DNA of 64,000 bases from Agrobacterium vitis (GTDB lineage Bacteria > Pseudomonadota > Alphaproteobacteria > Rhizobiales > Rhizobiaceae): NCBI RefSeq assembly GCF_037039395.1, contig NZ_CP146244.1, positions 124,001 through 188,000 on the forward strand, given 5' to 3'. Positions 1 to 64,000 of this stretch are shown here, piece by piece. Below the pieces are notes generated by a model. The model did no database searches. It was not told where the DNA came from and saw nothing but the letters and a program-made list of their open reading frames with translations. The first letter of the stretch is position 1. Each line of letters opens with the position of its first letter. The position numbers were made by a program, and so were the translations under genes.

Positions 1-1068
1 CGACATGTCTGCCCGCACTGCCAGCACAAAACCGGCATCGCGCAGCAGGCTGCGGTCGTTGATCGTGCCGACCCGAACGCCGTGGCGGCGCTCCACCAGC
101 TCGATGGCAACAGCCGATTGCGCCAGCACCGAGGATAGCGAGGTACGCAAATCCTCGAATACGGCGCCGAACGTCGCCTTCAGGTCGTCATGGCGATAGG
201 CCGGAAAATCCGTCGCCCGCTTGCTCTCCATGGTAAATGTGGCGAGCTCACCGGCGAGCTGGATGCATTGCTCGTAAAACTGCATGGGATGCAGGCGTGT
301 GGCATTGGCCAGGGCGTGTTTCAGCAGCGGATCGGCGCGGTTGAGGATCTGCAACAGGAAGTAATCGCCGACTTCAGCGGTGCCGCGAATGGTTGGATCG
401 CCGATCCGTTCGGCAATTGCTTCCGCCCGGTGCCGGACGATGCCCAGCAATTCGGTCATCAATTCATGCAGCCTTGAGGATGCCGTGCAGTTCAGGCTGG
501 CTGGAATGAAATCCGGGTCGAGGAGAACAGCCTTGTCGGAGCGCACCTCGACCACGCGGGCAAGCCCCAGCAGTTCATAACCAGCCAGATCGTCGCCGGT
601 CTTCAACAGTTTCAGGTTCAGACGGCCGACATCGATGGGCGCCAGGAAATCGGTTTCCACATTGGCATCAGGCGCTTCATAGGGTGAAGCAACAAGCCGC
701 ACGCTGTTGACCGCCGAGGTGCCGGTCTGAGCCATGTCCGCCTTGCCGGGCTGGCGGGCGGGCAGGGCCAGATAGATCACCGCGTTCTTGACGGATTCGT
801 CCAGCTCCAGGGCGGCGGGCAGGTCGGTATCCTCTGGCGCATCAAAGGGCGTGCCATCCGGCAACATGCCACGCAGCCCCGATAGCGCAAACTGGCCGAT
901 GGCTAGGGCGCTGCGGTCGAGGCCGATCTCCAGAATGCCCCAGGGATAAGGCGTAAGGCTGCGCGCCACCGAGCGAACCAGACGCTCCGTCCAGCGGTCG
1001 GACTGCTGGAAATGTTGGACGCGAAGGAACATGCCTTCGGTCCAGGCAACCCGGTTTTCATGTCTCAT
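1..1068 (-). CDS. tssK: TssK, T6SS baseplate subunit (partial, C-terminus beyond window)
   Basis: TssK (ImpJ/VasE) is a baseplate protein that links the T6SS baseplate to the membrane complex in the cytoplasm. The frame read leftward from the ATG at 1068 is open to base 1, giving 356 residues; the family is about 445 residues, so roughly the last 90 lie outside the window. The N-terminus shows the typical family start, with RVAWTEGMFLRVQHFQQSDR near residues 6-25. The start lies inside the end of fha (11-base overlap with its stop at 1058), which fits translational coupling in the long minus-strand imp operon. Identity rests on this N-terminal motif and on the conserved gene order fha-tssK. 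Confidence 0.92.
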   Translation of the reverse strand, partial: MRHENRVAWTEGMFLRVQHFQQSDRWTERLVRSVARSLTPYPWGILEIGLDRSALAIGQFALSGLRGMLPDGTPFDAPEDTDLPAALELDESVKNAVIYLALPARQPGKADMAQTGTSAVNSVRLVASPYEAPDANVETDFLAPIDVGRLNLKLLKTGDDLAGYELLGLARVVEVRSDKAVLLDPDFIPASLNCTASSRLHELMTELLGIVRHRAEAIAERIGDPTIRGTAEVGDYFLLQILNRADPLLKHALANATRLHPMQFYEQCIQLAGELATFTMESKRATDFPAYRHDDLKATFGAVFEDLRTSLSSVLAQSAVAIELVERRHGVRVGTINDRSLLRDAGFVLAVRADMS

Positions 1069-2317
1069 TTGATGTTTCAACCCCCATTATTCTGTCGGCC
1101 TGAACCGGTGCGGCAGGCTCTTCGGCCTGTTCGCCCATGGCGGCGCGACGCATGAAATCCCTGAATGAAAGAATGCGGCCCTCGGCCTGAAACAATTGCC
1201 GATAGGCCGCCCAGTAGTCGCGCTCGGCAAGAAACGGCAGCCGCATCGGCATGTTGGCGTCCACCTTGGCCTCCAGCAGACGGGGGTCCAGCGAGCGGCC
1301 CGCCGCCTGCATCATGGTTTGCAAAATCGCAGTAAAGGCCTCCTGCTGTCCGGCAAAGGCTTCAAGCCGGGCGGCAAGATCGGTTCCGCCGCTGGGCGAC
1401 AGGTCAGGCACAGCATTACCCGGCAGGTCGAAGGCCGCGATGCTTTCAGCCAGCGCCTCCTGGGCGCGGGCGAGCGCCGCCATCATCCGCTCCGCTTGCA
1501 AATCTGAAGCCGATGGGCTCTGTCGCGTATCCGGCTCCTGATCCTCGGGATCGGCGAACACGGCGTCAAATTCGTCCTGCGGTTTTGACCGCTCCTCCTG
1601 GGAAGGGGGCAAGTCCTGTGGCGGACGGCGAACGGGTGGCGCGATGGTCACGAAGGTTTTCGGCGCGGCCAGATGTTCCATGGCGCTTCCACCGGCATCC
1701 TCATCGAACCAATTGTCCGGCAAGACGGGCTTCATGCCGTCGGTCTGCGGCGGACCGCTCCAGCCGATATCGACATGACGGGTAAAGCTCTTTTCCTTGT
1801 CCGCCCGACGGTCAGATTGTGTGGCTCCTCCAGACATGCCTCGCTCTGAGGGCCGAGGTTGCTTCCACGGTTCCTCCACCTGCCGGTCTCCCAGAAGGCC
1901 GCGAGCGGTGGTGCCATTCGGGGCGATATCGGCAAGAATCGATGAAATCGTCAGCGTCTCACTGCTAAGCGGCATGGTGGGATCGGGATCGACCGCCTCA
2001 GGCGCCGCCTCGCCGGTGATCGAAACGGTGAAGCGATAGCCGCGCACATCGATGCTGGCGCCGTGCTTGAGCCGGATCGTATCGCCTTCCAGCAGCAGTT
2101 TGCCATCGACCAATGTGCCATTGGCGCTCTGGTCGCTCAGGATATAACCGTCCCGGTCCCGGCTGATGGTGCAATGCAGTTTGGAGACGCGGCATTCATT
2201 GTCCGTCACTTGCCAATCGCAGGCAGGGGCGCGGCCAATGGTGCGGCGGCCATAGTCCAGTGTCCAGGTGGTCTGGCCTTTGGTGACTAGCTTTTCGGGG
2301 CGAAGTTCCAGCTTCAT
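1058..2317 (-). CDS. fha: Fha / TagH, T6SS FHA-domain regulator (ImpI)
   Basis: This 419-residue protein has an N-terminal forkhead-associated domain that binds phosphothreonine peptides. The signature residues are visible: G28-R29, S45 and H48, and N66-G67. A long Pro/Ser/Asp-rich linker follows. The last 100 or so residues form a helical segment rich in Met, Arg and Leu that resembles the conserved C-terminal part of TagH proteins. In A. tumefaciens, Fha recognises TssL phosphorylated by the kinase PpkA and so activates secretion; neither partner gene is in the window, and both would be expected to the left. The start overlaps the tssG stop by four bases (ATGA). No frame disruption is seen. 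Confidence 0.93.
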   Translation of the reverse strand: MKLELRPEKLVTKGQTTWTLDYGRRTIGRAPACDWQVTDNECRVSKLHCTISRDRDGYILSDQSANGTLVDGKLLLEGDTIRLKHGASIDVRGYRFTVSITGEAAPEAVDPDPTMPLSSETLTISSILADIAPNGTTARGLLGDRQVEEPWKQPRPSERGMSGGATQSDRRADKEKSFTRHVDIGWSGPPQTDGMKPVLPDNWFDEDAGGSAMEHLAAPKTFVTIAPPVRRPPQDLPPSQEERSKPQDEFDAVFADPEDQEPDTRQSPSASDLQAERMMAALARAQEALAESIAAFDLPGNAVPDLSPSGGTDLAARLEAFAGQQEAFTAILQTMMQAAGRSLDPRLLEAKVDANMPMRLPFLAERDYWAAYRQLFQAEGRILSFRDFMRRAAMGEQAEEPAAPVQADRIMGVETSNET

Positions 2318-3324
2318 GCCCGGCCTCCCTGCGGCATGGCCTGATATTCGGTGACCACGGCATCGCGGCTGTCACTGCTTGCCGGGGCCAGCCGCGCCCA
2401 GCTGTTCCAGCCAAGCCGGGCGGGCATGGTCGCAGACCCAATCTGACAAAAAGGAATGTCCTCTTTTTTCAGCACGACCTGGGCATCGATATCGAAGCCG
2501 TTGCCGATAAACAGGCGGGTGAGGGCGAAAATTTCCGCAAGACGCGGCTTGCCGGGTGACAGGCTGATATAATCGTCATAGCCAACCGGACCGATGACCA
2601 GCCTCAGTGCTCCACTCCGGTCCATGACGGATGCACCCGCCATGGCATTGACGCCAAGCCTTGGCCCTGACCCCTTGCCCATCTGGCTCAATTCGGCGGA
2701 TGGAATGGAGACCCAGCGCGGGCGGAACTGCTCAATCGCCACCGCCATGCCAGTAAATTCCTCCAGCATGGCTCGAAGACTGGCGACATTGCGGGTACGG
2801 TCGGCAAAAAAACCGGAAAACCGCAGGATTACATCTTCATTGACGCCGGCTTTTTCGACCAGTCCGGCGGTGCCGAAGCCGGTCAGGGATAGCAGCACCT
2901 TACGGAAGGTGTTTTGTTCCTTGGTGGCACTCCAGCGCAGCCGCCGCGCCAACCGGTATTTCTCGCAGGCCGCCACGAACAGTTCCGAAAACCGGATGGC
3001 AAACAGGTTGAGAAAGCTGATCAAGGCGCGGGAACGGCGGCGCTCTTCGCGCAGCAGCAATTCGTTATATTCCGGCGGCAGTGCGCCGAGTGGCCCGACC
3101 AGCGGCGCAAAAGCGGATTTGACGACATTGCCCTGCAACTTGCGGCGAAAACCGCTTACGGCAAGGGGGGCTGGCTGAATGCCGGAATGGGGACCGACCT
3201 CCAGCTCCGTTCCCGCCGACAGGTGCTGTGCCAACCGAAATGCCGTGGTCGGTTCAAAATGACCGGGGTCCTGCTCCAGCAGGCGGGCCAGCTTATCCTC
3301 ATTGGGTTTGATCTGGATATTCAT
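2314..3324 (-). CDS. tssG: TssG, T6SS baseplate subunit (ImpH/VasB)
   Basis: TssG is a cytoplasmic baseplate wedge protein that works with TssE, TssF and TssK. The 336-residue length is normal for the family. The N-terminal part carries the usual segment of helices with AFRLAQHL, and the middle has long Arg-rich helices ending in LNLFAIRFSELFVA. I chose the ATG at 3324, which has an AGGGGTGG-like ribosome site just upstream; a GTG two codons earlier (3330) is also possible. The gene begins a few bases after the tssF stop and overlaps fha by four bases, so it is clearly in the same operon. Confidence 0.93.
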   Translation of the reverse strand: MNIQIKPNEDKLARLLEQDPGHFEPTTAFRLAQHLSAGTELEVGPHSGIQPAPLAVSGFRRKLQGNVVKSAFAPLVGPLGALPPEYNELLLREERRRSRALISFLNLFAIRFSELFVAACEKYRLARRLRWSATKEQNTFRKVLLSLTGFGTAGLVEKAGVNEDVILRFSGFFADRTRNVASLRAMLEEFTGMAVAIEQFRPRWVSIPSAELSQMGKGSGPRLGVNAMAGASVMDRSGALRLVIGPVGYDDYISLSPGKPRLAEIFALTRLFIGNGFDIDAQVVLKKEDIPFCQIGSATMPARLGWNSWARLAPASSDSRDAVVTEYQAMPQGGRA

Positions 3325-3332
3325 CGCCACCC

Positions 3333-5114
3333 CTACAGCAAAGGCCGCTCGGCGGCCCGGGCGGGCCAGCGGACAATTGGCTCGGACTGGCCGCGCATGG
3401 TCAGGGTCAGCCGGGTGAAACTGTTGACCGAGGTATAGAGCCCGCAGAAATGATCAATGATGCTGCCGAAGATGAAGGCGGCTGCCCGGTCGATCATAGC
3501 CGGGTCAAATTCGATAGTGACATCCGTGCCTGGCACCATGGCGGGGCCAAGCCGGGCGAGTGCGTGCTTGGCCTCGACACGGCTGATGGCCTCAACGAGC
3601 TGACGCGTTTCCGGTGCATCGCGCAGCGCATAGAGCGATAGAATATCCTTTAGCGCCGAACCGTCATTGTCGAACAGCGACAGATGGTTGAGCAGAAGAT
3701 GGGAGACCAGCCGCCACTGGCGCGCCAGCTTTTCATGGATACGAATGGCGGGCGTTGGCGGTAAAAGCGCCTTAATCTCGGCCACGCTTTCACTGCGCTT
3801 GACCAATTGGAGGTGTGGATGGCCGCCACCGAAAGGCAATTGGCTGGCCAGATCACGATTCAGGCACAGGGTTTCGACGCTGGCCGTCAGCCCGGTCGGC
3901 TCAAGCGGGCCGCGATTGCGATCAACGAAGGCGATCTGGGTGTCCGATGATCCGTCATCCTCATCGAACCGGCGAACCGCCTGCCAGAACACACTGCTAT
4001 TGGCGCCACGCTGGCTGCTTCCGAAAAACGGTCGGGCATCCTGTTCTTCGCCGGAAGGCGCCGAAAGCCGGACCTGTTCGACCATGTAGATTTCCCGGGT
4101 GGTTTGGCGGCGGCTGTCGGGCAGCAGCGAATATTCCGTGCGGCTGCCATCCAGTGTCAGCGGTTCCGAGCTTTGTCGGAACAAATTGATAACCGGGGTG
4201 GCATTGAGGGCGATGTCGCTGGCGGAAATCATCCGCTCCAGACGGGCGTCGCTGCTGTCCAGATAGATGTAAAGCTCGACATCATCGCCCTGCCAGCGAT
4301 CCATGCCGGATACTTCCAGGAACAGGAATTTCTGCGGCAAGGTGAAAAATTCGGTCAGCAGCCGGTATCCGGCAAAACTGCCCGGTGCCGTTGGAAGCAT
4401 CGCCTGCTCCGGCGCAAACCCCAGCGGGCGCAGATTTTCCGCTGGCAAAAAGACCGCGTTGCGATCCTCCGAATGGCGTGCCAGTGCCATGCCGATGCAG
4501 TGATTGGCCAGAAGCTCGAACAGGGCGGCGGCCTGCGCCCATGCGGACGCAATGAAAAAAGTAAGGCGCTTGACGCCAAGCCCGGCCATGCTGTCCTGCT
4601 TGGGTGCGGTGGAGCGCAGGGACAGACGCAACACGCCAGCCGCACCTGCAAAGGGTGCCGCTGGCGCATCGAGCGGCAAGCCGGTCAGGCTGGCAGCGTT
4701 GACCGTCATCGGGACAATTTCCACATCCTGCGTGGTGCGAAACTGGCATGGATCGCCGCCGACCGGCTCGGTGACGATGTCGGTATGGCGTGGCAGCAAT
4801 TGCATGCCGGCCAGCGTTGCGCCGGGCGCAAATTGCACGATGCTCATCGGGGGCACCGGTGCCAGATAATGCGGATAGAGGGTTTCCAGCAGGCTGTCGG
4901 TCAGTTCCGGAAACTCATCGTCCAGTTTCTGGCGAACCCGGGCGGCGGAATAGGCGAAACTCTGAATAATCCGCTCCACATGCGGATCGTCGGCCACATC
5001 ACCCGACAGACGCAACCGCCCGGCAATTTTCGGGAAGGCGCGGGCGAATTTTTCCGCGCGCCTGCGCAGCGCGAACAATTCGTCATTATAGCGTTCCAGA
5101 AAGGTCTCAGCCAT
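3333..5114 (-). CDS. tssF: TssF, T6SS baseplate subunit (ImpG/VasA)
   Basis: TssF is the largest baseplate wedge component, and two copies pair with TssG. The 593-residue protein starts MAETFLERYNDELFALRRRA, a characteristic TssF N-terminus, and keeps the block LTDSLLETLYPHYLAPVPPM near residues 60-80. The open frame extends another 100 codons upstream, but that part is only the antisense-type reading of tssE, so I set the start at the ATG at 5114, eight bases inside the end of tssE. The C-terminus ends two bases before the alternative GTG start of tssG. Length and motifs agree with a complete gene. Confidence 0.94.
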   Translation of the reverse strand: MAETFLERYNDELFALRRRAEKFARAFPKIAGRLRLSGDVADDPHVERIIQSFAYSAARVRQKLDDEFPELTDSLLETLYPHYLAPVPPMSIVQFAPGATLAGMQLLPRHTDIVTEPVGGDPCQFRTTQDVEIVPMTVNAASLTGLPLDAPAAPFAGAAGVLRLSLRSTAPKQDSMAGLGVKRLTFFIASAWAQAAALFELLANHCIGMALARHSEDRNAVFLPAENLRPLGFAPEQAMLPTAPGSFAGYRLLTEFFTLPQKFLFLEVSGMDRWQGDDVELYIYLDSSDARLERMISASDIALNATPVINLFRQSSEPLTLDGSRTEYSLLPDSRRQTTREIYMVEQVRLSAPSGEEQDARPFFGSSQRGANSSVFWQAVRRFDEDDGSSDTQIAFVDRNRGPLEPTGLTASVETLCLNRDLASQLPFGGGHPHLQLVKRSESVAEIKALLPPTPAIRIHEKLARQWRLVSHLLLNHLSLFDNDGSALKDILSLYALRDAPETRQLVEAISRVEAKHALARLGPAMVPGTDVTIEFDPAMIDRAAAFIFGSIIDHFCGLYTSVNSFTRLTLTMRGQSEPIVRWPARAAERPLL

Positions 5115-5616
5115 TCGACGCCTCGATGCGGAAAGCCTGGGTGGAGGGGTCAATGCGGGATTCGAAACTGACCGGCGGCATCCCGTCATAAAGACGGAAC
5201 GCACCGTTGATGCGCATCCGCAAGGCACGGTCGCCCTCTGTATTGCCTTTGAGGATCGTGACCTTGACGTCGGCGAGGCGGGTCTCAAACAGCGCAATGC
5301 GCCGTTCCACCAGTCTTGCCAGCCGAAGTTTGGATTCGTCGGTGGAAAGATTGGCCGAAAGAATACCATCGACGCCGTATGAGACCAGCGCGTCCTGCAA
5401 TTCGCCAAGGCCATCCGGCGGCGCTTGCGGGCAGCGGCGGGTGTTCAACAGCGCTTCCAGGTCGCGGCGGATCACTTCGCGCATCTCCCGCACCTGTTCA
5501 CTGACGCTGGTTTGCGGATCACTGTCCATGTCCGGCGTATCGTCCAGCAATCGGTCAAGCACGGATCGGTTCAATACCCGTTCAGAGGCACGAAACCGCT
5601 GTAATGGATCAACCAT
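5107..5616 (-). CDS. tssE: TssE, gp25-like T6SS baseplate protein (ImpF)
   Basis: TssE is a homologue of phage T4 gp25, a baseplate wedge protein at the sheath base that starts sheath polymerisation. The 169-residue protein starts MVDPLQRFRASERVLNRSVLDRL. It carries the gp25-type features: EVIRRDLEALLNTRR around residues 43-60, and a C-terminal strand region with a run of hydrophobic residues before RMRINGAFRL. The open frame continues upstream, but the ATG at 5616 gives the expected length and overlaps the tagJ stop by eight bases. The gene also overlaps tssF by eight bases. Confidence 0.92.
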   Translation of the reverse strand: MVDPLQRFRASERVLNRSVLDRLLDDTPDMDSDPQTSVSEQVREMREVIRRDLEALLNTRRCPQAPPDGLGELQDALVSYGVDGILSANLSTDESKLRLARLVERRIALFETRLADVKVTILKGNTEGDRALRMRINGAFRLYDGMPPVSFESRIDPSTQAFRIEASNG

Positions 5617-6436
5617 GGGCAGCCTGCCTTTCGCCGGCCGCATCCGATTGCAAGCTTTCAAGATCATGGAACGACACCAGTTCGTCGCCCGCCAGCAGGC
5701 ATCGCTGGCCAAGACCGGTGACGATCCCGTCCACCGCGTCCACCCACTCGGTCTGATGGCCGAGTTGCAGGGCAGGGCTGGAATCGGCACCGTAATAAAT
5801 GGCCGGGAGAAGCACGCTGGCCTCGGCGCCGCTTTCCAGGGTCAGTTCCGCCGGGCGGAAGGCTGTGTCCCGGGGGCGGCGGATCGGTTGCGGGGTAACC
5901 GCAGCGATCCTTGAAAAATCCACCCAGAGATAGGCGCCGCCGGTGGTCAGCACTTCAAGCGCATGGGGGATACGGTCGTCGAGATCGCGGATATCGGCAA
6001 CGGAGGCGCCATTCCACAGCATCGGCACAGTGCCCCGCCTCTCTTCCAGTTCGGCAAGCAGCGCCACGGCATCGCTTGCCGTTCCTTCCTTCAGGGCCAG
6101 GTTGAGCTTTAACGCAATCTGGTCGCTGGCGGTGGGGCCACCAGGGAAATCCGGCAGGGCACCGGTTTCAAACCAGGCTTTGCGGGCTGCCATCCCGCGG
6201 ATCTGCTGGCGCAGCAGTGAAAAGCCGACGGCATCCTGCGGCTGGAAGCGGACGGCCAGTTCGCATTGGCTATCGGCCTTTTCATAATCGCCAGCCAGAA
6301 TCAGCAGGTCGATATAGAGATGGCGCAGGTCATGGTCGCTGGCCGCCGTTTTCAATTCGGCTTTGACGGCATCCATGGCCTGGGCAAGATCTGCATCATC
6401 GAGCAGGCTGGCAATGCGGCGGGAAGCGGTACTCAT
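5609..6436 (-). CDS. tagJ: TagJ, T6SS accessory protein (ImpE)
   Basis: TagJ (ImpE/SciE) is an accessory protein that in some systems binds the N-terminal helix of TssB and is thought to modulate sheath recycling; it is not present in every T6SS. The 275-residue product has an N-terminal helical repeat region resembling TPRs (about residues 5-85, with LIDDAD-like and LILAGDYEKAD segments). A C-terminal domain with FSRIAAVTPQPIRRPRDTAF follows, a segment typical of ImpE. The start overlaps the second tssC stop by four bases. TagJ beside the TssC paralogues matches the imp operon of A. tumefaciens. Confidence 0.9.
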   Translation of the reverse strand: MSTASRRIASLLDDADLAQAMDAVKAELKTAASDHDLRHLYIDLLILAGDYEKADSQCELAVRFQPQDAVGFSLLRQQIRGMAARKAWFETGALPDFPGGPTASDQIALKLNLALKEGTASDAVALLAELEERRGTVPMLWNGASVADIRDLDDRIPHALEVLTTGGAYLWVDFSRIAAVTPQPIRRPRDTAFRPAELTLESGAEASVLLPAIYYGADSSPALQLGHQTEWVDAVDGIVTGLGQRCLLAGDELVSFHDLESLQSDAAGERQAAHG

Positions 6437-7818
6437 GCAACTATCCTTTTCGGTTCCGTCTGCCCGGCGCTAGCGCCCATCGCGGCAGCGCCCGAGGTTT
6501 CGGCGACAAGATGAAAACTGGTGGAGATATCATCGAGCTGGAAATGCGGCTGCAATCTGACCGTGCAGGAAAATGCGCCGGGTTTTCCAGGAATTTCCGT
6601 CACGCGAATGCCCGCTGAACGCAGTGGATAACGGCTTCTAAGCGATACATCCGCATCGTCATTGCCCAGCGTGTAGCCGGACAACCAGTCTTCCAGCCGC
6701 CGCTGAATGACATTGGCGGTGCTGAGCTGGCCAATATTGTCGCGCATGATCACCTTCAGATAATGCGAGAAGCGTGACGCGCAGAGCACATATTGCAGCA
6801 TGGCTGCCAGCCGGGCGTTTTGCCGGGCGGTTTCGCTGGAATAATGGCCGGGGGCGTGTAGTGACTGGTTGGCGTTGAAAATGGCGGATGATGAAAGATA
6901 GGTCGTGGCAACGGGGACGATGCCGAGATCGGATAGCTGCAATTCCTGGGAACGTGTCAGCTTGACCTCGACGGGGGGCTGGGCGGACAGGCCCTCGCTT
7001 TCCATGCCGCTATCGAGGCCGGGCAATTGCCAGGGTGCCAGCATGCCGCCATCGATCTCGTCCTGGGTCACGCCGCGCATGTCGGCAAACCAGCCGGAAT
7101 CGATAAAGGTGCGCAGAATAATCGCCGCAAAGGCGAAGGCGCCGTTACCCCAGAGCAAAGTCTCCCCGGTTTCGGCGAGATGTTCACGAAACGGAAAACC
7201 GTCATTGCGCTTGCGCCAGAATGGCTTGTGGGGTGGACGCATCAGCACGCGCGGTGCAACCAGGCCCAGGAACCGGGTATCATCACTGCCGCGCAAGCTG
7301 TTCCAGCGCAGCCGCGTCTTGTCCTGCTGCAACCAGGAAAAATCAGAGACCCGGTTCAGTTCGCGGAAGGTTTCAAGCCCGATGGCCTGCGGCGATGCAC
7401 CGGCTATGAACGGACAAAAGGCTGCTGCTGCTACCGTTGAAAGGCGCGCAAGTGTACTGACGGTATCGGCGCCGTCGATGGCGGCGGGAGAGAGATCATA
7501 ATCGCCGACCAGAAGCCCGAATGGCTCGCCGCCGGGCATGCCGAATTCGCGGTTATAGACCAGTTCGAACAGGTGACTCTGGTCGAAATCGGTGGCGCGT
7601 TCCATGCTGCGTGCCAATTCTTTCCAGCTGGCGCTGATCAGCTTGATCTTTACCTCGGCGCTGCGCCCGGCTTCGCGGACCAGCAAGTCAAGGCCAAGCC
7701 ACCGCGCTTCCATCGCCTGGAAGTCGGGATGATGTAGAATTGCATTCACCTGCCGGTTCAAAACCGCGTCGATTTCCGCGATCAACCGATCCGCCAGCAT
7801 CCGTGACGATGTCCTCAC
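6433..7818 (-). CDS. tssC2: TssC paralogue 2 (TssC40/ImpD-like sheath protein)
   Basis: This is a second, shorter TssC-family protein of 461 residues, the counterpart of ImpD/TssC40 in A. tumefaciens. It shares with its upstream neighbour the family blocks WLGLDLLVREA, GMPGGEPFGLLVGDYDLS and RSRYPLRSAGIRVTEIPGKPG. TssC forms the contractile sheath with TssB; published A. tumefaciens work found the main TssC41 essential and TssC40 dispensable, and the same may hold here. The start is a GTG at 7818 preceded by a strong GGGGGG run; the next ATG is six codons inside. The gene is 84 bases downstream of the first tssC and overlaps tagJ by four bases. Confidence 0.9.
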   Translation of the reverse strand: MRTSSRMLADRLIAEIDAVLNRQVNAILHHPDFQAMEARWLGLDLLVREAGRSAEVKIKLISASWKELARSMERATDFDQSHLFELVYNREFGMPGGEPFGLLVGDYDLSPAAIDGADTVSTLARLSTVAAAAFCPFIAGASPQAIGLETFRELNRVSDFSWLQQDKTRLRWNSLRGSDDTRFLGLVAPRVLMRPPHKPFWRKRNDGFPFREHLAETGETLLWGNGAFAFAAIILRTFIDSGWFADMRGVTQDEIDGGMLAPWQLPGLDSGMESEGLSAQPPVEVKLTRSQELQLSDLGIVPVATTYLSSSAIFNANQSLHAPGHYSSETARQNARLAAMLQYVLCASRFSHYLKVIMRDNIGQLSTANVIQRRLEDWLSGYTLGNDDADVSLRSRYPLRSAGIRVTEIPGKPGAFSCTVRLQPHFQLDDISTSFHLVAETSGAAAMGASAGQTEPKRIVA

Positions 7819-7902
7819 AATACCCCCCGGTGGACGCGCATGCCTGATGACGTTGACGATAGAGGTCTGCGCGAAACATCCGCGCAGACCTTTGCTGATG
7901 GA

Positions 7903-9384
7903 TCAGTTTTTCGATGGAATACGGGCAACCATGCGCAGCGAAGTCGTCAGTTCTTCCATCTGCAACCATGGACGCAGCCAGGCGACCGCATTGTAGGAGC
8001 CCGGTTTGCCGGGGATTTCCTGGACTGTCACCTTGGCATCGCGCAGCGGATATTTTGCGCGCGAATCTTCGCCTGCATCGTCATTGGCATTGACGTAATT
8101 GGAGATCCAGCGGTTGAGCCAGACCTCGCAATCGTCTGCTTCCATGAAGGAGCCGATCTTGTCGCGTCCCATGACCTTCAGATAATGGGCGAACCGTGAG
8201 GTCGCCATCATATAGGGCAGGCGGGCGGACACGGCGGCATTGGCCGTCGCCTCGGGCTTGTCGTAGAGCTTCGGCTTATGGGCGGTCTGCGCACCGAAGA
8301 ACACGGCGTAATCGGTGTTCTTGTAGTGGCAGAGCGGCAGGAAGCCGAGCTTGCCCAGTTCGGCATCGCGACGGTCGGTAATGCCGACTTCGGTCGGGCA
8401 TTTCAGGTCGAGATCGCCATCATCGCTGGAGAACACATGCATGGGCAGGTTTTCCACCTTGCCGCCGTTTTCTGCGCCCCGGATGGCGGTGCACCAGCCG
8501 TTCTTCGCAAACGCTTCGGTGAGGCGCGTCCCCATCACATAGGCGGCATTCATCCAGCAATAGCTGTCGTGATGCAGCTCTCCGCTGGTCTCGCCCAGGG
8601 TCTCATCAAAACCGAACTCGTCGATCTGGCTGGTTTTCGGGCTATAGGGCATGCGCGCCAATACCCGTGGAAGGGCCAGCGTGACGAAGCGCGAGTCGTC
8701 GCTTTCGCGGAAGCTGCGCCATTTGGCATATTCCACCGTCTCGAAGATTTTTTCGAGATCGCGGGGCCGCGACAATTCCCGGAAATCGTCAAAGCCGAAC
8801 ATCCGTGGGCTAGCCGCCGAAATGAACGGCGCGAAGGCTGCGGCGGCAATCGAGGAGACGCCCTGAAGCAATTGGACGTCCTCGAAGGAATTATCGAATT
8901 CGAAATCGCCGACGACAGCACCCATCGGTTCACCACCGGGCGTGCCGAATTCGTCTTCGTAAATCGACTTGAACAGCCGCGACTGATCGAATTCGACTGC
9001 TTTGGCCAAGTCTTTCGACAGTTCGCGCTTGGAGGCGTTCAGCACCCGGATTTTCAGGTTGACGCTGGTTTCAGAATTCTTGACCAGATAATTCAGCCCC
9101 CGCCAGCTGCCTTCCAGCTTGGTAAATTCCGGCGATTGCATGATGGCGGCGAGCTGGGTGGAGATCACCTTGTCCAGCTCAGCAATGGCATTGTTCAAGG
9201 TAACCGTCAGGTTGCGGTCGTATTTGACCGTACCTTTCAGCGCCTGATCCGTCAGGGTGCTCAAGAGGTTGCGGGCGCGGTCCGGCTCCGTCTGACGGGT
9301 GGCGGCAACGACCTTCGACAACAGCCCCTGTTCTTCGGTGGCGGCGGTCGTTTCATTCGACTTCAAAACGCTTTCGGCGCTCAT
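7903..9384 (-). CDS. tssC: TssC, T6SS contractile sheath large subunit (ImpC)
   Basis: TssC (VipB) polymerises with TssB around the Hcp tube and contracts to fire the device; ClpV then disassembles it. The 493-residue protein has the complete family pattern: FTKLEGSWRGLNYLVKNSET near residue 90, GTPGGEPMGAVVGDFEF near residue 150, and the C-terminal SRAKYPLRDAKVTVQEIPGK block, ending in LVARIPSKN. The ATG at 9384 is preceded by an AAAGGA ribosome site. The gene follows tssB by 72 bases. A complete, typical gene with no visible lesions. Confidence 0.96.
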   Translation of the reverse strand: MSAESVLKSNETTAATEEQGLLSKVVAATRQTEPDRARNLLSTLTDQALKGTVKYDRNLTVTLNNAIAELDKVISTQLAAIMQSPEFTKLEGSWRGLNYLVKNSETSVNLKIRVLNASKRELSKDLAKAVEFDQSRLFKSIYEDEFGTPGGEPMGAVVGDFEFDNSFEDVQLLQGVSSIAAAAFAPFISAASPRMFGFDDFRELSRPRDLEKIFETVEYAKWRSFRESDDSRFVTLALPRVLARMPYSPKTSQIDEFGFDETLGETSGELHHDSYCWMNAAYVMGTRLTEAFAKNGWCTAIRGAENGGKVENLPMHVFSSDDGDLDLKCPTEVGITDRRDAELGKLGFLPLCHYKNTDYAVFFGAQTAHKPKLYDKPEATANAAVSARLPYMMATSRFAHYLKVMGRDKIGSFMEADDCEVWLNRWISNYVNANDDAGEDSRAKYPLRDAKVTVQEIPGKPGSYNAVAWLRPWLQMEELTTSLRMVARIPSKN

Positions 9385-9456
9385 CTCTTCAATCCTTTCA
9401 AAGCGGCGTCACACAAGGGCCGCCAGTCAAAGAGTTTTCGGTTGGACCGGCTGGTG

Positions 9457-9972
9457 TCAGCCCTGGCCGTTGCTGTCTGGCCGGTCTTTCAGCTCGGCGA
9501 CGAGTTTTGAAAGATCACCTCGGTTTTGCAGAATGTCTTCGAGAAGCCGTTCGAGATCTTCGGAACGGTCCGCCTTGCTGAGCAGGTCGCGCAATTCGTT
9601 GCGGGCATCCAGAAGCGCTTTCAGCGCCGGAACCTGCTGCACCACCGATCCCGGCAGGAAATCGTCCATGCTTTCGAACTTCAGATTGACGCCGATGTCG
9701 GTGCCGTCATTGTCGATCGTGTTCTTCACCTGGATATTCAGGCCCGGCGTCATGCGGCGCATCACATCGTCGAAATTGTCCCGGTCGATCTGGACGAATT
9801 TCCGCTCGTTGAACGGCTTCAGCGGCTGGGTCGGGTTGCCGGAGAAATCGCCGAGCACACCCACCACGAAGGGCAGTTCCTTGACCACCATCGCACCTTC
9901 GGTTTCCACCTCGTATTTGATGTGGACCCTGGGCTTGCGAACCCGCTCGAGCTTTTCATGCACACTTGCCAT
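9457..9972 (-). CDS. tssB: TssB, T6SS contractile sheath small subunit (ImpB)
   Basis: TssB (VipA) is the small sheath subunit. The 171-residue protein begins [20 protein letters not shown] and contains the conserved [16 protein letters not shown] segment near residues 33-48 and [15 protein letters not shown] near 57-71, both hallmarks of the family. The start is the ATG at 9972, preceded by AAGGAGG at good spacing; a GTG codon immediately before it (9975) is less likely. It lies 75 bases downstream of tssA and 72 bases upstream of tssC. Confidence 0.96.
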
Positions 9973-10047
9973 CACTGACCCTCCTTGCGTGCCCCCTGGG
10001 CATCGAAAAAACTGTAGGCGGAATGCTGAAGCCTCCGCCGATATGTG

Positions 10048-11124
10048 TTAGTTTCCGCTCTCCTTGGCCGGTTTGATGCCGGCGGCGATGAGAATGGCAT
10101 TTCTGGTCTGTGCTTCCGGCAGCAACTCCGTCAGCAATTCGGAAAAATCCATGCGTCCGCGCCGCACCAGGGTTTCAATCGAAAGCGAAATCGGCGAATG
10201 CGGTTCCGTGCGGCGGAAATAGCGGGCGACATTCATCAGGAGATCGAAGGCATCTTCACGCGAAGCAATGCCTTCAGGGCCCTCGGCAGAGCGGGCGGCG
10301 GGCTGCACGACGCTAGCCGCAGCATTCTGTTGGGTCGTCTGTCCATCTTCACCTGAAGGGGTGCCATTCTGATTGGCAGGCAATGTTGCATCGTCGCGCC
10401 CGCCAAGACTGCGAATCGCAGCAATGATTTCCTCGAGCACGTTGCGGATATTGGATGCCGGTGGGGCAAACTGTCCGTAGCGTTGGGTGACAAGCGCATT
10501 GAAGCTATTGAAGGCGGCAAGGCATGTGTTGACTCCGGCCAGATGGGCGGAGAGAGCAGCTATTCCTGCCTCGGCTGCGGCCTGATGCAGACTGTCGCGC
10601 AAACCCGTTTCATCGCTGCGCTGGGCCAGTTGATAATCCCAAAGCGTGAATTCCCCGAATTTCCCGAGCGGCAAAAGCGAAGACAGGCGTAAGGGCTGAA
10701 TCAATGTTCCCTCGGCGCCAAAACCGTTCAATCCGGCAAAGGGCGCCAGCTTTTCCTCGATATCTTCATCGTCGATCGAATGAAGCTCGTCGCTATATCG
10801 TTCTATAAGCGACGCCGTCGCTTCATAGACTTCACTCAGGCCGGGAAACCCCTCAAGTCGCAAACGGGATTCTGCAAGCCAAGCCAATACTTCGAGATCT
10901 TTGCTGACGGAAGAAGTAATCTGCAATCCAAGATTGCTCACTAGGTTCCAACTTTGGGAAACTTTGATAACCTCTCCAGGTGTCGTAGATCTTTCTTCCG
11001 TCCTTGCTTGGTTCCTTGCGTCCTTAATTCTATAGTATACCTCACGATAATTGGCATCCACGCGAATATTTATTCCGCACGGTCCATTTTCTACTAATGC
11101 TGTAGCCAATTCATTGTCGATCAA
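10048..11124 (-). CDS. tssA: TssA, T6SS assembly protein (ImpA)
   Basis: TssA caps or primes the growing tail and coordinates tube and sheath assembly. The 358-residue product has the ImpA N-terminal domain; NGPCGINIRVD at residues 13-23 matches the usual PCG motif after the first helix, followed by the helical region WLAESRLRLEGFPGLSEVY. The start appears to be TTG at 11124: no in-frame ATG or GTG lies near a position that would keep the PCG motif at its normal distance. The first 200 bases are AT-richer than the rest of the operon. It is the first gene of the minus-strand operon and is divergent from clpV. Confidence 0.9.
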   Translation of the reverse strand: MIDNELATALVENGPCGINIRVDANYREVYYRIKDARNQARTEERSTTPGEVIKVSQSWNLVSNLGLQITSSVSKDLEVLAWLAESRLRLEGFPGLSEVYEATASLIERYSDELHSIDDEDIEEKLAPFAGLNGFGAEGTLIQPLRLSSLLPLGKFGEFTLWDYQLAQRSDETGLRDSLHQAAAEAGIAALSAHLAGVNTCLAAFNSFNALVTQRYGQFAPPASNIRNVLEEIIAAIRSLGGRDDATLPANQNGTPSGEDGQTTQQNAAASVVQPAARSAEGPEGIASREDAFDLLMNVARYFRRTEPHSPISLSIETLVRRGRMDFSELLTELLPEAQTRNAILIAAGIKPAKESGN

Positions 11125-11343
11125 CGATAGACTAGCCCCATTTTGAATTAACTAATATATGTTACTTGTTAATGTGGAGCGCAGTTATATTTTTGTCAAC
11201 CTGAGGTCATTTGTTTGATGCCGAGGGTGATGCCTGGCTTTGCATATCTTAAAAAATTTATCTGGCGCTCTGGACAGGTTGGGGTAATCGCCTTAGTTGT
11301 TCATTCCAACGAAGGTAAGGTCGTTGCTGGGGAGGCTTTTTGC
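11125..11343. promoter_or_regulatory. Divergent tssA / clpV control region
   Basis: This 219-base, AT-rich region separates the two T6SS transcription units. On the plus strand TTACTT (11162-11167) and TATATT (11186-11191) with an 18-base spacer form a plausible but weak sigma-70 promoter for clpV. In A. tumefaciens the equivalent region responds to acid through ChvG/ChvI; no ChvI site can be asserted here by eye. Confidence 0.4.
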
Positions 11344-14055
11344 ATGTCGCATATTGACCTCAATCGATTGATCGAATCGCTTGAGCCTAATTTGCGTGTC
11401 GCGCTTGAGACGGCTGCATCCACAGCAGCCGGGCGCGGACACGGACAAGTTGACATCGCTCATCTGCTTGCCGCCGTCATGGACGCGGCGTCATTTCAAC
11501 CTGTGTTGGAACAATTGGGCCTGCCCATTGCAGCGCTTCGCCGTGAAGTGGGCGATGCACTCGATGACACTGTCGTTTCCGGGTCCGGTCAGCTCGCTTT
11601 GTCCCAGAATATCCTGACCCTGGGGCGTGAAGCATGGATTTGTGCTTCGCTCCAGTCTGGACGACGTGCGATTACGCTTGCCGATATATTTGCGGCCATG
11701 GACGATGAGCCATCGCTTCGAGCCTTGACCCGTGGTCGCTTCCCGTCGCTGCGAATGCTGGATCGAACGGCACTCGAAACCCTTTTGCAGGCGGATGTTG
11801 TAGCCGAGACGCCAAAATCGTCGCTGTCTCCGGCCTCGGCCCGCGAAGACGAGTTCTTGCGCCTCTACACTCATGACCTCACCGAAGACGCGCGGGCGGG
11901 CCGGCTTGATCCGGTTGTTGGCCGTGATGGCGAGCTTCGCCAGATGATCGACATCTTGTTGCGCAGGCGGCAGAATAACCCGATCCTGGTCGGTGAAGCG
12001 GGCGTTGGCAAGACAGCGGTGGCCGAAGCTCTGGCGCTGGAGATTGCTGCCGGACGCGTGCCGGAAAAATTGCAATCCGTACGGCTGCTGATGCTCGACC
12101 TGACATTGTTACAGGCGGGCGCTGGCGTGAAGGGTGAGTTTGAGCGGCGGTTAACCGGCGTTATCGAAGCGGTCAAACGCTCGCCGGAACCTATCATCCT
12201 GTTTATCGATGAAGCGCACGGTCTGATCGGTGCCGGTGGGGCAAGCGGGCAGGGCGATGCCGCCAATATCCTCAAGCCCGCGTTGGCGCGAGGCGAAGTG
12301 CGCACCATCGCTGCCACGACCTGGAGCGAGTACAAGAAGTATTTCGAAAAAGACGCAGCACTGACCCGCCGCTTCCAGCCGGTGCATGTGCGTGAGCCGG
12401 ACGAGGAAACCGCAATCCGTATGCTACGCGGCATTGCGGAGACCTTCATGGCCCATCATGGGGTGAAGATCCGTGATGAGGCTATCGTTGCTGCCGTGCA
12501 ACTTTCTGCGCGATTCCTGCCCGCCCGCCAATTGCCTGATAAAGCCGTCAGCCTGATCGATACCGCCGCAGCCACGGTTTCGCTGGCGCGTCAGACGGTG
12601 CCGGAACAATTGCTGCTTCTTAAAAGCGAGCTTTCCCATCTCTCCGTTGAGACCGACTGGCTTGCCCGTGAGCCTGATGATACGGATGTGCTGGAGCGCC
12701 GCCAGGCGGTTACCGCTGAAATGGAGCGTCTGACGAAGGACATCGATAGCCTTCAAGCGCGCTATGACGCTGAAATTGCAGCGCTGGCAGTGAGTGATGA
12801 AGCGGCAACGGTAGGCAATGATACGACGGCGTCCAAGGGCGCTCCTGATGTCAACGTCACCCCATTGATTACCCCTCTGAGGACACGTGGACTTGCCCGC
12901 CGGGCAGCGTCCCTGGCGCCGACCTCGGCTGGCGAGGAAAAGCTCATACCGCATGAAGTCGATCGCAATGTCGTGGCCGCCGTTCTGGCGCGTTGGACCG
13001 GCATTCCTCTCGGCAAATTGCTGGCCGATCAAATCGAAAGCGCAAAGAGCCTTGATACCAGGTTGAAGGAAAAGGTGATTGGCCAGGATGCAGCACTGGA
13101 ACGGATCGGTGACGCCATGCGTGCGGCGCGCGCCGGTCTTTCCGATCCGCGGCGCCCGCCTGCCGTGTTTATGCTGGTCGGCATGTCGGGAACCGGCAAG
13201 ACCGAAACCGCGCTGACCCTGGCCGACCTGATGTATGGTGGTAGCCAACATCTGACGACGATCAACATGTCGGAGTTCAAGGAAGAGCACAAAGTATCGA
13301 TGCTGCTGGGCGCGCCTCCGGGCTATGTCGGCTATGGCGAAGGCGGTGTGCTGACCGAAGCCGTGCGGCGTCGGCCCTACGGTGTGTTGCTGCTCGACGA
13401 AATCGACAAGGCGCATCCCGGCGTTCAGGACATTTTCTATCAGGTCTTCGACAAGGGAATGTTGCGCGATGGCGAAGGCCGCGATGTCGACTTCCGCAAT
13501 ACAACGATTTTCATGACGGCCAATACCGGGTCCGAATTGCTGGCCTCCCTGGCCCTCGATCCGGACACCATGCCCGAAGGCGAGGCCTTGGAAGCGCTGC
13601 TGATGCCCGAACTGCAAAAACAGTTCAAGCCGGCCTTCCTCGGGCGCACGCTGCTGTTGCCGTTCATGCCGCTCGGCAAGGATGCCCTGTCGCGGATCGT
13701 CGATATCCAGATCGATCGTATTCGGGAGCGTATTTTTTCGGCCTACGGCACAGAGCTTGTGCTGTCGGAAGAGGCCCGCAACGCGCTGATCGGACGCGCC
13801 GTTGCCAGTGAAATCGGAGCTCGCGCCATCGAAATCATGATTGGCCGGGATCTGTTGCCGCCGCTTTCCAGCTTCTTCCTTGAGCTGGTCGCATCCGGCG
13901 GAAAGGTTACCGAAGCTGAGGTAACCCATGATGAAAAAGGGTTCGGCGTTCGCGCCGGGGCCGCTGGGGGAAACGAAGAATTCGTCGATGCCTCGGGTCT
14001 ATCGATGGATAAGGATGCCGCGTCGGAAGGGGTATCCAGACGCATGCGGCAGTGA
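11344..14055 (+). CDS. tssH: ClpV / TssH, T6SS AAA+ sheath-disassembly ATPase
   Basis: ClpV unfolds contracted TssB-TssC sheaths so the parts can be reused. The 903-residue protein has an N-terminal Clp repeat domain and two AAA+ modules. The first Walker A (GEAGVGKTA) is near residues 217-225, with Walker B ILFIDEAHG. A coiled M-domain follows, then the second Walker A (GMSGTGKT, residues 613-620) with Walker B LLLDEIDKAH and the substrate loop GYVGYGEGG. I set the start at the ATG at 11344, where MSHIDLNRLIESL matches the ClpV N-terminus and a GGGGAGG site lies 7 bases upstream; the frame stays open for 43 more codons. It is the first gene of the plus-strand unit and precedes hcp. Confidence 0.95.
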   Translation: MSHIDLNRLIESLEPNLRVALETAASTAAGRGHGQVDIAHLLAAVMDAASFQPVLEQLGLPIAALRREVGDALDDTVVSGSGQLALSQNILTLGREAWICASLQSGRRAITLADIFAAMDDEPSLRALTRGRFPSLRMLDRTALETLLQADVVAETPKSSLSPASAREDEFLRLYTHDLTEDARAGRLDPVVGRDGELRQMIDILLRRRQNNPILVGEAGVGKTAVAEALALEIAAGRVPEKLQSVRLLMLDLTLLQAGAGVKGEFERRLTGVIEAVKRSPEPIILFIDEAHGLIGAGGASGQGDAANILKPALARGEVRTIAATTWSEYKKYFEKDAALTRRFQPVHVREPDEETAIRMLRGIAETFMAHHGVKIRDEAIVAAVQLSARFLPARQLPDKAVSLIDTAAATVSLARQTVPEQLLLLKSELSHLSVETDWLAREPDDTDVLERRQAVTAEMERLTKDIDSLQARYDAEIAALAVSDEAATVGNDTTASKGAPDVNVTPLITPLRTRGLARRAASLAPTSAGEEKLIPHEVDRNVVAAVLARWTGIPLGKLLADQIESAKSLDTRLKEKVIGQDAALERIGDAMRAARAGLSDPRRPPAVFMLVGMSGTGKTETALTLADLMYGGSQHLTTINMSEFKEEHKVSMLLGAPPGYVGYGEGGVLTEAVRRRPYGVLLLDEIDKAHPGVQDIFYQVFDKGMLRDGEGRDVDFRNTTIFMTANTGSELLASLALDPDTMPEGEALEALLMPELQKQFKPAFLGRTLLLPFMPLGKDALSRIVDIQIDRIRERIFSAYGTELVLSEEARNALIGRAVASEIGARAIEIMIGRDLLPPLSSFFLELVASGGKVTEAEVTHDEKGFGVRAGAAGGNEEFVDASGLSMDKDAASEGVSRRMRQ

Positions 14056-14071
14056 GTGAAAGGTGAACCAT

Positions 14072-14090
14072 ACCTCGCCGTGAACGAGGT
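14072..14090 (+). promoter_or_regulatory. Hairpin between clpV and hcp
   Basis: A perfect 6-base stem (ACCTCG / CGAGGT, 7-base loop) lies in the 62-base gap before hcp and is followed by an AT-rich stretch and the TAGGAG ribosome site. It could stabilise or process the hcp message, letting Hcp outrun ClpV. There is no T-run, so a strong terminator is unlikely. Confidence 0.35.
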
Positions 14091-14117
14091 GATTTCAATT
14101 TATATAGGAGAATTTAT

Positions 14118-14594
14118 ATGCCGATTTATCTCAAGGTCGATGGTATCCAGGGTGATGCTACCCACGAAGAGCACCGCAACTGGATGGACATCGAGGCCAT
14201 TCACTGGAACGTTAGCCGTGCCATGAATACCACGGCTGGTTCTACCGCCAACCGTGAAGCCTCTGAACCCGCAATTTCCGAAGTCATCCTGACCAAGGTC
14301 AGCGATTCCTCTTCCACGAAATTGTTCCAGGAAGCCTGCGCTGGCCGCACCGGCAAGCAAGCGGTGATCCACATGGTCACCACCGGCAATCCCGGCAATA
14401 CCTATATCGAATACACGCTCACCAATACGCTGATCGCCAATTATTCCGTCGATTCCAGTGGTGACCGTCCGGTCGAAACCATCAAGCTGAACTTCACCAA
14501 GATCGAAGTGAAGTATACGCCTTACGACGACCAGAACAACCCGAAGTCGCCGATGATCGCATCTTACGATCTGTCGACCACAAAGGCTGCGTAA
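14118..14594 (+). CDS. hcp: Hcp / TssD, T6SS inner tube protein
   Basis: Hcp hexamers stack into the inner tube propelled from the T6SS; the protein is both structural and secreted. The 158-residue length and the opening MPIYLKVDGIQGDATHEEHR, followed by WMDIEAIHWNVSR, are typical of the Hcp1 family. The start has a clear TAGGAG ribosome site. The gene follows clpV by 62 bases and ends at a strong terminator. No C-terminal extension that might carry an effector domain is present, so this is a plain structural Hcp. Confidence 0.96.
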   Translation: MPIYLKVDGIQGDATHEEHRNWMDIEAIHWNVSRAMNTTAGSTANREASEPAISEVILTKVSDSSSTKLFQEACAGRTGKQAVIHMVTTGNPGNTYIEYTLTNTLIANYSVDSSGDRPVETIKLNFTKIEVKYTPYDDQNNPKSPMIASYDLSTTKAA

Positions 14595-14612
14595 TCCGCC
14601 TTTCTCTTGCAG

Positions 14613-14643
14613 CGGCACCGCCTTTTGGCGGTGCCGTATTTTT
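14613..14643 (+). terminator. Rho-independent terminator after hcp
   Basis: A perfect 10-base stem (CGGCACCGCC, TTTT loop, GGCGGTGCCG) at 14613-14636 is followed by TATTTTTC. It ends the clpV-hcp transcript and implies that the next gene needs its own promoter or depends on read-through. Confidence 0.85.
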
Positions 14644-14771
14644 CGTGATGCCGATATTTCGGATGCGTCCGTTTGAGCGAATGTTCCCTGATAGCGTCTT
14701 CAAGGTGAGGGTGCGTGAGCAACTTCGGCCTTCGGTATCAAGCACGTCTATCGTGATCCAAGGAGAAGGCT

Positions 14772-15278
14772 ATGCCTGATTTCGACGTTTCTTCCTCACG
14801 CCTGAAGATGAAGCCGTTTAACAGCAATGACGTATCCGAGCCCATGGCTCGTATGGGGCGAGGTCCGTCACTGGATTACATTACCTATGCGCCCGGCCCG
14901 CGCGAAGTTGCATCTCGCAACGCCGTTGGAGGCGCCGCGGCGTCTGCGCTCCGCATGGGATCTGAGGCTCTGAACAGTTATGCATTGACCCATTGGGCAA
15001 AGAAGTGGCTGGAAAACAACGAAACCAAAATCCTCGCAAAGCTGATGGAAACCGGCGATGGCGCCTTTGTCGTTCAAGTAAACTACATGGAATCGGACGC
15101 CAATGAGACCCGGACCTATCTCAGCCGCGATATTTACCTGCTGGGTACCGTGCCAAAGGCAACGGATGCCGGTCGGATACTGACGGCAGACCTGATGTAC
15201 GGCCCGAAGATCGACGCGCAACGTCCCAATAATTCGATCAAATTCCGCTATGCCTACCTGGTGGGCGAGCGCCTCTGA
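14772..15278 (+). CDS. Unrecognised 168-residue protein downstream of hcp
   Basis: I do not recognise this family. The 168-residue product starts at an ATG with a strong AAGGAG site. The N-terminal third is polar and Ser/Met-rich, with no signal peptide. A short Gly/Ala-rich stretch (NAVGGAAASALRMG, about residues 50-63) leads into a helix with LNSYALTHWAKKWLENN. The C-terminal half looks like alternating strands (GAFVVQVNYME, RTYLSRDIYLLG, IKFRYAYLVGERL). It lies 177 bases after hcp, beyond the hcp terminator, where A. tumefaciens has tai/tae toxin-immunity genes and vgrG. A T6SS cargo, adaptor or immunity role is only inferred from position. Confidence 0.75.
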   Translation: MPDFDVSSSRLKMKPFNSNDVSEPMARMGRGPSLDYITYAPGPREVASRNAVGGAAASALRMGSEALNSYALTHWAKKWLENNETKILAKLMETGDGAFVVQVNYMESDANETRTYLSRDIYLLGTVPKATDAGRILTADLMYGPKIDAQRPNNSIKFRYAYLVGERL

Positions 15279-15662
15279 CGGATTGGGTTTTCTCACCCTG
15301 TTTGCACCGCAGCTTTCGTGGACGACATTCTTTATTCTACGGATCATTCAGCCCAGCCGCTTGGGGACGACCCGTTTCCAACGGCACTGGTGATGTTATG
15401 CTTCAATAGCTTGTTCGAGATTACCTCGTCGGTGTGTGCCGCGTAAACCGCATAAGCATTGGCGAATGCTCCTACCTCTTAGAAAGTGGAGCGATTATGA
15501 GCAGTACGGAGAACAAGCATTCGTCTGTTTTCCGAAACCCTGTCCTCTGTGTCGTGTTTAATCACAAAGTCGAGCGCGCATCGCGGTGAACTGTCGTTTA
15601 ACCCCGCTCCGATCCAAACTCCTCAGGGTCGACAGCGTGCTGCTGCTCTGGTAATCACAGCC
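15279..15662. other. Intergenic region with one possible 30-codon ORF
   Basis: No gene of recognisable type is seen. One short plus-strand ORF (ATG 15497 to stop 15589, 30 codons) has a fair ribosome site (GTGGAG, 6-base spacing) and could be a small peptide, but nothing else supports it. No convincing terminator or repeat is visible. Confidence 0.4.
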
Positions 15663-16076
15663 ATGGCGATGAACCAGAATATGCTGTCGGGAGACGAGGA
15701 GCAGGCTTTTTCACAAGGTCTGAGGCCCGGTGTTCTCGTTGCCATTATCGCTCTTGCGGTTGCCTATCTCGGGTTCTTCTTTGCATCACCTTTGCCCGTG
15801 TCACTTGGCGCGCATGGGTCGGCGCTTTTGCATGCGCCACAGCAGACTCAGCATCTTGCGGCGCGGGAGAATAGCAGCCGGGCTGTTGCACTTGCTTCCC
15901 GGCCTGATCCACGGGTTCCGGTGCCGCCGCCTGTGGCTGTGCTCAGTTCGGGGGATGAGCATTTCCTGTTTGTCGGGCGGTCTGCTGCCCAACTTGTCGT
16001 GCGTTCTTCGCTGTTTGTTTCCGGGCGGATTTCTCGCGCCAACCTTGCAAGAGCGCCACCATCCTTGCCTGCCTGA
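15663..16076 (+). CDS. Hypothetical small membrane protein (one transmembrane segment)
   Basis: An ORF of 137 residues from the ATG at 15663 has a polar N-terminus, one strong hydrophobic segment (about residues 22-42, with VLVAIIALAVAYLGFFFA) and then an Ala/Pro/Ser-rich tail that includes PRVPVPPPVAV. This is the outline of a single-pass protein with an N-in orientation. The frame is open upstream to a GTG at 15549, and the ribosome site at 15663 is weak, so the start is uncertain. It belongs to no family I know. The gene lies between the T6SS block and secDF; a frame produced by chance cannot be excluded. Confidence 0.4.
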   Translation: MAMNQNMLSGDEEQAFSQGLRPGVLVAIIALAVAYLGFFFASPLPVSLGAHGSALLHAPQQTQHLAARENSSRAVALASRPDPRVPVPPPVAVLSSGDEHFLFVGRSAAQLVVRSSLFVSGRISRANLARAPPSLPA

Positions 16077-16246
16077 TCCCGTTTTTCGATCAACGCGCGA
16101 CCGCGCTCCGACCGTCTGCCGTGACATGCCTGTGACCAGGATCATGCCGCAGACATCCAGCGTTTCATTAAAGCCCATCGCCTCCTCGTGGTGACTGGCA
16201 TTTGAATACGCCTCGGCAGCAGCGGCGCAGGCATGGATACTGTTCT

Positions 16247-18766
16247 ATGAAAACCTCTCCCTGGCTTGTGGCAACCTATGTGGTCATCATTGCCTTTGGC
16301 ATCCTAACGGCACTGCCGAATATTCTCTCGCCAAACACTCTCAATAGCTTTCCTTCCTGGTTCCCGAAGGACAAGGTCGCACTCGGCCTTGACCTTCGCG
16401 GCGGCTCTCATCTTGTGCTTGAGGTCGATAGCGCCGATCTGGTGCAGGAAAGACTTCAAAGCCTGATCCAGGATTCGCGCCGGGCGTTGCGCGACGCAGG
16501 CGTCGATGCGGCGACAGTGCGCAAAAGCGGCTCGTCGCTGGTCGTGACCCTTCAATCGGCAGAGCAAAGACCCGCAGCCTTGACTGCCCTGGGTAAACTT
16601 GCCCATCCGGTCGGTCTGACAGGCACGCCTGATCTGGCGTTTGCGGGTGATGGCGCCACCATATCCATAACGCTTGCCGAGGCCGGAATTACCGACCGCG
16701 CCAATGCCGGGGTCGAGCAGAGCCTGGAAATCATTCGCCAGCGTATCGACCAGGTCGGGGTTGCCGAACCAACGATCCAGCGCATCGGCGGAGATCGTAT
16801 TCTTGTCCAGCTTCCAGGCACGCAGGACCCGGCGCGCATTCGCGAACTTCTTGGCTCCACCGCCAAGATGAGCTTTCACATGCTGTCGGAAAGTGCCACG
16901 GATGGAACAGCCGTCCCGCGCGGCGTCACCATGCTGAAGGATGATGAGGGCCGCGCCTATCCGGTTGATGACCGGGTGGAACTGGCAGGCGACCGCCTGA
17001 CCGATGCCCGCGTCGGCTTTGATCCAAATACCAACGAGCCGCTGGTCAGTTTCCGCTTTGATACGGCGGGTGCGGCGCGCTTTGCCGAAATCACCCGTGT
17101 CAATGTCGGCAAGCCTTTTGCCATCGTTCTGGACGACAAGGTTCTGTCGGCCCCTGTCATCCGTGAGCCGATTACTGGCGGTTCCGGCCAGATTTCCGGG
17201 AATTTCACGGTGGAAAGCGCAACGGACCTTGCGGCATTGCTGCGCGCCGGGGCGTTGCCCGTCAAGCTGACGGTGATTGAAGAGCGGACTGTTGGCGCTG
17301 ACCTTGGCGCCGACGCTATCAAGATGGGTGTCTATACTGGCTTGATCGGTTTTGCCCTGGTCGTCGGCTTCATGATCGTGCTCTACGGCGGTTGGGGGAT
17401 TATTGCCAATCTGGCCCTCGGTCTCAATGTCATCCTGACATTCGCCTGCCTGTCGCTGATTGGCGCGACGCTGACCCTGCCGGGTATCGCGGGCATCGTG
17501 CTTGGCATCGGCCTTGCGGTTGACGCCAACGTCCTGATCAATGAGCGTATTCGGGAAGAAACCCGCAAGGGACGGGGCGCCATGGCGGCGCTGGATGCCG
17601 GTTTCCGCCGGGCTTATTCCACCATTATCGATAGTAACGTGACGGCGCTGATCGCCACGCTGCTGCTGTTCTGGTTCGGCTCCGGCCCGGTTCGCGGTTT
17701 TGCCATCACCATGGGTCTGGGCATTGCCATATCGATGTTTACAGCGGTTTCTGTGGTGCGTGTCGTCATGCTCGCCATCATCAGGCGCTACAAGCTGAAG
17801 CGTCTTGATATCAAGCCGCTGCTGCCTGTCCAGCTCATCCCTGACGGAACCCGCATTCGGTTCATGAAAGCGCGTTTCATTGGTATCGGCATTTCGGCCT
17901 TTCTTTCGATTGCCTCTGTCATCCTGTTTTTCACGCCGGGCTTGAATTATGGCGTCGATTTTCGGGGTGGTATCCAGCTTGAAGTGGTGACCCAGGACCG
18001 CGCCGATCTCGCTGCCTTCCGGTCGGGACTGGATGGGCTTGGGTTGGGCGATGTCACCCTTCAGGAATTCGGCGATGTCCGTCACCTCCTGGTGCGCGTC
18101 GAACGGCAGCCGGGTGGGGAAGAGGCGCAGACTGCGGCGGTGGAGAAGCTGAGAGCCGAGGTAAAGGTTATCGATGCTACGGCGTCGGTGGAGCGCACCG
18201 AAGTTGTCGGCCCGAAGGTGTCGGGTGAACTGGCGATGGCCGGTTTCCTTTCGGTCGTGCTCGCCAGCCTGGCGATGCTGGCCTATATCTGGGCGCGGTT
18301 CGAATGGCCTTTTGCGGTTGGCGCTATCGCGACGCTCGTTCTCGATGTCACCAAGACGATTGGCTTCTTCGCGCTTACCGGGCTTGATTTCAACCTGACG
18401 GCCATCGCGGCGCTGTTGACCCTGGTCGGTTACTCCGTCAACGACAAGGTCGTGGTCTATGACCGGATGCGGGAAAATATGCGGCTTTACAAGACGATGC
18501 CGCTGCGCGAACTGATCGATCTGTCGATCAACGAAACGCTGGCCCGTAGCCTTTACACATCGGCCACCGCGTTTCTGTCCCTGCTGCCCATGGCAATCTG
18601 GGGCGGTAGCGCGGTCGAGAGCTTTGCCGTACCGATGATTTTCGGCATTGCCATTGCGGCCTCATCGTCGGTGTTTATTGCCGCACCGATCCTGCTGTTC
18701 TTAGGCGATTGGCGTCGCAAGCGGGCGGCAGTTCCGGAAAAGCCAGCCGGCTCCGTCGAGGCTTGA
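16247..18766 (+). CDS. secDF: SecDF, fused protein-translocase accessory subunits
   Basis: SecD and SecF use the proton gradient to help pull exported proteins through SecYEG; here both are in one 839-residue chain. The SecD half has an N-terminal membrane helix, the GLDLRGGSH motif (residues 47-54), a large periplasmic part and the membrane motif VDANVLINERIREE (about 425). The SecF half has its own GVDFRGG (569-575) and the late motif TLVGYSVNDKVVVYDRMREN. Fusion is usual in rhizobia and some other bacteria. I chose the ATG at 16247 because the membrane helix follows at once; a TTG at 16202 would add 15 residues. No yajC lies next to it. Confidence 0.94.
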   Translation: MKTSPWLVATYVVIIAFGILTALPNILSPNTLNSFPSWFPKDKVALGLDLRGGSHLVLEVDSADLVQERLQSLIQDSRRALRDAGVDAATVRKSGSSLVVTLQSAEQRPAALTALGKLAHPVGLTGTPDLAFAGDGATISITLAEAGITDRANAGVEQSLEIIRQRIDQVGVAEPTIQRIGGDRILVQLPGTQDPARIRELLGSTAKMSFHMLSESATDGTAVPRGVTMLKDDEGRAYPVDDRVELAGDRLTDARVGFDPNTNEPLVSFRFDTAGAARFAEITRVNVGKPFAIVLDDKVLSAPVIREPITGGSGQISGNFTVESATDLAALLRAGALPVKLTVIEERTVGADLGADAIKMGVYTGLIGFALVVGFMIVLYGGWGIIANLALGLNVILTFACLSLIGATLTLPGIAGIVLGIGLAVDANVLINERIREETRKGRGAMAALDAGFRRAYSTIIDSNVTALIATLLLFWFGSGPVRGFAITMGLGIAISMFTAVSVVRVVMLAIIRRYKLKRLDIKPLLPVQLIPDGTRIRFMKARFIGIGISAFLSIASVILFFTPGLNYGVDFRGGIQLEVVTQDRADLAAFRSGLDGLGLGDVTLQEFGDVRHLLVRVERQPGGEEAQTAAVEKLRAEVKVIDATASVERTEVVGPKVSGELAMAGFLSVVLASLAMLAYIWARFEWPFAVGAIATLVLDVTKTIGFFALTGLDFNLTAIAALLTLVGYSVNDKVVVYDRMRENMRLYKTMPLRELIDLSINETLARSLYTSATAFLSLLPMAIWGGSAVESFAVPMIFGIAIAASSSVFIAAPILLFLGDWRRKRAAVPEKPAGSVEA

Positions 18767-18775
18767 TCAACAGAT

Positions 18776-18805
18776 CCCGGCTGCCGTCCACGGACGGCAG
18801 CCGGG
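18776..18805. terminator. Bidirectional hairpin between convergent genes
   Basis: A perfect 13-base stem (CCCGGCTGCCGTC / GACGGCAGCCGGG) with the 4-base loop CACG sits between the convergent secDF and flavoprotein genes. There is no long T-run on either side, but position and stem strength fit a shared terminator or a barrier to opposing transcription. Confidence 0.65.
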
Positions 18806-18812
18806 CTATCGT

Positions 18813-20267
18813 TTATGCTGCGTCCTCTTCGGTTACTGGCGCATCGCGGCGGGCTTCCTTTAGCCGCGCATACAGATGATCGGCGATGTCGCGGGCGTGA
18901 TGCGCGACCTGGGGCAGACCCATCAATTCGCCAAATGTCCCCCGGGCAAGCGGTCCGGCGACCAGCAGGCCCGGCGTCACCGCTCCATCCCGGTCGAGAA
19001 GGCGCGATTGCCGGTCGCAATGCAGTCCAAGTCCGGTCGGGTCGAGGCCGATCAAGCCTTTAAGCGCCAGATTGCGGAGATAGGGTTGGTTATCGATGAT
19101 GGCGCCATGCGCGGGACCGGTGGCAATGACCACGGCATCGACAAGCCGCGACACCGTTTCCGTGCTGCGCGCCAGACGCAGGGAGACACGGATTCTCGAT
19201 CCATCATAGGAGGCTGTTTGTACCGACGCTGCCAATATCTCCATTTGGCCCCGGGTGATCGCCTGGTTGATGGCCCCTTCAACTTGCGGGGCGATGCGGA
19301 ACCGATGCACATCCCAAAAAGGGCGCAGATGGCGCACCAGGCGCCGCCTTTCATCGAGCGGCAGTCCGCCCCAGATTTCCTGGGCCTGGGCGCGGACCGC
19401 GTCCAGCACGGCATGCCAACTGATGCCTTCCGCTGCGGCATGGTTGATCTGTTCACGGATGCGGCGGGTCAGCTGCCGGATCGATCGGCTTGCTGGATCG
19501 ATAAAGTCACCGTAGGGTTCCTGCACCGTTCCGGCATGGCCTCTTGAGCGCAGGCCACGTCTCGAAATGCTGGTTATCGGCCCAAGATGGTTTCGCGCCA
19601 GCAAGGACGCTGCGATATCAGCACCCGTCAGGCCATTGCCGACAATAAGAACGGCATCGTCCGGGCGAATGACGGTGAGCGCATCCGGTACGGTGGCATC
19701 GGGAATGAAGCGTGGATGTCCTTCCAGAATGGCGGCAAGCGCTTTTGGTGGCCTGGGGGAGGGGTGACTGGTGGCGATCACCACATCATCTGCCTCCAGG
19801 GTCGCTCCGTCCGCTTGTGTTATGCGCCAGCCTCGCGTGGTTTGGTCCAGCGCAACGACATCGGATCTGATGTGGTCTATCCGGTTGTCGGCCAGATACG
19901 GTGCCAGCTTCGAGGCGATATAGGCACCGAAATCGCGGCGGCGCGGAAATATCCTGCCGTCCTCCAATGCCGCTTGCCTGTCTTCCTCATCCAGACGGTG
20001 CTTGCCCACCCAATCGAGAAAGTCGAGAGGCTCGTCCGGGTCGAGGCTCATCCGGTCTGCGGGGACGTTGATGCGATGAGCCGGATCGGCCGTGTCATAG
20101 GCAAGGCCGCTGCCAAGTCTGGCGCGCGGCTCATATATGACGATGCGAACACGGCCTGGCTGGGTTTTGCGGGCCAGGTTCCAGGCGACGGCTGCTCCGG
20201 TAAAGCCGCCACCAATGATGGCGATTGTTGGCGGCTTTTGGGCCTGAGGCAGGTTGGCGGCAGGCAT
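18813..20267 (-). CDS. FAD/NAD(P)-binding flavoprotein (NAD_binding_9 type)
   Basis: This 484-residue protein has an N-terminal dinucleotide-binding motif (IAIIGGGFTGAAVAWNLAR, GGGFTG at residues 19-24). The segment GLAYDTADPAHRINVPADRM that follows is typical of the NAD_binding_9 family (FAD-NAD(P)-binding proteins of unclear substrate). A second nucleotide-binding stretch, AVLIVGNGLTGADIAASLLAR, lies mid-protein. The start at 20267 has a GGAGA ribosome site; an in-frame start 11 codons upstream lacks one. The gene is 88 bases downstream of the sfnB-like gene on the same strand, so a role in sulfur scavenging is an inference from position. The reaction is unknown. Confidence 0.8.
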   Translation of the reverse strand: MPAANLPQAQKPPTIAIIGGGFTGAAVAWNLARKTQPGRVRIVIYEPRARLGSGLAYDTADPAHRINVPADRMSLDPDEPLDFLDWVGKHRLDEEDRQAALEDGRIFPRRRDFGAYIASKLAPYLADNRIDHIRSDVVALDQTTRGWRITQADGATLEADDVVIATSHPSPRPPKALAAILEGHPRFIPDATVPDALTVIRPDDAVLIVGNGLTGADIAASLLARNHLGPITSISRRGLRSRGHAGTVQEPYGDFIDPASRSIRQLTRRIREQINHAAAEGISWHAVLDAVRAQAQEIWGGLPLDERRRLVRHLRPFWDVHRFRIAPQVEGAINQAITRGQMEILAASVQTASYDGSRIRVSLRLARSTETVSRLVDAVVIATGPAHGAIIDNQPYLRNLALKGLIGLDPTGLGLHCDRQSRLLDRDGAVTPGLLVAGPLARGTFGELMGLPQVAHHARDIADHLYARLKEARRDAPVTEEDAA

Positions 20268-20355
20268 GGACGTTTCTCCACGAGATTTCATCAGCGGCAA
20301 ACGACTGCCAAACTACTGCATTGTGCAGAAAACCGGAAACGGCCCGATGCTTTTT

Positions 20356-21594
20356 TCAACTCCAGGCATGCAGCGGTGGGTTTTCGCCATTCAGGTAATA
20401 TTTGCCGAGAATGGAATATTTCCAGCGCACCGGGTCATGCAGCGTATGGGTTCGGGCATTACGCCAATGGCGGTCCAGATTGTGCTCGGCCAAAGTCGAT
20501 CTCGTGCCTGCGAGCTCGAACAATTTATTGGTCGCTTCAATGGCAATCTCGGTCGATAGAATTTTCGCCTCGGCGGTGATGATTTGTGCCTGGGCTACGG
20601 TGTCGGTATTGGGGTTGGCAACAGCGACGTCGATGGCCCTACCGGCTTTTTCCAGCAATGCCTGGGCCGCATGCAGGCGGAGTGAAAGGCTGCCAACCGC
20701 CTGGATCGTATAGGGGTCGTCGCTGGCGCGTTCCAGGCCGGAATCCACCCAGGGCCGGGATTTGGTGCGGACGAAATCGATGGTTTCGACAATTGCCGCC
20801 TGCGCGATGCCGGTATCGACGGCGACCTGGATGATCTGGAAAATTGCGCCATCGGCGGTCGGCACCTCATAGCCCTTATAGCCCGGAACCAGCCAGGCTT
20901 TGTCCACTTTGACATTCTCCAGAATGACTGTGCCTGAAAGCGTCGTGCGTTGGCCGAAACTGGACCAGTCATCGATGACGGTCAAACCGGGCGCATCGCG
21001 GTCAGCGATGGCATACCAGGCGCGGCCTTCCTCATCGAGGGCGACGATTGGCACCTTATGGGCGAGTAGCGCGCCAGAGGAGTAGAATTTCTTGCCGTTG
21101 ACGATGACATGATCGCCGTGATCGGTAAATTTCGTTTCGAAATCGGCGGCGCGTTTCGAGCCGAATTCCGAAAAGGCATTGCCCAGCCGCAAGCCTTTCA
21201 ACACTTCCCCGAAGATCAATTGCTGCTGGGCTTTGTCGGACACGGTGCGAATTGCCGCCACGACGCCAAGATGGTTTTGCGCCACCTGTCCAATGGAGGA
21301 ATCGGCCTGCGAAATGATTTCGATGACTTTGGCCAGCGTGGCATAGGAAAGCTCGGGGCCACCGAACTCCTTTGGCACATTGATCGACCAGAGGCCGCTC
21401 TGGGAAAAAACGTCGAGTTCCGCAACCGGCCAAATTCTGTCGCGATCCCGGATTGCCGCATCCCTGGCGAAATCTGCTGCGAGGCGATGGGCAATCTCGA
21501 TTGCTTCCGCATCGCTTCTGATCACATGCGCGGGTTCGATGGGGCGCGGGATGGCGGGTATTCCAACGGTTTCCGGCTTGGCAATGATATTCAT
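20356..21594 (-). CDS. sfnB: SfnB-like sulfur-acquisition oxidoreductase (acyl-CoA dehydrogenase fold)
   Basis: SfnB-family flavoenzymes belong to the acyl-CoA dehydrogenase superfamily and occur with dimethyl sulfone monooxygenase genes induced by sulfate starvation; their exact reaction is not settled. The 412-residue product has the superfamily layout: an N-terminal helical domain, a middle strand domain with the VNGKKFYSSGA block (about residue 165), and a C-terminal helical domain. It ends with RHWRNARTHTLHDPVRWKYS, characteristic of the SfnB group. The start at 21594 has a GGGAGA site. It lies 43 bases downstream of sfnG on the same strand and appears to be co-transcribed with it. Confidence 0.85.
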   Translation of the reverse strand: MNIIAKPETVGIPAIPRPIEPAHVIRSDAEAIEIAHRLAADFARDAAIRDRDRIWPVAELDVFSQSGLWSINVPKEFGGPELSYATLAKVIEIISQADSSIGQVAQNHLGVVAAIRTVSDKAQQQLIFGEVLKGLRLGNAFSEFGSKRAADFETKFTDHGDHVIVNGKKFYSSGALLAHKVPIVALDEEGRAWYAIADRDAPGLTVIDDWSSFGQRTTLSGTVILENVKVDKAWLVPGYKGYEVPTADGAIFQIIQVAVDTGIAQAAIVETIDFVRTKSRPWVDSGLERASDDPYTIQAVGSLSLRLHAAQALLEKAGRAIDVAVANPNTDTVAQAQIITAEAKILSTEIAIEATNKLFELAGTRSTLAEHNLDRHWRNARTHTLHDPVRWKYSILGKYYLNGENPPLHAWS

Positions 21595-21637
21595 GAAAAT
21601 CTCCCTGGGTTAACGGGCAGGTGCGTGTGGTGATCGG

Positions 21638-22747
21638 TTATTCGGCAGCTTGCAGTGCGCCGTCTTCCCTTGCTTCCAGTTCGCGCACCAACGGAATGAC
21701 CTTTTTGCCGAAGAACTCCACCTCCTCCTGGAAATGCAGGAAGCCCATCAGGATCAGGTCCGCACCGGCGCGTTTATGCTCGATGATGCGTTCTGCGACC
21801 TGTTGCGGCGTGCCGATCAGGTTGGATTTGAAGCCGTCGTTATATTGGACCAGGTCCTGGAAGGTGGATTTTGCCCAATTGCCTTCGCGCTCCGGCGAGG
21901 CGTTGCCGGCATTCTGAACTTCATGCTTGAAACCGTTGACGGCATCGGGAATGGCCTTGTCGATGATTTCCTTCAGGGTGTCCTGCGCTTCCTGCTCTGT
22001 GTCGCGGACAATGCCGAAGGCGTTCATGCCAATCCTGGTGCGCCAGGTCTTGCCGAACAGCTTTTCCTTGGCGCGGATGTCATCGACCTGTGCTTGCAGG
22101 CCTTCCGGCGTATTGCCGTTGGTGAAATACCAATCCGACACGCGAGCCGCCATGTCGCGTGCAGCGCGTGAGGAGCCGCCCTGGAAGACCTGTGGAACGC
22201 CGCCTTCCGGCTTCGGTTTCATGGAGTAATCATTGAAGCGATAGAAATCGCCGCGTAGATTATAGGTGTCCTCGGTCCAGATGCCGCGAATGGCCCGGAT
22301 GAATTCTTCTGAGCGGCGGTAACGTTCGTCATGGTCCAGCCACGGTTCGCCAATCGAAGCAAATTCACCCCGGAACCAGCCGGAGACGATGTTCACATCG
22401 ACGCGCCCGTTGGTGAGGTGACTGATTGTGGCAATCTGTTTGGCAAGCAGGGCCGGGTGCCAGGGGCCGGGAAGCACGGCGGCGATGACCCGCAGCTTTT
22501 CCGTCGCCGCCAGCAGCGCGTGGCTGAAGGAAACGGATTCGTGCTGATTGTCGGCGCCATAACCGGCGGTGAAGCGGATCTGGCTGAGGGCGTAATCGAA
22601 GCCGCTCTGCTCGGCAATCTGTGCCAGCTTGCGGTTATACTCTATCCCCCAATGGGTCCGCTGCTCGATAGAACTGATGACCAAACCGCCGGAGACATTG
22701 GGAACCCAATAGGCAAATTTCAGCGGTTCTCTTTTCTGGTCTGACAT
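21638..22747 (-). CDS. sfnG: SfnG, FMNH2-dependent dimethyl sulfone monooxygenase
   Basis: SfnG cleaves dimethyl sulfone to methanesulfinate using reduced FMN supplied by a separate reductase, so the cell can use organic sulfur. The 369-residue luciferase-like protein starts MSDQKREPLKFAYWVPNVSG and keeps the family blocks FDYALSQIRFTAGYG, LPGPWHPALLAKQIATI and GRVDVNIVSGWFRGEF. These match SfnG and its alkanesulfonate monooxygenase relatives (SsuD). The start at 22747 follows GGAGGAGA. It heads a minus-strand unit with the SfnB-like gene and the flavoprotein. No dedicated FMN reductase or SfnR-type sigma-54 activator gene is next to it. Confidence 0.9.
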   Translation of the reverse strand: MSDQKREPLKFAYWVPNVSGGLVISSIEQRTHWGIEYNRKLAQIAEQSGFDYALSQIRFTAGYGADNQHESVSFSHALLAATEKLRVIAAVLPGPWHPALLAKQIATISHLTNGRVDVNIVSGWFRGEFASIGEPWLDHDERYRRSEEFIRAIRGIWTEDTYNLRGDFYRFNDYSMKPKPEGGVPQVFQGGSSRAARDMAARVSDWYFTNGNTPEGLQAQVDDIRAKEKLFGKTWRTRIGMNAFGIVRDTEQEAQDTLKEIIDKAIPDAVNGFKHEVQNAGNASPEREGNWAKSTFQDLVQYNDGFKSNLIGTPQQVAERIIEHKRAGADLILMGFLHFQEEVEFFGKKVIPLVRELEAREDGALQAAE

Positions 22748-22819
22748 ATCCGTCTCCTCCATTGGGTTTCAAAAACAACCTGCAGCACTGCATGCGATCT
22801 CGCTGGCTGCATTGCGCAA

Positions 22820-22848
22820 TATCTATAAACGATAGAAATAGTAGACAA
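22820..22848 (-). promoter_or_regulatory. Possible sigma-70 promoter for sfnG
   Basis: Reading leftward, TTGTCT (22848-22843) and TAGATA (22825-22820) are 17 bases apart, 73 bases ahead of the sfnG start. A small inverted repeat (TCTAT / ATAGA) overlaps the -10 side and might be a regulator site. I see no sigma-54 GG-N10-GC element, although P. putida sfn genes use one. Confidence 0.35.
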
Positions 22849-22997
22849 TAAATCAAAGGTCATATGCGCTGTCTGGTCGAGGCCAGTTGGAATAATTTGC
22901 TCAAAAACTCCGATGGATGAGACGGGTCTTGCCGCCTTGAAGTCTTGCAATGCAGCCGTGCAGTCGCCGGTTTTCTCCCTTGCATTTATTGGGAATC

Positions 22998-23034
22998 TTG
23001 AATAAATAAATTCAATCATTCAAGGAATATTGAA
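22998..23034 (+). promoter_or_regulatory. Candidate ArsR operators in front of arsR
   Basis: Two AT-rich inverted repeats lie next to each other: TTGAAT-6-ATTCAA (22998-23015) and TTCAA-6-TTGAA (23019-23034), the second ending two bases before the arsR ATG and covering its ribosome site. They resemble ArsR half-sites of the TTCAA/TTGAA type. Binding would repress arsR and the genes behind it until arsenite is present. Confidence 0.6.
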
Positions 23035-23036
23035 AT

Positions 23037-23408
23037 ATGGATCAAAAACAGGCTCTCTCCGCCTTTGCCGCTCTTTCTCAGGAAACCCGGCTGCTGATCG
23101 TCCGGATGCTGGTGGTGGCTGGGCCAGATGGCATGGCTGCCGGTGCGCTGGCCGAAAAAATCGACGTGTCGCCCTCCAATATCTCCTTTCACCTCAAGGA
23201 GCTTGAGCATTCCGGATTGATCGGCGCGCAACGGCAGTCACGGTCGATTATTTATACCGCAAATTATGCCGCCCTGGGCGGACTTGTCCGGTTTCTGATG
23301 GAGGATTGCTGCTCAGGACATCCTGAAATTTGCGTGCCGGTTGCCGAGCTTGCGGTTTGCTGTGCTCCGGGATCGGAGCCACCGGTTGCCACGTCATTGG
23401 AGCGATAA
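23037..23408 (+). CDS. arsR: ArsR-family arsenite-responsive repressor
   Basis: A 123-residue winged-helix repressor of the SmtB/ArsR family. The DNA-recognition segment is VSPSNISFHLKELEHSGLI (residues 44-62). The metal site differs from the E. coli type: there is no ELCVCDL motif, but the C-terminal part has vicinal cysteines C91-C92 plus C99, and a further pair C108-C109. This spacing resembles the independently evolved arsenite site of the Acidithiobacillus ferrooxidans ArsR (C95, C96, C102). It is the first gene of the ars operon and its likely operators lie directly upstream, so autoregulation is expected. Confidence 0.92.
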   Translation: MDQKQALSAFAALSQETRLLIVRMLVVAGPDGMAAGALAEKIDVSPSNISFHLKELEHSGLIGAQRQSRSIIYTANYAALGGLVRFLMEDCCSGHPEICVPVAELAVCCAPGSEPPVATSLER

Positions 23409-23412
23409 CCTG

Positions 23413-24507
23413 ATGTCCACATTCGAACGTTATCTGACGGTTTGGGTTTTCCTATGTATTATCATTGGTATCGTCCTCGGACATGCCATGCCCGGTGTGT
23501 TTCAGGTTATCGGGGCCGCCGAAATCGCCAAGGTCAATATCCCGGTCGCGGTGCTGATCTGGCTGATGATTATCCCGATGTTGATCAAGATCGATTTCGC
23601 AGCGCTTGGGCAGGTCGGCCGCCATTGGCGCGGCATCGGCGTCACGCTGTTCATCAATTGGGCGGTCAAGCCGTTCTCCATGGCGCTGCTCGGCTGGCTG
23701 TTCATCGGCACCCTGTTCCGGCCCCTGCTACCGGATGTACAGATCGACTCCTATATTGCCGGATTGATCATCCTGGCCGCTGCGCCCTGCACGGCGATGG
23801 TGTTCGTCTGGTCGAACCTGACGAAAGGCGAGCCGCATTTTACCCTTTCGCAGGTCGCATTGAACGATGCGATCATGGTCGTGGCCTTTGCGCCCATCGT
23901 CGGCTTGCTGCTTGGCCTGTCGGCCATCACCGTACCTTGGGATACCCTGGTGTTTTCGGTAGTTCTCTACATCATCCTTCCAGTGATCGCGGCGCAAATC
24001 CTCCGGCGCAGTCTGACCTCGTCCGGCTCTTCTGCCTCGCTTGACCGTTTGCTGAAGGTGCTGCAACCGATGTCGCTTGTGGCATTGCTGGTCACGCTGG
24101 TGTTGCTGTTCGGCTTCCAGGGCGAGCAGATCATTGCCCAGCCGACCATTATCGCCCTGTTGGCGGTGCCGATCCTCATCCAGGTCTATTTCAATTCGGG
24201 CCTGGCCTACCTGCTCAATCGTGTGACGGGCGAGCAACATTGCGTTGCCGGTCCTTCAGCCCTGATCGGCGCGTCGAACTTCTTCGAATTGGCGGTTGCC
24301 GCTGCCATCAGCCTGTTCGGCTTCAATTCTGGCGCGGCTCTCGCCACGGTCGTCGGGGTTCTCATTGAAGTGCCGGTCATGCTGTCTGTCGTCTGGATCG
24401 TCAATCGCAGCAAGGGCTGGTACGAGCGCGGCCCGGCTGTGCAGGCTGCCGGTCTTTCCAGAGCCCGAATTCAGGAAGCAAACACTCAAGAAAAGGCCCA
24501 GTCATGA
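23413..24507 (+). CDS. acr3: Acr3 arsenite efflux permease
   Basis: Acr3 exports arsenite across the inner membrane, driven by the proton motive force. The 364-residue protein is highly hydrophobic with about ten membrane segments. It carries the family motif AAPCTAMVFVWSNLTKG with the essential cysteine at residue 126, and a late conserved segment SNFFELAVAAAISLFG. The open frame extends into arsR, but the ATG at 23413 begins MSTFERYLTVWVFLCI, the normal Acr3 start, four bases after the arsR stop. Overlap with arsC by four bases shows tight coupling of export to arsenate reduction. Confidence 0.95.
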   Translation: MSTFERYLTVWVFLCIIIGIVLGHAMPGVFQVIGAAEIAKVNIPVAVLIWLMIIPMLIKIDFAALGQVGRHWRGIGVTLFINWAVKPFSMALLGWLFIGTLFRPLLPDVQIDSYIAGLIILAAAPCTAMVFVWSNLTKGEPHFTLSQVALNDAIMVVAFAPIVGLLLGLSAITVPWDTLVFSVVLYIILPVIAAQILRRSLTSSGSSASLDRLLKVLQPMSLVALLVTLVLLFGFQGEQIIAQPTIIALLAVPILIQVYFNSGLAYLLNRVTGEQHCVAGPSALIGASNFFELAVAAAISLFGFNSGAALATVVGVLIEVPVMLSVVWIVNRSKGWYERGPAVQAAGLSRARIQEANTQEKAQS

Positions 24508-24926
24508 ACGCCACGATCTATCACAATCCCCAGTGCGGCACGTCCCGTAACACCCTGGCAATGATCCGCAATGCGGGCATTGAACCGCAGGTCATCGAGT
24601 ATCTGACCAATCCGCCCACCCGCGCCGAATTGGCCCGGATGATCGCCGATGCCGGTCTCTCCGTGCGCGAAGCGATCCGGGAAAAGGGCACGCCCTATGC
24701 ACAGCTCGGGCTGGATAATCCCGATCTCACCGACGAGCAATTGCTGGATGCCATGCTGGAACACCCGATCCTGATCAATCGTCCGTTCGTGATCACCCCG
24801 CTTGGGACGCGCCTGGCCCGGCCATCCGAACGGGTTCTGGAGATCCTGCCCGACACCCATCAAGGCGCGTTCACCAAGGAAGACGGTGAAATGGTTCTGG
24901 ACAGCGAGGGCAAGCGCATTGTCTGA
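24504..24926 (+). CDS. arsC: ArsC, glutaredoxin-linked arsenate reductase
   Basis: ArsC reduces arsenate to arsenite, which Acr3 can then export. The 140-residue protein is of the glutathione/glutaredoxin-dependent class: [17 protein letters not shown] puts the catalytic cysteine at residue 11. The conserved arginine region [21 protein letters not shown] supplies the oxyanion-binding residues near 95-107. Length is normal for the class. The start overlaps acr3 by four bases; the end overlaps the probable TTG start of arsH by eight bases. Confidence 0.95.
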
Positions 24927-25626
24927 TTTGCCAGCGGCTGTCGTACAGCATTTGAAGCATCCCGACATGGCGGCCTTGAGGCCGCCTGTCTCCACGCACA
25001 AGCCTCGAATCCTGATCCTGTATGGTTCTCTGCGGGCGGTGTCTTATAGCCGGTTATTGGCGCAGGAAGCGGGTCGGCTGCTGGAGCATTTCGGTTGCGA
25101 GGTGCGGATCTTCGATCCTGCGGGCTTACCATTGCCCGATGCAGAGCCGGTCAATCATCCGAAGGTTCAGGAATTGCGCGCGTTGTCGGCATGGTCGGAA
25201 GGCCAGGTCTGGGTCAGCCCGGAACGCCACGGCGCGATGACCGGGATTATGAAAAGCCAGATCGACTGGATTCCGCTTGCCATCGGTGCCGTGCGTCCGA
25301 CCCAGGGCAAGACACTGGCTGTCATGCAGGTTTCGGGCGGATCGCAGTCGTTTAATGCGGTCAACCAGATGCGCATTCTTGGCCGCTGGATGCGGATGAT
25401 CACCATTCCCAACCAATCCTCCGTTGCCAAGGCATTTCAGGAGTTTGACGCCGAGGGACGCATGAAACCCTCCTCCTATTACGACCGTGTCGTCGATGTC
25501 TGCGAGGAACTGGTGAAGTTTACGCTCCTGACACGGGATGCATCCGGCTATCTGACCGACCGCTATAGCGAGCGCAAGGACGCGGCTGAAAAGCTCGATA
25601 CACTCACGGGCAACACAACATTATGA
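24919..25626 (+). CDS. arsH: ArsH, NADPH-dependent flavoprotein of arsenic resistance
   Basis: ArsH is an FMN-binding oxidoreductase that oxidises trivalent organoarsenicals to less toxic pentavalent forms; some members reduce metals or dyes. The 235-residue product has the FMN phosphate loop [19 protein letters not shown] (about residues 34-52) and the strongly conserved block [21 protein letters not shown] infer a TTG start at 24919, eight bases inside arsC and about 8 bases after GAGGG, because it yields LSDLPAAV like other rhizobial ArsH N-termini. An ATG at 24967 is the alternative. The stop overlaps the next gene by four bases. Confidence 0.92.
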
Positions 25627-26873
25627 GCCTGATTAGGAGCCGTCGTGGTCGCTTGTCGCTGTCGACCGACCGGGGCGAGATCCTTGTGATCTTCGCTTTG
25701 GGGCTGACGCAAATCATCGGTTACGGCACGCTCTATTATAGTTTCAGTATTCTCGCCCCCGCGATGGGGGTGGATCTTGGCTGGTCGAGCGAATGGATTT
25801 TCGCAACTCTTTCCGCTGCTCTGCTGGCTGGCGGGCTGGCCGCGCCCTGGGTAGGGCGCATCATCGATGACCATGGTGCAGGTCGGGTCCTGACGGCGGG
25901 ATCGCTGATGGCTGCGCTGTCCCTGGTTGCCTGCGCGCTTTCGCCGGGCAAGATTACGTTTGTGATGGCGCTGATCGTCGTCGAAATGGCATCGACCCTG
26001 GTGCAATACACGGCGGCTTTTGCCTTTCTTGTCCAGTTTCGGCCCCAGAGTGCGCAACGCAATATCACCTATCTGACCTTGATCGCCGGTTTTGCCTCAA
26101 CGATTTTTTGGCCACTGACCTCGGCCCTTCATGCCGATCTCAGCTGGCGGCAGGTCTATCTGGTTTACGCGCTTCTGCATCTTGCCGTCTGCTTGCCGCT
26201 TCATCTGTGGCTGGCACGCCGGGTGGGTGAGCGCCGCGCACCAGTTATCGCTGCCAGCGCCACGCCACATCGTATCGTGGAAGGCGGGCTGCCCGACAGG
26301 TTGCGACCTGTCGCCTTTCTCCTGATGGTGACAGGTTTTGCGCTTGAAAGCTTCGTGAATGCGGCCTTGCTCGTGCATATGGTGCCGCTGTTGACGGCGC
26401 TCGGGCTTGGCTCTGCTGCTCTATTGGTCGGAACCCTGTTTGGCCCGTCACAGGTTCTCAGTCGCTTCACCAATATGATGTTTGGCCACGATCTGTCTCA
26501 ACTGACATTGGCGTTGGTTTCTGCACTGCTGATGCCGGCGGCGATTGCTGTGCTGTTGTTGACAGCACCATCCTTTTCAGGCGCATTGATATTTGCGATC
26601 CTGTTCGGCTTGGGCTCTGGCCTTGGCAGCATCGTCCAGGGAACCCTGCCGCTGGCTTTGTTCGGCAGCGCCGGTTACGGCAGACGCCAGGGGCAAGTCA
26701 CCGCCGTCCGGTTGGTTGTGTCTTCGACAGCGCCCTTCGCTTTCGCATGGATGATGGAAAAGATTGGTACGGATCTCGCCCTGGCGGTCAACACTGCCAT
26801 TGGCGGTATTGCGGTCCTGGCCTTCCTGGCAATTGCACATTTGGACCGGCGTCAGCGCGCTGTGCCGACGTAG
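25623..26873 (+). CDS. arsK: MFS exporter, ArsK-like (arsenite/antimonite efflux)
   Basis: A 416-residue major facilitator with about 12 membrane segments, starting with a short basic cytoplasmic stretch. The TM2-TM3 loop signature appears as [20 protein letters not shown] (about residues 77-96). Its place as last gene of the ars operon, overlapping arsH by four bases, matches ArsK of A. tumefaciens GW4, an exporter for arsenite, antimonite and methylarsenite. Substrate is inferred from context; MFS sequence alone does not fix it. Confidence 0.82.
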
Positions 26874-26952
26874 TATTCAGGGAAATCAAAGCGGTTTATC
26901 TCACAACGATCTTGCCGACGCTGAATAATCAAATCCCATCGGAACATTGCCG

Positions 26953-27639
26953 TCAGGCAATCACAAAGCGATACCCCACACCGGCCTCGGTGAGGATGAT
27001 TGCCGGTTGGCTTTCGTCTTTTTCGATCTTGGCGCGGATCTGGCGAATAAAGACGCGCAGATATTGAAGGTCGTGGGCATGGGCCGGCCCCCACACCTCT
27101 TTCAGCAATGCGCCATGGGTCAGGACGCGGCCCGCATGGATGGCCAGCAGGCGCAGCAGATCATATTCCTTCGGCGTCAGCTTGACTGGCTGATCCGCCC
27201 TTGTGACGAGGCGATGGTCGATGTCGATGACGAGTTCACCACTGCGGATGATGGATTGGGCGGGTTCGGCCTGCGGTTTATGGCGAAGGGCGACGCGAAT
27301 GCGAGCGGTCAATTCACCGATGCCGAAAGGTTTTTCGAGATAGTCGTCGGCACCGAGATCAAGGGCTGCGATTTTTTCGATTTCTCGGTCGCGCGCAGAC
27401 AGCACGATGATCGGGATCGGGTTCCACTGACGCAATTGGGCGATCACGTCCTTGCCGTCCATATCAGGCAGGCCGAGATCGAGGATCAGCAGATCCGGCA
27501 CGGCGGTTGCCACCAGCGCCAATGCCTGCTTGCCAGTATCAGCTTCAATCACCTCGTAACCCGCCGCCGCAAGGGCAGGGCGCAGGAACCGGAGGATCTG
27601 AGGCTCGTCATCAACGACGAGGATGCGTTGCCCTTTCAT
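26953..27639 (-). CDS. kdpE: KdpE, response regulator of the kdp operon
   Basis: KdpE is an OmpR-type response regulator that turns on kdpFABC when potassium is scarce. In the 228-residue protein the receiver domain has the acidic pair D10-D11 and the phospho-acceptor D54 in LLILDLGLPDMDG. The winged-helix output domain covers roughly residues 130-225 and includes LTPKEYDLLRLLAIHAGRVL. The start overlaps the kdpD stop by four bases. It is the last gene of the operon and is convergent with arsK. Confidence 0.96.
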   Translation of the reverse strand: MKGQRILVVDDEPQILRFLRPALAAAGYEVIEADTGKQALALVATAVPDLLILDLGLPDMDGKDVIAQLRQWNPIPIIVLSARDREIEKIAALDLGADDYLEKPFGIGELTARIRVALRHKPQAEPAQSIIRSGELVIDIDHRLVTRADQPVKLTPKEYDLLRLLAIHAGRVLTHGALLKEVWGPAHAHDLQYLRVFIRQIRAKIEKDESQPAIILTEAGVGYRFVIA

Positions 27640-30344
27640 GCCTCAGTCCGGTCCTTTTCCATATTCTCCAGCGGAAAACGCAGGGTGAACCGCGTGCCTA
27701 TCCGTTTCACCGCCGGGCTTTCGACGGTGATCGTGCCGCCCATCGCCTCGACAAAGCCCTTGGCAATGGCAAGGCCAAGACCTGTACCCGGCTTGCGGCC
27801 ATCCGCTCCCTTGCCGCGACGGTAGAACTTTTCAAATATCCGGTCGATGTCTTTTTCCGAAATGCCCTTGCCCATGTCCGTTACCGAAAGCGATAGCGTT
27901 GCATCATCGGCGCGGGCATAGACGGTTACCGGCTCGCCGCCACCATGTTTGCAGGCATTGTCGATCAGGTTGAACAATACCTGCCCCAGAAGCAGGCTAT
28001 CGGCCCGCACCAAAGGCAGGTCACGGGCAATGCTGGCGCTGATGTCAGTGCCCGGTGCGACACGGCGGGCACGGCCGATAGCATCCGAAATCACATCGTT
28101 CAAATCCACCCAATCGTGCTTGGCTTCCAAGGCGCCGGCCTCAATCCGGGTCATATCCAGCAGATTGCCGACGAAACGCGACAGCCTTTCACCCTCTTCC
28201 TCGATGGATTGCAGCAGGTCGCGGCGGCTTTCGACGGGCATCCGCTCGCCAAATTCCTTCAGACTGGTGACGGCGCCGGTAATGGTGGCAAGCGGCGTGC
28301 GCAGATCGTGGGAGATGGAAGACAGCAGCGTCGACTGGAACCGCTCGCGTTCCAGCCGCGCCTGATCCTCAACGCTGCGGATCGTCAGATTGGCCCGGTC
28401 GAGAGCAATCGTCACCTGGTCCAGAATGGCGGAAAGCGCTCGCTCTTCCATCGGATCAAGTGGCTCTCCGGTCATCTCGTGGCCGCAGACCGCCAGTGTG
28501 CCGGATGGACTGCGCAAGGGCCGAAATTGCAGTTTCGAATTCGGCAGAGTGCCGGTGCCAGCGCCCGCTGTCTCGCCTTTTTCAAGGGCAAACCGGGCCG
28601 CAGCCATTTCTGCCACGCCAAGCTCGGTATCCGGCGGCCAGCAGGAGCGTAAGGCGAGCGTGCCGTTTTGCGGCGAGAGCAAGGCGACGGGCCGCTTGAT
28701 GATGCCGTTCAACTGGCTGACAGCGGTCCAGACCACGCCATCGGCATCCACCGTGCCTGCAAGCTTTGAAGAGACGTCATAGAGGATCTGCGTCTGTGTG
28801 GCGCGACGGGCCGCGATCTGTCCCTGGGCGCGTATCCGTGCGGCAATGCCACCAGCGATCAGCGCCGCTGCGATGAACATGATGAAGGCAAAGACTTCAT
28901 GCGGTGCGGCGATGGTCAGGGTGAAAACCGGCGAGATGAAAAAGAAATTATAGGCCAGTGCCGACAGCACGGAGGTCAGAACGGCGGCGGCATAGCCCTC
29001 GCGCAGAGCTGAAACCAGCACGGCGAGCAGGAACAGCATCGACACATTCGGCAGCGCCACGAATTCGATGATGCCGCGTGCGCCGATGGCCGCCACCGTG
29101 GTTGTGAGCAGAGCGGTGATGATGTCCCTTGGCCGAACTGGTAAGGTTTTCAGGGAAAAGGCTTTCGTCCGCTGGGCGCGCTTTGCAGTCTCCGGCGCAG
29201 CTTCGCCGGTGATCAGATGTATACCCATGCCGGATCTGACTTCCAGCAAGGCATCCGGCAGGGAGTGGCGGAACAGCCTTTGCCAACGGGATCGCTTCGG
29301 TGCGCCGATGACGATCTGGGTGACGTGTTCCTTCTTGGCGAGACGCAGAATCTCGTGAACGAAATCGCGGCCCTGCACGCGCCGGGTTTCCGCACCAAGC
29401 CGTTCCGCCAGCCGAAACAGCTCTTCGATCCGGGTCTGGTCGTCGGGGTTATCATCTGCCTGGTCGGCCTGTTCCAGTGAAACGACCAGCCAGCGGGCAT
29501 TCATGCCGGAGGCGAGATTGCTGGCGGTGCGCACCACTTTTTCCGAGAGCGCATCCGGGCCGATACAGACGAGAAGCCGTTCACCCGTGCGCCATGGTCC
29601 TTCAATGGCATTCTGCTTGAGATAATCGACCATTTGGTCATCGACCCGGTCGGCGGTGCGGCGCAAGGCCAGTTCGCGCAACGCGGTTAGATTGCCAAGC
29701 CGAAAGAAGCTGTCGGTGGCGCGGCGGGCATTATCGGGCAGATAGATCTTGCCCTCTCGCAGCCGGATGATCAATTCTTCGGGGGGCAGATCGATCAGCA
29801 CGACCACATCGGCCTGTTTCAACACCCGGTCCGGCACCGTTTCCCGCACCTGGACGCCGGTGATTTGCGTGACGATTTCCGAGAGGCTTTCGAGATGCTG
29901 GATGTTCAGGGCCGTCCAGACATCGATTCCGGCGGCCAGAAGCTCCTCGATATCCTGATGGCGTTTCGGATGGCGGCTTTCCGGGACATTGCTATGGGCC
30001 AGCTCATCGACAAGGATGATTGCAGGACGACGGGCAAGCGCCGCGTCGATGTCGAATTCCTCCAGCACCCGGTCCTTGTAGGCAATCTGCTTGCGCGGCA
30101 GGGTTTCGAGACCGTCCGTCAGCAGTTCCGTTTCGCTGCGGCCATGGGGCTCCACCAGTCCGACGACGATATCGATGCCCGCCGTCTTTTGACCACGGGC
30201 ACGCGACAGCATGGCATAGGTTTTTCCAACCCCGGGCGCAGCACCCAGAAAAATCGTCAGTTTTCCCCGTCCGTCCCGGTTGGCAAGCCCCAGCAGGGCG
30301 TCAGGATCGGGACGGCGGTTGGTGTCGCGCTGAGCGTCCGACAT
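27636..30344 (-). CDS. kdpD: KdpD, potassium-limitation sensor histidine kinase
   Basis: KdpD senses low potassium or high salt and phosphorylates KdpE. The 902-residue protein is complete. The N-terminal KdpD domain has Walker A GAAPGVGKTY (residues 34-43), followed by a universal-stress-like domain and four close membrane segments (about 410-510). After a GAF-like region comes the kinase core with H679 in SISHDLRTPLATITG and ATP-binding blocks NLIDNACKHGGG and GRKPGTGLGLAIAKG. The start at 30344 is nine bases after the kdpC stop, so sensor and pump genes are in one transcript. Confidence 0.96.
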   Translation of the reverse strand: MSDAQRDTNRRPDPDALLGLANRDGRGKLTIFLGAAPGVGKTYAMLSRARGQKTAGIDIVVGLVEPHGRSETELLTDGLETLPRKQIAYKDRVLEEFDIDAALARRPAIILVDELAHSNVPESRHPKRHQDIEELLAAGIDVWTALNIQHLESLSEIVTQITGVQVRETVPDRVLKQADVVVLIDLPPEELIIRLREGKIYLPDNARRATDSFFRLGNLTALRELALRRTADRVDDQMVDYLKQNAIEGPWRTGERLLVCIGPDALSEKVVRTASNLASGMNARWLVVSLEQADQADDNPDDQTRIEELFRLAERLGAETRRVQGRDFVHEILRLAKKEHVTQIVIGAPKRSRWQRLFRHSLPDALLEVRSGMGIHLITGEAAPETAKRAQRTKAFSLKTLPVRPRDIITALLTTTVAAIGARGIIEFVALPNVSMLFLLAVLVSALREGYAAAVLTSVLSALAYNFFFISPVFTLTIAAPHEVFAFIMFIAAALIAGGIAARIRAQGQIAARRATQTQILYDVSSKLAGTVDADGVVWTAVSQLNGIIKRPVALLSPQNGTLALRSCWPPDTELGVAEMAAARFALEKGETAGAGTGTLPNSKLQFRPLRSPSGTLAVCGHEMTGEPLDPMEERALSAILDQVTIALDRANLTIRSVEDQARLERERFQSTLLSSISHDLRTPLATITGAVTSLKEFGERMPVESRRDLLQSIEEEGERLSRFVGNLLDMTRIEAGALEAKHDWVDLNDVISDAIGRARRVAPGTDISASIARDLPLVRADSLLLGQVLFNLIDNACKHGGGEPVTVYARADDATLSLSVTDMGKGISEKDIDRIFEKFYRRGKGADGRKPGTGLGLAIAKGFVEAMGGTITVESPAVKRIGTRFTLRFPLENMEKDRTEA

Positions 30345-30353
30345 GAGTAGACC

Positions 30354-30929
30354 TTATTGAGTGGTTCCCGCCGCATCGAGCGCCATGTTCAGCCGCAATA
30401 CATTGACCCTTGGCTCACCAATCACGCCAAGAAGCCGCGGTTGCACCTGGGCTTCCACCAGCGCCGCCACATCCTTTTCCGGCATGTTTCGGGCTTTGGC
30501 AACCAGCGCCACCTGCTGGCGGGCGTTTTCAGGCGTTATATCCGGGTCAAGGCCGGAAGCGGAAGAGGTGACAGCATCGGCAGGCACTGGCCCGCTGCGG
30601 CCGTTCGCTTGCCAGGCGGTGACGGCGGCGGCAATCTGGTCCTTCAGCTTCTGCGAGGTGGCGCCAAGATTGGTGCCGCCTGACGCCAGCGGATTATAGG
30701 GCGAATTGCTGGTCGCCGATGGACGCGAGGCGAAATAGCGCGGCGATGTGAAGGCCTGACCGATCAGGGCCGAGCCAACCACGGCATCGCCTTTCTTGAT
30801 AATGCTGCCATTGGCCTGGGCGGGAAGCACCGTCTGGGCGATGCCGGTGATGGCCAGCGGATAGGCGAGGCCGCAAAGGACGGTAAACAGCACGGTCATG
30901 GTGATGGCGGGACGAAGATGGGACAGCAT
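30354..30929 (-). CDS. kdpC: KdpC, subunit of the potassium P-type ATPase
   Basis: KdpC is a single-span subunit that raises ATP affinity of KdpB and stabilises the complex. The 191-residue product begins with a basic stretch and one membrane helix (about residues 8-30, TMTVLFTVLCGLAYPLAITG). The family blocks SALIGQAFTSPRYFASRPSA and SASGLDPDITPENARQQVALVA follow. I chose the ATG at 30929, two bases after the kdpB stop; a TTG four codons earlier lies inside kdpB and has no clear ribosome site. Confidence 0.95.
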   Translation of the reverse strand: MLSHLRPAITMTVLFTVLCGLAYPLAITGIAQTVLPAQANGSIIKKGDAVVGSALIGQAFTSPRYFASRPSATSNSPYNPLASGGTNLGATSQKLKDQIAAAVTAWQANGRSGPVPADAVTSSASGLDPDITPENARQQVALVAKARNMPEKDVAALVEAQVQPRLLGVIGEPRVNVLRLNMALDAAGTTQ

Positions 30930-30931
30930 GA

Positions 30932-32995
30932 TTACACCCAATGCAGCGTTGTAATGGCAAGATCGACAATCTTGATGCCGATGAAGGGAAGGATCAGGCC
31001 GCCCACACCGTAGACCAGGAGATTGCGGCGCAGCAGTGCTGCGGCCCCGACCGGGCGATAGGCAACCCCTTTGAGGGCAAGCGGGATCAGTGCGACAATA
31101 ATCAGCGCGTTGAAGATCACTGCCGAGAGGATGGCCGATTGCGGCGAGGCCAGCTGCATGATGTTGAGCGCGGCAAGCCCCGGATAGGCGGTGACGAACA
31201 AAGCCGGAATGATGGCGAAATATTTGGCGACGTCATTGGCAATCGAAAACGTCGTCAGCGAGCCGCGCGTCATCAACAGCTGTTTGCCGATTTCGACAAT
31301 CTCGATCAGCTTGGTCGGGCTGGAATCCAGATCGACCATATTGGCGGCTTCACGGGCGGCTTGCGTGCCGGTTTGCATGGCGACACCGACATCGGCCTGG
31401 GCCAGCGCCGGGGCGTCATTGGTTCCATCACCACACATGGCGATCAACCGGCTGCCCTGCTGGGCCTTGCGGATATAGGCAAGCTTGTCTTCCGGCGTCG
31501 CCTGAGCCAGAAAATCATCCACACCGGCTTCAGAGGCAATCGCTGCGGCGGTAATCGGGTTGTCACCCGTGACCATGACTGTGCGGATACCCATGGCGCG
31601 CAGGGCTGCAAAGCGTTCCTTGATACCGGGCTTGACCACGTCCTTCAGGTGAATGACACCCAGCAACCGGCTGCCATCGGCAACGGCCAGCGGCGTGCCG
31701 CCCGATTGGGCGATCCGGGTCACGGCCTCGGTAAAGGCGCGGGGTGCGGATGCCGCGTCGAGACCGGTAAAGGCCAGGACTGAATCCACCGCGCCCTTGC
31801 GCAGACGTTTGCCTTTGATATCGACGCCGGAAAGCCGGGTTTCGGCGGTGAACGGGATTACCGCATCCGGTGCTGCATCGGGGGCGGACTGGCCATATTC
31901 ACCGGTGGCCAAGGCGACGATGGAGCGACCTTCAGGTGTTTCATCGGAAAGGCTTGCAAGAAGGGCAGCCTCGGCAATTTCGGTCGCGCTGACACCAGGC
32001 ACGGCGATGAAATCGCTGGCCATGCGATTGCCGAAGGTGATGGTGCCGGTCTTGTCGAGTAGCAGCGTATCCACATCGCCTGCCGCTTCCACGGCGCGGC
32101 CGGAGGTGGCGATGACGTTGAAGCGCACCAGCCGATCCATGCCGGCAATGCCGATGGCCGACAGCAGCCCGCCGATGGTGGTGGGGATCAGGGTTACCAG
32201 CAGCGCTGCCATGACGGTGACCGTCAGCACTACGCCGGAATAGCTGGCAAGACCCCAGAGGGTGACGACGGCGATCACGAAGATCAGTGTCAGCCCGGAA
32301 AGCAGGATCGACAGGGCAATTTCATTCGGCGTCTTCTGGCGTTCGGCCCCTTCGATCAACGCGATCATCCGATCCACGAAGGAAGAGCCGGGAGCTGTGG
32401 TGATCTTGATGCGGATCTCGTCGGACAGAACCTGGGTTCCGCCCGTCACGGCGGAGCGGTCGCCACCAGCCTCGCGGATCACAGGTGCGGATTCGCCGGT
32501 AATGGCGCTTTCATTGACTGAGGCGACGCCTTCAATCACTTCGCCATCACCGGGAATGAGTTCGCCAGCGGCAACCAGAACCACATCGCCAATCTTCAGC
32601 GTTGTGGCGGCAACCGTGGTTGTTTCCCGGCTGTTGGCGGCATTGCCCGTGACTTTGCGGGCGGAAAGCTCGCTTTTGGTGCGGCGCAGGCTGTCGGCCT
32701 GGGCCTTGCCCCGGCCTTCGGCAACGGCTTCCGCGAAGGTGGCGAACAACACGGTAAACCAGAGCCAGGCGGCAATCTGGCCGGAGAACACCGCCGAATT
32801 GCCGGCAATCAGGTCGCGGACCGCCAGGATCGTGACGACCATGGCGACGATTTCGGTGACGAACATCACCGGATTGCGGATCAGTTGCCGCGGATCGAGC
32901 TTCACGAAGGCATCTTTGAACGCGCCCTTGAGGATCGATGGTTCAAACAGCCGTTGGGCAGGCCTGGTCTCTGTGGTGGATTGTGACTGTGTCAT
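30932..32995 (-). CDS. kdpB: KdpB, catalytic subunit of the potassium P-type ATPase
   Basis: KdpB hydrolyses ATP to power high-affinity potassium uptake through KdpA. The 687-residue protein has the P-type ATPase signature [10 protein letters not shown] with the phosphorylated aspartate at about residue 314. It also has the actuator motif TGES in [12 protein letters not shown], and the hinge [21 protein letters not shown]. The ATG at 32995 follows AGAGG; six further in-frame codons upstream look untranslated. It lies 18 bases after kdpA. Confidence 0.97.
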
Positions 32996-33013
32996 GATGA
33001 CAGCCTCTTTCAA

Positions 33014-34723
33014 TCAATAAAGGGTTCCGGCGAGCATGCCGACATGTTCTGCAATGGGACCAAGTGCCAATGCCGGGAAGTATTGCAGCCCGCCCAGGAT
33101 GATGATGATGGCGACCAGCAGGCCGACAAAGAGCGGCGTGTGGGTGGGGAATGTGCCAGCCGATGCCGTACCTTTTGTCTTTGCGGCAAGAGAACCGGCA
33201 ATGGCGAGGACGGGAACCGCATAGGCGAAGCGGCCAAGTGCCATGGAAATACCGAGCGTGGTATTATACCAGGCCGTATTGGCGGAGAGCCCTGCAAATG
33301 CCGAGCCGTTATTGCCAGCCGCCGACGTATAAGCATAGAGGATTTCCGAGAGACCATGCGGTCCGGCATTGCCAAGCGATGCCAGCGCATTCGGCAGAAC
33401 GGCAGCAATAGCCGAGAACCCCAGGATGGCGAAAGGCAGGACCAGCACAGCCAGCATGGCATATTTCATTTCCCGGGCCTCGATCTTCTTGCCCAGAAAT
33501 TCCGGTGTGCGCCCGACCATCAGGCCAGCGACAAAGACGGTCAGCACACAGAAGACGATAAGCCCGTAAAGGCCGGAGCCGACGCCGCCCGGCAGGATTT
33601 CACCAAGCTGGATCAGGAACAGTGGTACGAGACCGCCAAGCGGGGTCAGCGAGCCATGCATGGCATTGACGCCACCGTTGGAAATACCTGTGGTGATCGC
33701 CGTATAGGCGGCACTCATCGCCTGGCCAAAGCGGACTTCCTTGCCCTCCATATTGCCGAGCGAGGGATCGAGCCCAAGCGCCAGATGGATCGGGTTGCCA
33801 GCGGTTTCAGCGATATAGACCGCGGCAATGCCGGCAATGAGCAGCACCGCTACACTGGCGATCAGCGCCCAGCCCTGGCGCAGGTCGCCGACCATTTTGC
33901 CGAAGGCATAGATCAACGCCATGGTGATAGACATCATTGCGAGAATATTGAGGTAATCGCTGATCGCCGAGGGGTTTTCAAACGGATGGGCGGCATTGGC
34001 ATTGAAGAAACCGCCGCCATTGGTGCCAAGCTGTTTGATGGCTTCCTGGCTGGCAATCGGCCCAAGGGCGATGGTCTGTTGTGCGCCGTCAAGCGTCGTG
34101 GCGGTTACCGAAGCGTCGAGGGTTTGGGGAATGCCCATCCAGACGAAAACCAGTGCCAGCACAATCGACATCGGCAGCAGCAGGTACAGCGTCGAACGGG
34201 TCATATCGACCCAGAAATTCCCGAGTGTATTGGTGGCCGAACGGGCAAAGGCCCGGGTGACGGCCAGCGCTATGGCAATGCCGGTGGCCGCCGACAGGAA
34301 GTTCTGCACGGCAAGGCCTGCCATCTGCGAGAAATGGCTGGCGGATTGTTCACCGGAATAGGCCTGCCAATTGGTGTTGGTGACAAAACTGATCGCCGTG
34401 TTGAAGGCGAGATCTGGTGTCATTCCCGCAAAGCACTGCGGATTGTAAGGTAGATAGGCCTGAAGCCGCAAAATACCGTAGAGCGCCAGAAAGCCTGCGG
34501 CATTGAAGGCCAGCATGGCGAGCGTATAGGCTAGCCAGCCTTGTTCGCGGCGTGCATCAACGCCGGATATGCGCAGGAGCAGCCGCTCAAGTGGGCCTAG
34601 AATGGGAGAGAGAAACGTCCGCTGCCCCTCGAACACGCAGGCAATGTAAAGCCCCAGCGGTTTGATGGTCAGAAAGACGAGAGCGAGCAGCAAGCCGATT
34701 TGCAGCCAACCGTTGGAAGACAT
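33014..34723 (-). CDS. kdpA: KdpA, potassium-translocating subunit
   Basis: KdpA is a ten-helix membrane protein related to potassium channels; it binds potassium from the periplasm. The 569-residue protein shows filter-type segments [14 protein letters not shown] (near residue 115), [20 protein letters not shown] (near 230) and [12 protein letters not shown] (near 470). The length fits the family. The ATG at 34723 has a GGAGAA site at good spacing. A 151-base gap separates it from kdpF, with nothing recognisable inside. Confidence 0.97.
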
Positions 34724-34874
34724 GATGTTCTCCGAAAAGAGGGATTGCGTCCCCCATCATCGTCGCCGCGAAATTGAAGCGATGCGATGCGGGACGTCTG
34801 GTACTTGTCAGGAAGGAGGGTTGCCGATGCCTCTAAAGACAAACGAGGCAAGGATGGCTGAAGCCCATGTGGCT

Positions 34875-34961
34875 TCAGAAGCGTTCGGGCCTGATCAGGG
34901 TTATCAGCAGGTAGACGCAGATGAACAGGGCGGCGCCAAGACCGAGCAGGTGTTCGAACAT
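34875..34961 (-). CDS. kdpF: KdpF, small membrane subunit of the Kdp complex
   Basis: KdpF is a one-helix peptide that stabilises the Kdp complex in the membrane. The 28-residue ORF begins MFEHLLGLGAALFICVYLL and ends in a basic tail LIRPERF, the usual KdpF layout of one hydrophobic span and a short positive C-terminus. It sits immediately before kdpA, as in other bacteria, and its start is seven bases after the stop of another tiny ORF. Confidence 0.9.
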   Translation of the reverse strand: MFEHLLGLGAALFICVYLLITLIRPERF

Positions 34962-34968
34962 GGCCGCC

Positions 34969-35052
34969 TCACAAACTGTTTAAGGCGCGGGCATAGACCG
35001 CAAGAGCCACGAAGCTCCCCATTCCGATGGCGATGAATATCAAGTCAGTCAC
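34969..35052 (-). CDS. 27-residue membrane peptide preceding kdpF
   Basis: A GTG-started ORF with a perfect AGGAG site six bases upstream. It encodes a hydrophobic peptide, opening MTDLIFIAIGMGSFVALAVY and ending in a short polar tail ARALNSL: one predicted membrane span with the C-terminus on the other side. It ends seven bases before kdpF. Short ORFs at this position occur in other alpha- and gammaproteobacterial kdp operons as far as I recall, but I know no established function. It may be an extra Kdp subunit or a leader peptide. Confidence 0.7.
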   Translation of the reverse strand: MTDLIFIAIGMGSFVALAVYARALNSL

Positions 35053-35208
35053 ATTGTGCTCCTGTCTGTGGTCAGACATGCACAATCCACCCGAATGCCA
35101 TTAAATCTCGATAGGGAATGCGGTGGCGGGAAATAAGGATTTCATAAAGATGCTGTCCATAGGAGAGCGTCTCCAGGATCAGGTCGGAGTGGTTCCTGCC
35201 TCTCGTGG

Positions 35209-37011
35209 CTACCGGCTATGCCACAGAACCGCCGCTTCGCCAGCGAGTTGCCGCGCCTTTGCCAGTGTCTCGACATCGGTGGCAGGGGGCGTTTTACCAA
35301 GGTATCGATCCGGTGCATGGAAGGCAATTTCGGCTTCCGTGCTGGCAATTCCGGCAGCGCGACGCGTGAGGGCGATCTGTGCCGTGTCGCCGCGTTCGGC
35401 GGCATCGCGGTAAGCGCGATTGGCCTTCAGCGCCTGGGCTGCGAGTTCAGACATGGACGGCGCCTTATCTGGCCAGACGAGGAAGGTGACAATGATTGCC
35501 GCGAGACTGCCGATGATATTGTCGAGCATTCGCGCCGATGCGATGCCAGCGCCGGGATGCAGCATGTCCGTGGTGAGAACAAACAGCATCGTCAGCACGG
35601 TGACGAACAGCGTATAGCTGACGGAGCGCAGGGCAATGGTTGCCGCCGCGAGGGGAATGATGATGGCGGTGAGCAGCCCTGATGCCGGTATGCCGGTCAG
35701 TAACGCCAGAGCCAAGGCGCTCCCCACAACCGAGCCGACGATACGCTCCAGCGCCCGGCTCCAGCTCATCCGCCGATCCGGCTGCAAGACCACGACGACC
35801 GCCATGGCTGCCCAATAGGGATAGTTCAAGGCCAGCAGATGGGCGGCGACGGTGACAACGGTCACGCCTACGGCGCTGCGAACCGCGCCACGCAAAAAAT
35901 GCTGTCGCTGCCGGGCCTGTGCCATCTTGTCCAAAGCGGCCTGTTCTGGTCCCGCCGCTTCCACAATGTCCGGTGCGGCTTTCCATTGGAGCGCTGTTGC
36001 AATGCTCCGCACGGCGCCTGCGACGGGGTCATGGCGGTCCGAAACGCTTTTTTCCAGCACTGAAAGCCGGTTTTGCAGCTCGGCCATTGGCTCCGTATGC
36101 AGGGTGAGATTTTGGGCCGCCGCAACCAGGCTCGGCTGGATGACCTCGGCGCAAAGCTTGCCGATATCTGCCTGCCGCTCGGAGGTACGCAGATGGTCAA
36201 GGGCCAGAAGCGCGTGAAAAATATCGTCTGCCGCCAGAAGCGCGACATGGAGGGCGGTCTTGTCGCTCTGCTCCGAGGGGCGTGCTGCCCGCGCAAGATG
36301 AGACCGTGCCCGCTCCATAGCATTGCGCACGGCGCGTCGATGCTGGCTGCTCTTGAAGGTCCAGACTTGCGTGGCTCCGGGCTGAGATATGGTGTCGAGA
36401 TCAAGCGTCATATCGGCCAGGCGGGCGTAAACGGCGGAAATGGCGCGCCGGGCCGGGCGCCAGGCATTTGTTGGCCAGAGGACAGTCAGCACTAGCGCGG
36501 CCCAGACGCTGCCAGCCAGAAAAGAACAGGCGAGCAGAGCCGCTTGCGGCGCCGTGTGAGGATAACCCGCCGCCACAACCCCAACCACGCCAAGGAGTGT
36601 GGCGACAAGCGGCACGACAGGCCAGCGCACCGGCAGCAATGCGGTCAAGCCGACGAGAATTGAGCCGGCGGCTAGCCCTGCTATGGACCCGAAGCCCGCA
36701 AGCCAGGATGCGAGGAAAGCCGTGAGGCTGCCAAGCAGCGCGAAGGTCGCCAGCATCCGCCGCTGGAACCGTTTTTCGCCGCCGGTATCGGCCAGGCAGG
36801 TCCAGAAAGCCGCAAAAATCGACCAGCCAAATTGGCTTTGCCCTGCCGCGACGATGAGGACGGGAACGCCGACGATAAAGGCGGAGCGCAGGCCATCGAT
36901 GATGTCGAGATGCTCAGGCGTCAACCCGATTGCACGCAGTTCCAGCCAGCGCGCAATGCGTCGCACCCAATGTCCTGAAGGGCGGCGTGGTGTTTCAGTC
37001 TCTGATGTCAT
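35209..37011 (-). CDS. FUSC-family membrane transporter (fusaric acid resistance type)
   Basis: A 600-residue inner-membrane protein with the two-part FUSC layout. A hydrophobic block of about six helices (residues 25-180) is followed by a long soluble helical region, then a second hydrophobic block (about 390-520) beginning HLLALNYPYWAAMAVVVVLQ with PDRRMSWSRALERIVGSVVG, the FUSC signature. Such proteins export aromatic acids and related compounds, some with a membrane-fusion partner; none is encoded here. The ATG at 37011 is preferred over one eight codons upstream, but neither has a strong ribosome site. It lies upstream of kdp on the same strand with a 156-base gap. Confidence 0.85.
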   Translation of the reverse strand: MTSETETPRRPSGHWVRRIARWLELRAIGLTPEHLDIIDGLRSAFIVGVPVLIVAAGQSQFGWSIFAAFWTCLADTGGEKRFQRRMLATFALLGSLTAFLASWLAGFGSIAGLAAGSILVGLTALLPVRWPVVPLVATLLGVVGVVAAGYPHTAPQAALLACSFLAGSVWAALVLTVLWPTNAWRPARRAISAVYARLADMTLDLDTISQPGATQVWTFKSSQHRRAVRNAMERARSHLARAARPSEQSDKTALHVALLAADDIFHALLALDHLRTSERQADIGKLCAEVIQPSLVAAAQNLTLHTEPMAELQNRLSVLEKSVSDRHDPVAGAVRSIATALQWKAAPDIVEAAGPEQAALDKMAQARQRQHFLRGAVRSAVGVTVVTVAAHLLALNYPYWAAMAVVVVLQPDRRMSWSRALERIVGSVVGSALALALLTGIPASGLLTAIIIPLAAATIALRSVSYTLFVTVLTMLFVLTTDMLHPGAGIASARMLDNIIGSLAAIIVTFLVWPDKAPSMSELAAQALKANRAYRDAAERGDTAQIALTRRAAGIASTEAEIAFHAPDRYLGKTPPATDVETLAKARQLAGEAAVLWHSR

Positions 37012-37406
37012 CGCCAAGCCAAGGACAGTTTTCACGATTTTTAGTCGCCCCGTTTAACATTTCTGATAGCATTTCCAAATGGATGCTGATGGGGAATTCT
37101 ATCAAAGTCAGAGGCCCGATACCTCAGGCGAGTTTGCATGACACATGTGTCGAAGACTGATGTCTGCTGCACCGCACAAAACCGTTCCGGGTGCCGTATT
37201 CAGTGATTATGATTGTATTGTGATGGTGAATCTCGCTTTGGTTGCGTTTTGGGTTTGTTGACCTTAGCTGTTTTCATCCGATGTTCCCTAAGGTCATCCT
37301 GGTTGCACGGGGCCTGATATAACTCTATCTCTTGGCTCTCACTGCCATCCGGCAGCCGGTTGAACAGCCCTGTTTTGGGCATCCATAATGTCTCGAAAGC
37401 AATGCC
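37012..37406. other. Intergenic region between FUSC gene and recQ
   Basis: This stretch of nearly 400 bases separates divergent genes. I see no coding region of credible composition, no repeat and no clear promoter; TTGACC at 37258 has no good -10 partner. A 60-codon minus-strand frame at 37200-37382 lacks a ribosome site and has a biased, low-complexity tail. Confidence 0.5.
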
Positions 37407-39263
37407 ATGCCGTCAAGCCAGCCCCGCTACGAACCGACATTCGATAATGGCGAAAGACATCCGCTGTCCATCCTGAAGCGGGTCTATGGCTATCCGGCTT
37501 TTCGCGGCAAGCAGGCTGAGGTGGTTCAGCAGGTGGTGTCCGGCGGTGATGCGGTCGTGCTGTTTCCGACCGGTGCCGGTAAATCCCTGTGCTTCCAGAT
37601 CCCGGCCCTGTGCCGCGATGGGGTCGGCGTGGTGGTGTCGCCACTGATTGCTCTGATGCGTGACCAGGTCGAGGCGCTGAAGCAAGTGGGGGTGCGGGCG
37701 GCGGCGCTGAATTCCTCGCTGTCGCGGGAAGAGTTCGTCGAGGTGCGGCGCGCCATTGCCGAAGGCACGCTCGATCTGCTGTATGTCACGCCTGAGCGGA
37801 TCGTCACGCCTGCCTTCAAGGATGTGATCGGCTCTGCGAAGATTGCTTTGTTTGCCATAGACGAGGCCCATTGCGTCTCTCAATGGGGCCATGATTTCCG
37901 CCCGGAATATCGGGAACTGGGCAAGCTTGCCGAGGCCTATCCCGGCGTGCCACGCATGGCGCTGACGGCGACCGCTGATCCTCACACACGCGATGATATT
38001 ATCGACAAGCTCGGCCTGCAAGCGGCCAAGGTGTTCACCACCTCCTTCGACCGGCCCAATATTGCCTATGAAATCGTCGAGCGCGATCAGCCCCGCCAGC
38101 AGCTCCTGCGGTTTCTTGCCCGTCATGAAGGCGAGAGCGGCATTGTCTATTGCCTGTCGCGCGCCAAGGTGGAGGAAACGGCGGAATGGCTCAATACCCA
38201 AGGGGTGAGGTCGCTTGCCTATCACGCCGGTATGGACCGGGTGCTGCGCGATGCGAATCAGGATGCCTTCCTGAAAGAGGAAAACCTTTGCCTGGTCGCG
38301 ACCGTCGCCTTCGGCATGGGCATCGACAAACCGAATGTCCGCTATGTGGCGCATCTCGATCTACCAGGCTCTGTCGAGGCCTATTACCAGGAAACCGGGC
38401 GGGCCGGGCGCGATGGGCTGCCATCGGATGTATGGATGGCCTATGGTATGGCGGATGTCATCCAGCGCGGGCGGATGATCGATGGCGGCACCTCGGCTGA
38501 GGAGGTGAAGCGGGTCGAGCGTGCCAAGTTGAACGCGCTGCTGGCGATTTGCGAGACCCCCGGCTGCCGCCGCCAGGCGATCCTTGCGCATTTCGGCGAA
38601 GTACATCCCGGTTCCTGCGGCAATTGCGACACCTGCCTGAAGCCGGTGGAAACCTGGGATGGGACTGACGCGGCGATCAAGGCGCTGGCGGCGATTTACC
38701 GGACCGGGGAGCGTTTCGGCACCGGGCATGTCATCGATGTGCTGTTGGGGAATGAGAACGACAAGACGGTCCGTTTTGGCCATGTTGACATGCCGGTTTT
38801 CGGTGCGGGCAAGGATCTGCCGTTGAAAACCTGGCAATCGGTATTCCGGCAATTGCTGGCCGCCGGTCTGCTCCGGGTCGATCATGACGCTTTCGGCGCG
38901 TTGAAACTGGAGCCGGACGCCCGCGCCGTTTTCAAGCGGGAGCGTGAAGTGCGGTTCCGCAAGGACCGCCCGACCAAGGGCAAGGCGGCGCGCAATGCTT
39001 CGCCCGCTGCCGCAAAGGCGAAATCTGCGCTGGAGGGTGCCGATATGGAATTGTTCGAGGCGCTAAGGGCGGCGCGAATGGCGATTGCCAAGGACCTTTC
39101 CGTGCCGCCTTATGTGGTTTTCCCGGATACCACGTTGATTGCCTTTGCAATGGAAAGGCCGGATAGCCGGGAGGCGTTGCTGGGTATTTCCGGCGTCGGA
39201 CAATCGAAGCTGGAACGGTATGGCGACGCTTTCCTGGAGGTTATCCAGGCGCATGAGCGATGA
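37407..39263 (+). CDS. recQ: RecQ, ATP-dependent 3'-5' DNA helicase
   Basis: RecQ unwinds DNA in recombinational repair and replication-fork restart. The 618-residue protein has Walker A PTGAGKS (residues 54-60), DEAH (152-155) and helicase motif [13 protein letters not shown] zinc site follows: C387, then C404, C407 and C410 in CGNCDTC. After a winged-helix region comes a C-terminal HRDC domain (about 540-615, with [16 protein letters not shown]). This is the complete classic RecQ set. The gene is followed by an FAD monooxygenase only 15 bases downstream. Confidence 0.96.
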
Positions 39264-39278
39264 TAAGAGGCATGGATC

Positions 39279-40544
39279 ATGAATGAACAGGAAGACCTTG
39301 CCTCTGTTTTCCCCATGGCGGAAAAGATCGAATGCGATTGCGCCATTGTCGGTGCCGGGCCTGCCGGATTGATGCTCGGCCTTTTGCTGGCCCGCGCCGG
39401 GGCTAATGTCACGGTAGTTGAAAAGCACGGCGATTTCCTGCGCGATTTTCGCGGCGACACATTGCATCCCTCCACACTGGAAGTGATGCATGAGCTTGGC
39501 CTGCTGGAAGATTTGTTGAAACTGCCGCATGTGCAGGCGCCGACTTTGCATGCGGAAATCGGCGGGCGCGATGTAACGATGGCTGATTTCTCCCGGTTGC
39601 CGACCCGATGCCGGTTCATCGCCTTCATGCCGCAATGGGATTTTCTCGACTTTCTCGCCCGTGAAGCGGGGAAATACGCCAATTTTCGGCTGTTGATGAA
39701 TGCCAGGGTGGAGACATTGCTGGAAGATCTGAATGGGGTGACCGGCTTGACAGCTTCCACCCCGCAAGGGCTGGTGACGCTGCGATCCCGGCTGGTGGTC
39801 GGTGCCGATGGGCGCCATTCCGTGACCCGCGCCAAGGCGGGCCTGGAGGTGGAAAGCTTTGGCAGTCCAAGCGATGTGCTGTGGTTCAAGCTGTCGCATC
39901 AGCCGCAAGATCCGCCCTATACGATGGGTCATGGCGGCCCAAGGCAGGGTTTCGTGATGATTGATCGCGGCGACTATTGGCAATGCGGCTATATCGTCCG
40001 CAAGGGCAGTTTCGATACGGTCAAAGCCAAGGGGATTGATGCCTTCCGTCAGGCCGCTGCCGAGGTTTCACCCCTGCCGCCGGAGCGAATGGAGGAAATC
40101 ACCTCCTTTGACGATCTCTATCTTCTCAGCATCCGCATCGACCGCCTGAAACGCTGGTGGAAGCCGGGACTGATCTGCATTGGCGATGCGGCCCACGCCA
40201 TGTCGCCGATTGGCGGTGTCGGCGTCAATCTGGCCATTCAGGATGCCGTGGCCGCAGCTAATCGGCTGGCAAAACCTTTGCTATCAGGCGAGCCGCTGGA
40301 GGCCCATCTTGCCGCCATCGAGAAGCGACGCCTATTTCCAACCAAGGCGACGCAGAAACTGCAACTGATGATGCGCCGCAAGCCGAAGGCCGAGGATGAG
40401 ACGGTGGCGAACGAAGCACCGGCCAAGCCCTCCGGTCCGCCTGCGTTCCTGAAGACCATTGCCCGCTGGCCGCTGCTTGCGCATATTGCCGGGCGGTTGA
40501 TCGGCCTTGGCTTCAGACCGGAACATGTCCGGCCCTTGAAATAG
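39279..40544 (+). CDS. FAD-dependent monooxygenase (PF01494 type)
   Basis: A 421-residue flavoprotein of the para-hydroxybenzoate-hydroxylase class. The N-terminal nucleotide-binding motif is CAIVGAGPAGLMLGLLLARAG (GAGPAG at residues 25-30), and the second FAD motif GDAAHAMSPIGGVGVNLAIQ begins at residue 302. A DG motif occurs in VGADGRHSVTRAKAG. Members hydroxylate aromatic rings or other small molecules with NAD(P)H and oxygen. The substrate cannot be read from sequence. It follows recQ by 15 bases, which suggests co-transcription but gives no functional clue. Confidence 0.85.
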   Translation: MNEQEDLASVFPMAEKIECDCAIVGAGPAGLMLGLLLARAGANVTVVEKHGDFLRDFRGDTLHPSTLEVMHELGLLEDLLKLPHVQAPTLHAEIGGRDVTMADFSRLPTRCRFIAFMPQWDFLDFLAREAGKYANFRLLMNARVETLLEDLNGVTGLTASTPQGLVTLRSRLVVGADGRHSVTRAKAGLEVESFGSPSDVLWFKLSHQPQDPPYTMGHGGPRQGFVMIDRGDYWQCGYIVRKGSFDTVKAKGIDAFRQAAAEVSPLPPERMEEITSFDDLYLLSIRIDRLKRWWKPGLICIGDAAHAMSPIGGVGVNLAIQDAVAAANRLAKPLLSGEPLEAHLAAIEKRRLFPTKATQKLQLMMRRKPKAEDETVANEAPAKPSGPPAFLKTIARWPLLAHIAGRLIGLGFRPEHVRPLK

Positions 40545-40545
40545 A

Positions 40546-40589
40546 GTTTGTCAGGGAAAGTGGGAACCGGTTTTCCCGAAAAGACAAAC
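40546..40589. repeat. Rhizobial-type intergenic hairpin element
   Basis: An imperfect palindrome between two convergent genes: GTTTGTC ... GACAAAC at the ends, with GGGAAA ... TTTCCC inside and the core AGTGGGAACCGGTTTTCCCG. This core is very like the AGTGGGAACCGGTTTTC elements that I recall being scattered between genes throughout Rhizobiaceae genomes. It probably also serves as a terminator for both neighbours. Only one copy was noticed in this window. Confidence 0.6.
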
Positions 40590-40615
40590 GAAAACAAAAG
40601 AAGCTAGAGCCTTGT

Positions 40616-41881
40616 TTATCCAGCCCGACCGGCAGCATAGCGGCTGAGCGCCAGATCAGCATTGTCGATCTCGGTCTGGCGGCCACTGACGATGTCGCTG
40701 AGCAACCGGCCGGAACCGCAGCTCATCGTCCAGCCCAGTGTGCCGTGGCCGCTGTTGATATAGAGATTGCTGATGCCGGTTGCGCCGATCACTGGCGTGC
40801 CATCCGGCGTCATCGGGCGAAGGCCGGACCAGAAATCGGCCCGGTCCATGTCGCCGCCGGGAAAAAGATCAGTGACGGAATGTTCGAGCGTGCGGCGGCG
40901 CGCAACACCCAGATCATTGGTGTAGCCGGAAATTTCCGCCATGCCGCCCACCCGTATCCGGTCGCCCAGCCGGGTAATGGCGATCTTGTAGGTCTCGTCC
41001 ATCACGGTGGATTCGGGGGATTTCGATGGGTCGACAATCGGGATGGTCAGCGAGTAGCCCTTGACCGGATAGACCGGCAGCGTGATGCCGAGCGGCTTCA
41101 GCAGCAGCGGCGAATAGCTGCCGAGTGCCACGACATAGGCGTCGGCGGTTTCGGTTCCCCTGTCGGTGACGACGCCGGTGACCTTGCCACCCGATACCAC
41201 TAGCCGCTCTATGGTGCGGCCATAGTCGAACACCACGCCAAGCGAGGCGGCTTTCTCACTGAGCTGGTTGGTGAATTTGAAACAGTCTCCCGTCTCATCC
41301 TTCGGTGTCAACAAACCGCCAACAATCTTGTGGCGGGCTGCTGCAAGCGCTGGCTCGACCTTGATACAGGCTTCGCGGTCCAGCACTTCATACGGAATAC
41401 CGTCTGCCGCCAGTGCTTTCACGTCTTTCGCCGAGGCATCCAGCTGCGCCTGGGTGCGAAACAGCTGCAAAGTCCCCTGCATGCGCTGGTCATAGTCGAT
41501 ATTGGTCTCGGAGCGCAGCTGCGCCAGCGCAATCCGGCTGTAATCAGCCAGCCGCAGCATCCGGCTTTTGTTGATCGCGTAGCGCCCGGAAGTACAGTTG
41601 GAGAGCATTTTCAGCATCCAACCCAGCATGGCGGCATCGATTTTTGGTCGCAGGATCAGCGGGGCATGTGCCATGAACAGCCATTTCAACGCCTTCTGCG
41701 GAATGCCCGGTGCCGCCCAGGGCGAGCAATAGCCGAAGGAGACTTCGCCCGCATTGGCAAAGCTGGTTTCCAGGGCCGGCCCCATCTGACGGTCGATGAC
41801 GGTTACTTCATGACCGGCTTTGGCGAGATAATAGGCACTGGTGACGCCGATCACGCCCGCGCCCAGAATGGTGACTTTCAT
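40616..41881 (-). CDS. dadA: DadA, D-amino acid dehydrogenase
   Basis: DadA oxidatively deaminates D-alanine and other D-amino acids to keto acids, passing electrons to the respiratory chain. The 421-residue protein starts with the FAD motif [20 protein letters not shown] (GAGVIG at residues 7-12). Family segments include [20 protein letters not shown], and near the end [20 protein letters not shown]. The gene is 17 bases downstream of the alanine racemase gene, giving the alr-dadA pair that converts L-alanine to pyruvate. An Lrp-type regulator gene is divergent from the pair. Confidence 0.93.
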
Positions 41882-41898
41882 GTTGTTCCCCAGTATTC

Positions 41899-43023
41899 TT
41901 ATGCGGAAATATAGTCGCGGTGATAGCGATGACCAAGGCTGGTCAGGATTTCATAGGCAATCGTACCCGCCGCTTGCGCCACATCTTCCAAGGTCTGATG
42001 CGGCCCGATGATTTCGACCAGACTGCCGAGTGTTAATACACCAGGTGGCAGGGCGGAAATATCGACCGTCATGCTGTCCATCGACACTCGCCCGACAATC
42101 GGCAAACGGATGTCGCCATAATAAGCGGCGCCCCGGTCGCTCAAGCAACGTGGCAGGCCATCCGCATAGCCAATGGCCAGGGTGGCCAGCCTGGTTTCCT
42201 TGGTGGCCACATAGGTCGCGCCGTAGCCGACGCAGGCCCCGGCTGGCACAGTTCGTGTCTGGATGACTTTCGCATCGACCCGCACCACTGGCTTCATGCG
42301 GCGTCCTGCCAGATCGCTGGGGACTGCGCCGTAAAGGGCAACGCCGGGGCGGACCAATGCGCCGTGAAACTGCTTGTCGATAAAGATGCCGCCTGAATTG
42401 GAAAAGCACAAGGGAATGCCTGGAAATTGCGTCAGTCGCTCGCGCATGACCGAAAATTGAGCGGCATTCTGGCTGCTGGCGCTGTCATCTGCTGAGGCGA
42501 GATGGCTCATGATGAAGCGGATGGAGAGGCCGGATAACAAGGTTGGGTTACCTGCAAGCACATTGGCTTCTTCCGGTGAAAAGCCAAGCCGTGACATGCC
42601 GGTATCGAATTGAAGGATCGCGGGGAGGGTCCGTCCAAACTCGCTCGCCGTATTCGACCAATTGGCAAGCTGTTGCAGCGAATTCAACACCGGTATGAAG
42701 CCGTTTGCCGCTGCAAATGGTTCTGCGCCCGGCTGTAGGCCGTTGAGAATGAACAGTTCGGCATCCCCGGGCAAATGTTGCCTTAGCCCGGCTGCTTCCT
42801 GTACATGCGCCACGAAGAATTTCCGGCATCCAGCCCTGTAGAGGGCAGGTGCGACGCGGGCGGCCCCAAGGCCATAGGCATCGGCCTTGACGACAGCGGA
42901 GGTTTCCGCCGGGGCGGCCTCAGCGGCCAATTGACGGTAATTGTCGGCAAGCGCATCGAGATCGATCACGAGTCGGGCGGAAAACGCATCGGCATTCAGG
43001 TCGTGGCTGATAGACATATCCAT
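41899..43023 (-). CDS. dadX: Alanine racemase (catabolic, DadX-like)
   Basis: This PLP enzyme interconverts L- and D-alanine. The 374-residue protein has the PLP lysine K46 in [11 protein letters not shown], and the catalytic tyrosine at about residue 267 in [12 protein letters not shown], with [12 protein letters not shown] following. Linkage to dadA and to an Lrp/AsnC regulator marks it as the catabolic isozyme that feeds DadA, rather than the cell-wall Alr, although only context separates the two. The ATG at 43023 has a GGGG run upstream; another ATG lies two codons inside. Confidence 0.92.
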
Positions 43024-43100
43024 AACTGTACCCCGTTTTCTTTCGATGATATTGAAACATTCGCGAAATTTCCGGGCGGTTTATCGGCAGCTATTGTGCT

Positions 43101-43129
43101 TTGCGAATTTTTGCGCAATTTTCTGCGAA
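43101..43129. promoter_or_regulatory. Candidate Lrp-type binding array between alr and lrp-like gene
   Basis: Three related half-sites lie about one helical turn apart: TTGCGAA (43101-43107), TTGCGCAA (43111-43118) and CTGCGAA (43123-43129), separated by T-rich spacers. A further TTCGCGAA is at 43060-43067. The spacing and AT-rich context suit wrapped binding by an Lrp/AsnC octamer controlling both divergent genes. Confidence 0.45.
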
Positions 43130-43147
43130 GAAAACGAGGATTGTTGC

Positions 43148-43615
43148 GTGAGCGGTATCGACGCCATCGACCGGGCCATTATGCGCCAATTGCAGCTGAA
43201 TGCGCGCATCAGCAATGCCAGTCTGGCTGCGGCTGTCGGGCTCTCCGCCTCGGCCTGCCTGCGGCGGGTCGCACTCCTTGAAAAGCAGGGTTATATCAGC
43301 GGCTATACCGCCATTCTCGGCAAGTCTGACAAAGACGATGGTATTGCCGTGATCATCAACATCACTCTTGATCGGCAGACAGAGGACCATCTCAACCGCT
43401 TTGAGGCGGCGATCCGGAAATATCCGGAAATCCAGGAATGTTTCCTGATGACCGGCGGATCCGATTACCTCTTGAAACTGGAAGTCGAAAGCGCCCATGA
43501 TTTTGAGCGAATCCATAAGGAAATCCTCGCCAAACTGCCGGGCGTGGCACGCATCCATTCCAGCTTTTCCATTCGTAATGTGCTGAAAACCCGCCATACC
43601 AAGCCGAAATCGTGA
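43148..43615 (+). CDS. Lrp/AsnC-family regulator of D-alanine catabolism (DadR-like)
   Basis: A 155-residue regulator with an N-terminal helix-turn-helix (about residues 3-60, DAIDRAIMRQLQLNARISNA and LAAAVGLSASACLRRVALLE) and a C-terminal RAM ligand-binding domain (about 70-145, including ECFLMTGGSDYLLKLEV). I take the GTG at 43148 as start: a GAGGA site lies nine bases upstream and the product begins right at the conserved IDAIDR segment; the frame remains open further upstream. It is divergent from alr-dadA, the arrangement of DadR/BkdR-type activators, so it probably responds to alanine. Confidence 0.9.
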   Translation: MSGIDAIDRAIMRQLQLNARISNASLAAAVGLSASACLRRVALLEKQGYISGYTAILGKSDKDDGIAVIINITLDRQTEDHLNRFEAAIRKYPEIQECFLMTGGSDYLLKLEVESAHDFERIHKEILAKLPGVARIHSSFSIRNVLKTRHTKPKS

Positions 43616-43630
43616 GGATTTCATTCCTGC

Positions 43631-43664
43631 TTGTCATTTTGGCTTTTGGTAGACCATAATACGG
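43631..43664 (+). promoter_or_regulatory. Promoter and probable GntR operator upstream of the GntR gene
   Basis: TTGTCA (43631-43636) and CATAAT (43655-43660), 18 bases apart, form a sigma-70-like promoter. The -10 lies inside TTGGTAGACCATAATACGG (43646-43664), which shares TTGG and the 10-base core ACCATAATAC with an element upstream of the next operon (44485-44504). This suggests autoregulation. Confidence 0.6.
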
Positions 43665-43697
43665 ATGAATTGACTGTTCTTTATGTGCAGTCTGGTT

Positions 43698-43729
43698 GCC
43701 GGGAAGGCTTAAGGCCGGGAAGGCTTAAG
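43698..43729 (+). repeat. Perfect 16-base tandem duplication before the GntR start codon
   Basis: GCCGGGAAGGCTTAAG occurs twice back to back (43698-43713 and 43714-43729), ending two bases before the ATG at 43732. Each copy contains GGGAAGG and AAGG, so the duplication gives two possible ribosome-binding segments. Confidence 0.9.
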
Positions 43730-43731
43730 GA

Positions 43732-44424
43732 ATGACAGAGACCATAAAGGTGGAACGCCCCACCAAGACGCTCAGGGAACTGGCGCTTGAAAAAGTCCGT
43801 GATGCGATCATCAGTGGCTATTTCAAGCCGGGTGACCGGCTGGTCGAGCGTGATCTTTGCGCACAGCTCGGGGTTAGCCGAACCGTTGTGCGGGAAGTGC
43901 TGCGGCATCTGGAGTCTGAGGGTCTGGTCAGCAATCCCCAAAGCAAGGGGCCGATGGTGGCACTGCTGGATGTCGATGAAGCCCGGCAGATCTATGAAAT
44001 CCGTGCGGCTTTGGAAGGCATGGCGGCACGGCTTTGCGCGGAGCGGGACGATCCGGCTATTGTGGTTGGCTTGTCAGAGGCGCTGGACGCCATCAAGGAC
44101 GCCTATGCCCGCCAGGACATGGCTGATGTCTTGAAGGAAACGACGCGATTTTACGAGACGCTGTTTACCCGGATCGACAGGCAGATCGCCTGGGGTGTTG
44201 TGCGGCAAATGACCGTGCGCATCAATCATCTGCGCTCGATGACCATCAAGACCGGTGGTCGGTCGACGGAGGGGCCAGCCCAGATGCAACGGATTGTCGA
44301 GGCGATCCGTAATGGCGATGGACCGGCCGCCGAGCAGGCGGCAATCGATCACGTGCAGCGTGCCTCTTCCATTGCCGTCGCTGTGCTTGCGCAGCAGGCC
44401 CGATCCGCCGTTGAGACTGAATAA
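43732..44424 (+). CDS. GntR-family regulator, FCD (FadR) subfamily
   Basis: A 230-residue regulator with an N-terminal GntR winged helix (about residues 14-75: LALEKVRDAIISGYFKPGDR, then LCAQLGVSRTVVREVLRHLE). The helical FCD effector domain (about 85-215) has D80 and a YEIRAALEGMAARLCAE segment typical of the fold. FCD regulators usually bind a carboxylic acid linked to the pathway they control. It lies 101 bases upstream of the catabolic operon and shares a promoter-overlapping DNA element with it, so it is probably the local repressor. The ligand is unknown. Confidence 0.93.
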   Translation: MTETIKVERPTKTLRELALEKVRDAIISGYFKPGDRLVERDLCAQLGVSRTVVREVLRHLESEGLVSNPQSKGPMVALLDVDEARQIYEIRAALEGMAARLCAERDDPAIVVGLSEALDAIKDAYARQDMADVLKETTRFYETLFTRIDRQIAWGVVRQMTVRINHLRSMTIKTGGRSTEGPAQMQRIVEAIRNGDGPAAEQAAIDHVQRASSIAVAVLAQQARSAVETE

Positions 44425-44468
44425 ATATATTCCCTAAAAGAAAAATTAATTCCTGTTCGACAAGTCGC

Positions 44469-44504
44469 TTGACTCTGAAATAGCTTGGCATACCATAATA
44501 CCAA
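44469..44504 (+). promoter_or_regulatory. Promoter and probable GntR operator of the catabolic operon
   Basis: TTGACT (44469-44474) and CATAAT (44494-44499) form a promoter with a rather long 19-base spacer. The -10 overlaps TTGGCATACCATAATACCAA (44485-44504), an inverted repeat whose arms TTGGCAT and ATACCAA differ at one position. It matches the element in front of the GntR gene over TTGG and the core ACCATAATAC. Confidence 0.65.
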
Positions 44505-44525
44505 CAGTGACATCAGAGGTAAGCC

Positions 44526-45128
44526 ATGGCCCTGCAAATCCGCAAAACTCTTCTGCATGTGGAAACCACCCTGGTGGAAGGAGGCAAGGCTGCGCCCAAG
44601 CCGCTGAAACTCTATGCAGCTTTTGCCGTCGTCAAAAATCCCTGGGCCGGACGCGGCTTTGTTGAGGATCTGAAGCCGGAAATCCATCAATGCGCCCCGG
44701 TTCTCGGGGAGCTTCTGACCGGTATGATCCTAGAGGCCGTTGGCTCCGGCGAGGCGGTCGAAGCCTATGGCAAGGTTGCCGTTGTCGGCCTAGATGGCGA
44801 GATTGAACACGCCTCGGCGTTGATCCATACGTTGCGGTTCGGCAACCATTACCGCACGGCGGTGGGGGCAAAATCCTATCTCGCCTTCTGCAACACGCGC
44901 GGTCCGGCCAATGCCCCAATCATGATCCCGTTGATGGACAAGAATGATGAAGGCCGCCGTTCCCATTACCTGACGATCCAGACGGCCATTGCCGATGCGC
45001 CAGCGGCCGACGAAATTGTCGTCGGGCTCGGTGCATCTGTCGGCGGAAGGCCCCATCACCGGATTGGCGACCGCTATCAGGATCTGAAAGATCTAGGCCA
45101 GGATGTTGCCAACCCGGCGGGCGTATAA
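44526..45128 (+). CDS. DUF1185 / 'amino acid synthesis' family protein (PF06684)
   Basis: A 200-residue protein of the PF06684 family. Recognisable blocks are YAAFAVVKNPWAGRGFVEDL (residues 30-49), AYGKVAVVGLDGEIEHASALIH, and the C-terminal VVGLGASVGGRPHHRIGDRY. Published structures of family members show a variant of the Bacillus chorismate mutase fold, and a role in amino-acid metabolism was proposed, but no reaction is firmly established to my knowledge. It is the first gene of the GntR-controlled operon, with an AGAGGT ribosome site, and is followed by hydrolase and monooxygenase genes. This suggests catalysis on an intermediate of that pathway. Confidence 0.88.
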   Translation: MALQIRKTLLHVETTLVEGGKAAPKPLKLYAAFAVVKNPWAGRGFVEDLKPEIHQCAPVLGELLTGMILEAVGSGEAVEAYGKVAVVGLDGEIEHASALIHTLRFGNHYRTAVGAKSYLAFCNTRGPANAPIMIPLMDKNDEGRRSHYLTIQTAIADAPAADEIVVGLGASVGGRPHHRIGDRYQDLKDLGQDVANPAGV

Positions 45129-45143
45129 AGCGGGGGCGGCGAG

Positions 45144-45980
45144 ATGGAGATGGCAGCAATGCGTGGCAAGGCCCCATCGCCATTTCCGGTGGTCGAGCGC
45201 CAGATTACCCCTGATGGAACCGCTTATGTGGAGCAAGGTAGCGGTGAGCCGCTGGTGCTGGTTCATGGCGTTGGCATGCGGCTCGAAGCATGGTGGCCGC
45301 AAATGGCAAGCCTTTCCGCCAGCCACCGCGTCATAGCGGTCGATATGCCAGGCCATGGCCAGAGCCTCGCCTTGCCGAAAGGCAGTGAACTGCCGGATTT
45401 CGTGGCTTGGCTTGGCCGGTTTCTGGAGGAAATCAATCTTGGACCGGTCAATCTGGCCGGTCATTCGATGGGCGCGTTGATTGCAGGCGGTGCCGTCGCC
45501 AGCTTTCCGCAGAAAATCCGGCGGGTGGCTCTGGTGAATGGCGTCTACCGGCGTGATGTGTCGGCCAAGGCGGCGGTTCTTGCGCGGGCAGAGTCGATTG
45601 CCGCCGACGGCATTGATGTTGAAGGGCCGTTGAAGCGCTGGTTCGACAGCGACGCCGTAAGCCTTGCCGCTCGCGCTCTGACCGAGCAATGCCTGCGGCA
45701 AATGAATGCCGATGCCTATGCCACCGCTTACCATGCCTTTGCCAATGGGGATGAAACCTACGCCGACTGCTGGCCGCAGGTTTCCTGTCCCGCCCTGTTC
45801 CTGACGGGTGCCGGTGATCCGAACTCAACGGCTGAAATGGCTGAGGCCATGGCGGGGCAGGCGCAACAGGGTATTGCCAGGATCGTTCCCGGCCATCGCC
45901 ACATGGTCAATCTCACGGCACCGCAAGAGGTGCATGACATCATGGCCGCGTGGTTGGCGTTACCGGAGGCACATCGATGA
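45144..45980 (+). CDS. Alpha/beta-fold hydrolase
   Basis: A 278-residue hydrolase of the alpha/beta fold. The oxyanion-hole motif is LVLVHGVGM (residues 37-45), the nucleophile elbow GHSMG puts the serine at residue 108, the acid is D225 in TGAGDPNS, and the histidine is H253 (or H251) in PGHRHMVNL. A lid of helices fills about 135-205. Family members cleave esters, amides, enol-lactones or C-C bonds. In this operon it probably hydrolyses the product of the flavin monooxygenase, but the bond is unknown. ATG codons at 45150 and 45159 are alternative starts. Confidence 0.9.
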   Translation: MEMAAMRGKAPSPFPVVERQITPDGTAYVEQGSGEPLVLVHGVGMRLEAWWPQMASLSASHRVIAVDMPGHGQSLALPKGSELPDFVAWLGRFLEEINLGPVNLAGHSMGALIAGGAVASFPQKIRRVALVNGVYRRDVSAKAAVLARAESIAADGIDVEGPLKRWFDSDAVSLAARALTEQCLRQMNADAYATAYHAFANGDETYADCWPQVSCPALFLTGAGDPNSTAEMAEAMAGQAQQGIARIVPGHRHMVNLTAPQEVHDIMAAWLALPEAHR

Positions 45981-46011
45981 GTGCCGATAAAACCAACAGT
46001 GAGGCGCGCGG

Positions 46012-46932
46012 ATGAGCGAAGCGATAATCGATCCCCGCAGTCTGCGCGATGCTTTCGGCGCTTTCGCCACCGGCGTCACCGTTGTCACCACGCTTGGACC
46101 TGACGGTTCTCCCATCGGCTTTACCGCCAATTCTTTCACGTCGGTCTCGCTCGATCCGCCTTTGCTGATGGTCTGTCTGGCCAAAACCTCGCGCAATTTT
46201 GAGACGATGACCAAGGCCGTTGGCTTTGCCGTCAATATATTGTCGGACGGGCAGAAGGACGTGTCCAACACCTTCGCCCGGCCGGTCGAAGACCGGTTTG
46301 CAACTGTGGACTGGCAGCTTGGACCCCATGGGTCGCCGGTATTTTCCGGTACGTCTGCCTGGTTCGATTGCAGCCTTGAGACTGTCATTGAGGCTGGTGA
46401 TCATGTGGTGCTGCTGGGGCGGGTACAGGCATTCGACAAAAGCGAATTGAACGGGCTTGGCTATGTGCGTGGTGGTTATTTCACGCCAGCCCTTGCCGAA
46501 AAAGCTGTCAGCGCCGCCAGCGATGGCCCGCTGCATCTGAGCGCTGTTATCGAGCGTGATGGCGAGGTGCTTCTGGTGGGAGAAGATGGCCGCAGCCTGC
46601 CGGGTTGTCATGCGGTCAGCGGTGAGCCTTTGCAGGATTTGAAAGCCCATCTCGAACAGTTGACCGGGCTAGGGATCACCATCGGGTTTCTCTATTCCGT
46701 CTATGAGGACAAGGGCGAGGGATGCCAGCATATCGTTTACCGGGCCTTTGCCGGTTCCGGCACGCCGAAATGCGGCAGTTTCATCCCGGTTGACCGGCTG
46801 GCCGGTCCGGGCGGCTCGGCCACGGCGGATATTCTCAACCGGTTCGCGGCGGAAAGCTCGCTGGGCAATTTCGGCGTCTATGTTGGCAACGAGACGGCAG
46901 GCCGGGTTCACTCCATCGCCAGGAAGGCTTGA
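46012..46932 (+). CDS. Flavin reductase with a C-terminal Nudix-like extension
   Basis: The first 165 of 306 residues are a flavin reductase domain of the HpaC/FRP type: LRDAFGAFATGVTVVTTLGP, GFTANSFTSVSLDPPLLMV and the NTFARP segment. It would supply reduced flavin to the luciferase-like enzyme encoded next. The last 135 residues are unusual: from about 173, LHLSAVIERDGEVLLVGEDG then LKAHLEQLTGLGITIGFLYS look like the strands and helix of a Nudix fold, but the catalytic Nudix box REXXEE is not conserved. This part may bind rather than hydrolyse a nucleotide. It sits three bases before the monooxygenase gene. Confidence 0.88.
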   Translation: MSEAIIDPRSLRDAFGAFATGVTVVTTLGPDGSPIGFTANSFTSVSLDPPLLMVCLAKTSRNFETMTKAVGFAVNILSDGQKDVSNTFARPVEDRFATVDWQLGPHGSPVFSGTSAWFDCSLETVIEAGDHVVLLGRVQAFDKSELNGLGYVRGGYFTPALAEKAVSAASDGPLHLSAVIERDGEVLLVGEDGRSLPGCHAVSGEPLQDLKAHLEQLTGLGITIGFLYSVYEDKGEGCQHIVYRAFAGSGTPKCGSFIPVDRLAGPGGSATADILNRFAAESSLGNFGVYVGNETAGRVHSIARKA

Positions 46933-46935
46933 TCC

Positions 46936-47973
46936 ATGAAGTTCTCTCTCTTCGTCCATATGGAACGGCTCGATGCCAGCCAGAGCCATAAAAGCCTCTA
47001 TGAGGAATTTCTGCACCTGTGCGAGATCGCTGATAAGGGCGGTATGCATGCGATCTGGACCGGCGAACACCACGGTATGGATTTCACCATTGCGCCCAAC
47101 CCGTTCGTAACCATTGCCGATTTGGCCAACCGGGTGAAAAACGTTCGCCTTGGAACGGGAACGGTGATTGCGCCCTTCTGGCACCCGATCAAGCTGGCGG
47201 GTGAGGCGGCGATGACCGACCTGATCACCGATGGCCGGCTGGATATCGGCATCGCCCGGGGTGCCTATTCCTTTGAATATGAGCGGTTGATGCCGGGTCT
47301 GGATGCCTGGACCGCTGGTCAGCGGATGCGCGAACTGATCCCAGCCATTAAAGGCGTCTGGGCTGGCGACTATGCCCATCAGGGCGAATTCTGGTCCTTC
47401 CCGGCCACCACCTCGGCGCCAAAACCGTTGCAGGAACCGATCCCGCTCTGGGTGGCGGCGCGTGATCCCAATTCCCATGATTTTGCCGTGGCCAATGGCT
47501 GCAACGTGCAGGTGACGCCGCTTTGGAATGGCGACGGCGAAATCGAAACCCTGATGCAGCGATTCAATGCCGCCTGCGAGAAGTCTCCCGATCTGCCGCG
47601 CCCGAAAATCATGCTGCTTCTGCATAGCTATGTCGGCTCCAGCGAGGCCGATATTGCCCAGGCAGCCAGGGAATTGAGCACCTATTACAATTACTTCTTC
47701 GCGTGGTTCAAAAACGAGCGTCCAATCCATCAGGGCCTGATCGAACGGTTGAGCCAGGAGGATATCGACGCCAACGCCATGCTGGCGCCCGAGGTAATGC
47801 GGGCCAATATGGCAGTTGGTACAGCGGATGACGTGATCGCCCGACTGAAACGCTACGAGGCGCTGGGATATGATGAGTTTTCCTTCTGGATCGACACCGG
47901 CATGAGCTTCGAGCGCAAGAAAGCCTCGCTGGAACGATTCATTGCCGATGTCATGCCAGCCTTTGCGGAGTAA
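46936..47973 (+). CDS. Luciferase-like (LLM-class) flavin-dependent monooxygenase
   Basis: A 345-residue bacterial-luciferase-like enzyme. It starts MKFSLFVHMERLDASQSHKS and has AIWTGEHHGMDFTIAPNPFV (residues 39-58), LGTGTVIAPFWHPIKLAGEA and GRLDIGIARGAYSFEYERL. These are typical family blocks for binding reduced FMN and oxygen. Enzymes of this group insert oxygen or open rings in many substrates. The flavin reductase gene directly upstream makes a two-component system; the ALDH downstream fits an aldehyde product. The substrate is unknown. Confidence 0.92.
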   Translation: MKFSLFVHMERLDASQSHKSLYEEFLHLCEIADKGGMHAIWTGEHHGMDFTIAPNPFVTIADLANRVKNVRLGTGTVIAPFWHPIKLAGEAAMTDLITDGRLDIGIARGAYSFEYERLMPGLDAWTAGQRMRELIPAIKGVWAGDYAHQGEFWSFPATTSAPKPLQEPIPLWVAARDPNSHDFAVANGCNVQVTPLWNGDGEIETLMQRFNAACEKSPDLPRPKIMLLLHSYVGSSEADIAQAARELSTYYNYFFAWFKNERPIHQGLIERLSQEDIDANAMLAPEVMRANMAVGTADDVIARLKRYEALGYDEFSFWIDTGMSFERKKASLERFIADVMPAFAE

Positions 47974-47977
47974 AGCG

Positions 47978-49441
47978 ATGCAGCATTTTCAGCTTTACAT
48001 CGATGGTACCTTCAGTGACGGCGAGGCGCGGTTTGAAAGCCTCGATCCGGCCACTGGCGAGGTCTGGGCGGATATGCCGGAAGCGCGTGAATCGGATGTG
48101 AACCGCGCTGTCGAGGCCGCCCATACCGCGCTCTATGACGGGCCATGGGCAAAAATGACTGCCACCCAGCGTGGCAAGCTGATCTACCGACTGGCCGACC
48201 TGATTGCCGCCAATGCGCCAAGGCTGGCAGAGCTGGAAACCCGCGATACCGGCAAGATCATCCGCGAGACAAGCTCGCAAATTGCCTATGTCGCCGATTA
48301 CTATCGCTATTATGCGGGGCTCGCCGACAAGATCGAAGGCTCGACCCTTCCGATTGACAAGCCGGATATGGATGTCTGGCTGCGCCGCGAGCCGGTCGGC
48401 GTGGTGGCTATGGTTATTCCGTGGAACAGCCAATTGTTTCTCTCCGCGGTCAAGATCGGCCCGGCGCTGGCCGCTGGCTGCACAATGGTGGTGAAAGCCT
48501 CGGAAGATGGTCCGGCCCCGATGCTGGAATTTGCCCGGCTGGTGCATGAGGCCGGGTTCCCGCCCGGTGTCATCAATATCATTACCGGATTTGGCCCGTC
48601 CTGTGGTGCAGCGCTCACCCGCCATCCCAGGGTTGCTCATGTGGCCTTCACCGGCGGGCCGGAGGCGGCGAGGCATGTCGTGCGCAATTCGGCAGAAAAT
48701 CTGGCCTCGACCTCGCTGGAATTGGGCGGCAAGTCGCCGTTCATCGTCTTTGCCGACGCGGATCTGGAAAGTGCTGCCAATGCACAGGTCTCCGGCATTT
48801 TTGCCGCCACTGGCCAGTCCTGTGTTGCCGGATCACGGTTGATTGTCGAGCGCTCGGTAAAGGATGCGTTTCTAGCCCGGTTGAAGACCAAGGCCGAAGC
48901 AATCCGCATCGGCAGTCCGCTGGATATGGCAACAGAGGTCGGACCACTCGCCACCCGTCGCCAGCAGGATCATGTCGATGCGCTGGTCAATGCCTCACTT
49001 GCGGCAGGCGCCCGACTGGTGACGGGAGGGCAGCGCCCGGATGGTCCGGGTAATTTCTATCCGCCGACCATTCTCGATTGCGATGACGTTAATTCGCCAT
49101 CCATGGCGCAGGAGTTTTTCGGACCTGTCCTGTCTGTGGTGTCTTTTGAGAGTGAGGCGCAAGCGCTGCATCTGGCCAATGATACGGCCTATGGCTTGGC
49201 GTCAGGCGTGTTTACCCAAAACCTGGCACGCGCGCATCGGATGATACGCGGGCTTCGCGCTGGCGTCGTCTGGGTCAATACCTACCGCGCCGTTTCGCCG
49301 ATTGCACCGTTTGGCGGCTTTGGCCTGTCCGGCCATGGGCGGGAAGGTGGCATGGCCGCGGTGCTGGATTATACCCGCACCAAGACGGTCTGGCTGAAAA
49401 CCTCAGACGACCCGTTTCCCGATCCGTTCGTGATGCGGTGA
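47978..49441 (+). CDS. NAD(P)+-dependent aldehyde dehydrogenase
   Basis: A 487-residue aldehyde dehydrogenase with the catalytic asparagine N150 in VIPWNSQL, the general base E248 in SLELGGKSPF and the nucleophile C282 in GQSCVAGSRL. The start at 47978 is four bases after the stop of the monooxygenase gene; the frame stays open upstream into that gene, but MQHFQLYIDGTFSDG is the natural family start. Its position suggests it oxidises an aldehyde released by the monooxygenase or hydrolase. Specificity cannot be read from sequence. Confidence 0.93.
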   Translation: MQHFQLYIDGTFSDGEARFESLDPATGEVWADMPEARESDVNRAVEAAHTALYDGPWAKMTATQRGKLIYRLADLIAANAPRLAELETRDTGKIIRETSSQIAYVADYYRYYAGLADKIEGSTLPIDKPDMDVWLRREPVGVVAMVIPWNSQLFLSAVKIGPALAAGCTMVVKASEDGPAPMLEFARLVHEAGFPPGVINIITGFGPSCGAALTRHPRVAHVAFTGGPEAARHVVRNSAENLASTSLELGGKSPFIVFADADLESAANAQVSGIFAATGQSCVAGSRLIVERSVKDAFLARLKTKAEAIRIGSPLDMATEVGPLATRRQQDHVDALVNASLAAGARLVTGGQRPDGPGNFYPPTILDCDDVNSPSMAQEFFGPVLSVVSFESEAQALHLANDTAYGLASGVFTQNLARAHRMIRGLRAGVVWVNTYRAVSPIAPFGGFGLSGHGREGGMAAVLDYTRTKTVWLKTSDDPFPDPFVMR

Positions 49442-49452
49442 TAAGCACATGC

Positions 49453-49491
49453 CCCGGATGGATGGCCCAAAAGAAGCAACCGGCATCCGGG
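49453..49491 (+). promoter_or_regulatory. Stem-loop in the gap before the importer genes
   Basis: CCCGGATG (49453-49460) and CATCCGGG (49484-49491) form a perfect 8-base stem with a 23-base loop in the 80-base gap between the aldehyde dehydrogenase and the solute-binding protein. No T-run follows. It may tune mRNA stability across the two halves of the operon. Confidence 0.4.
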
Positions 49492-49521
49492 TAAGGCACA
49501 ATCAAACAAGGACAAGGGAAC

Positions 49522-50532
49522 ATGAAAAACACAACCATTCTCGCATCGCTGGCTTTGCTCTTGGGCGTCTCCGGTCAGGCCTTGGCTGCCGATCTGGTGT
49601 TCACCAGTTGGGGCGGCACCACGCAGGACGTGCAGAAATCCGCCTGGGCGGATAAATTCACGGCAAAAGAAGGCATCAACGTCCTTCAGGACGGCCCGAC
49701 CGATTACGGCAAGATCAAAGCCATGGTCGAGGCCAAGGGCGTGAGTTGGGACGTCGTGGATGTCGAAGGCGATTATGCCATTCAGGCAGGCGACAAGGGC
49801 CTGCTGGAAAAGCTCGACTTCAAAACCATCGACAAGACAACGCTCGATCCGCGTTTTGTGACGGATTATTCGGTCGGTAGCTTTTATTATTCCTTCGTGG
49901 TCGGCTGCAACAAGGACGCTGTCGCCGCTTGCCCGAAAAGCTGGACGGAGCTGTTCGACACTAAGAAATTTCCCGGCAAGCGCACTTTCTACAAGTGGTC
50001 GGCGCCAGGCGTGATCGAAGCCGCGCTGCTGGCGGATGGCGTGGCGCCGGATAAGCTTTATCCCCTTGATCTCGACCGCGCGTTCAAGAAACTCGACACC
50101 ATCAAATCCGACATTATCTGGTGGTCGGGCGGTGCGCAGTCGCAGCAATTGCTGGCCTCTGCTGAAGCCCCGTTCGGCTCCTTCTGGAATGGCCGGTTGA
50201 CGGCGCTGGCGGCAACCGGCGTCACGGTCGAAACCTCCTGGGCGCAGAACATCACCGCAGCCGATGCGCTGGTCGTGCCGAAGGGCACCAAGAACAAGGA
50301 AGCGGCGATGAAGTTCATCGCTTTCGCAACCTCGCCCGCTGGCCAGGCCGAAATGGCGGCAGGGACTGGCTACGCGCCTGTGAATACCAAGTCACCGGCG
50401 CTGATGGACCCCGCCATCGCCAAGACCTTGCCAGACCAGCAGACCGCGTCGCAGGTCAATGCCGACATGGCCTATTGGGCCAAGCACCGTGACGAGATTG
50501 GCGAGCGTTGGTACGCTTGGCAGTCGAAGTAA
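49522..50532 (+). CDS. ABC importer solute-binding protein, PotD-like
   Basis: A 336-residue periplasmic binding protein with a clear Sec signal peptide (MKNTTILASLALLLGVSGQA, cleavage expected after ALA near residue 22). The mature protein begins with ADLVFTSWGGTTQD, and SPAGQAEMAAGTGYAPVNTK lies near the end; both are typical of the spermidine/putrescine (PotD) class, whose members bind polyamines, amino acids or other small cations. Four genes in PotD-B-C-A order follow the catabolic genes, so the ligand is likely the pathway substrate. The ligand is not determined by sequence. Confidence 0.9.
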   Translation: MKNTTILASLALLLGVSGQALAADLVFTSWGGTTQDVQKSAWADKFTAKEGINVLQDGPTDYGKIKAMVEAKGVSWDVVDVEGDYAIQAGDKGLLEKLDFKTIDKTTLDPRFVTDYSVGSFYYSFVVGCNKDAVAACPKSWTELFDTKKFPGKRTFYKWSAPGVIEAALLADGVAPDKLYPLDLDRAFKKLDTIKSDIIWWSGGAQSQQLLASAEAPFGSFWNGRLTALAATGVTVETSWAQNITAADALVVPKGTKNKEAAMKFIAFATSPAGQAEMAAGTGYAPVNTKSPALMDPAIAKTLPDQQTASQVNADMAYWAKHRDEIGERWYAWQSK

Positions 50533-50556
50533 GGCTTGCAGTTAAGATAAGGCATT

Positions 50557-50585
50557 TCCGGCACCGTAAACCATCCGGTGCCGGA
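50557..50585 (+). promoter_or_regulatory. Stem-loop after the solute-binding protein gene
   Basis: A perfect 10-base stem (TCCGGCACCG / CGGTGCCGGA) with a 9-base loop begins 25 bases after the binding-protein stop and precedes the permease genes. Such intercistronic hairpins commonly protect the binding-protein message so that it outnumbers the permease. No T-run follows. Confidence 0.6.
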
Positions 50586-50656
50586 GCGTCCTCAGCGTTA
50601 CGGCATGATGCATCCTTCAAATGCTAAGTGCCGGACGGGTTTGGCAAGGAAACGGC

Positions 50657-51523
50657 ATGGCGTCCCCGACCTCGACCATTGAACAGCCCCATAGAAGCCG
50701 GTGGGGTTTCGGCAATAAAGCCGCGACCCTGCCGGCGCTGGTGTTGATCCTGATTTTCTTCGTCCTGCCGGTTCTGGCCCTGCTGACGCGCTCGGTGACC
50801 GAGCCGGTTCTCGGGCTCGGCAATTACGCCGCATTGCTGGGAAGCGCGACCTATCTGAAGATCTTCTTCAACACGTTTTTCGTCTCGGCCCTGGTCACGG
50901 CAATTTCGCTATTGATTGGCTTTCCCGTCGCCTGGGCGCTGGCGATCATGCCGCAACGATTGGCCTCCGTGATCTTTGCGATCGTCTTGCTGTCGATGTG
51001 GACCAACCTTCTCGCCCGCACCTATGCCTGGATGGTGCTGTTACAGCGCACCGGGGTCATCAACAAGACACTGATCAGTCTCGGTGTGGTCGATACACCG
51101 CTGGTGATGGTCAACAACCTTGTCGGCGTGACGGTTGGTATGAGCTACATCATGCTGCCCTTCATCATCATTCCGCTCTATGGGGTGATCCGCAAGATCG
51201 ATCCGGCACTGTTGCAGGCGGCAGCACTTTGCGGCGCGACGCGCTGGCAGGCGCTGGTCACAGTTCTGCTGCCGCTTGCCATGCCGGGCATGGTGTCGGG
51301 TGGATTGATGGTGTTCGTCATGTCACTTGGTTATTTCGTCACACCGTCGCTGCTTGGCGGCACATCCAATATGATGCTGGCCGAGTTGATCGCCCAATTC
51401 GTGCAATCGCTGGTCAATTGGGGCATGGGCGGAGCGGCGGCGCTGGTGCTGCTGGTGGTGACGCTAAGCCTCTATGCTGTGCAATTGAAGCTGTTCGGTG
51501 CAGCCGGTGAGGGAGGGCGCTGA
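50657..51523 (+). CDS. ABC importer permease, PotB-like
   Basis: A 288-residue integral membrane permease with about six helices. The EAA-type loop for the ATPase partner is visible as LLQAAALCGATRWQALVTVLLPLAMPGM (roughly residues 195-220). It is the first of two permeases of a PotABCD-type importer. The ATG at 50657 has an AAGGA site; an in-frame ATG at 50621 lies 12 codons upstream without one. It starts 124 bases after the binding-protein gene. Confidence 0.92.
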   Translation: MASPTSTIEQPHRSRWGFGNKAATLPALVLILIFFVLPVLALLTRSVTEPVLGLGNYAALLGSATYLKIFFNTFFVSALVTAISLLIGFPVAWALAIMPQRLASVIFAIVLLSMWTNLLARTYAWMVLLQRTGVINKTLISLGVVDTPLVMVNNLVGVTVGMSYIMLPFIIIPLYGVIRKIDPALLQAAALCGATRWQALVTVLLPLAMPGMVSGGLMVFVMSLGYFVTPSLLGGTSNMMLAELIAQFVQSLVNWGMGGAAALVLLVVTLSLYAVQLKLFGAAGEGGR

Positions 51524-51524
51524 C

Positions 51525-52325
51525 ATGCTTTTGAATTTCAACAGCCTCGGTGTCTGGAAATGGATTTTGCTGGTCATCACGCTGCTGACGGCAGCTTTTC
51601 TCCTGCTGCCGATCCTGTTTATCGCCGCCCTGTCCTTCGGCTCCTCGCAATGGCTGATTTTTCCGCCACCGGCCTGGACCACCAAATGGTATGGCCAGCT
51701 GTTTGCCGATCCGCGCTGGCTGGATGCGGCCTGGACCAGTTTTCGCATCGCCGTCATCGTCACGATCCTGTCGGTGCTGATAGGGCTTTGTGCGTCGTTC
51801 GGCCTAGTGCGTGGGCGGTTTCTCGGGCGGAATGCGCTGCGAGCTCTGTTCATGACGCCGATGATCCTGCCCGTCGTGGTGCTGGCCGTGGCGCTCTATG
51901 CGTTTTTCCTGCGCATCGGGTTGAACGGCACGACACTCGGCTTCGTCATCGCTCATCTGGTTGTCGCGCTTCCGTTCTCTATTCTGGCGCTGACCAATGC
52001 GCTGGAAGGTTTTGACAAATCCATCGAGGATGCCGCCGTGCTCTGCGGCGCTCCGCCGCTAAAGGCGCGGTTGTTGATCACGCTGCCCTGCATTGGCCAT
52101 GGTTTGTTTTCGGCGGCGGTGTTTTCCTTCCTGACCTCCTGGGATGAGGTCGTTCTGGCGATCTTCATGGCAAGCCCGACGCTTCAAACCCTGCCGGTGA
52201 AGATCTGGGCAACGCTGCGTCAGGATCTGACGCCGGTGATTGCCGCAGCCTCCACCCTTCTCATTGTCGTCACCATCGCGTTGATGCTGATCACCGCCCT
52301 GGTGCGCAAAGGACTGAAAGCATGA
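51525..52325 (+). CDS. ABC importer permease, PotC-like
   Basis: A 266-residue partner permease with about six membrane helices. Its EAA-type loop is FDKSIEDAAVLCGAPPLKAR (about residues 162-181), followed by LLITLPCIGHGLFSAAVFSF. The gene begins one base after the upstream permease stop, with a GGGAGG site within the end of that gene, and overlaps the ATPase gene by four bases. The pair would make the membrane channel of the importer. Confidence 0.92.
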   Translation: MLLNFNSLGVWKWILLVITLLTAAFLLLPILFIAALSFGSSQWLIFPPPAWTTKWYGQLFADPRWLDAAWTSFRIAVIVTILSVLIGLCASFGLVRGRFLGRNALRALFMTPMILPVVVLAVALYAFFLRIGLNGTTLGFVIAHLVVALPFSILALTNALEGFDKSIEDAAVLCGAPPLKARLLITLPCIGHGLFSAAVFSFLTSWDEVVLAIFMASPTLQTLPVKIWATLRQDLTPVIAAASTLLIVVTIALMLITALVRKGLKA

Positions 52326-53398
52326 CGCCTTTTCTGGAAATTCGCGGTATCCGCAAGCAATATGGCCCGGTGGTCGCGGTGCAGGATGTCAATCTCGAGG
52401 TGGCAAAGGGCGAGTTCATGACCTTTCTCGGTCCTTCCGGGTCGGGGAAAAGCACGACGCTTTATATACTCGCGGGTTTCGAGCAGCCGAGTGCGGGCGA
52501 TATGCTGCTATCCGGCAAGAGCGTGTTGCAGACCCCGTCGCACCAGCGCAATATCGGCATGGTGTTTCAGCGCTACACGCTGTTTCCGCATTTATCGGTC
52601 GGCCAGAACATCGCCTTTCCGCTGAAAATGCGCGGCTGGTCGAAGGCCGATATCACCGAGCGGGTCCGCAAGATGCTGCAATTGGTGCGGCTGGATGGCT
52701 ATGAGGATCGCAAACCGGCGCAAATGTCCGGTGGTCAGCAGCAGCGCGTCGCACTAGCCCGGGCGCTGGCCTATAATCCGCCGGTGCTTTTGATGGACGA
52801 GCCGCTTTCGGCGCTGGACAAGAAGCTGCGAGAGGAAATCCAGCATGAAATCCGCCGTATCCATCACCAAACGGATGTCACCATCCTTTACGTCACCCAT
52901 GATCAGGAAGAGGCATTGCGGCTTTCCGACCGGATTGCAGTATTTTCCAAAGGGGTGATCGACCAGATCGGCACTGGCGCCGAGCTTTATGCCAACCCGG
53001 CCACACGGTTTGTGGCGGAGTTTATCGGAGACAGTGATTTTCTTCCCTGTGTGGTGACTGATACCAGGGAGGGTAAGGCTGAAATCCGCCTTGGCAGTGA
53101 TTTGGCAATCGGAAATATTCCGCTGCATGGGAAAGTGCAGAATGGAAGCAATGCCATGCTGATGCTGCGCCCGGAGCGGTTGACGCTGCTTTCGGCTCAA
53201 GGACCGGGAATGCTTGCTGGCAAGATTGAGGACATTACGTTTCTGGGAAATACGATTCACATCGCGGTCTTGAGTGAAGGTGGCCATGGCCTATCCGTGC
53301 GATTGCCTTTTGGCCATGCCGCACTGGATGGACTGACGATTGGTGCGCCGGTTGCGCTGGGGTTCGATCCGGCGTCAGCGCATGTTTTCGCAGAATAG
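52322..53398 (+). CDS. ABC importer ATP-binding subunit, PotA-like
   Basis: A 358-residue ATPase. Walker A is GPSGSGKSTTLY (about residues 39-50), the signature MSGGQQQRVALARAL (about 138-152) and Walker B VLLMDEPLSALDK follow, and YVTHDQEEALRLSD supplies the switch histidine. A C-terminal TOBE-type region (about 275-355) marks the CUT1/Pot class. It ends the importer operon; the next gene has its own promoter-like element. Confidence 0.95.
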   Translation: MTPFLEIRGIRKQYGPVVAVQDVNLEVAKGEFMTFLGPSGSGKSTTLYILAGFEQPSAGDMLLSGKSVLQTPSHQRNIGMVFQRYTLFPHLSVGQNIAFPLKMRGWSKADITERVRKMLQLVRLDGYEDRKPAQMSGGQQQRVALARALAYNPPVLLMDEPLSALDKKLREEIQHEIRRIHHQTDVTILYVTHDQEEALRLSDRIAVFSKGVIDQIGTGAELYANPATRFVAEFIGDSDFLPCVVTDTREGKAEIRLGSDLAIGNIPLHGKVQNGSNAMLMLRPERLTLLSAQGPGMLAGKIEDITFLGNTIHIAVLSEGGHGLSVRLPFGHAALDGLTIGAPVALGFDPASAHVFAE

Positions 53399-53425
53399 CG
53401 CTTTGCGAAAACCGCTTCCTGAAAA

Positions 53426-53434
53426 TGCTATAAT
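53426..53434 (+). promoter_or_regulatory. Extended -10 promoter before the dehydrogenase at 53558
   Basis: TGCTATAAT is a perfect extended -10 element (TGnTATAAT); no good -35 is at the proper distance, which such promoters tolerate. It lies 123 bases before the start codon and 27 bases after the importer ATPase stop, suggesting independent transcription of the following gene. Confidence 0.45.
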
Positions 53435-53557
53435 CTACAACTTTTACGATCTTGATTAGGATCAACGGCCAGAGCCGCCCTTAGCGATAGCATTGCCGCA
53501 TCGACGCGACCGATGTCGGTAATGCGCGCCGCAGCAATGACTGCAAAGGACGGTTCC

Positions 53558-54949
53558 ATGGCTTACGCAACAACCAATCCCTATACGGGCGAAACTCTCA
53601 TAACCTTTCCCGAAGCAACCGACGCTGCCGTTCAGGCGGCCATCACGGCGGCGGATATTGCATTTCAGCAATGGCGACAGACATCCTTTGCCGAGCGGGC
53701 CAAGGTCATGCATGCAGCCGCCGAAATCCTGCGGGTACAGACGGATGATTATGCCAAGCTTCTGACCCTGGAAATGGGCAAGCTGATGTCTGAAGCGCGG
53801 GCCGAGGTGGGCCTGTCTGCCGACATCCTCGATTACTATGCCGTCAATGCCGAGCGCCTGTTGAAGCCGGAACAGCTTCCCGTTGCCGACAAGGCTGAAG
53901 GTGAGGCGATCCTGGTGCATGAGCCGCTGGGCGTGCTGCTGGCCATCGAGCCCTGGAATTTCCCCTATTACCAGATCGCCCGGATTATCGCGCCGCAGCT
54001 TTCGGCCGGTAATACCATGCTGTTGAAGCATGCGTCGAATGTGCCGCAATGCGCAGCCGCATTCGAGCGGTTGATGCTGGAGGCCGGACTGCCAAAGGGT
54101 GCCTTCACCAATCTTTATGCGACGCGGACCCAGGTGGAAATGATCCTCAACGATCCGCGCGTCCACGGTGTCGCCTTGACCGGTTCGGAAGGGGCGGGTG
54201 CTACCATTGCCGCACAGGCGGGGCAGGCGCTGAAAAAATCCACTATGGAACTGGGAGGCGCCGATGCCTTCGTGGTTCTGGCCGATGCGGATCTGGAGAA
54301 GACCGTGAAATGGGCGGTCTTCGGTCGCCACTGGAATGGCGGTCAGGTCTGCGTCTCGTCCAAGCGGATGATTATCGTTGATGCGGTCTATGATGCTTTT
54401 CTGGAGCAATACAAAACCGGTGTCGCTGGGCTGAAAGCCGGTGATCCATTCGATCCGCAAACAACGCTTGCGCCGCTGTCCTCGCAAGGGGCTGCCGACG
54501 AGATCCGTCAAAAGATTGCAGAAGCGGTGTCCCATGGGGCAACGGCAACCGAAGTCGGGCCGCCGGTGCCAAACCAGGGCGCTTTCGTGCAGCCAACCAT
54601 CCTGACCGATCTGGCCGATGACAATCCGGCCCGTTACTGGGAGTTTTTCGGCCCGGTCTCCATGCTGTTTCGCGCCAAGGATGACGATGACGCGATCCGC
54701 ATCGCCAATGATACGCCTTATGGTCTGGGTGGCTCGATCTTTACGCGGGACACTGCGCGTGGTGTCGCTCTTGCCCACCGGATCACCACAGGCATGGTGT
54801 TCATCAACCACCCGACCATGGTCAAGGCGGACTTGCCGTTCGGTGGCGTCAAGCGCTCGGGCTATGGCCGCGAATTGCTGGGCCTCGGCATCAAGGAATT
54901 CGTCAATCACAAGCTGATCGATGTCGTTGATATCGATGCGCCGTTCTGA
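53558..54949 (+). CDS. Aldehyde dehydrogenase, succinate-semialdehyde dehydrogenase type
   Basis: A 463-residue NAD(P)+-dependent dehydrogenase of the short succinate-semialdehyde group (Sad/GabD2-like). It has N134 in IEPWNFPYYQ, the base E231 in TMELGGADAF and the nucleophile C265 in GGQVCVSSKR. The ATG at 53558 follows AAAGGA; 15 in-frame codons upstream have no ribosome site. It may complete the pathway of the preceding operon by oxidising a small semialdehyde to succinate or similar, or it may serve the neighbouring fucose-type operon as an aldehyde oxidase. The sequence does not decide between these. Confidence 0.88.
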   Translation: MAYATTNPYTGETLITFPEATDAAVQAAITAADIAFQQWRQTSFAERAKVMHAAAEILRVQTDDYAKLLTLEMGKLMSEARAEVGLSADILDYYAVNAERLLKPEQLPVADKAEGEAILVHEPLGVLLAIEPWNFPYYQIARIIAPQLSAGNTMLLKHASNVPQCAAAFERLMLEAGLPKGAFTNLYATRTQVEMILNDPRVHGVALTGSEGAGATIAAQAGQALKKSTMELGGADAFVVLADADLEKTVKWAVFGRHWNGGQVCVSSKRMIIVDAVYDAFLEQYKTGVAGLKAGDPFDPQTTLAPLSSQGAADEIRQKIAEAVSHGATATEVGPPVPNQGAFVQPTILTDLADDNPARYWEFFGPVSMLFRAKDDDDAIRIANDTPYGLGGSIFTRDTARGVALAHRITTGMVFINHPTMVKADLPFGGVKRSGYGRELLGLGIKEFVNHKLIDVVDIDAPF

Positions 54950-54975
54950 TTTTAAAGCGTAAAATCAACCGCTCG

Positions 54976-55000
54976 CCTCGGTCTGTTTATAAGACCAAGG
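54976..55000. terminator. Weak hairpin between convergent genes
   Basis: CCTCGGTCT and AGACCAAGG form an 8-base-pair stem with one mismatch, in the 101-base gap between the dehydrogenase gene and the convergent lactonase gene. There is no T-run. It may act as a two-way terminator, but support is slight. Confidence 0.3.
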
Positions 55001-55050
55001 TGGGCGTTTGACGTTAAGGTACGTTGCGAAAGATCGCTGTGACTTGCAAT

Positions 55051-55875
55051 TCAGACACCGTAAAAACGGCGCGCATTGGTCTCGAAAATCAGCGTGAGAT
55101 CATCAGGGCCGAAATGGGCTGACAACAAGGTGCGGGCCAGATTGGCAACTTCGCCATAGCTGGCGGCCAGCGTGCAAACCGGCCAATCGCTGCCAAACAT
55201 CAGCCGATTGGGACCGAAACAGTTGATAACATGGTTCACATAGGGCCGGAAATCTTCAAGCGCCCAATCCGTATTGGCTTCTGTGACCATGCCGGAAACC
55301 TTGCAGCAGACCTGGTTGAAACCGGCGATTTCCGTCATATGCTCGCGCCAGGGGTCAAGTGTGCCCTTGGCAATCTCCGGCTTGGAAATATGATCGACCA
55401 CGGCCTTCAGATCCGGCACCTGTTTCAATGCCGCGATCACATGCGGTAAATGGCGTGGGAAGGTCAGAATATCGAAAGGCAGGCCGCTGTCGGCTATTGT
55501 TTTAAGGCTGTCGATCACCTTCGGGCGCAGGATATAGGCGTCATCGGCCAAGCTTTGCAGCATCGGACGGATGCCGATGAAATCAGGATTGGCGCGGTAG
55601 TGTTTCAGGCGCGTGGCAAAATCATCGGCCTCCAGATCGAGCCAGCCGACAACACCTGCAACGAAGTCAGTCTTTGCCGCAATTGTCAGCAGGAAATCGG
55701 TCTCTGCCTGGGTTTCCGCCGCCTGGACCAGAATGGTCCGGGTTATTCCGGCCCGGCGCATGTCTGGTTCCAGATCCTTTGGCAGGAAATTGCGGTAAAT
55801 CGCGCCGAGATCAGGCGTCAGCCAGCCGTAATCGCCACGCTCAACTTTCCAGAAATGTTGATGACTGTCGAGCAT
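55051..55875 (-). CDS. Amidohydrolase-2 family lactonase (L-fuconolactonase-like)
   Basis: A 274-residue metal-type hydrolase. The N-terminal MLDSHQHFWKVERGDYGWL carries the HxH metal motif (H5, H7), and LMFGSDWPVCTL near residue 233 supplies the conserved aspartate. This is the layout of sugar lactonases of the amidohydrolase-2 family such as L-fuconolactonase and L-rhamnonolactonase. Next to a FucU mutarotase and an aldo/keto reductase it most likely opens L-fucono-lactone to L-fuconate. It is the last gene of the minus-strand operon. Confidence 0.85.
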   Translation of the reverse strand: MLDSHQHFWKVERGDYGWLTPDLGAIYRNFLPKDLEPDMRRAGITRTILVQAAETQAETDFLLTIAAKTDFVAGVVGWLDLEADDFATRLKHYRANPDFIGIRPMLQSLADDAYILRPKVIDSLKTIADSGLPFDILTFPRHLPHVIAALKQVPDLKAVVDHISKPEIAKGTLDPWREHMTEIAGFNQVCCKVSGMVTEANTDWALEDFRPYVNHVINCFGPNRLMFGSDWPVCTLAASYGEVANLARTLLSAHFGPDDLTLIFETNARRFYGV

Positions 55876-55895
55876 CTGAAACTTTCCACTCTGGC

Positions 55896-56321
55896 TTATG
55901 CGGGACGAACTACGCCCTTTTTCAGGATGATATTGCCGTACAGCCGACGCTCGCCGGTTGAGACCACCGCAAAGGCGGCTTTGGACCGGTCGTAGAAAGC
56001 GAAACGGTCGATGAGATCCAGTTCGATTTTGCGATTTTCGGCGCGTTCAATCAGTGTTTCGAACTCGGCATAGATGGCAGGCCGCTCGCCTGGGGCGTCC
56101 ATGACACCGGCTGGATATTCGACAAAATCATCGAGCGGCATCAGTGAGAGAATGGCCTCTACCACAGCGCAGGCATCGATGCCGGGCATCTGCACCAGAC
56201 GTTCGGCGGTCGTGACCGCTGGGAAATTGGCGTCGGCGATAACGATTTCATCGCCGTGGCCCATATCGGCGAGGATAGCGAGAAGATCGCCGGTCAAAAG
56301 CGGGTTGATGGTTTTCAGCAT
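55896..56321 (-). CDS. fucU: FucU, L-fucose mutarotase
   Basis: FucU interconverts the alpha and beta anomers of L-fucose so the dehydrogenase receives the right form. The 141-residue protein of the RbsD/FucU family starts MLKTINPLLTGDLLAILADM, then GHGDEIVIADANFP, where H22 and D30 correspond to the conserved active-site positions. The C-terminus has RRLYGNIILKKGVV. It lies between the aldo/keto reductase and lactonase genes. RbsD-like (ribose pyranase) specificity is less likely, given the neighbours. Confidence 0.88.
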   Translation of the reverse strand: MLKTINPLLTGDLLAILADMGHGDEIVIADANFPAVTTAERLVQMPGIDACAVVEAILSLMPLDDFVEYPAGVMDAPGERPAIYAEFETLIERAENRKIELDLIDRFAFYDRSKAAFAVVSTGERRLYGNIILKKGVVRPA

Positions 56322-56340
56322 GGTCGTCCTCCAGGAAATG

Positions 56341-57372
56341 CTAAGAGTTTATAAGGCCTTCGGCGCGCAATTGCGCCCAAAGATCCTCGGGAATGTCCTG
56401 TTCGAACCAGCCAATATTGGTGGAGATCTGTTCTGCTGTTTTTGCCCCAATCACCACGCAGGTCGCAGCCGGATGGCGCAGCGGAAACTGGATGGCGGCG
56501 GCGGGCAGCGGGACAGCGAAACTATCGCAAATTGCCCTCAGCCTTTCAGTCCTATCGATAATGTCCTGCGGCGCATCAGCGTAGTTGAACTTGCGACGAC
56601 CTGTCGTTGAGGCAAGAATACCGGAATTGAAGACGCCTGCGACCACCAGCGCCATGCCGCGTTTCTGGGCAAGCGGCAAAAAATGTTGTTCCGCATCCTG
56701 GTCCAGCAACGTATAGCGGCCCGCCAGCATGGAGCAGTCGAGGTCAGCCTCTTCCAGGGCGTCGCGGATGATCTGCCATTCATTGACACCAAGGCCGAAG
56801 CCTTTGATATCGCCTGTGTCGCGCAATTGCGTCAATGCCCGGAAGCCGCCCCCCTTGGTGAGCGCCGACCAGTGATGCTCGTGCAGATCGGCATGGGTGA
56901 TGCTGCCAATGTCATGCACATAGAGAATATCGGGATTGGGAAAGCCCAGCCGTTGCTGGCTGTCATCGAAGCTGCGCATGATGCCGTCATAGCTGTAATC
57001 AAACACCTCACGGAAATCCAGACCGTTCCACCAGCCGGGATCGAGCGGGTTTTTCGGCGGGGCGGGGGCAAGCTTTCGCCCGGCACGTTCCGTGGTCATC
57101 AATCTTCCGACCTTGGTGCTGATCGCCCAGTCTCTTTGCTCGGGATTTTTCTCCCGCAATAATTCCCCGACAAGATGTTCGGAGCGGCCATTGCCATACA
57201 TGGGAGCGGTGTCGAAATAGCGGATACCAGCCTCCCAGGCCCGATCCAGCATGGCATTGGCATCGTCCTTGGAGACGGCTGCATATAATCCGCCAAGCGG
57301 TGCCGTGCCGACGCCAAGCGCGGTGACAGTCAGGCCGGTCTTGCCGATGGGGCGTTTTTCGGTCGCTTTCAT
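56341..57372 (-). CDS. Aldo/keto reductase (L-fucose / aldose 1-dehydrogenase type)
   Basis: A 343-residue aldo/keto reductase with the full catalytic set D54, Y59, K87 and H153. It resembles D-threo-aldose 1-dehydrogenases, which oxidise L-fucose (and D-arabinose) to the lactone with NAD(P)+: GWWNGLDFREVFDYSYDGIM is a telling block. The start at 57372 follows AAGGGA; the open frame extends 45 codons further but that part is Cys/Arg-rich and unlike the family. It lies 16 bases after the second permease gene, and FucU and the lactonase follow directly. Confidence 0.87.
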   Translation of the reverse strand: MKATEKRPIGKTGLTVTALGVGTAPLGGLYAAVSKDDANAMLDRAWEAGIRYFDTAPMYGNGRSEHLVGELLREKNPEQRDWAISTKVGRLMTTERAGRKLAPAPPKNPLDPGWWNGLDFREVFDYSYDGIMRSFDDSQQRLGFPNPDILYVHDIGSITHADLHEHHWSALTKGGGFRALTQLRDTGDIKGFGLGVNEWQIIRDALEEADLDCSMLAGRYTLLDQDAEQHFLPLAQKRGMALVVAGVFNSGILASTTGRRKFNYADAPQDIIDRTERLRAICDSFAVPLPAAAIQFPLRHPAATCVVIGAKTAEQISTNIGWFEQDIPEDLWAQLRAEGLINS

Positions 57373-57388
57373 ATTATTTCCCTTGGCT

Positions 57389-58396
57389 TTAAATGTGGGC
57401 GCGTGTCTTGCGTCTTGCCCAGACAACGGTGGCGACGCCACACAGCAGCAGCAGTCCGCGCACGATCTGGCGCTGCGCATCCGTCCAGCCGAGCAGGGCG
57501 GCACCACTCAAAAGCGTGGCCAGCAGCAGTACGGCGGTGACGGTGCCGATGACATTGGGCTTACCGTATTTCAGCGCCATGCCCCCCAGCAGAACCGAGG
57601 TCAGGCCGTCAATGAAATAGGAACTGCCGATATAGGGTTGACCGGACGAGAGATCGGCGGTCAGCAGGATGCCCGCCAGCGCCGACACAATGCCAGACAG
57701 CACGTATAGCATCAGCAGCAACCGGTTGACTGGCACGCCCGCTTCGATCACGGCGGCACGGTTCTGTTCCATGGCGTAGAGATAGTGACCGAAGGTCAGT
57801 CTTTCCTGGATAAACCAGGCGACGGCATAGAGAAGCGCGACGATCACCGTCAGCAGCGGGATGATGCCGAGGTTGACGTGCAGGAGAGACCCGACGAAGC
57901 CGGTGGAGGAGAGGGAAATCGATGTGCCGAGGCCGATGGCAGCGGCAATCGATCCGGCCAGCCCGCCCGTGGCGATGGTGATGACAAGGGCCGGAAGCTT
58001 GAAGATCGCCACAAGCAATCCATTCACCAAGCCAAAGAAGAGGCCGACCAGCACGCCCGCAAGACAGGCCAGTGCCCAGCCTTGGCCTGATGCAACCAGC
58101 GCTGCCACGACCATATTGGCAAGCGCTGCAACGGACATGAAGCTGACATCGATTTCGCCTGCCGCAATGATCCAGGTCAGCCCCAGAAACATCAGTGCGG
58201 CGATGCTGGCCGAGCGCAGCATATCATTGATGTTGCCGCCACTGACGAAACTGGGCCGCAGCCAGGCAAACAGCAGGATGAGCAACACCAGCAGCAGGAA
58301 CAAGCCGTAGCGCAGGAAAAACCCCTGCATGTCCACCCGGCTTGGAGGTGCGGCGCTTTGTACTGTCGTCATGGTGATATCCGTTGCGTTTTTCAT
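57389..58396 (-). CDS. Sugar ABC importer permease (RbsC family)
   Basis: A 335-residue hydrophobic permease of the RbsC/AraH class with eight to ten membrane helices. The loop ATGGLAGSIAAAIGLGTSIS (about residues 141-160) and the later SSYFIDGLTSVLLGGMALKYG match family positions. It overlaps the upstream permease by four bases. Two different permease genes point to a heterodimeric channel rather than the usual homodimer. Confidence 0.92.
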   Translation of the reverse strand: MKNATDITMTTVQSAAPPSRVDMQGFFLRYGLFLLLVLLILLFAWLRPSFVSGGNINDMLRSASIAALMFLGLTWIIAAGEIDVSFMSVAALANMVVAALVASGQGWALACLAGVLVGLFFGLVNGLLVAIFKLPALVITIATGGLAGSIAAAIGLGTSISLSSTGFVGSLLHVNLGIIPLLTVIVALLYAVAWFIQERLTFGHYLYAMEQNRAAVIEAGVPVNRLLLMLYVLSGIVSALAGILLTADLSSGQPYIGSSYFIDGLTSVLLGGMALKYGKPNVIGTVTAVLLLATLLSGAALLGWTDAQRQIVRGLLLLCGVATVVWARRKTRAHI

Positions 58397-59391
58397 CCGT
58401 CATCTCCCGTCTTTGCCGCTGCTTTTCGGGTAAAAATGTCGCCAAGCAGAGTGGTGAGCTTCGGATCGAAAATGCCAATGGCGAGGATCAGCACGGTGCT
58501 GACAATGGCGTCGCTGTAGTAGTAGGGAATGGCAAGCAGGGTGAAGCCGTTCAGCATGGCCGACATCAATAGCGCTCCGGCAAGCGTCGCTGGAATGGAG
58601 GGTGAACCGAAAAGGGCAGCCCCCAGGTAAACGGCCGCAAAGGCCGGCATCATCAGCTGATTGCCCGCCGTGACATTGGCTGCCCCCGATGAGGCAACCA
58701 GCAGCGTGATGGCAAGACAGCTCAGCGCGCCGCAAAGGCCGAAGGCCGTTAGGATATAGGTCTTCACCCGGATGCCGGAAAATACCGCCGAACGCCGGTT
58801 TTCGCCGGTCGCATAAAAGGCCCTGCCAAAGCGGGTGCAGTGTAGGATGATGAAAGCCACGATGGCTGTTGCCAACAGGATGACCACTGGCATGTCGAGC
58901 GCCAGGACCTTGGAGTCGTTCAGGTCGAGGATGCCCGACATGAAGAAGTTTTCAGAAATCGATGTGCCGTTGCTGTAGAAATAGGACAGTCCAACGGCAA
59001 CGCCGCCGGTGGCAATGGTGGTGACGATATCGGGCAGCCGCAGATAGGAAATGACCGTGCCATTGATCAACCCGGCCATCAGCCCGACGCCGATGCCGCC
59101 CAGCACACTCGCAGACAGGCTGTAGTCATTGGCAAGTAGCCAGCCGAGTGTCATTGCGCCCAACGATGCAACACCCGGAAAGGAGAGGTCGAAATGGCGA
59201 ACCACAATCACGAAAGTCAGCCCGATGGCCGTCAAGCCGTTGACCGACATATGGCGCAGCAGGGCGTGCAGGTTGTTTTCGGTGAGATAGGCGGGAGCGA
59301 AGGACTGAAAGATGGCCGCAATCGCGCAGAGCAGGATCAGGAAGGCGGAAAGCCGCAAGGCGAGCGGCGAGGATTTGAAAGAGACAATCAT
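58393..59391 (-). CDS. Sugar ABC importer permease (RbsC family), second copy
   Basis: A 332-residue permease of the same class as its downstream neighbour. TVISYLRLPDIVTTIATGGV with the following GLSYFYSNGTSISENFF is the family loop, and GAALFGSPSIPATLAGALLM lies near the end. The start overlaps the stop of the ATPase gene by four bases. With the other permease, the double-domain ATPase and the Tat-exported binding protein it makes a complete CUT2-type sugar importer. Confidence 0.92.
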   Translation of the reverse strand: MIVSFKSSPLALRLSAFLILLCAIAAIFQSFAPAYLTENNLHALLRHMSVNGLTAIGLTFVIVVRHFDLSFPGVASLGAMTLGWLLANDYSLSASVLGGIGVGLMAGLINGTVISYLRLPDIVTTIATGGVAVGLSYFYSNGTSISENFFMSGILDLNDSKVLALDMPVVILLATAIVAFIILHCTRFGRAFYATGENRRSAVFSGIRVKTYILTAFGLCGALSCLAITLLVASSGAANVTAGNQLMMPAFAAVYLGAALFGSPSIPATLAGALLMSAMLNGFTLLAIPYYYSDAIVSTVLILAIGIFDPKLTTLLGDIFTRKAAAKTGDDG

Positions 59392-60905
59392 GATCGTGCT
59401 CCCATGATCCCGGCAGACAGAAGTTGGTCCCGGCTTGGGCGCTGGTTGGCGACGGCGACAGGGCGGCCCTTGTAAAGGGCGATCATTCGGTCGGCGACGC
59501 CATGCACTTCGTCGCAGTCAGACGAAATCACCAGCACGCCCGCATGCTGCGACAATTCCCGCATCAGCGCATACAGCGTGGCGCGTGCGCCGATATCGAC
59601 GCCCACTGTTGGCTCGACGAAAATGTAGATGTCAGCATCGCGGTAGAGCCCCTTGGCGATAACGATCTTCTGTTGGTTTCCGCCGGAAAAGGCGCTGGCT
59701 GGGCGGTCCAGTGTCATCGGGTGAAGGGCAACACGGCGGGCGAGTTGTTCGGAAATCTTGCGGCTGGAGGAGAATTTCAGGAGTCCGCCGAGAAAGGAGG
59801 CCTTCTTCAGATGGGCCAATGTCATGTTGAAGATCACGTTGCGTGACAGGGTTAGTCCCTCGGTGCGGCGGTCGCCGGGAACCAGGAAAATGCCCTTGCG
59901 CAGGGCGTCATGCGGGTCTTTTAACGTCACCGGCTTGCCCTTGATTTGGATCGTGCCAGTGTCTGGCCGGATAACACCGAACAGCGCCTTCGAGAGTTCA
60001 TCGGCACCAGAGCCAACGAGACCGAAAATACCGAGGATCTCGCCGCGCCGCAGGGTGAAGCTCACGCCGGAAAACAGGCCTGGCCGTTCAAGCCCCTCGA
60101 CTTCCAGAAGCGCTTCCCCTGCGGCGCTGGCGGCCTTGGGAGGAAAGATATTGCCCGGCTTCTCATCCAGCATCAGTTCGGGAATGGATATATTGCTCGC
60201 GCGCGCCTCACGGCAGGTGAAGGTGGCGACGCGCTTTCCTGCCCGGAACACGGTGAAGCGGTCGCCGATCTCGAAAACCTCTTCAAGCCGATGGGTGATG
60301 TAGATAATGGCGATGCCCGCCGCCTTCAGGTGCCGCATCAATTGGAACAGGGATGTCTTTTCGCGCTCGGTCAGCGTCGAGGTCGGCTCATCGAGAATGA
60401 GGATGCGGATATCCTCGCGTCTGAGCGCATGCAGGATGGCGACAATTTCCCTGTCAACGGCGGGCATTTCACCGACGCGCTGGTCGAGATCGACTTCGAT
60501 GGGAAAGCGTTTCAGCAGCGAGGCTGCCTCGGTCTTCAGCACTTTGCGATCTATGCGGCGGGCAAGACCCGCCTTCGCCGCCTCCTGGCCAAGAAAGATG
60601 TTTTCTACGCCGGTGAAGTCATCGACCAGTTCGGGATGCTGCTGCACCGAGGCGATGCCGCAGGCAATTGCCGCCGCCGGACTGCCGAGCTCGACTGTCT
60701 CCCCGGCGATGGCGATTGTACCGGCATCCTTGGAATAGACGCCGGAGAGGATCTTGATCAACGTCGATTTGCCCGCGCCATTGATGCCCAGCAGGGCGTG
60801 GATTTCGCCTGCGTCCAGCGAGAAATCGACATTGTCCAGCGCCTTGACGACGCCGAACCGTTTTTCGATTCCCTTCATGTCGAGAATGGCTGTCATATCC
60901 TGCAC
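59388..60905 (-). CDS. Sugar ABC importer ATPase (RbsA/CUT2 type)
   Basis: A 505-residue ATPase with two nucleotide-binding domains. The first has Walker A GINGAGKSTLIKIL (about residues 40-53) and Walker B RILILDEPTSTLTERE. The second has the degenerate first loop GLVGSGADELSKAL and a clear signature FSGGNQQKIVIAKGLY, as is normal for this class. The reading starts at GTG 60905, three codons before an ATG at 60896; the GTG has the better-spaced upstream AAAGG. It precedes the permease genes with overlap. Confidence 0.93.
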   Translation of the reverse strand: MQDMTAILDMKGIEKRFGVVKALDNVDFSLDAGEIHALLGINGAGKSTLIKILSGVYSKDAGTIAIAGETVELGSPAAAIACGIASVQQHPELVDDFTGVENIFLGQEAAKAGLARRIDRKVLKTEAASLLKRFPIEVDLDQRVGEMPAVDREIVAILHALRREDIRILILDEPTSTLTEREKTSLFQLMRHLKAAGIAIIYITHRLEEVFEIGDRFTVFRAGKRVATFTCREARASNISIPELMLDEKPGNIFPPKAASAAGEALLEVEGLERPGLFSGVSFTLRRGEILGIFGLVGSGADELSKALFGVIRPDTGTIQIKGKPVTLKDPHDALRKGIFLVPGDRRTEGLTLSRNVIFNMTLAHLKKASFLGGLLKFSSSRKISEQLARRVALHPMTLDRPASAFSGGNQQKIVIAKGLYRDADIYIFVEPTVGVDIGARATLYALMRELSQHAGVLVISSDCDEVHGVADRMIALYKGRPVAVANQRPSRDQLLSAGIMGARS

Positions 60906-60948
60906 CCGCGCCTTTCCAACTGTATTTCTGACCTGTCGGAGTGACAGA

Positions 60949-61986
60949 TTAAAGCGCGCGCGCCCAACCCAGTTTGATGGCTTCGCCCGGTTGATCGTAA
61001 TTGTCGGGAATGTCCTTCAGGGGCTTCAAGCTGTCCTCAGTTACCGCATAGGACGGCGTGATGACGAAGCGTGGTGCTTTGCGGCCTGCGACGACCTCAT
61101 GGGCATAAAAGGCATTCATATAGGCCATTTCGTAGAAGCTCTGCGCCATGGTCATGGCAAAGGGCGAACCGGCCTTGATATATTCAAAGGACTGGCGGCC
61201 ACCATCGATACCGGTGATGAACACCTTGCGGCCTGCGGCGCGAATGGCGAGTGTACCTTCTGAGGCTGCGCCATCCCAGGCGCACCAGATGGCGTTTAAC
61301 TCAGGATTGGCCGTCAGGATATTGTCCACCACTTGGCGGGGTGTCGTCGTGCCGCCCAAGGCGAAGGCGATTTCCGAAACGACCTTGATATCGGGAAAGC
61401 GGACGAAGACCGACTTTGCGCCCAACGTGCGCTGGTCCCAGGATTCGTTGGAGGGCAGGCTGACCAGGGCGACCTGTCCTTTGCCGTCCAAGCGTTTGGC
61501 AATATATTCCGCTCCGGCTGCCCCGAGGCCGAAATTATTCGACATGGCAGTCGAGGTTACTGTGGTGTTGGGCACGTAGCTGTCACCACAGAAAATCGGT
61601 ATGCCGGAGGCAACCGCAGCCTGCACGGCAGGCGAGATCGCGGCGGCATCGGCGGGTGTTATGAATATCGCCGCTGGCTTTGACGCCACGAAGGAGGCTA
61701 TCTGATCGGCCTGTTTCTTGATGTCGTAATTGGCATCGGCAATGGTCAAGGTTCCGCCAAGGCGCGAAACGGCATCCTTATAGCCATTGACGATATGCCG
61801 ACCCGATTCCCAGACGGTCCAGCCAAGCGAAGCGCAGAATTTCAGATCTTCGGCACCGGCCATGCGCGGCCTGCTCAGGGCGGCGGCCACAGTGAGTGCC
61901 GCACCGGCGCTCAATATGCCACGTCGGCTCAATTTCAGGTCGCCCATAAACCGGCTGCGATCCTTGGTTTCCTCGAATTCAGACAT
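60949..61986 (-). CDS. Sugar ABC importer binding protein with a Tat signal
   Basis: A 345-residue periplasmic binding protein of the ribose/xylose class (Peripla_BP_4). The N-terminus has a twin-arginine signal (LKLSRRGILSAGAALTVAAA near residues 17-36), so export of a folded protein through Tat is predicted, with cleavage around MAGA-ED. The mature part has VASGIPIFCGDSYVPNT and AIWCAWDGAASEGTLAIRAA, typical of sugar-binding members. The ATG at 61986 follows GGGAGGAGA. The gene lies 42 bases after the iron alcohol dehydrogenase gene. Confidence 0.9.
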   Translation of the reverse strand: MSEFEETKDRSRFMGDLKLSRRGILSAGAALTVAAALSRPRMAGAEDLKFCASLGWTVWESGRHIVNGYKDAVSRLGGTLTIADANYDIKKQADQIASFVASKPAAIFITPADAAAISPAVQAAVASGIPIFCGDSYVPNTTVTSTAMSNNFGLGAAGAEYIAKRLDGKGQVALVSLPSNESWDQRTLGAKSVFVRFPDIKVVSEIAFALGGTTTPRQVVDNILTANPELNAIWCAWDGAASEGTLAIRAAGRKVFITGIDGGRQSFEYIKAGSPFAMTMAQSFYEMAYMNAFYAHEVVAGRKAPRFVITPSYAVTEDSLKPLKDIPDNYDQPGEAIKLGWARAL

Positions 61987-62027
61987 TGTGTTCTCCTCCC
62001 GCTCGATTGTTTTCGTTGCCTCGGTTT

Positions 62028-63140
62028 TCAGGCCGTTTCCTGAAGCAGCGCCAGGTAATCCTCCCGGCTGGCGAGCCGGGGATTGGTGGCGTGGCAATGG
62101 TCTTTCAGGGCTTCTCCGGCGATTTTTTCCATCATCGCGTCCGTCACGCCCATGGCTTTCAGGCCGGAGGGCATGCCAATGTCGCGGTTCAGCGATGCCG
62201 TGACTTCATCCGGCGCGCCGCCCATGATGTCTGCCATCACGTCCCATTTCGCGCCGATGACTGAGCGGTTGAAGCGCAAGACGGCGGGCATCAGCACCGC
62301 ATTCAACGTGCCATGATGCAGATTAAGCTCGCGGATGGCGCCCAGCGGATGGGTCAGCGCATGCACGGCGCCGAGACCTTTCTGGAACGCCATGGCGCCT
62401 TCCAGCGCAGTCATCATCATGTCCCAGCGGGCTTGCCGGTCGCCTCCATTGGCAACCGCCTTGCGAATGGCAGGAAAGCCGCGCTTCAAACCGTCGAGCG
62501 CAATTGCATCGGCAGGTGGATTGACCGATGGACCCATATAGGTTTCCAGGCAATGGGAGAGGGCATCCATCCCGGTTGCAGCCGTCAGAAACGGCGGCAG
62601 GCCATAGGTCAGTTCCGGGTCGCAGAGCGCAATGGAGGGCAGCATATGGCCGCTCAATATGCCGAGCTTACGGCCTTCCCGCGTGATGATGACGGCAGCG
62701 CGGCCCACTTCCGATCCCGTGCCTGATGTGGTTGGCACGGCGATCATCGGACAGATGCGCCCGTGGATTTTCGAGGCACCGCCCTCCACCGCCGTATATT
62801 GCGCCAAGGGTGCTGCGTGGCCGGTCAGAAGCCGGACGGCCTTGGCAAGATCGAGCGAAGAGCCGCCACCCAGCCCGACAATGCCGTCGCATCCGGCGCT
62901 TTTATAGAGGTCATAAGCCTGGGTGACGGCCTCTTCCGTCGGATTGGCCGGAGTGCCGTCAAACACTGCGGGTGTTTCATCAAACAGGCCGAGGACTTTC
63001 GCAACCAGACCAGTCGAAACCAGGCCTTTGTCGGTTGCGATCAGCGGCTTTTTCACGCCGAGTTCAGCCAGCAACGCAGGCAATGTAGAAATTCCGCCTT
63101 CGTTGAATTCAATCCGCGTCAGATAATTGATTGTCGCCAT
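62028..63140 (-). CDS. Iron-type alcohol dehydrogenase (lactaldehyde reductase-like)
   Basis: A 370-residue iron-dependent alcohol dehydrogenase (group III). GIVGLGGGSSLDLAKAVRLL (about residues 85-104) is the NAD(P)-binding motif. The metal-binding histidines are seen in MDALSHCLETY and in AVHALTHPLGA (about 190 and 260). In the fucose setting it could reduce or oxidise L-lactaldehyde like FucO. It might instead act on the sugar itself, as it is the first gene of the operon. The substrate is not fixed by sequence. Confidence 0.9.
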   Translation of the reverse strand: MATINYLTRIEFNEGGISTLPALLAELGVKKPLIATDKGLVSTGLVAKVLGLFDETPAVFDGTPANPTEEAVTQAYDLYKSAGCDGIVGLGGGSSLDLAKAVRLLTGHAAPLAQYTAVEGGASKIHGRICPMIAVPTTSGTGSEVGRAAVIITREGRKLGILSGHMLPSIALCDPELTYGLPPFLTAATGMDALSHCLETYMGPSVNPPADAIALDGLKRGFPAIRKAVANGGDRQARWDMMMTALEGAMAFQKGLGAVHALTHPLGAIRELNLHHGTLNAVLMPAVLRFNRSVIGAKWDVMADIMGGAPDEVTASLNRDIGMPSGLKAMGVTDAMMEKIAGEALKDHCHATNPRLASREDYLALLQETA

Positions 63141-63407
63141 GATCAGCTTGCATCCATAGGTTTTTCAGCCGAGGTGAGACACAGATCTCCCGTCGCCATT
63201 GCATCACGCAACGCGCAAACAGTGTCGGCCATGATCGTCATTTCCAAATTTTGAAAGCGCCTGCCAGCCTCCTCGCCAGCTCGGTTTATTCCTCCTGGCT
63301 GCGGGCTGAAAATTTCACTTGCGCCGTCAACCAATATATGAGTTATCTAAGTCAGATGATTATTCGCCTGTCAACAGGCTTTCTAAAACTTCTCTATAGG
63401 CGATAAA
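63141..63407. promoter_or_regulatory. Divergent control region of the fucose-type operon
   Basis: This 267-base region separates the operon from its GntR gene. A TTGACG (minus strand, near 63283) has no convincing -10 partner. A small inverted repeat ATCT-5-AGAT near 63343-63356 could be part of a regulator site. I see nothing stronger. Confidence 0.3.
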
Positions 63408-64000
63408 ATGCCCGAAATTGTTGATATCTCTATGCGCCCGGAAAAGATGAAGACAATTCCAAAGGCGGAACAGATATATTGGTTGTTGCGCCAAGCCATC
63501 GTCCATCTGGAGATGCAGCCGGGGGCAATCATCTCGGAAAAGGACCTTTGCGCCGAATTCGGCGTGTCGCGCACGCCCGTTCGTGAAGCCTTGCAGCGAC
63601 TGGCGGATGAGGGGTTGGTGGATGTGTTTCCCCATTCCGGCACTTATGTCAGCCGTATTTCCTTCACTGTCGCGGAAGAGGGTTTTGTCATTCGCCGGGC
63701 GCTGGAAATCGAAAGCGTCAGAAAGGCCGTGGCCAATGTTACCGATCGCGACGTCGCGCAGCTGAAGTCGATCATCACGCAGATGCAGGCCATTCTCGAC
63801 AGCAATCAGCTGGAAAAATACCTGGATTGCGACGATGCTTTTCACAGCGCCATTGCCACGATCAGCGGTTATCCGCGCATCTGGAAGTTCATCACGCTTG
63901 CCAAGGTTCATCTCGACCGGATGCGCCAGCTCAGTGCGCCGGTGCCAGGCCATCTGGCTGTCGTGACCGAGCAGCACTACACCATCGTGCGGGCGCTGGC
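63408..64000 (+). CDS. GntR-family regulator, FCD subfamily (partial, C-terminus beyond window)
   Basis: The first 197 residues of a FadR-like regulator are present. The N-terminal winged helix (about residues 18-80) includes WLLRQAIVHLEMQPGAIISE and LCAEFGVSRTPVREALQRLA. The helical FCD domain that follows shows VIRRALEIESVRKAV and the metal-site style DDAFHSAIATISG. The gene runs off the right edge, probably lacking its last 20-40 residues. It is divergent from the iron alcohol dehydrogenase gene and is the likely regulator of the fucose-type operon. Confidence 0.92.
   Translation, partial: MPEIVDISMRPEKMKTIPKAEQIYWLLRQAIVHLEMQPGAIISEKDLCAEFGVSRTPVREALQRLADEGLVDVFPHSGTYVSRISFTVAEEGFVIRRALEIESVRKAVANVTDRDVAQLKSIITQMQAILDSNQLEKYLDCDDAFHSAIATISGYPRIWKFITLAKVHLDRMRQLSAPVPGHLAVVTEQHYTIVRAL

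Follow-up and report, generated by a model that had tools for sequence, protein, structure and literature searches.

A probable trigonelline catabolic operon with an Atu4243-type importer in Agrobacterium vitis

Organization of the locus

The window analysed here is a 64,000-nucleotide stretch of Agrobacterium vitis DNA (contig NZ_CP146244.1, positions 124,001 to 188,000). Between its positions 43732 and 54949 lie gntR and 10 genes downstream of it, all on the + strand, and a domain search confirmed the domains named for them in an earlier note made from the sequence alone. gntR itself (43732–44424) encodes an FCD-type GntR regulator. It is followed by genes for an AA_synth/DUF1185 protein (44526–45128), an α/β hydrolase (45144–45980), a Flavin_Reduct flavin reductase (46012–46932), a luciferase-like flavin monooxygenase with a Bac_luciferase domain (LLM; 46936–47973) and an aldehyde dehydrogenase (47978–49441). 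An ABC importer comes next, made up of an SBP_bac_8 periplasmic binding protein of the Atu4243 type (49522–50532), a BPD_transp_1 permease (50657–51523; its ATG start is an internal Met of the translation), a second such permease (51525–52325) and an ABC_tran ATP-binding protein with TOBE_2 (52322–53398), the last three assigned by domain and homology. The last gene (53513–54949) encodes an aldehyde dehydrogenase resembling succinic semialdehyde dehydrogenase (SSADH); it and the first dehydrogenase are both Aldedh proteins, which settles at two a count previously given as 'one or two'.

The gap behind gntR is 101 bp, and those that follow are 15, 31, 3, 4, 80, ∼124, 1, −4 and 114 bp. Promoter and terminator scans gave numbers close to chance (6 against 4.6 and 15 against 13.1, respectively). 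The genome has a single match to the DUF1185 protein and a single match to the LLM at E ≤ 1e-60.

Among the 80 best genome loci, picked by LLM similarity, the order DUF1185, hydrolase, reductase, LLM, dehydrogenase is kept in 79, and the ABC importer is next in line in 78, the exceptions (L044 and L086) being short contigs. Since gene order and importer recur so regularly, the grouping of these genes is far beyond chance, and the claim that one locus joins a GntR switch, a DUF1185 protein, an α/β hydrolase, a flavin monooxygenase system and an importer holds by coordinates, domains and order. A NIPSNAP gene present in 68 of the 80 loci is absent from the window operon, and an SSADH of the window type occurs in three.

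Relation to the Acinetobacter tgn cluster

The five genes from DUF1185 to the first dehydrogenase recur, in identical order, on a plasmid of Acinetobacter sp. PK01. Identities of the window proteins to those of PK01 are 73% (DUF1185), 57% (hydrolase), 43% (reductase), 70% (LLM), 70% (dehydrogenase) and 44% (GntR). PK01 and database names served as our reference, standing in for the proteins of A. baylyi ADP1, the strain in which the tgn trigonelline cluster was reportedly described (Perchat 2018). The PK01 record names just tgnA, tgnB and tgnC, and the names TgnD, TgnE and TgnF for PK01 genes are our own assignment. With that nomenclature the window carries a TgnB-type oxygenase, a TgnA counterpart directly upstream of it (43% identity over 309 columns, with the 3-bp gap between the two genes), TgnC and TgnD counterparts in order, a DUF1185 protein corresponding to TgnF, and a GntR regulator with a shared operator; an SSADH lies nearby in both systems.

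In the LLM tree, a group of 22 rows, four of them Acinetobacter proteins named trigonelline monooxygenase, is split 100/100 from two paralogs of ∼40% identity, although both outside rows are on long branches and their placement is flagged as unsure. The window LLM falls on the TgnB side of this split. The JGI name 'flavin-dependent trigonelline monooxygenase' is attached to 6 of the 120 homologs of the window LLM that were listed, many of the others being generically named.

The operator is a 16-bp palindrome, TTATGGTATACCATAA, identical upstream of the operons of PK01 and Rhizobium johnstonii (leguminosarum) 3841 and recognizable in the window. Two operator-like palindromes, to which no strand applies, occur here: one upstream of gntR at 43644–43659, with two mismatches to TTATGGTATACCATAA and within a promoter-like stretch (43631–43660), and one upstream of the operon at 44483–44498, GCTTGGCATACCATAA, with four mismatches. 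At up to four mismatches the palindrome was detected in 86 of 89 upstream regions versus 2 of 89 control stretches, and of the three regions without it, two are those of the paralog clusters and the third is from a different locus. When the window genome was scanned with a 14-mer, one mismatch was seen only at the site before the operon. A wider regulon was considered and rejected, as the genome has 22 sites at up to two mismatches of the 14-mer versus 15 for the reversed control.

There are also differences. The place of the ABC importer is taken in Acinetobacter and Pantoea by a cytosine-permease-like transporter, and gntR is co-directional with the operon in the window whereas it is divergent in the Acinetobacter tgn cluster. 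No TgnE-type SSADH orthologue was found in the window operon; the SSADH-like protein in its place is 31% identical to the Acinetobacter enzyme and 36% to that of R. johnstonii 3841, differs from both in subfamily, and is treated here as a putative functional replacement. The features counted against assigning the locus to the tgn pathway are the modest 43% identity of the reductase, this non-orthologous last dehydrogenase, the differing transporter and the weak, four-mismatch operator before the DUF1185 gene.

From these sequence comparisons, and from the pSymA data given below, we conclude with high confidence that this is a tgn operon for the catabolism of trigonelline (N-methylnicotinate), one that very probably degrades this plant compound by a pathway of known kind. 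The earlier note had been right in outline, in proposing a two-component flavin monooxygenase and the import and oxidation of a small nitrogen-containing ring compound, but its term 'uncharacterised' no longer applies, the enzyme set being that of the Acinetobacter trigonelline pathway. Pathways of the Rut or Arthrobacter pyridine type would employ enzymes of similar kinds (an LLM, a flavin reductase, a hydrolase and a semialdehyde dehydrogenase). On the Rut side, the RutF and RutD models score only 95.4 and 40.2 bits here against cut-offs of 254.75 and 238.5 bits, and we regard a pathway of either type as highly improbable.

The same chemistry might instead be directed at another N-alkylated pyridine acid or a related betaine such as homarine. 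In two distant LLM clusters (∼40–44%) genes of the same kinds stand in a different context, a sign that the module has diversified; the window LLM, however, groups with TgnB while those paralogs do not and are without the operator, and PMC8269262 considers homarine unlikely for TgnAB on steric grounds. The same paper has Ruegeria pomeroyi growing more poorly on homarine than on trigonelline, and a published correction deals with a contaminated homarine standard. A substrate of this sort is accordingly a slim prospect.

Proposed pathway and the DUF1185 protein

The chemistry that we propose is that of the Acinetobacter pathway, carried over by homology; several of its steps are reportedly from Perchat 2018. 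The GntR protein would probably act at the palindromic operators to keep the operon and its own gene repressed, and the substrate or an intermediate of the pathway would lift this repression. The ABC importer would bring the substrate into the cell. Reduced flavin from the flavin reductase would then allow the LLM to open the pyridinium ring, giving a hydroxy-lactone that the first aldehyde dehydrogenase would oxidize, and the α/β hydrolase would cleave the product to methylamine, formate, CO2 and succinic semialdehyde. Succinate would be formed from the latter by the last dehydrogenase, with help from the DUF1185 protein.

The DUF1185 protein scores 224 bits against PF06684 (cut-off, 27) and has its conserved His/Glu/Arg set intact (conserved residues, 87 of 87). 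The earlier note knew of no assigned reaction for it; as the counterpart of TgnF, which is reported to stimulate succinic semialdehyde oxidation (PMC7913881), it has an assigned role, if not a defined reaction. Succinic semialdehyde and related intermediates might be opened by it from their cyclic hydroxy-lactone form, enabling the dehydrogenase to act. The gene neighbourhood of more distant DUF1185 relatives was surveyed as well. Ten loci of 32–39% identity were taken, and 14 neighbour proteins from eight of them were scanned against Pfam: six had no match and the other eight matched a periplasmic binding protein, a hydantoinase, a ketoacid oxidoreductase, a 3-hydroxyisobutyrate dehydrogenase type, an amidohydrolase, an FAD monooxygenase, LysR and a pilus protein, with no common chemistry evident among the 14.

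The importer and its ligand

A polyamine-type (PotABCD-like) importer had been suggested, but the relationship to PotD is distant, its model scoring 60.7 bits where the cut-off is 582, and polyamine import was rejected. The binding protein is instead 84% identical to Atu4243 (PDB 4EQ7/4EUO), and that of an A. tumefaciens UMA610 operon is 94.6% identical to it. All eight GABA contacts are kept (W30, T34, F121, Y123, W222, R225, D248 and Y284), their positions being taken from the Pf622 residues given in section 7 of PMC12999171. Atu4243 is described as GABA-specific in PMC6829864, whereas its relative in the window is tied to a trigonelline operon.

These likenesses raise the alternative that the operon primarily serves GABA import, its enzymes acting on a different compound from which GABA or succinic semialdehyde arises, with trigonelline not the natural substrate. 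GtsABCD of R. leguminosarum alone is said to give fast GABA uptake (White 2009). On two Rhizobium plasmids (L174 and L178) the LLM match is split in two, possibly through sequencing errors, and each transporter gene matches as a single piece. A Caballeronia plasmid locus (L176) has the importer with a hydrolase, a reductase and an SSADH, and no LLM, DUF1185 protein or TgnC-type dehydrogenase in the stretch read, which tells against a strict tie of importer to enzymes.

Against a primary role in GABA import, the enzymes match TgnA–D by homology, and the distribution of the importer points the other way. Among 394 Rhizobiaceae genomes (threshold E ≤ 1e-100, with no more than five candidates scored in each), 48 yielded the binding protein, in every case next to the LLM; eight more had the LLM without the binding protein, and the search detected it in no genome among the 338 that lack the LLM. 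The transporter thus follows the enzymes and not the reverse. No obvious replacement transporter was seen among six proteins scanned from six of the eight LLM-only loci. We therefore consider a primarily GABA-importing operon unlikely. The distribution suggests instead that the trigonelline pathway includes a transporter otherwise known for GABA: this 'GABA transporter' would serve the catabolism of trigonelline, and the Atu4243-type importer may import trigonelline itself.

Copies on rhizobial symbiosis plasmids

The same operon is found on pSymA of Sinorhizobium meliloti strain ABS7, between noeB and nifT; the ABS7 record has one LLM place at E ≤ 1e-5, and several other S. meliloti records list two. 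The operon on pRL10 of R. johnstonii 3841 has the same gene order as the window, with identities of 69% (GntR), 88% (DUF1185), 63% (hydrolase), 65% (reductase), 82% (LLM), 84% (first dehydrogenase) and 79% (binding protein), from which the window differs in its lack of NIPSNAP and its SSADH. This pRL10 operon is presumably gts, pRL100242–252, and its DUF1185 gene would be pRL100242, an 'amino acid synthesis family protein' in PMC7105596. According to PMC4207669, 10 mM trigonelline supports growth of wild-type S. meliloti but not of S. meliloti that lacks pSymA.

Taken jointly, these observations allow a broader reading, to which we give slightly less than an even chance: Gts/Atu4243 of rhizobia and agrobacteria would be primarily a trigonelline importer with GABA as a second ligand, the pSymA and pRL10 copies would be the rhizobial trigonelline (trc) genes, and the DUF1185 protein might be the opener of the hydroxy-lactone. 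The aromatic contacts W30, F121, Y123, W222 and Y284 would suit a pyridinium betaine. GABA, as a second ligand, would enter the same succinic semialdehyde route. Among the mostly open-access papers listed by searches that did not combine these terms, none links gts or Atu4243 with trigonelline, and we do not present the link as new.

Significance

An operon that had appeared uncharacterised can now be given a named pathway with a testable substrate, in a family found also on symbiosis plasmids of model rhizobia, and the metabolic setting of one DUF1185 branch is fixed. A well-known GABA binder would also gain a second, plant-alkaloid ligand if trigonelline is carried by the importer. A 'more complex precursor to GABA' was reportedly left as a question in White 2009, on R. 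leguminosarum gts; trigonelline, whose breakdown ends in succinic semialdehyde, would answer it.

Identification of the operon

The eleven + strand genes at window 43732–54949 match the list in the earlier note, and the observation made there is real, but the main point of the system that it called uncharacterised is already explained: the locus is a tgn operon, ordinary in kind, of the trigonelline (N-methylnicotinate) type known from Acinetobacter. A plasmid-record search with the window's luciferase-like monooxygenase (LLM) found, at 70% identity, a gene of Acinetobacter sp. PK01 annotated tgnB (flavin-dependent trigonelline monooxygenase oxygenase component), with tgnA and tgnC on either side, a DUF1185 gene and an α/β hydrolase gene upstream and a succinic semialdehyde dehydrogenase (SSADH) gene a few genes on. 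The order of the five enzyme genes is common to window and PK01, with identities of 73% (DUF1185), 57% (hydrolase), 43% (reductase), 70% (LLM) and 70% (dehydrogenase); PK01 TgnC is annotated as dehydrogenase of (Z)-2-((N-methylformamido)methylene)-5-hydroxybutyrolactone. A tree with 24 LLM rows sets 22 of them (the window, rhizobia, Leisingera, Pantoea, Paraburkholderia, Mesorhizobium, others, and four Acinetobacter proteins named trigonelline monooxygenase) apart, at 100/100, from two LLMs about 40% identical, those of related-looking clusters in Agrobacterium pAt and Aminobacter, which have long branches flagged by the tree tool. Among the matches listed, 6 of 120 window-LLM homologs carry the JGI name trigonelline monooxygenase and many others generic names. 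Protein families, gene order, conserved operator and conserved GABA contacts are established here at the level of sequence.

Enzyme genes almost abut (gaps of 15, 31, 3 and 4 bp) and those for the importer's permeases and ATPase adjoin or overlap one another; the wider gaps are of 80 and about 124 bp around the binding-protein gene and 114 bp before the last dehydrogenase. The window LLM is 98% identical to those of strains CG78 and CG118, and the source genome is, judging by sequence, close to Agrobacterium vitis.

The known pathway reportedly cleaves the C5–C6 bond, with subsequent oxidation to methylene-succinate, and hydrolysis is said to release CO2, methylamine, formate and succinic semialdehyde; the cluster is reportedly conserved in marine, soil and plant-associated bacteria. 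Its trigonelline chemistry would carry over to the present organism, with the GntR protein as putative repressor and an ABC importer that would carry trigonelline. Ring opening is assigned to TgnAB in a passage of PMC8269262.

Gene neighbourhood in relatives

Neighbourhoods were taken from the best 80 of at least 583 relatives, picked on LLM similarity (78% or more). The five-gene order is kept in 79 of these 80 loci and the ABC importer comes next in 78, the exceptions being short contigs. Copies lie on R. johnstonii 3841 pRL10 (L087), R. etli p42c, another R. leguminosarum pRL10 and S. meliloti ABS7 pSymA, the last flanked by noeB (IS21 genes after it) and nifT. A NIPSNAP gene occurs in 68 of 80 loci, in three annotated copies between dehydrogenase and binding protein, where the window has merely 80 bp. 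The window's type of terminal SSADH is found in 3 of 80 loci and the R. johnstonii type, also that of PK01 (57%), in 23; in the remaining 54 the locus stretch examined contains no match to either type at ≥45% identity.

Wild-type S. meliloti grows on 10 mM trigonelline and a pSymA-deleted strain does not, a difference used to distinguish them in the relevant passage of PMC4207669. On annotated ABS7 pSymA the tgn operon is the sole LLM match at E ≤ 1e-5, and several other S. meliloti records hold a second LLM place at that threshold. Taken together, the growth difference and the LLM match on pSymA mark the tgn operon as the clear candidate for the trigonelline genes of rhizobia.

Operator

A scan of upstream regions yielded the palindrome consensus TTATGGTATACCATAA, found with zero mismatches upstream of the 3841 and PK01 operons alike. 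Ninety loci were chosen and one (L086), cut before DUF1185, was dropped. In the 300 bp upstream of DUF1185 the best match has ≤4 mismatches in 86 of 89 loci and ≤3 in 80, against 4 mismatches in two of 89 and fewer in none for control 300-bp stretches within the same loci; since the consensus was built from the set on which it was scored, and relatives dominate that set, its agreement across Alpha-, Beta- and Gammaproteobacteria outweighs the bare count. The three loci beyond 4 mismatches are two paralog clusters (7 and 8) and one other (6). Aquabacterium L177, among six plasmid loci, has no site with ≤3 mismatches despite a complete five-gene core.

Within the window, the copy at 44483, with core TGGCATACCATAA, is weak at 4 mismatches; that at 43644 fits better, with 2, and its place in front of gntR suggests autoregulation. 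Both overlap promoter-like hexamers, which are about as common as chance predicts.

DUF1185 protein

DUF1185 is present in 79 of 80 genome loci (the remaining locus being cut) and in all eight clusters that have the LLM and lack the importer's binding protein, a distribution that speaks for a genuine step or a helper the pathway needs. Succinic semialdehyde is able to cyclise and the route passes through a cyclic hydroxy-lactone, so one guess is that DUF1185 would speed lactol ring opening in trigonelline degradation. According to a section of PMC7913881, TgnF boosts TgnE-dependent succinic semialdehyde oxidation, and the DUF1185 protein HcdD gave no comparable stimulation in the coumarin step tested there. 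Residues singled out in the BB2672 structure (Glu90, Glu92, His93, His98, His144, Arg172, His174 and Arg176, as given in an excerpt of PMC2954203) are kept in the window protein and intact in 87 of 87 tgn-cluster proteins. An extract of PMC11406972 places pRL100242, presumably the DUF1185 gene of L087, among R. leguminosarum genes needed for root attachment and colonisation.

Low-identity DUF1185 genes also occur at L165 (a tandem pair), L168, L169 and L171, beside genes for hydantoinase/oxoprolinase, ketoacid:ferredoxin oxidoreductase, a 3-hydroxyisobutyrate-dehydrogenase type, or amidohydrolase plus FAD monooxygenase.

Parallel clusters and adjoining genes

Two parallel clusters, L039:4466-10255 on Agrobacterium fabrum pAt, adjoining proX-type betaine transporter genes, and L040:2496-8035 on Aminobacter sp. 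SR38 pSR3, near enoyl-CoA hydratase and 3-hydroxyacyl-CoA dehydrogenase genes, have the same five enzyme kinds as the tgn operon but LLMs only 40–44% identical, a different order and no tgn operator; their substrates are possibly other nitrogen-containing rings or betaines. Genes annotated purU, folD, sarcosine-oxidase-like or glutamate-synthase-like stand next to tgn operons at L174:1-373, L034:2453-8745 and L177:1-1226, and would fit disposal of the expected by-products formate and methylamine.

On one side of the window operon, a DAO-family dehydrogenase, an alanine racemase and a divergent Lrp/AsnC regulator (40616–43615) resemble a gene set for D-alanine catabolism with no relation to the operon. 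On the other, an Amidohydro_2 protein, an RbsD/FucU mutarotase, an aldo/keto reductase and a BPD_transp_2 permease (55051–58396, − strand) look like a deoxysugar (fucose-type) catabolic cluster.

Importer and its binding protein

The window's binding protein is 83.7% identical over 313 residues to the GABA-binding protein Atu4243 (PDB 4EQ7) and 63.1% over 274 to Pf622, the domain in iGABASnFR sensors. Eight GABA-contacting side chains, as defined in a portion of PMC12999171, correspond to W30, T34, F121, Y123, W222, R225, D248 and Y284; at the Y123 position the aligned Pf622 chain has F, and both Atu4243 and iGABASnFR2 have Y. Of the 85 binding proteins aligned, window included, 84 share the eight-residue pattern exactly, the exception being that of the Aminobacter paralog cluster, only 33% identical. 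The binding protein of the A. tumefaciens operon L073 shares 94.6% identity with Atu4243; Atu4243-type proteins are therefore those of the tgn operon.

In 63 genomes of the window's genus, searched at E ≤ 1e-60, the LLM and a binding protein at 77% or more occur in one and the same group of 26, and two more genomes, without LLM, give binding-protein matches at 37–41%. A family survey took 394 genomes drawn evenly from a larger group (E ≤ 1e-100, at most five candidates scored per genome): the LLM was found in 56 and the binding protein in 48, all within the 56 and each on one contig with the LLM, 2.5–3.7 kb apart, and under these settings in none of the 338 genomes without LLM. The asymmetry is clear, in genomes whose relatedness makes a formal probability meaningless. 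In all eight LLM-only genomes DUF1185, reductase, LLM and dehydrogenase stand together, with the hydrolase recognised in seven, a GntR neighbour in three and an apparent LysR regulator adjoining DUF1185 in four (one Pfam-confirmed).

Six plasmid loci, picked from 60 of 231 binding-protein records, have the LLM whole in three, in pieces in two and absent from one. Caballeronia sp. Lep1P3 plasmid p1 (L176) has the operon's importer, hydrolase, reductase, operator and SSADH; the 7 kb to each side of its binding-protein gene contain no LLM, DUF1185 or TgnC-type dehydrogenase, and this may be a cut-down operon with GABA as its sole substrate. On two Rhizobium plasmids the LLM match is split in two pieces and the transporter genes are matched whole. 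These loci count against a strict tie of importer to LLM. A straightforward interpretation is that trigonelline breakdown is what the transporter serves, and this transporter is the part worth a second look: a GABA-type binding protein found, in 394 family genomes, always with the trigonelline monooxygenase.
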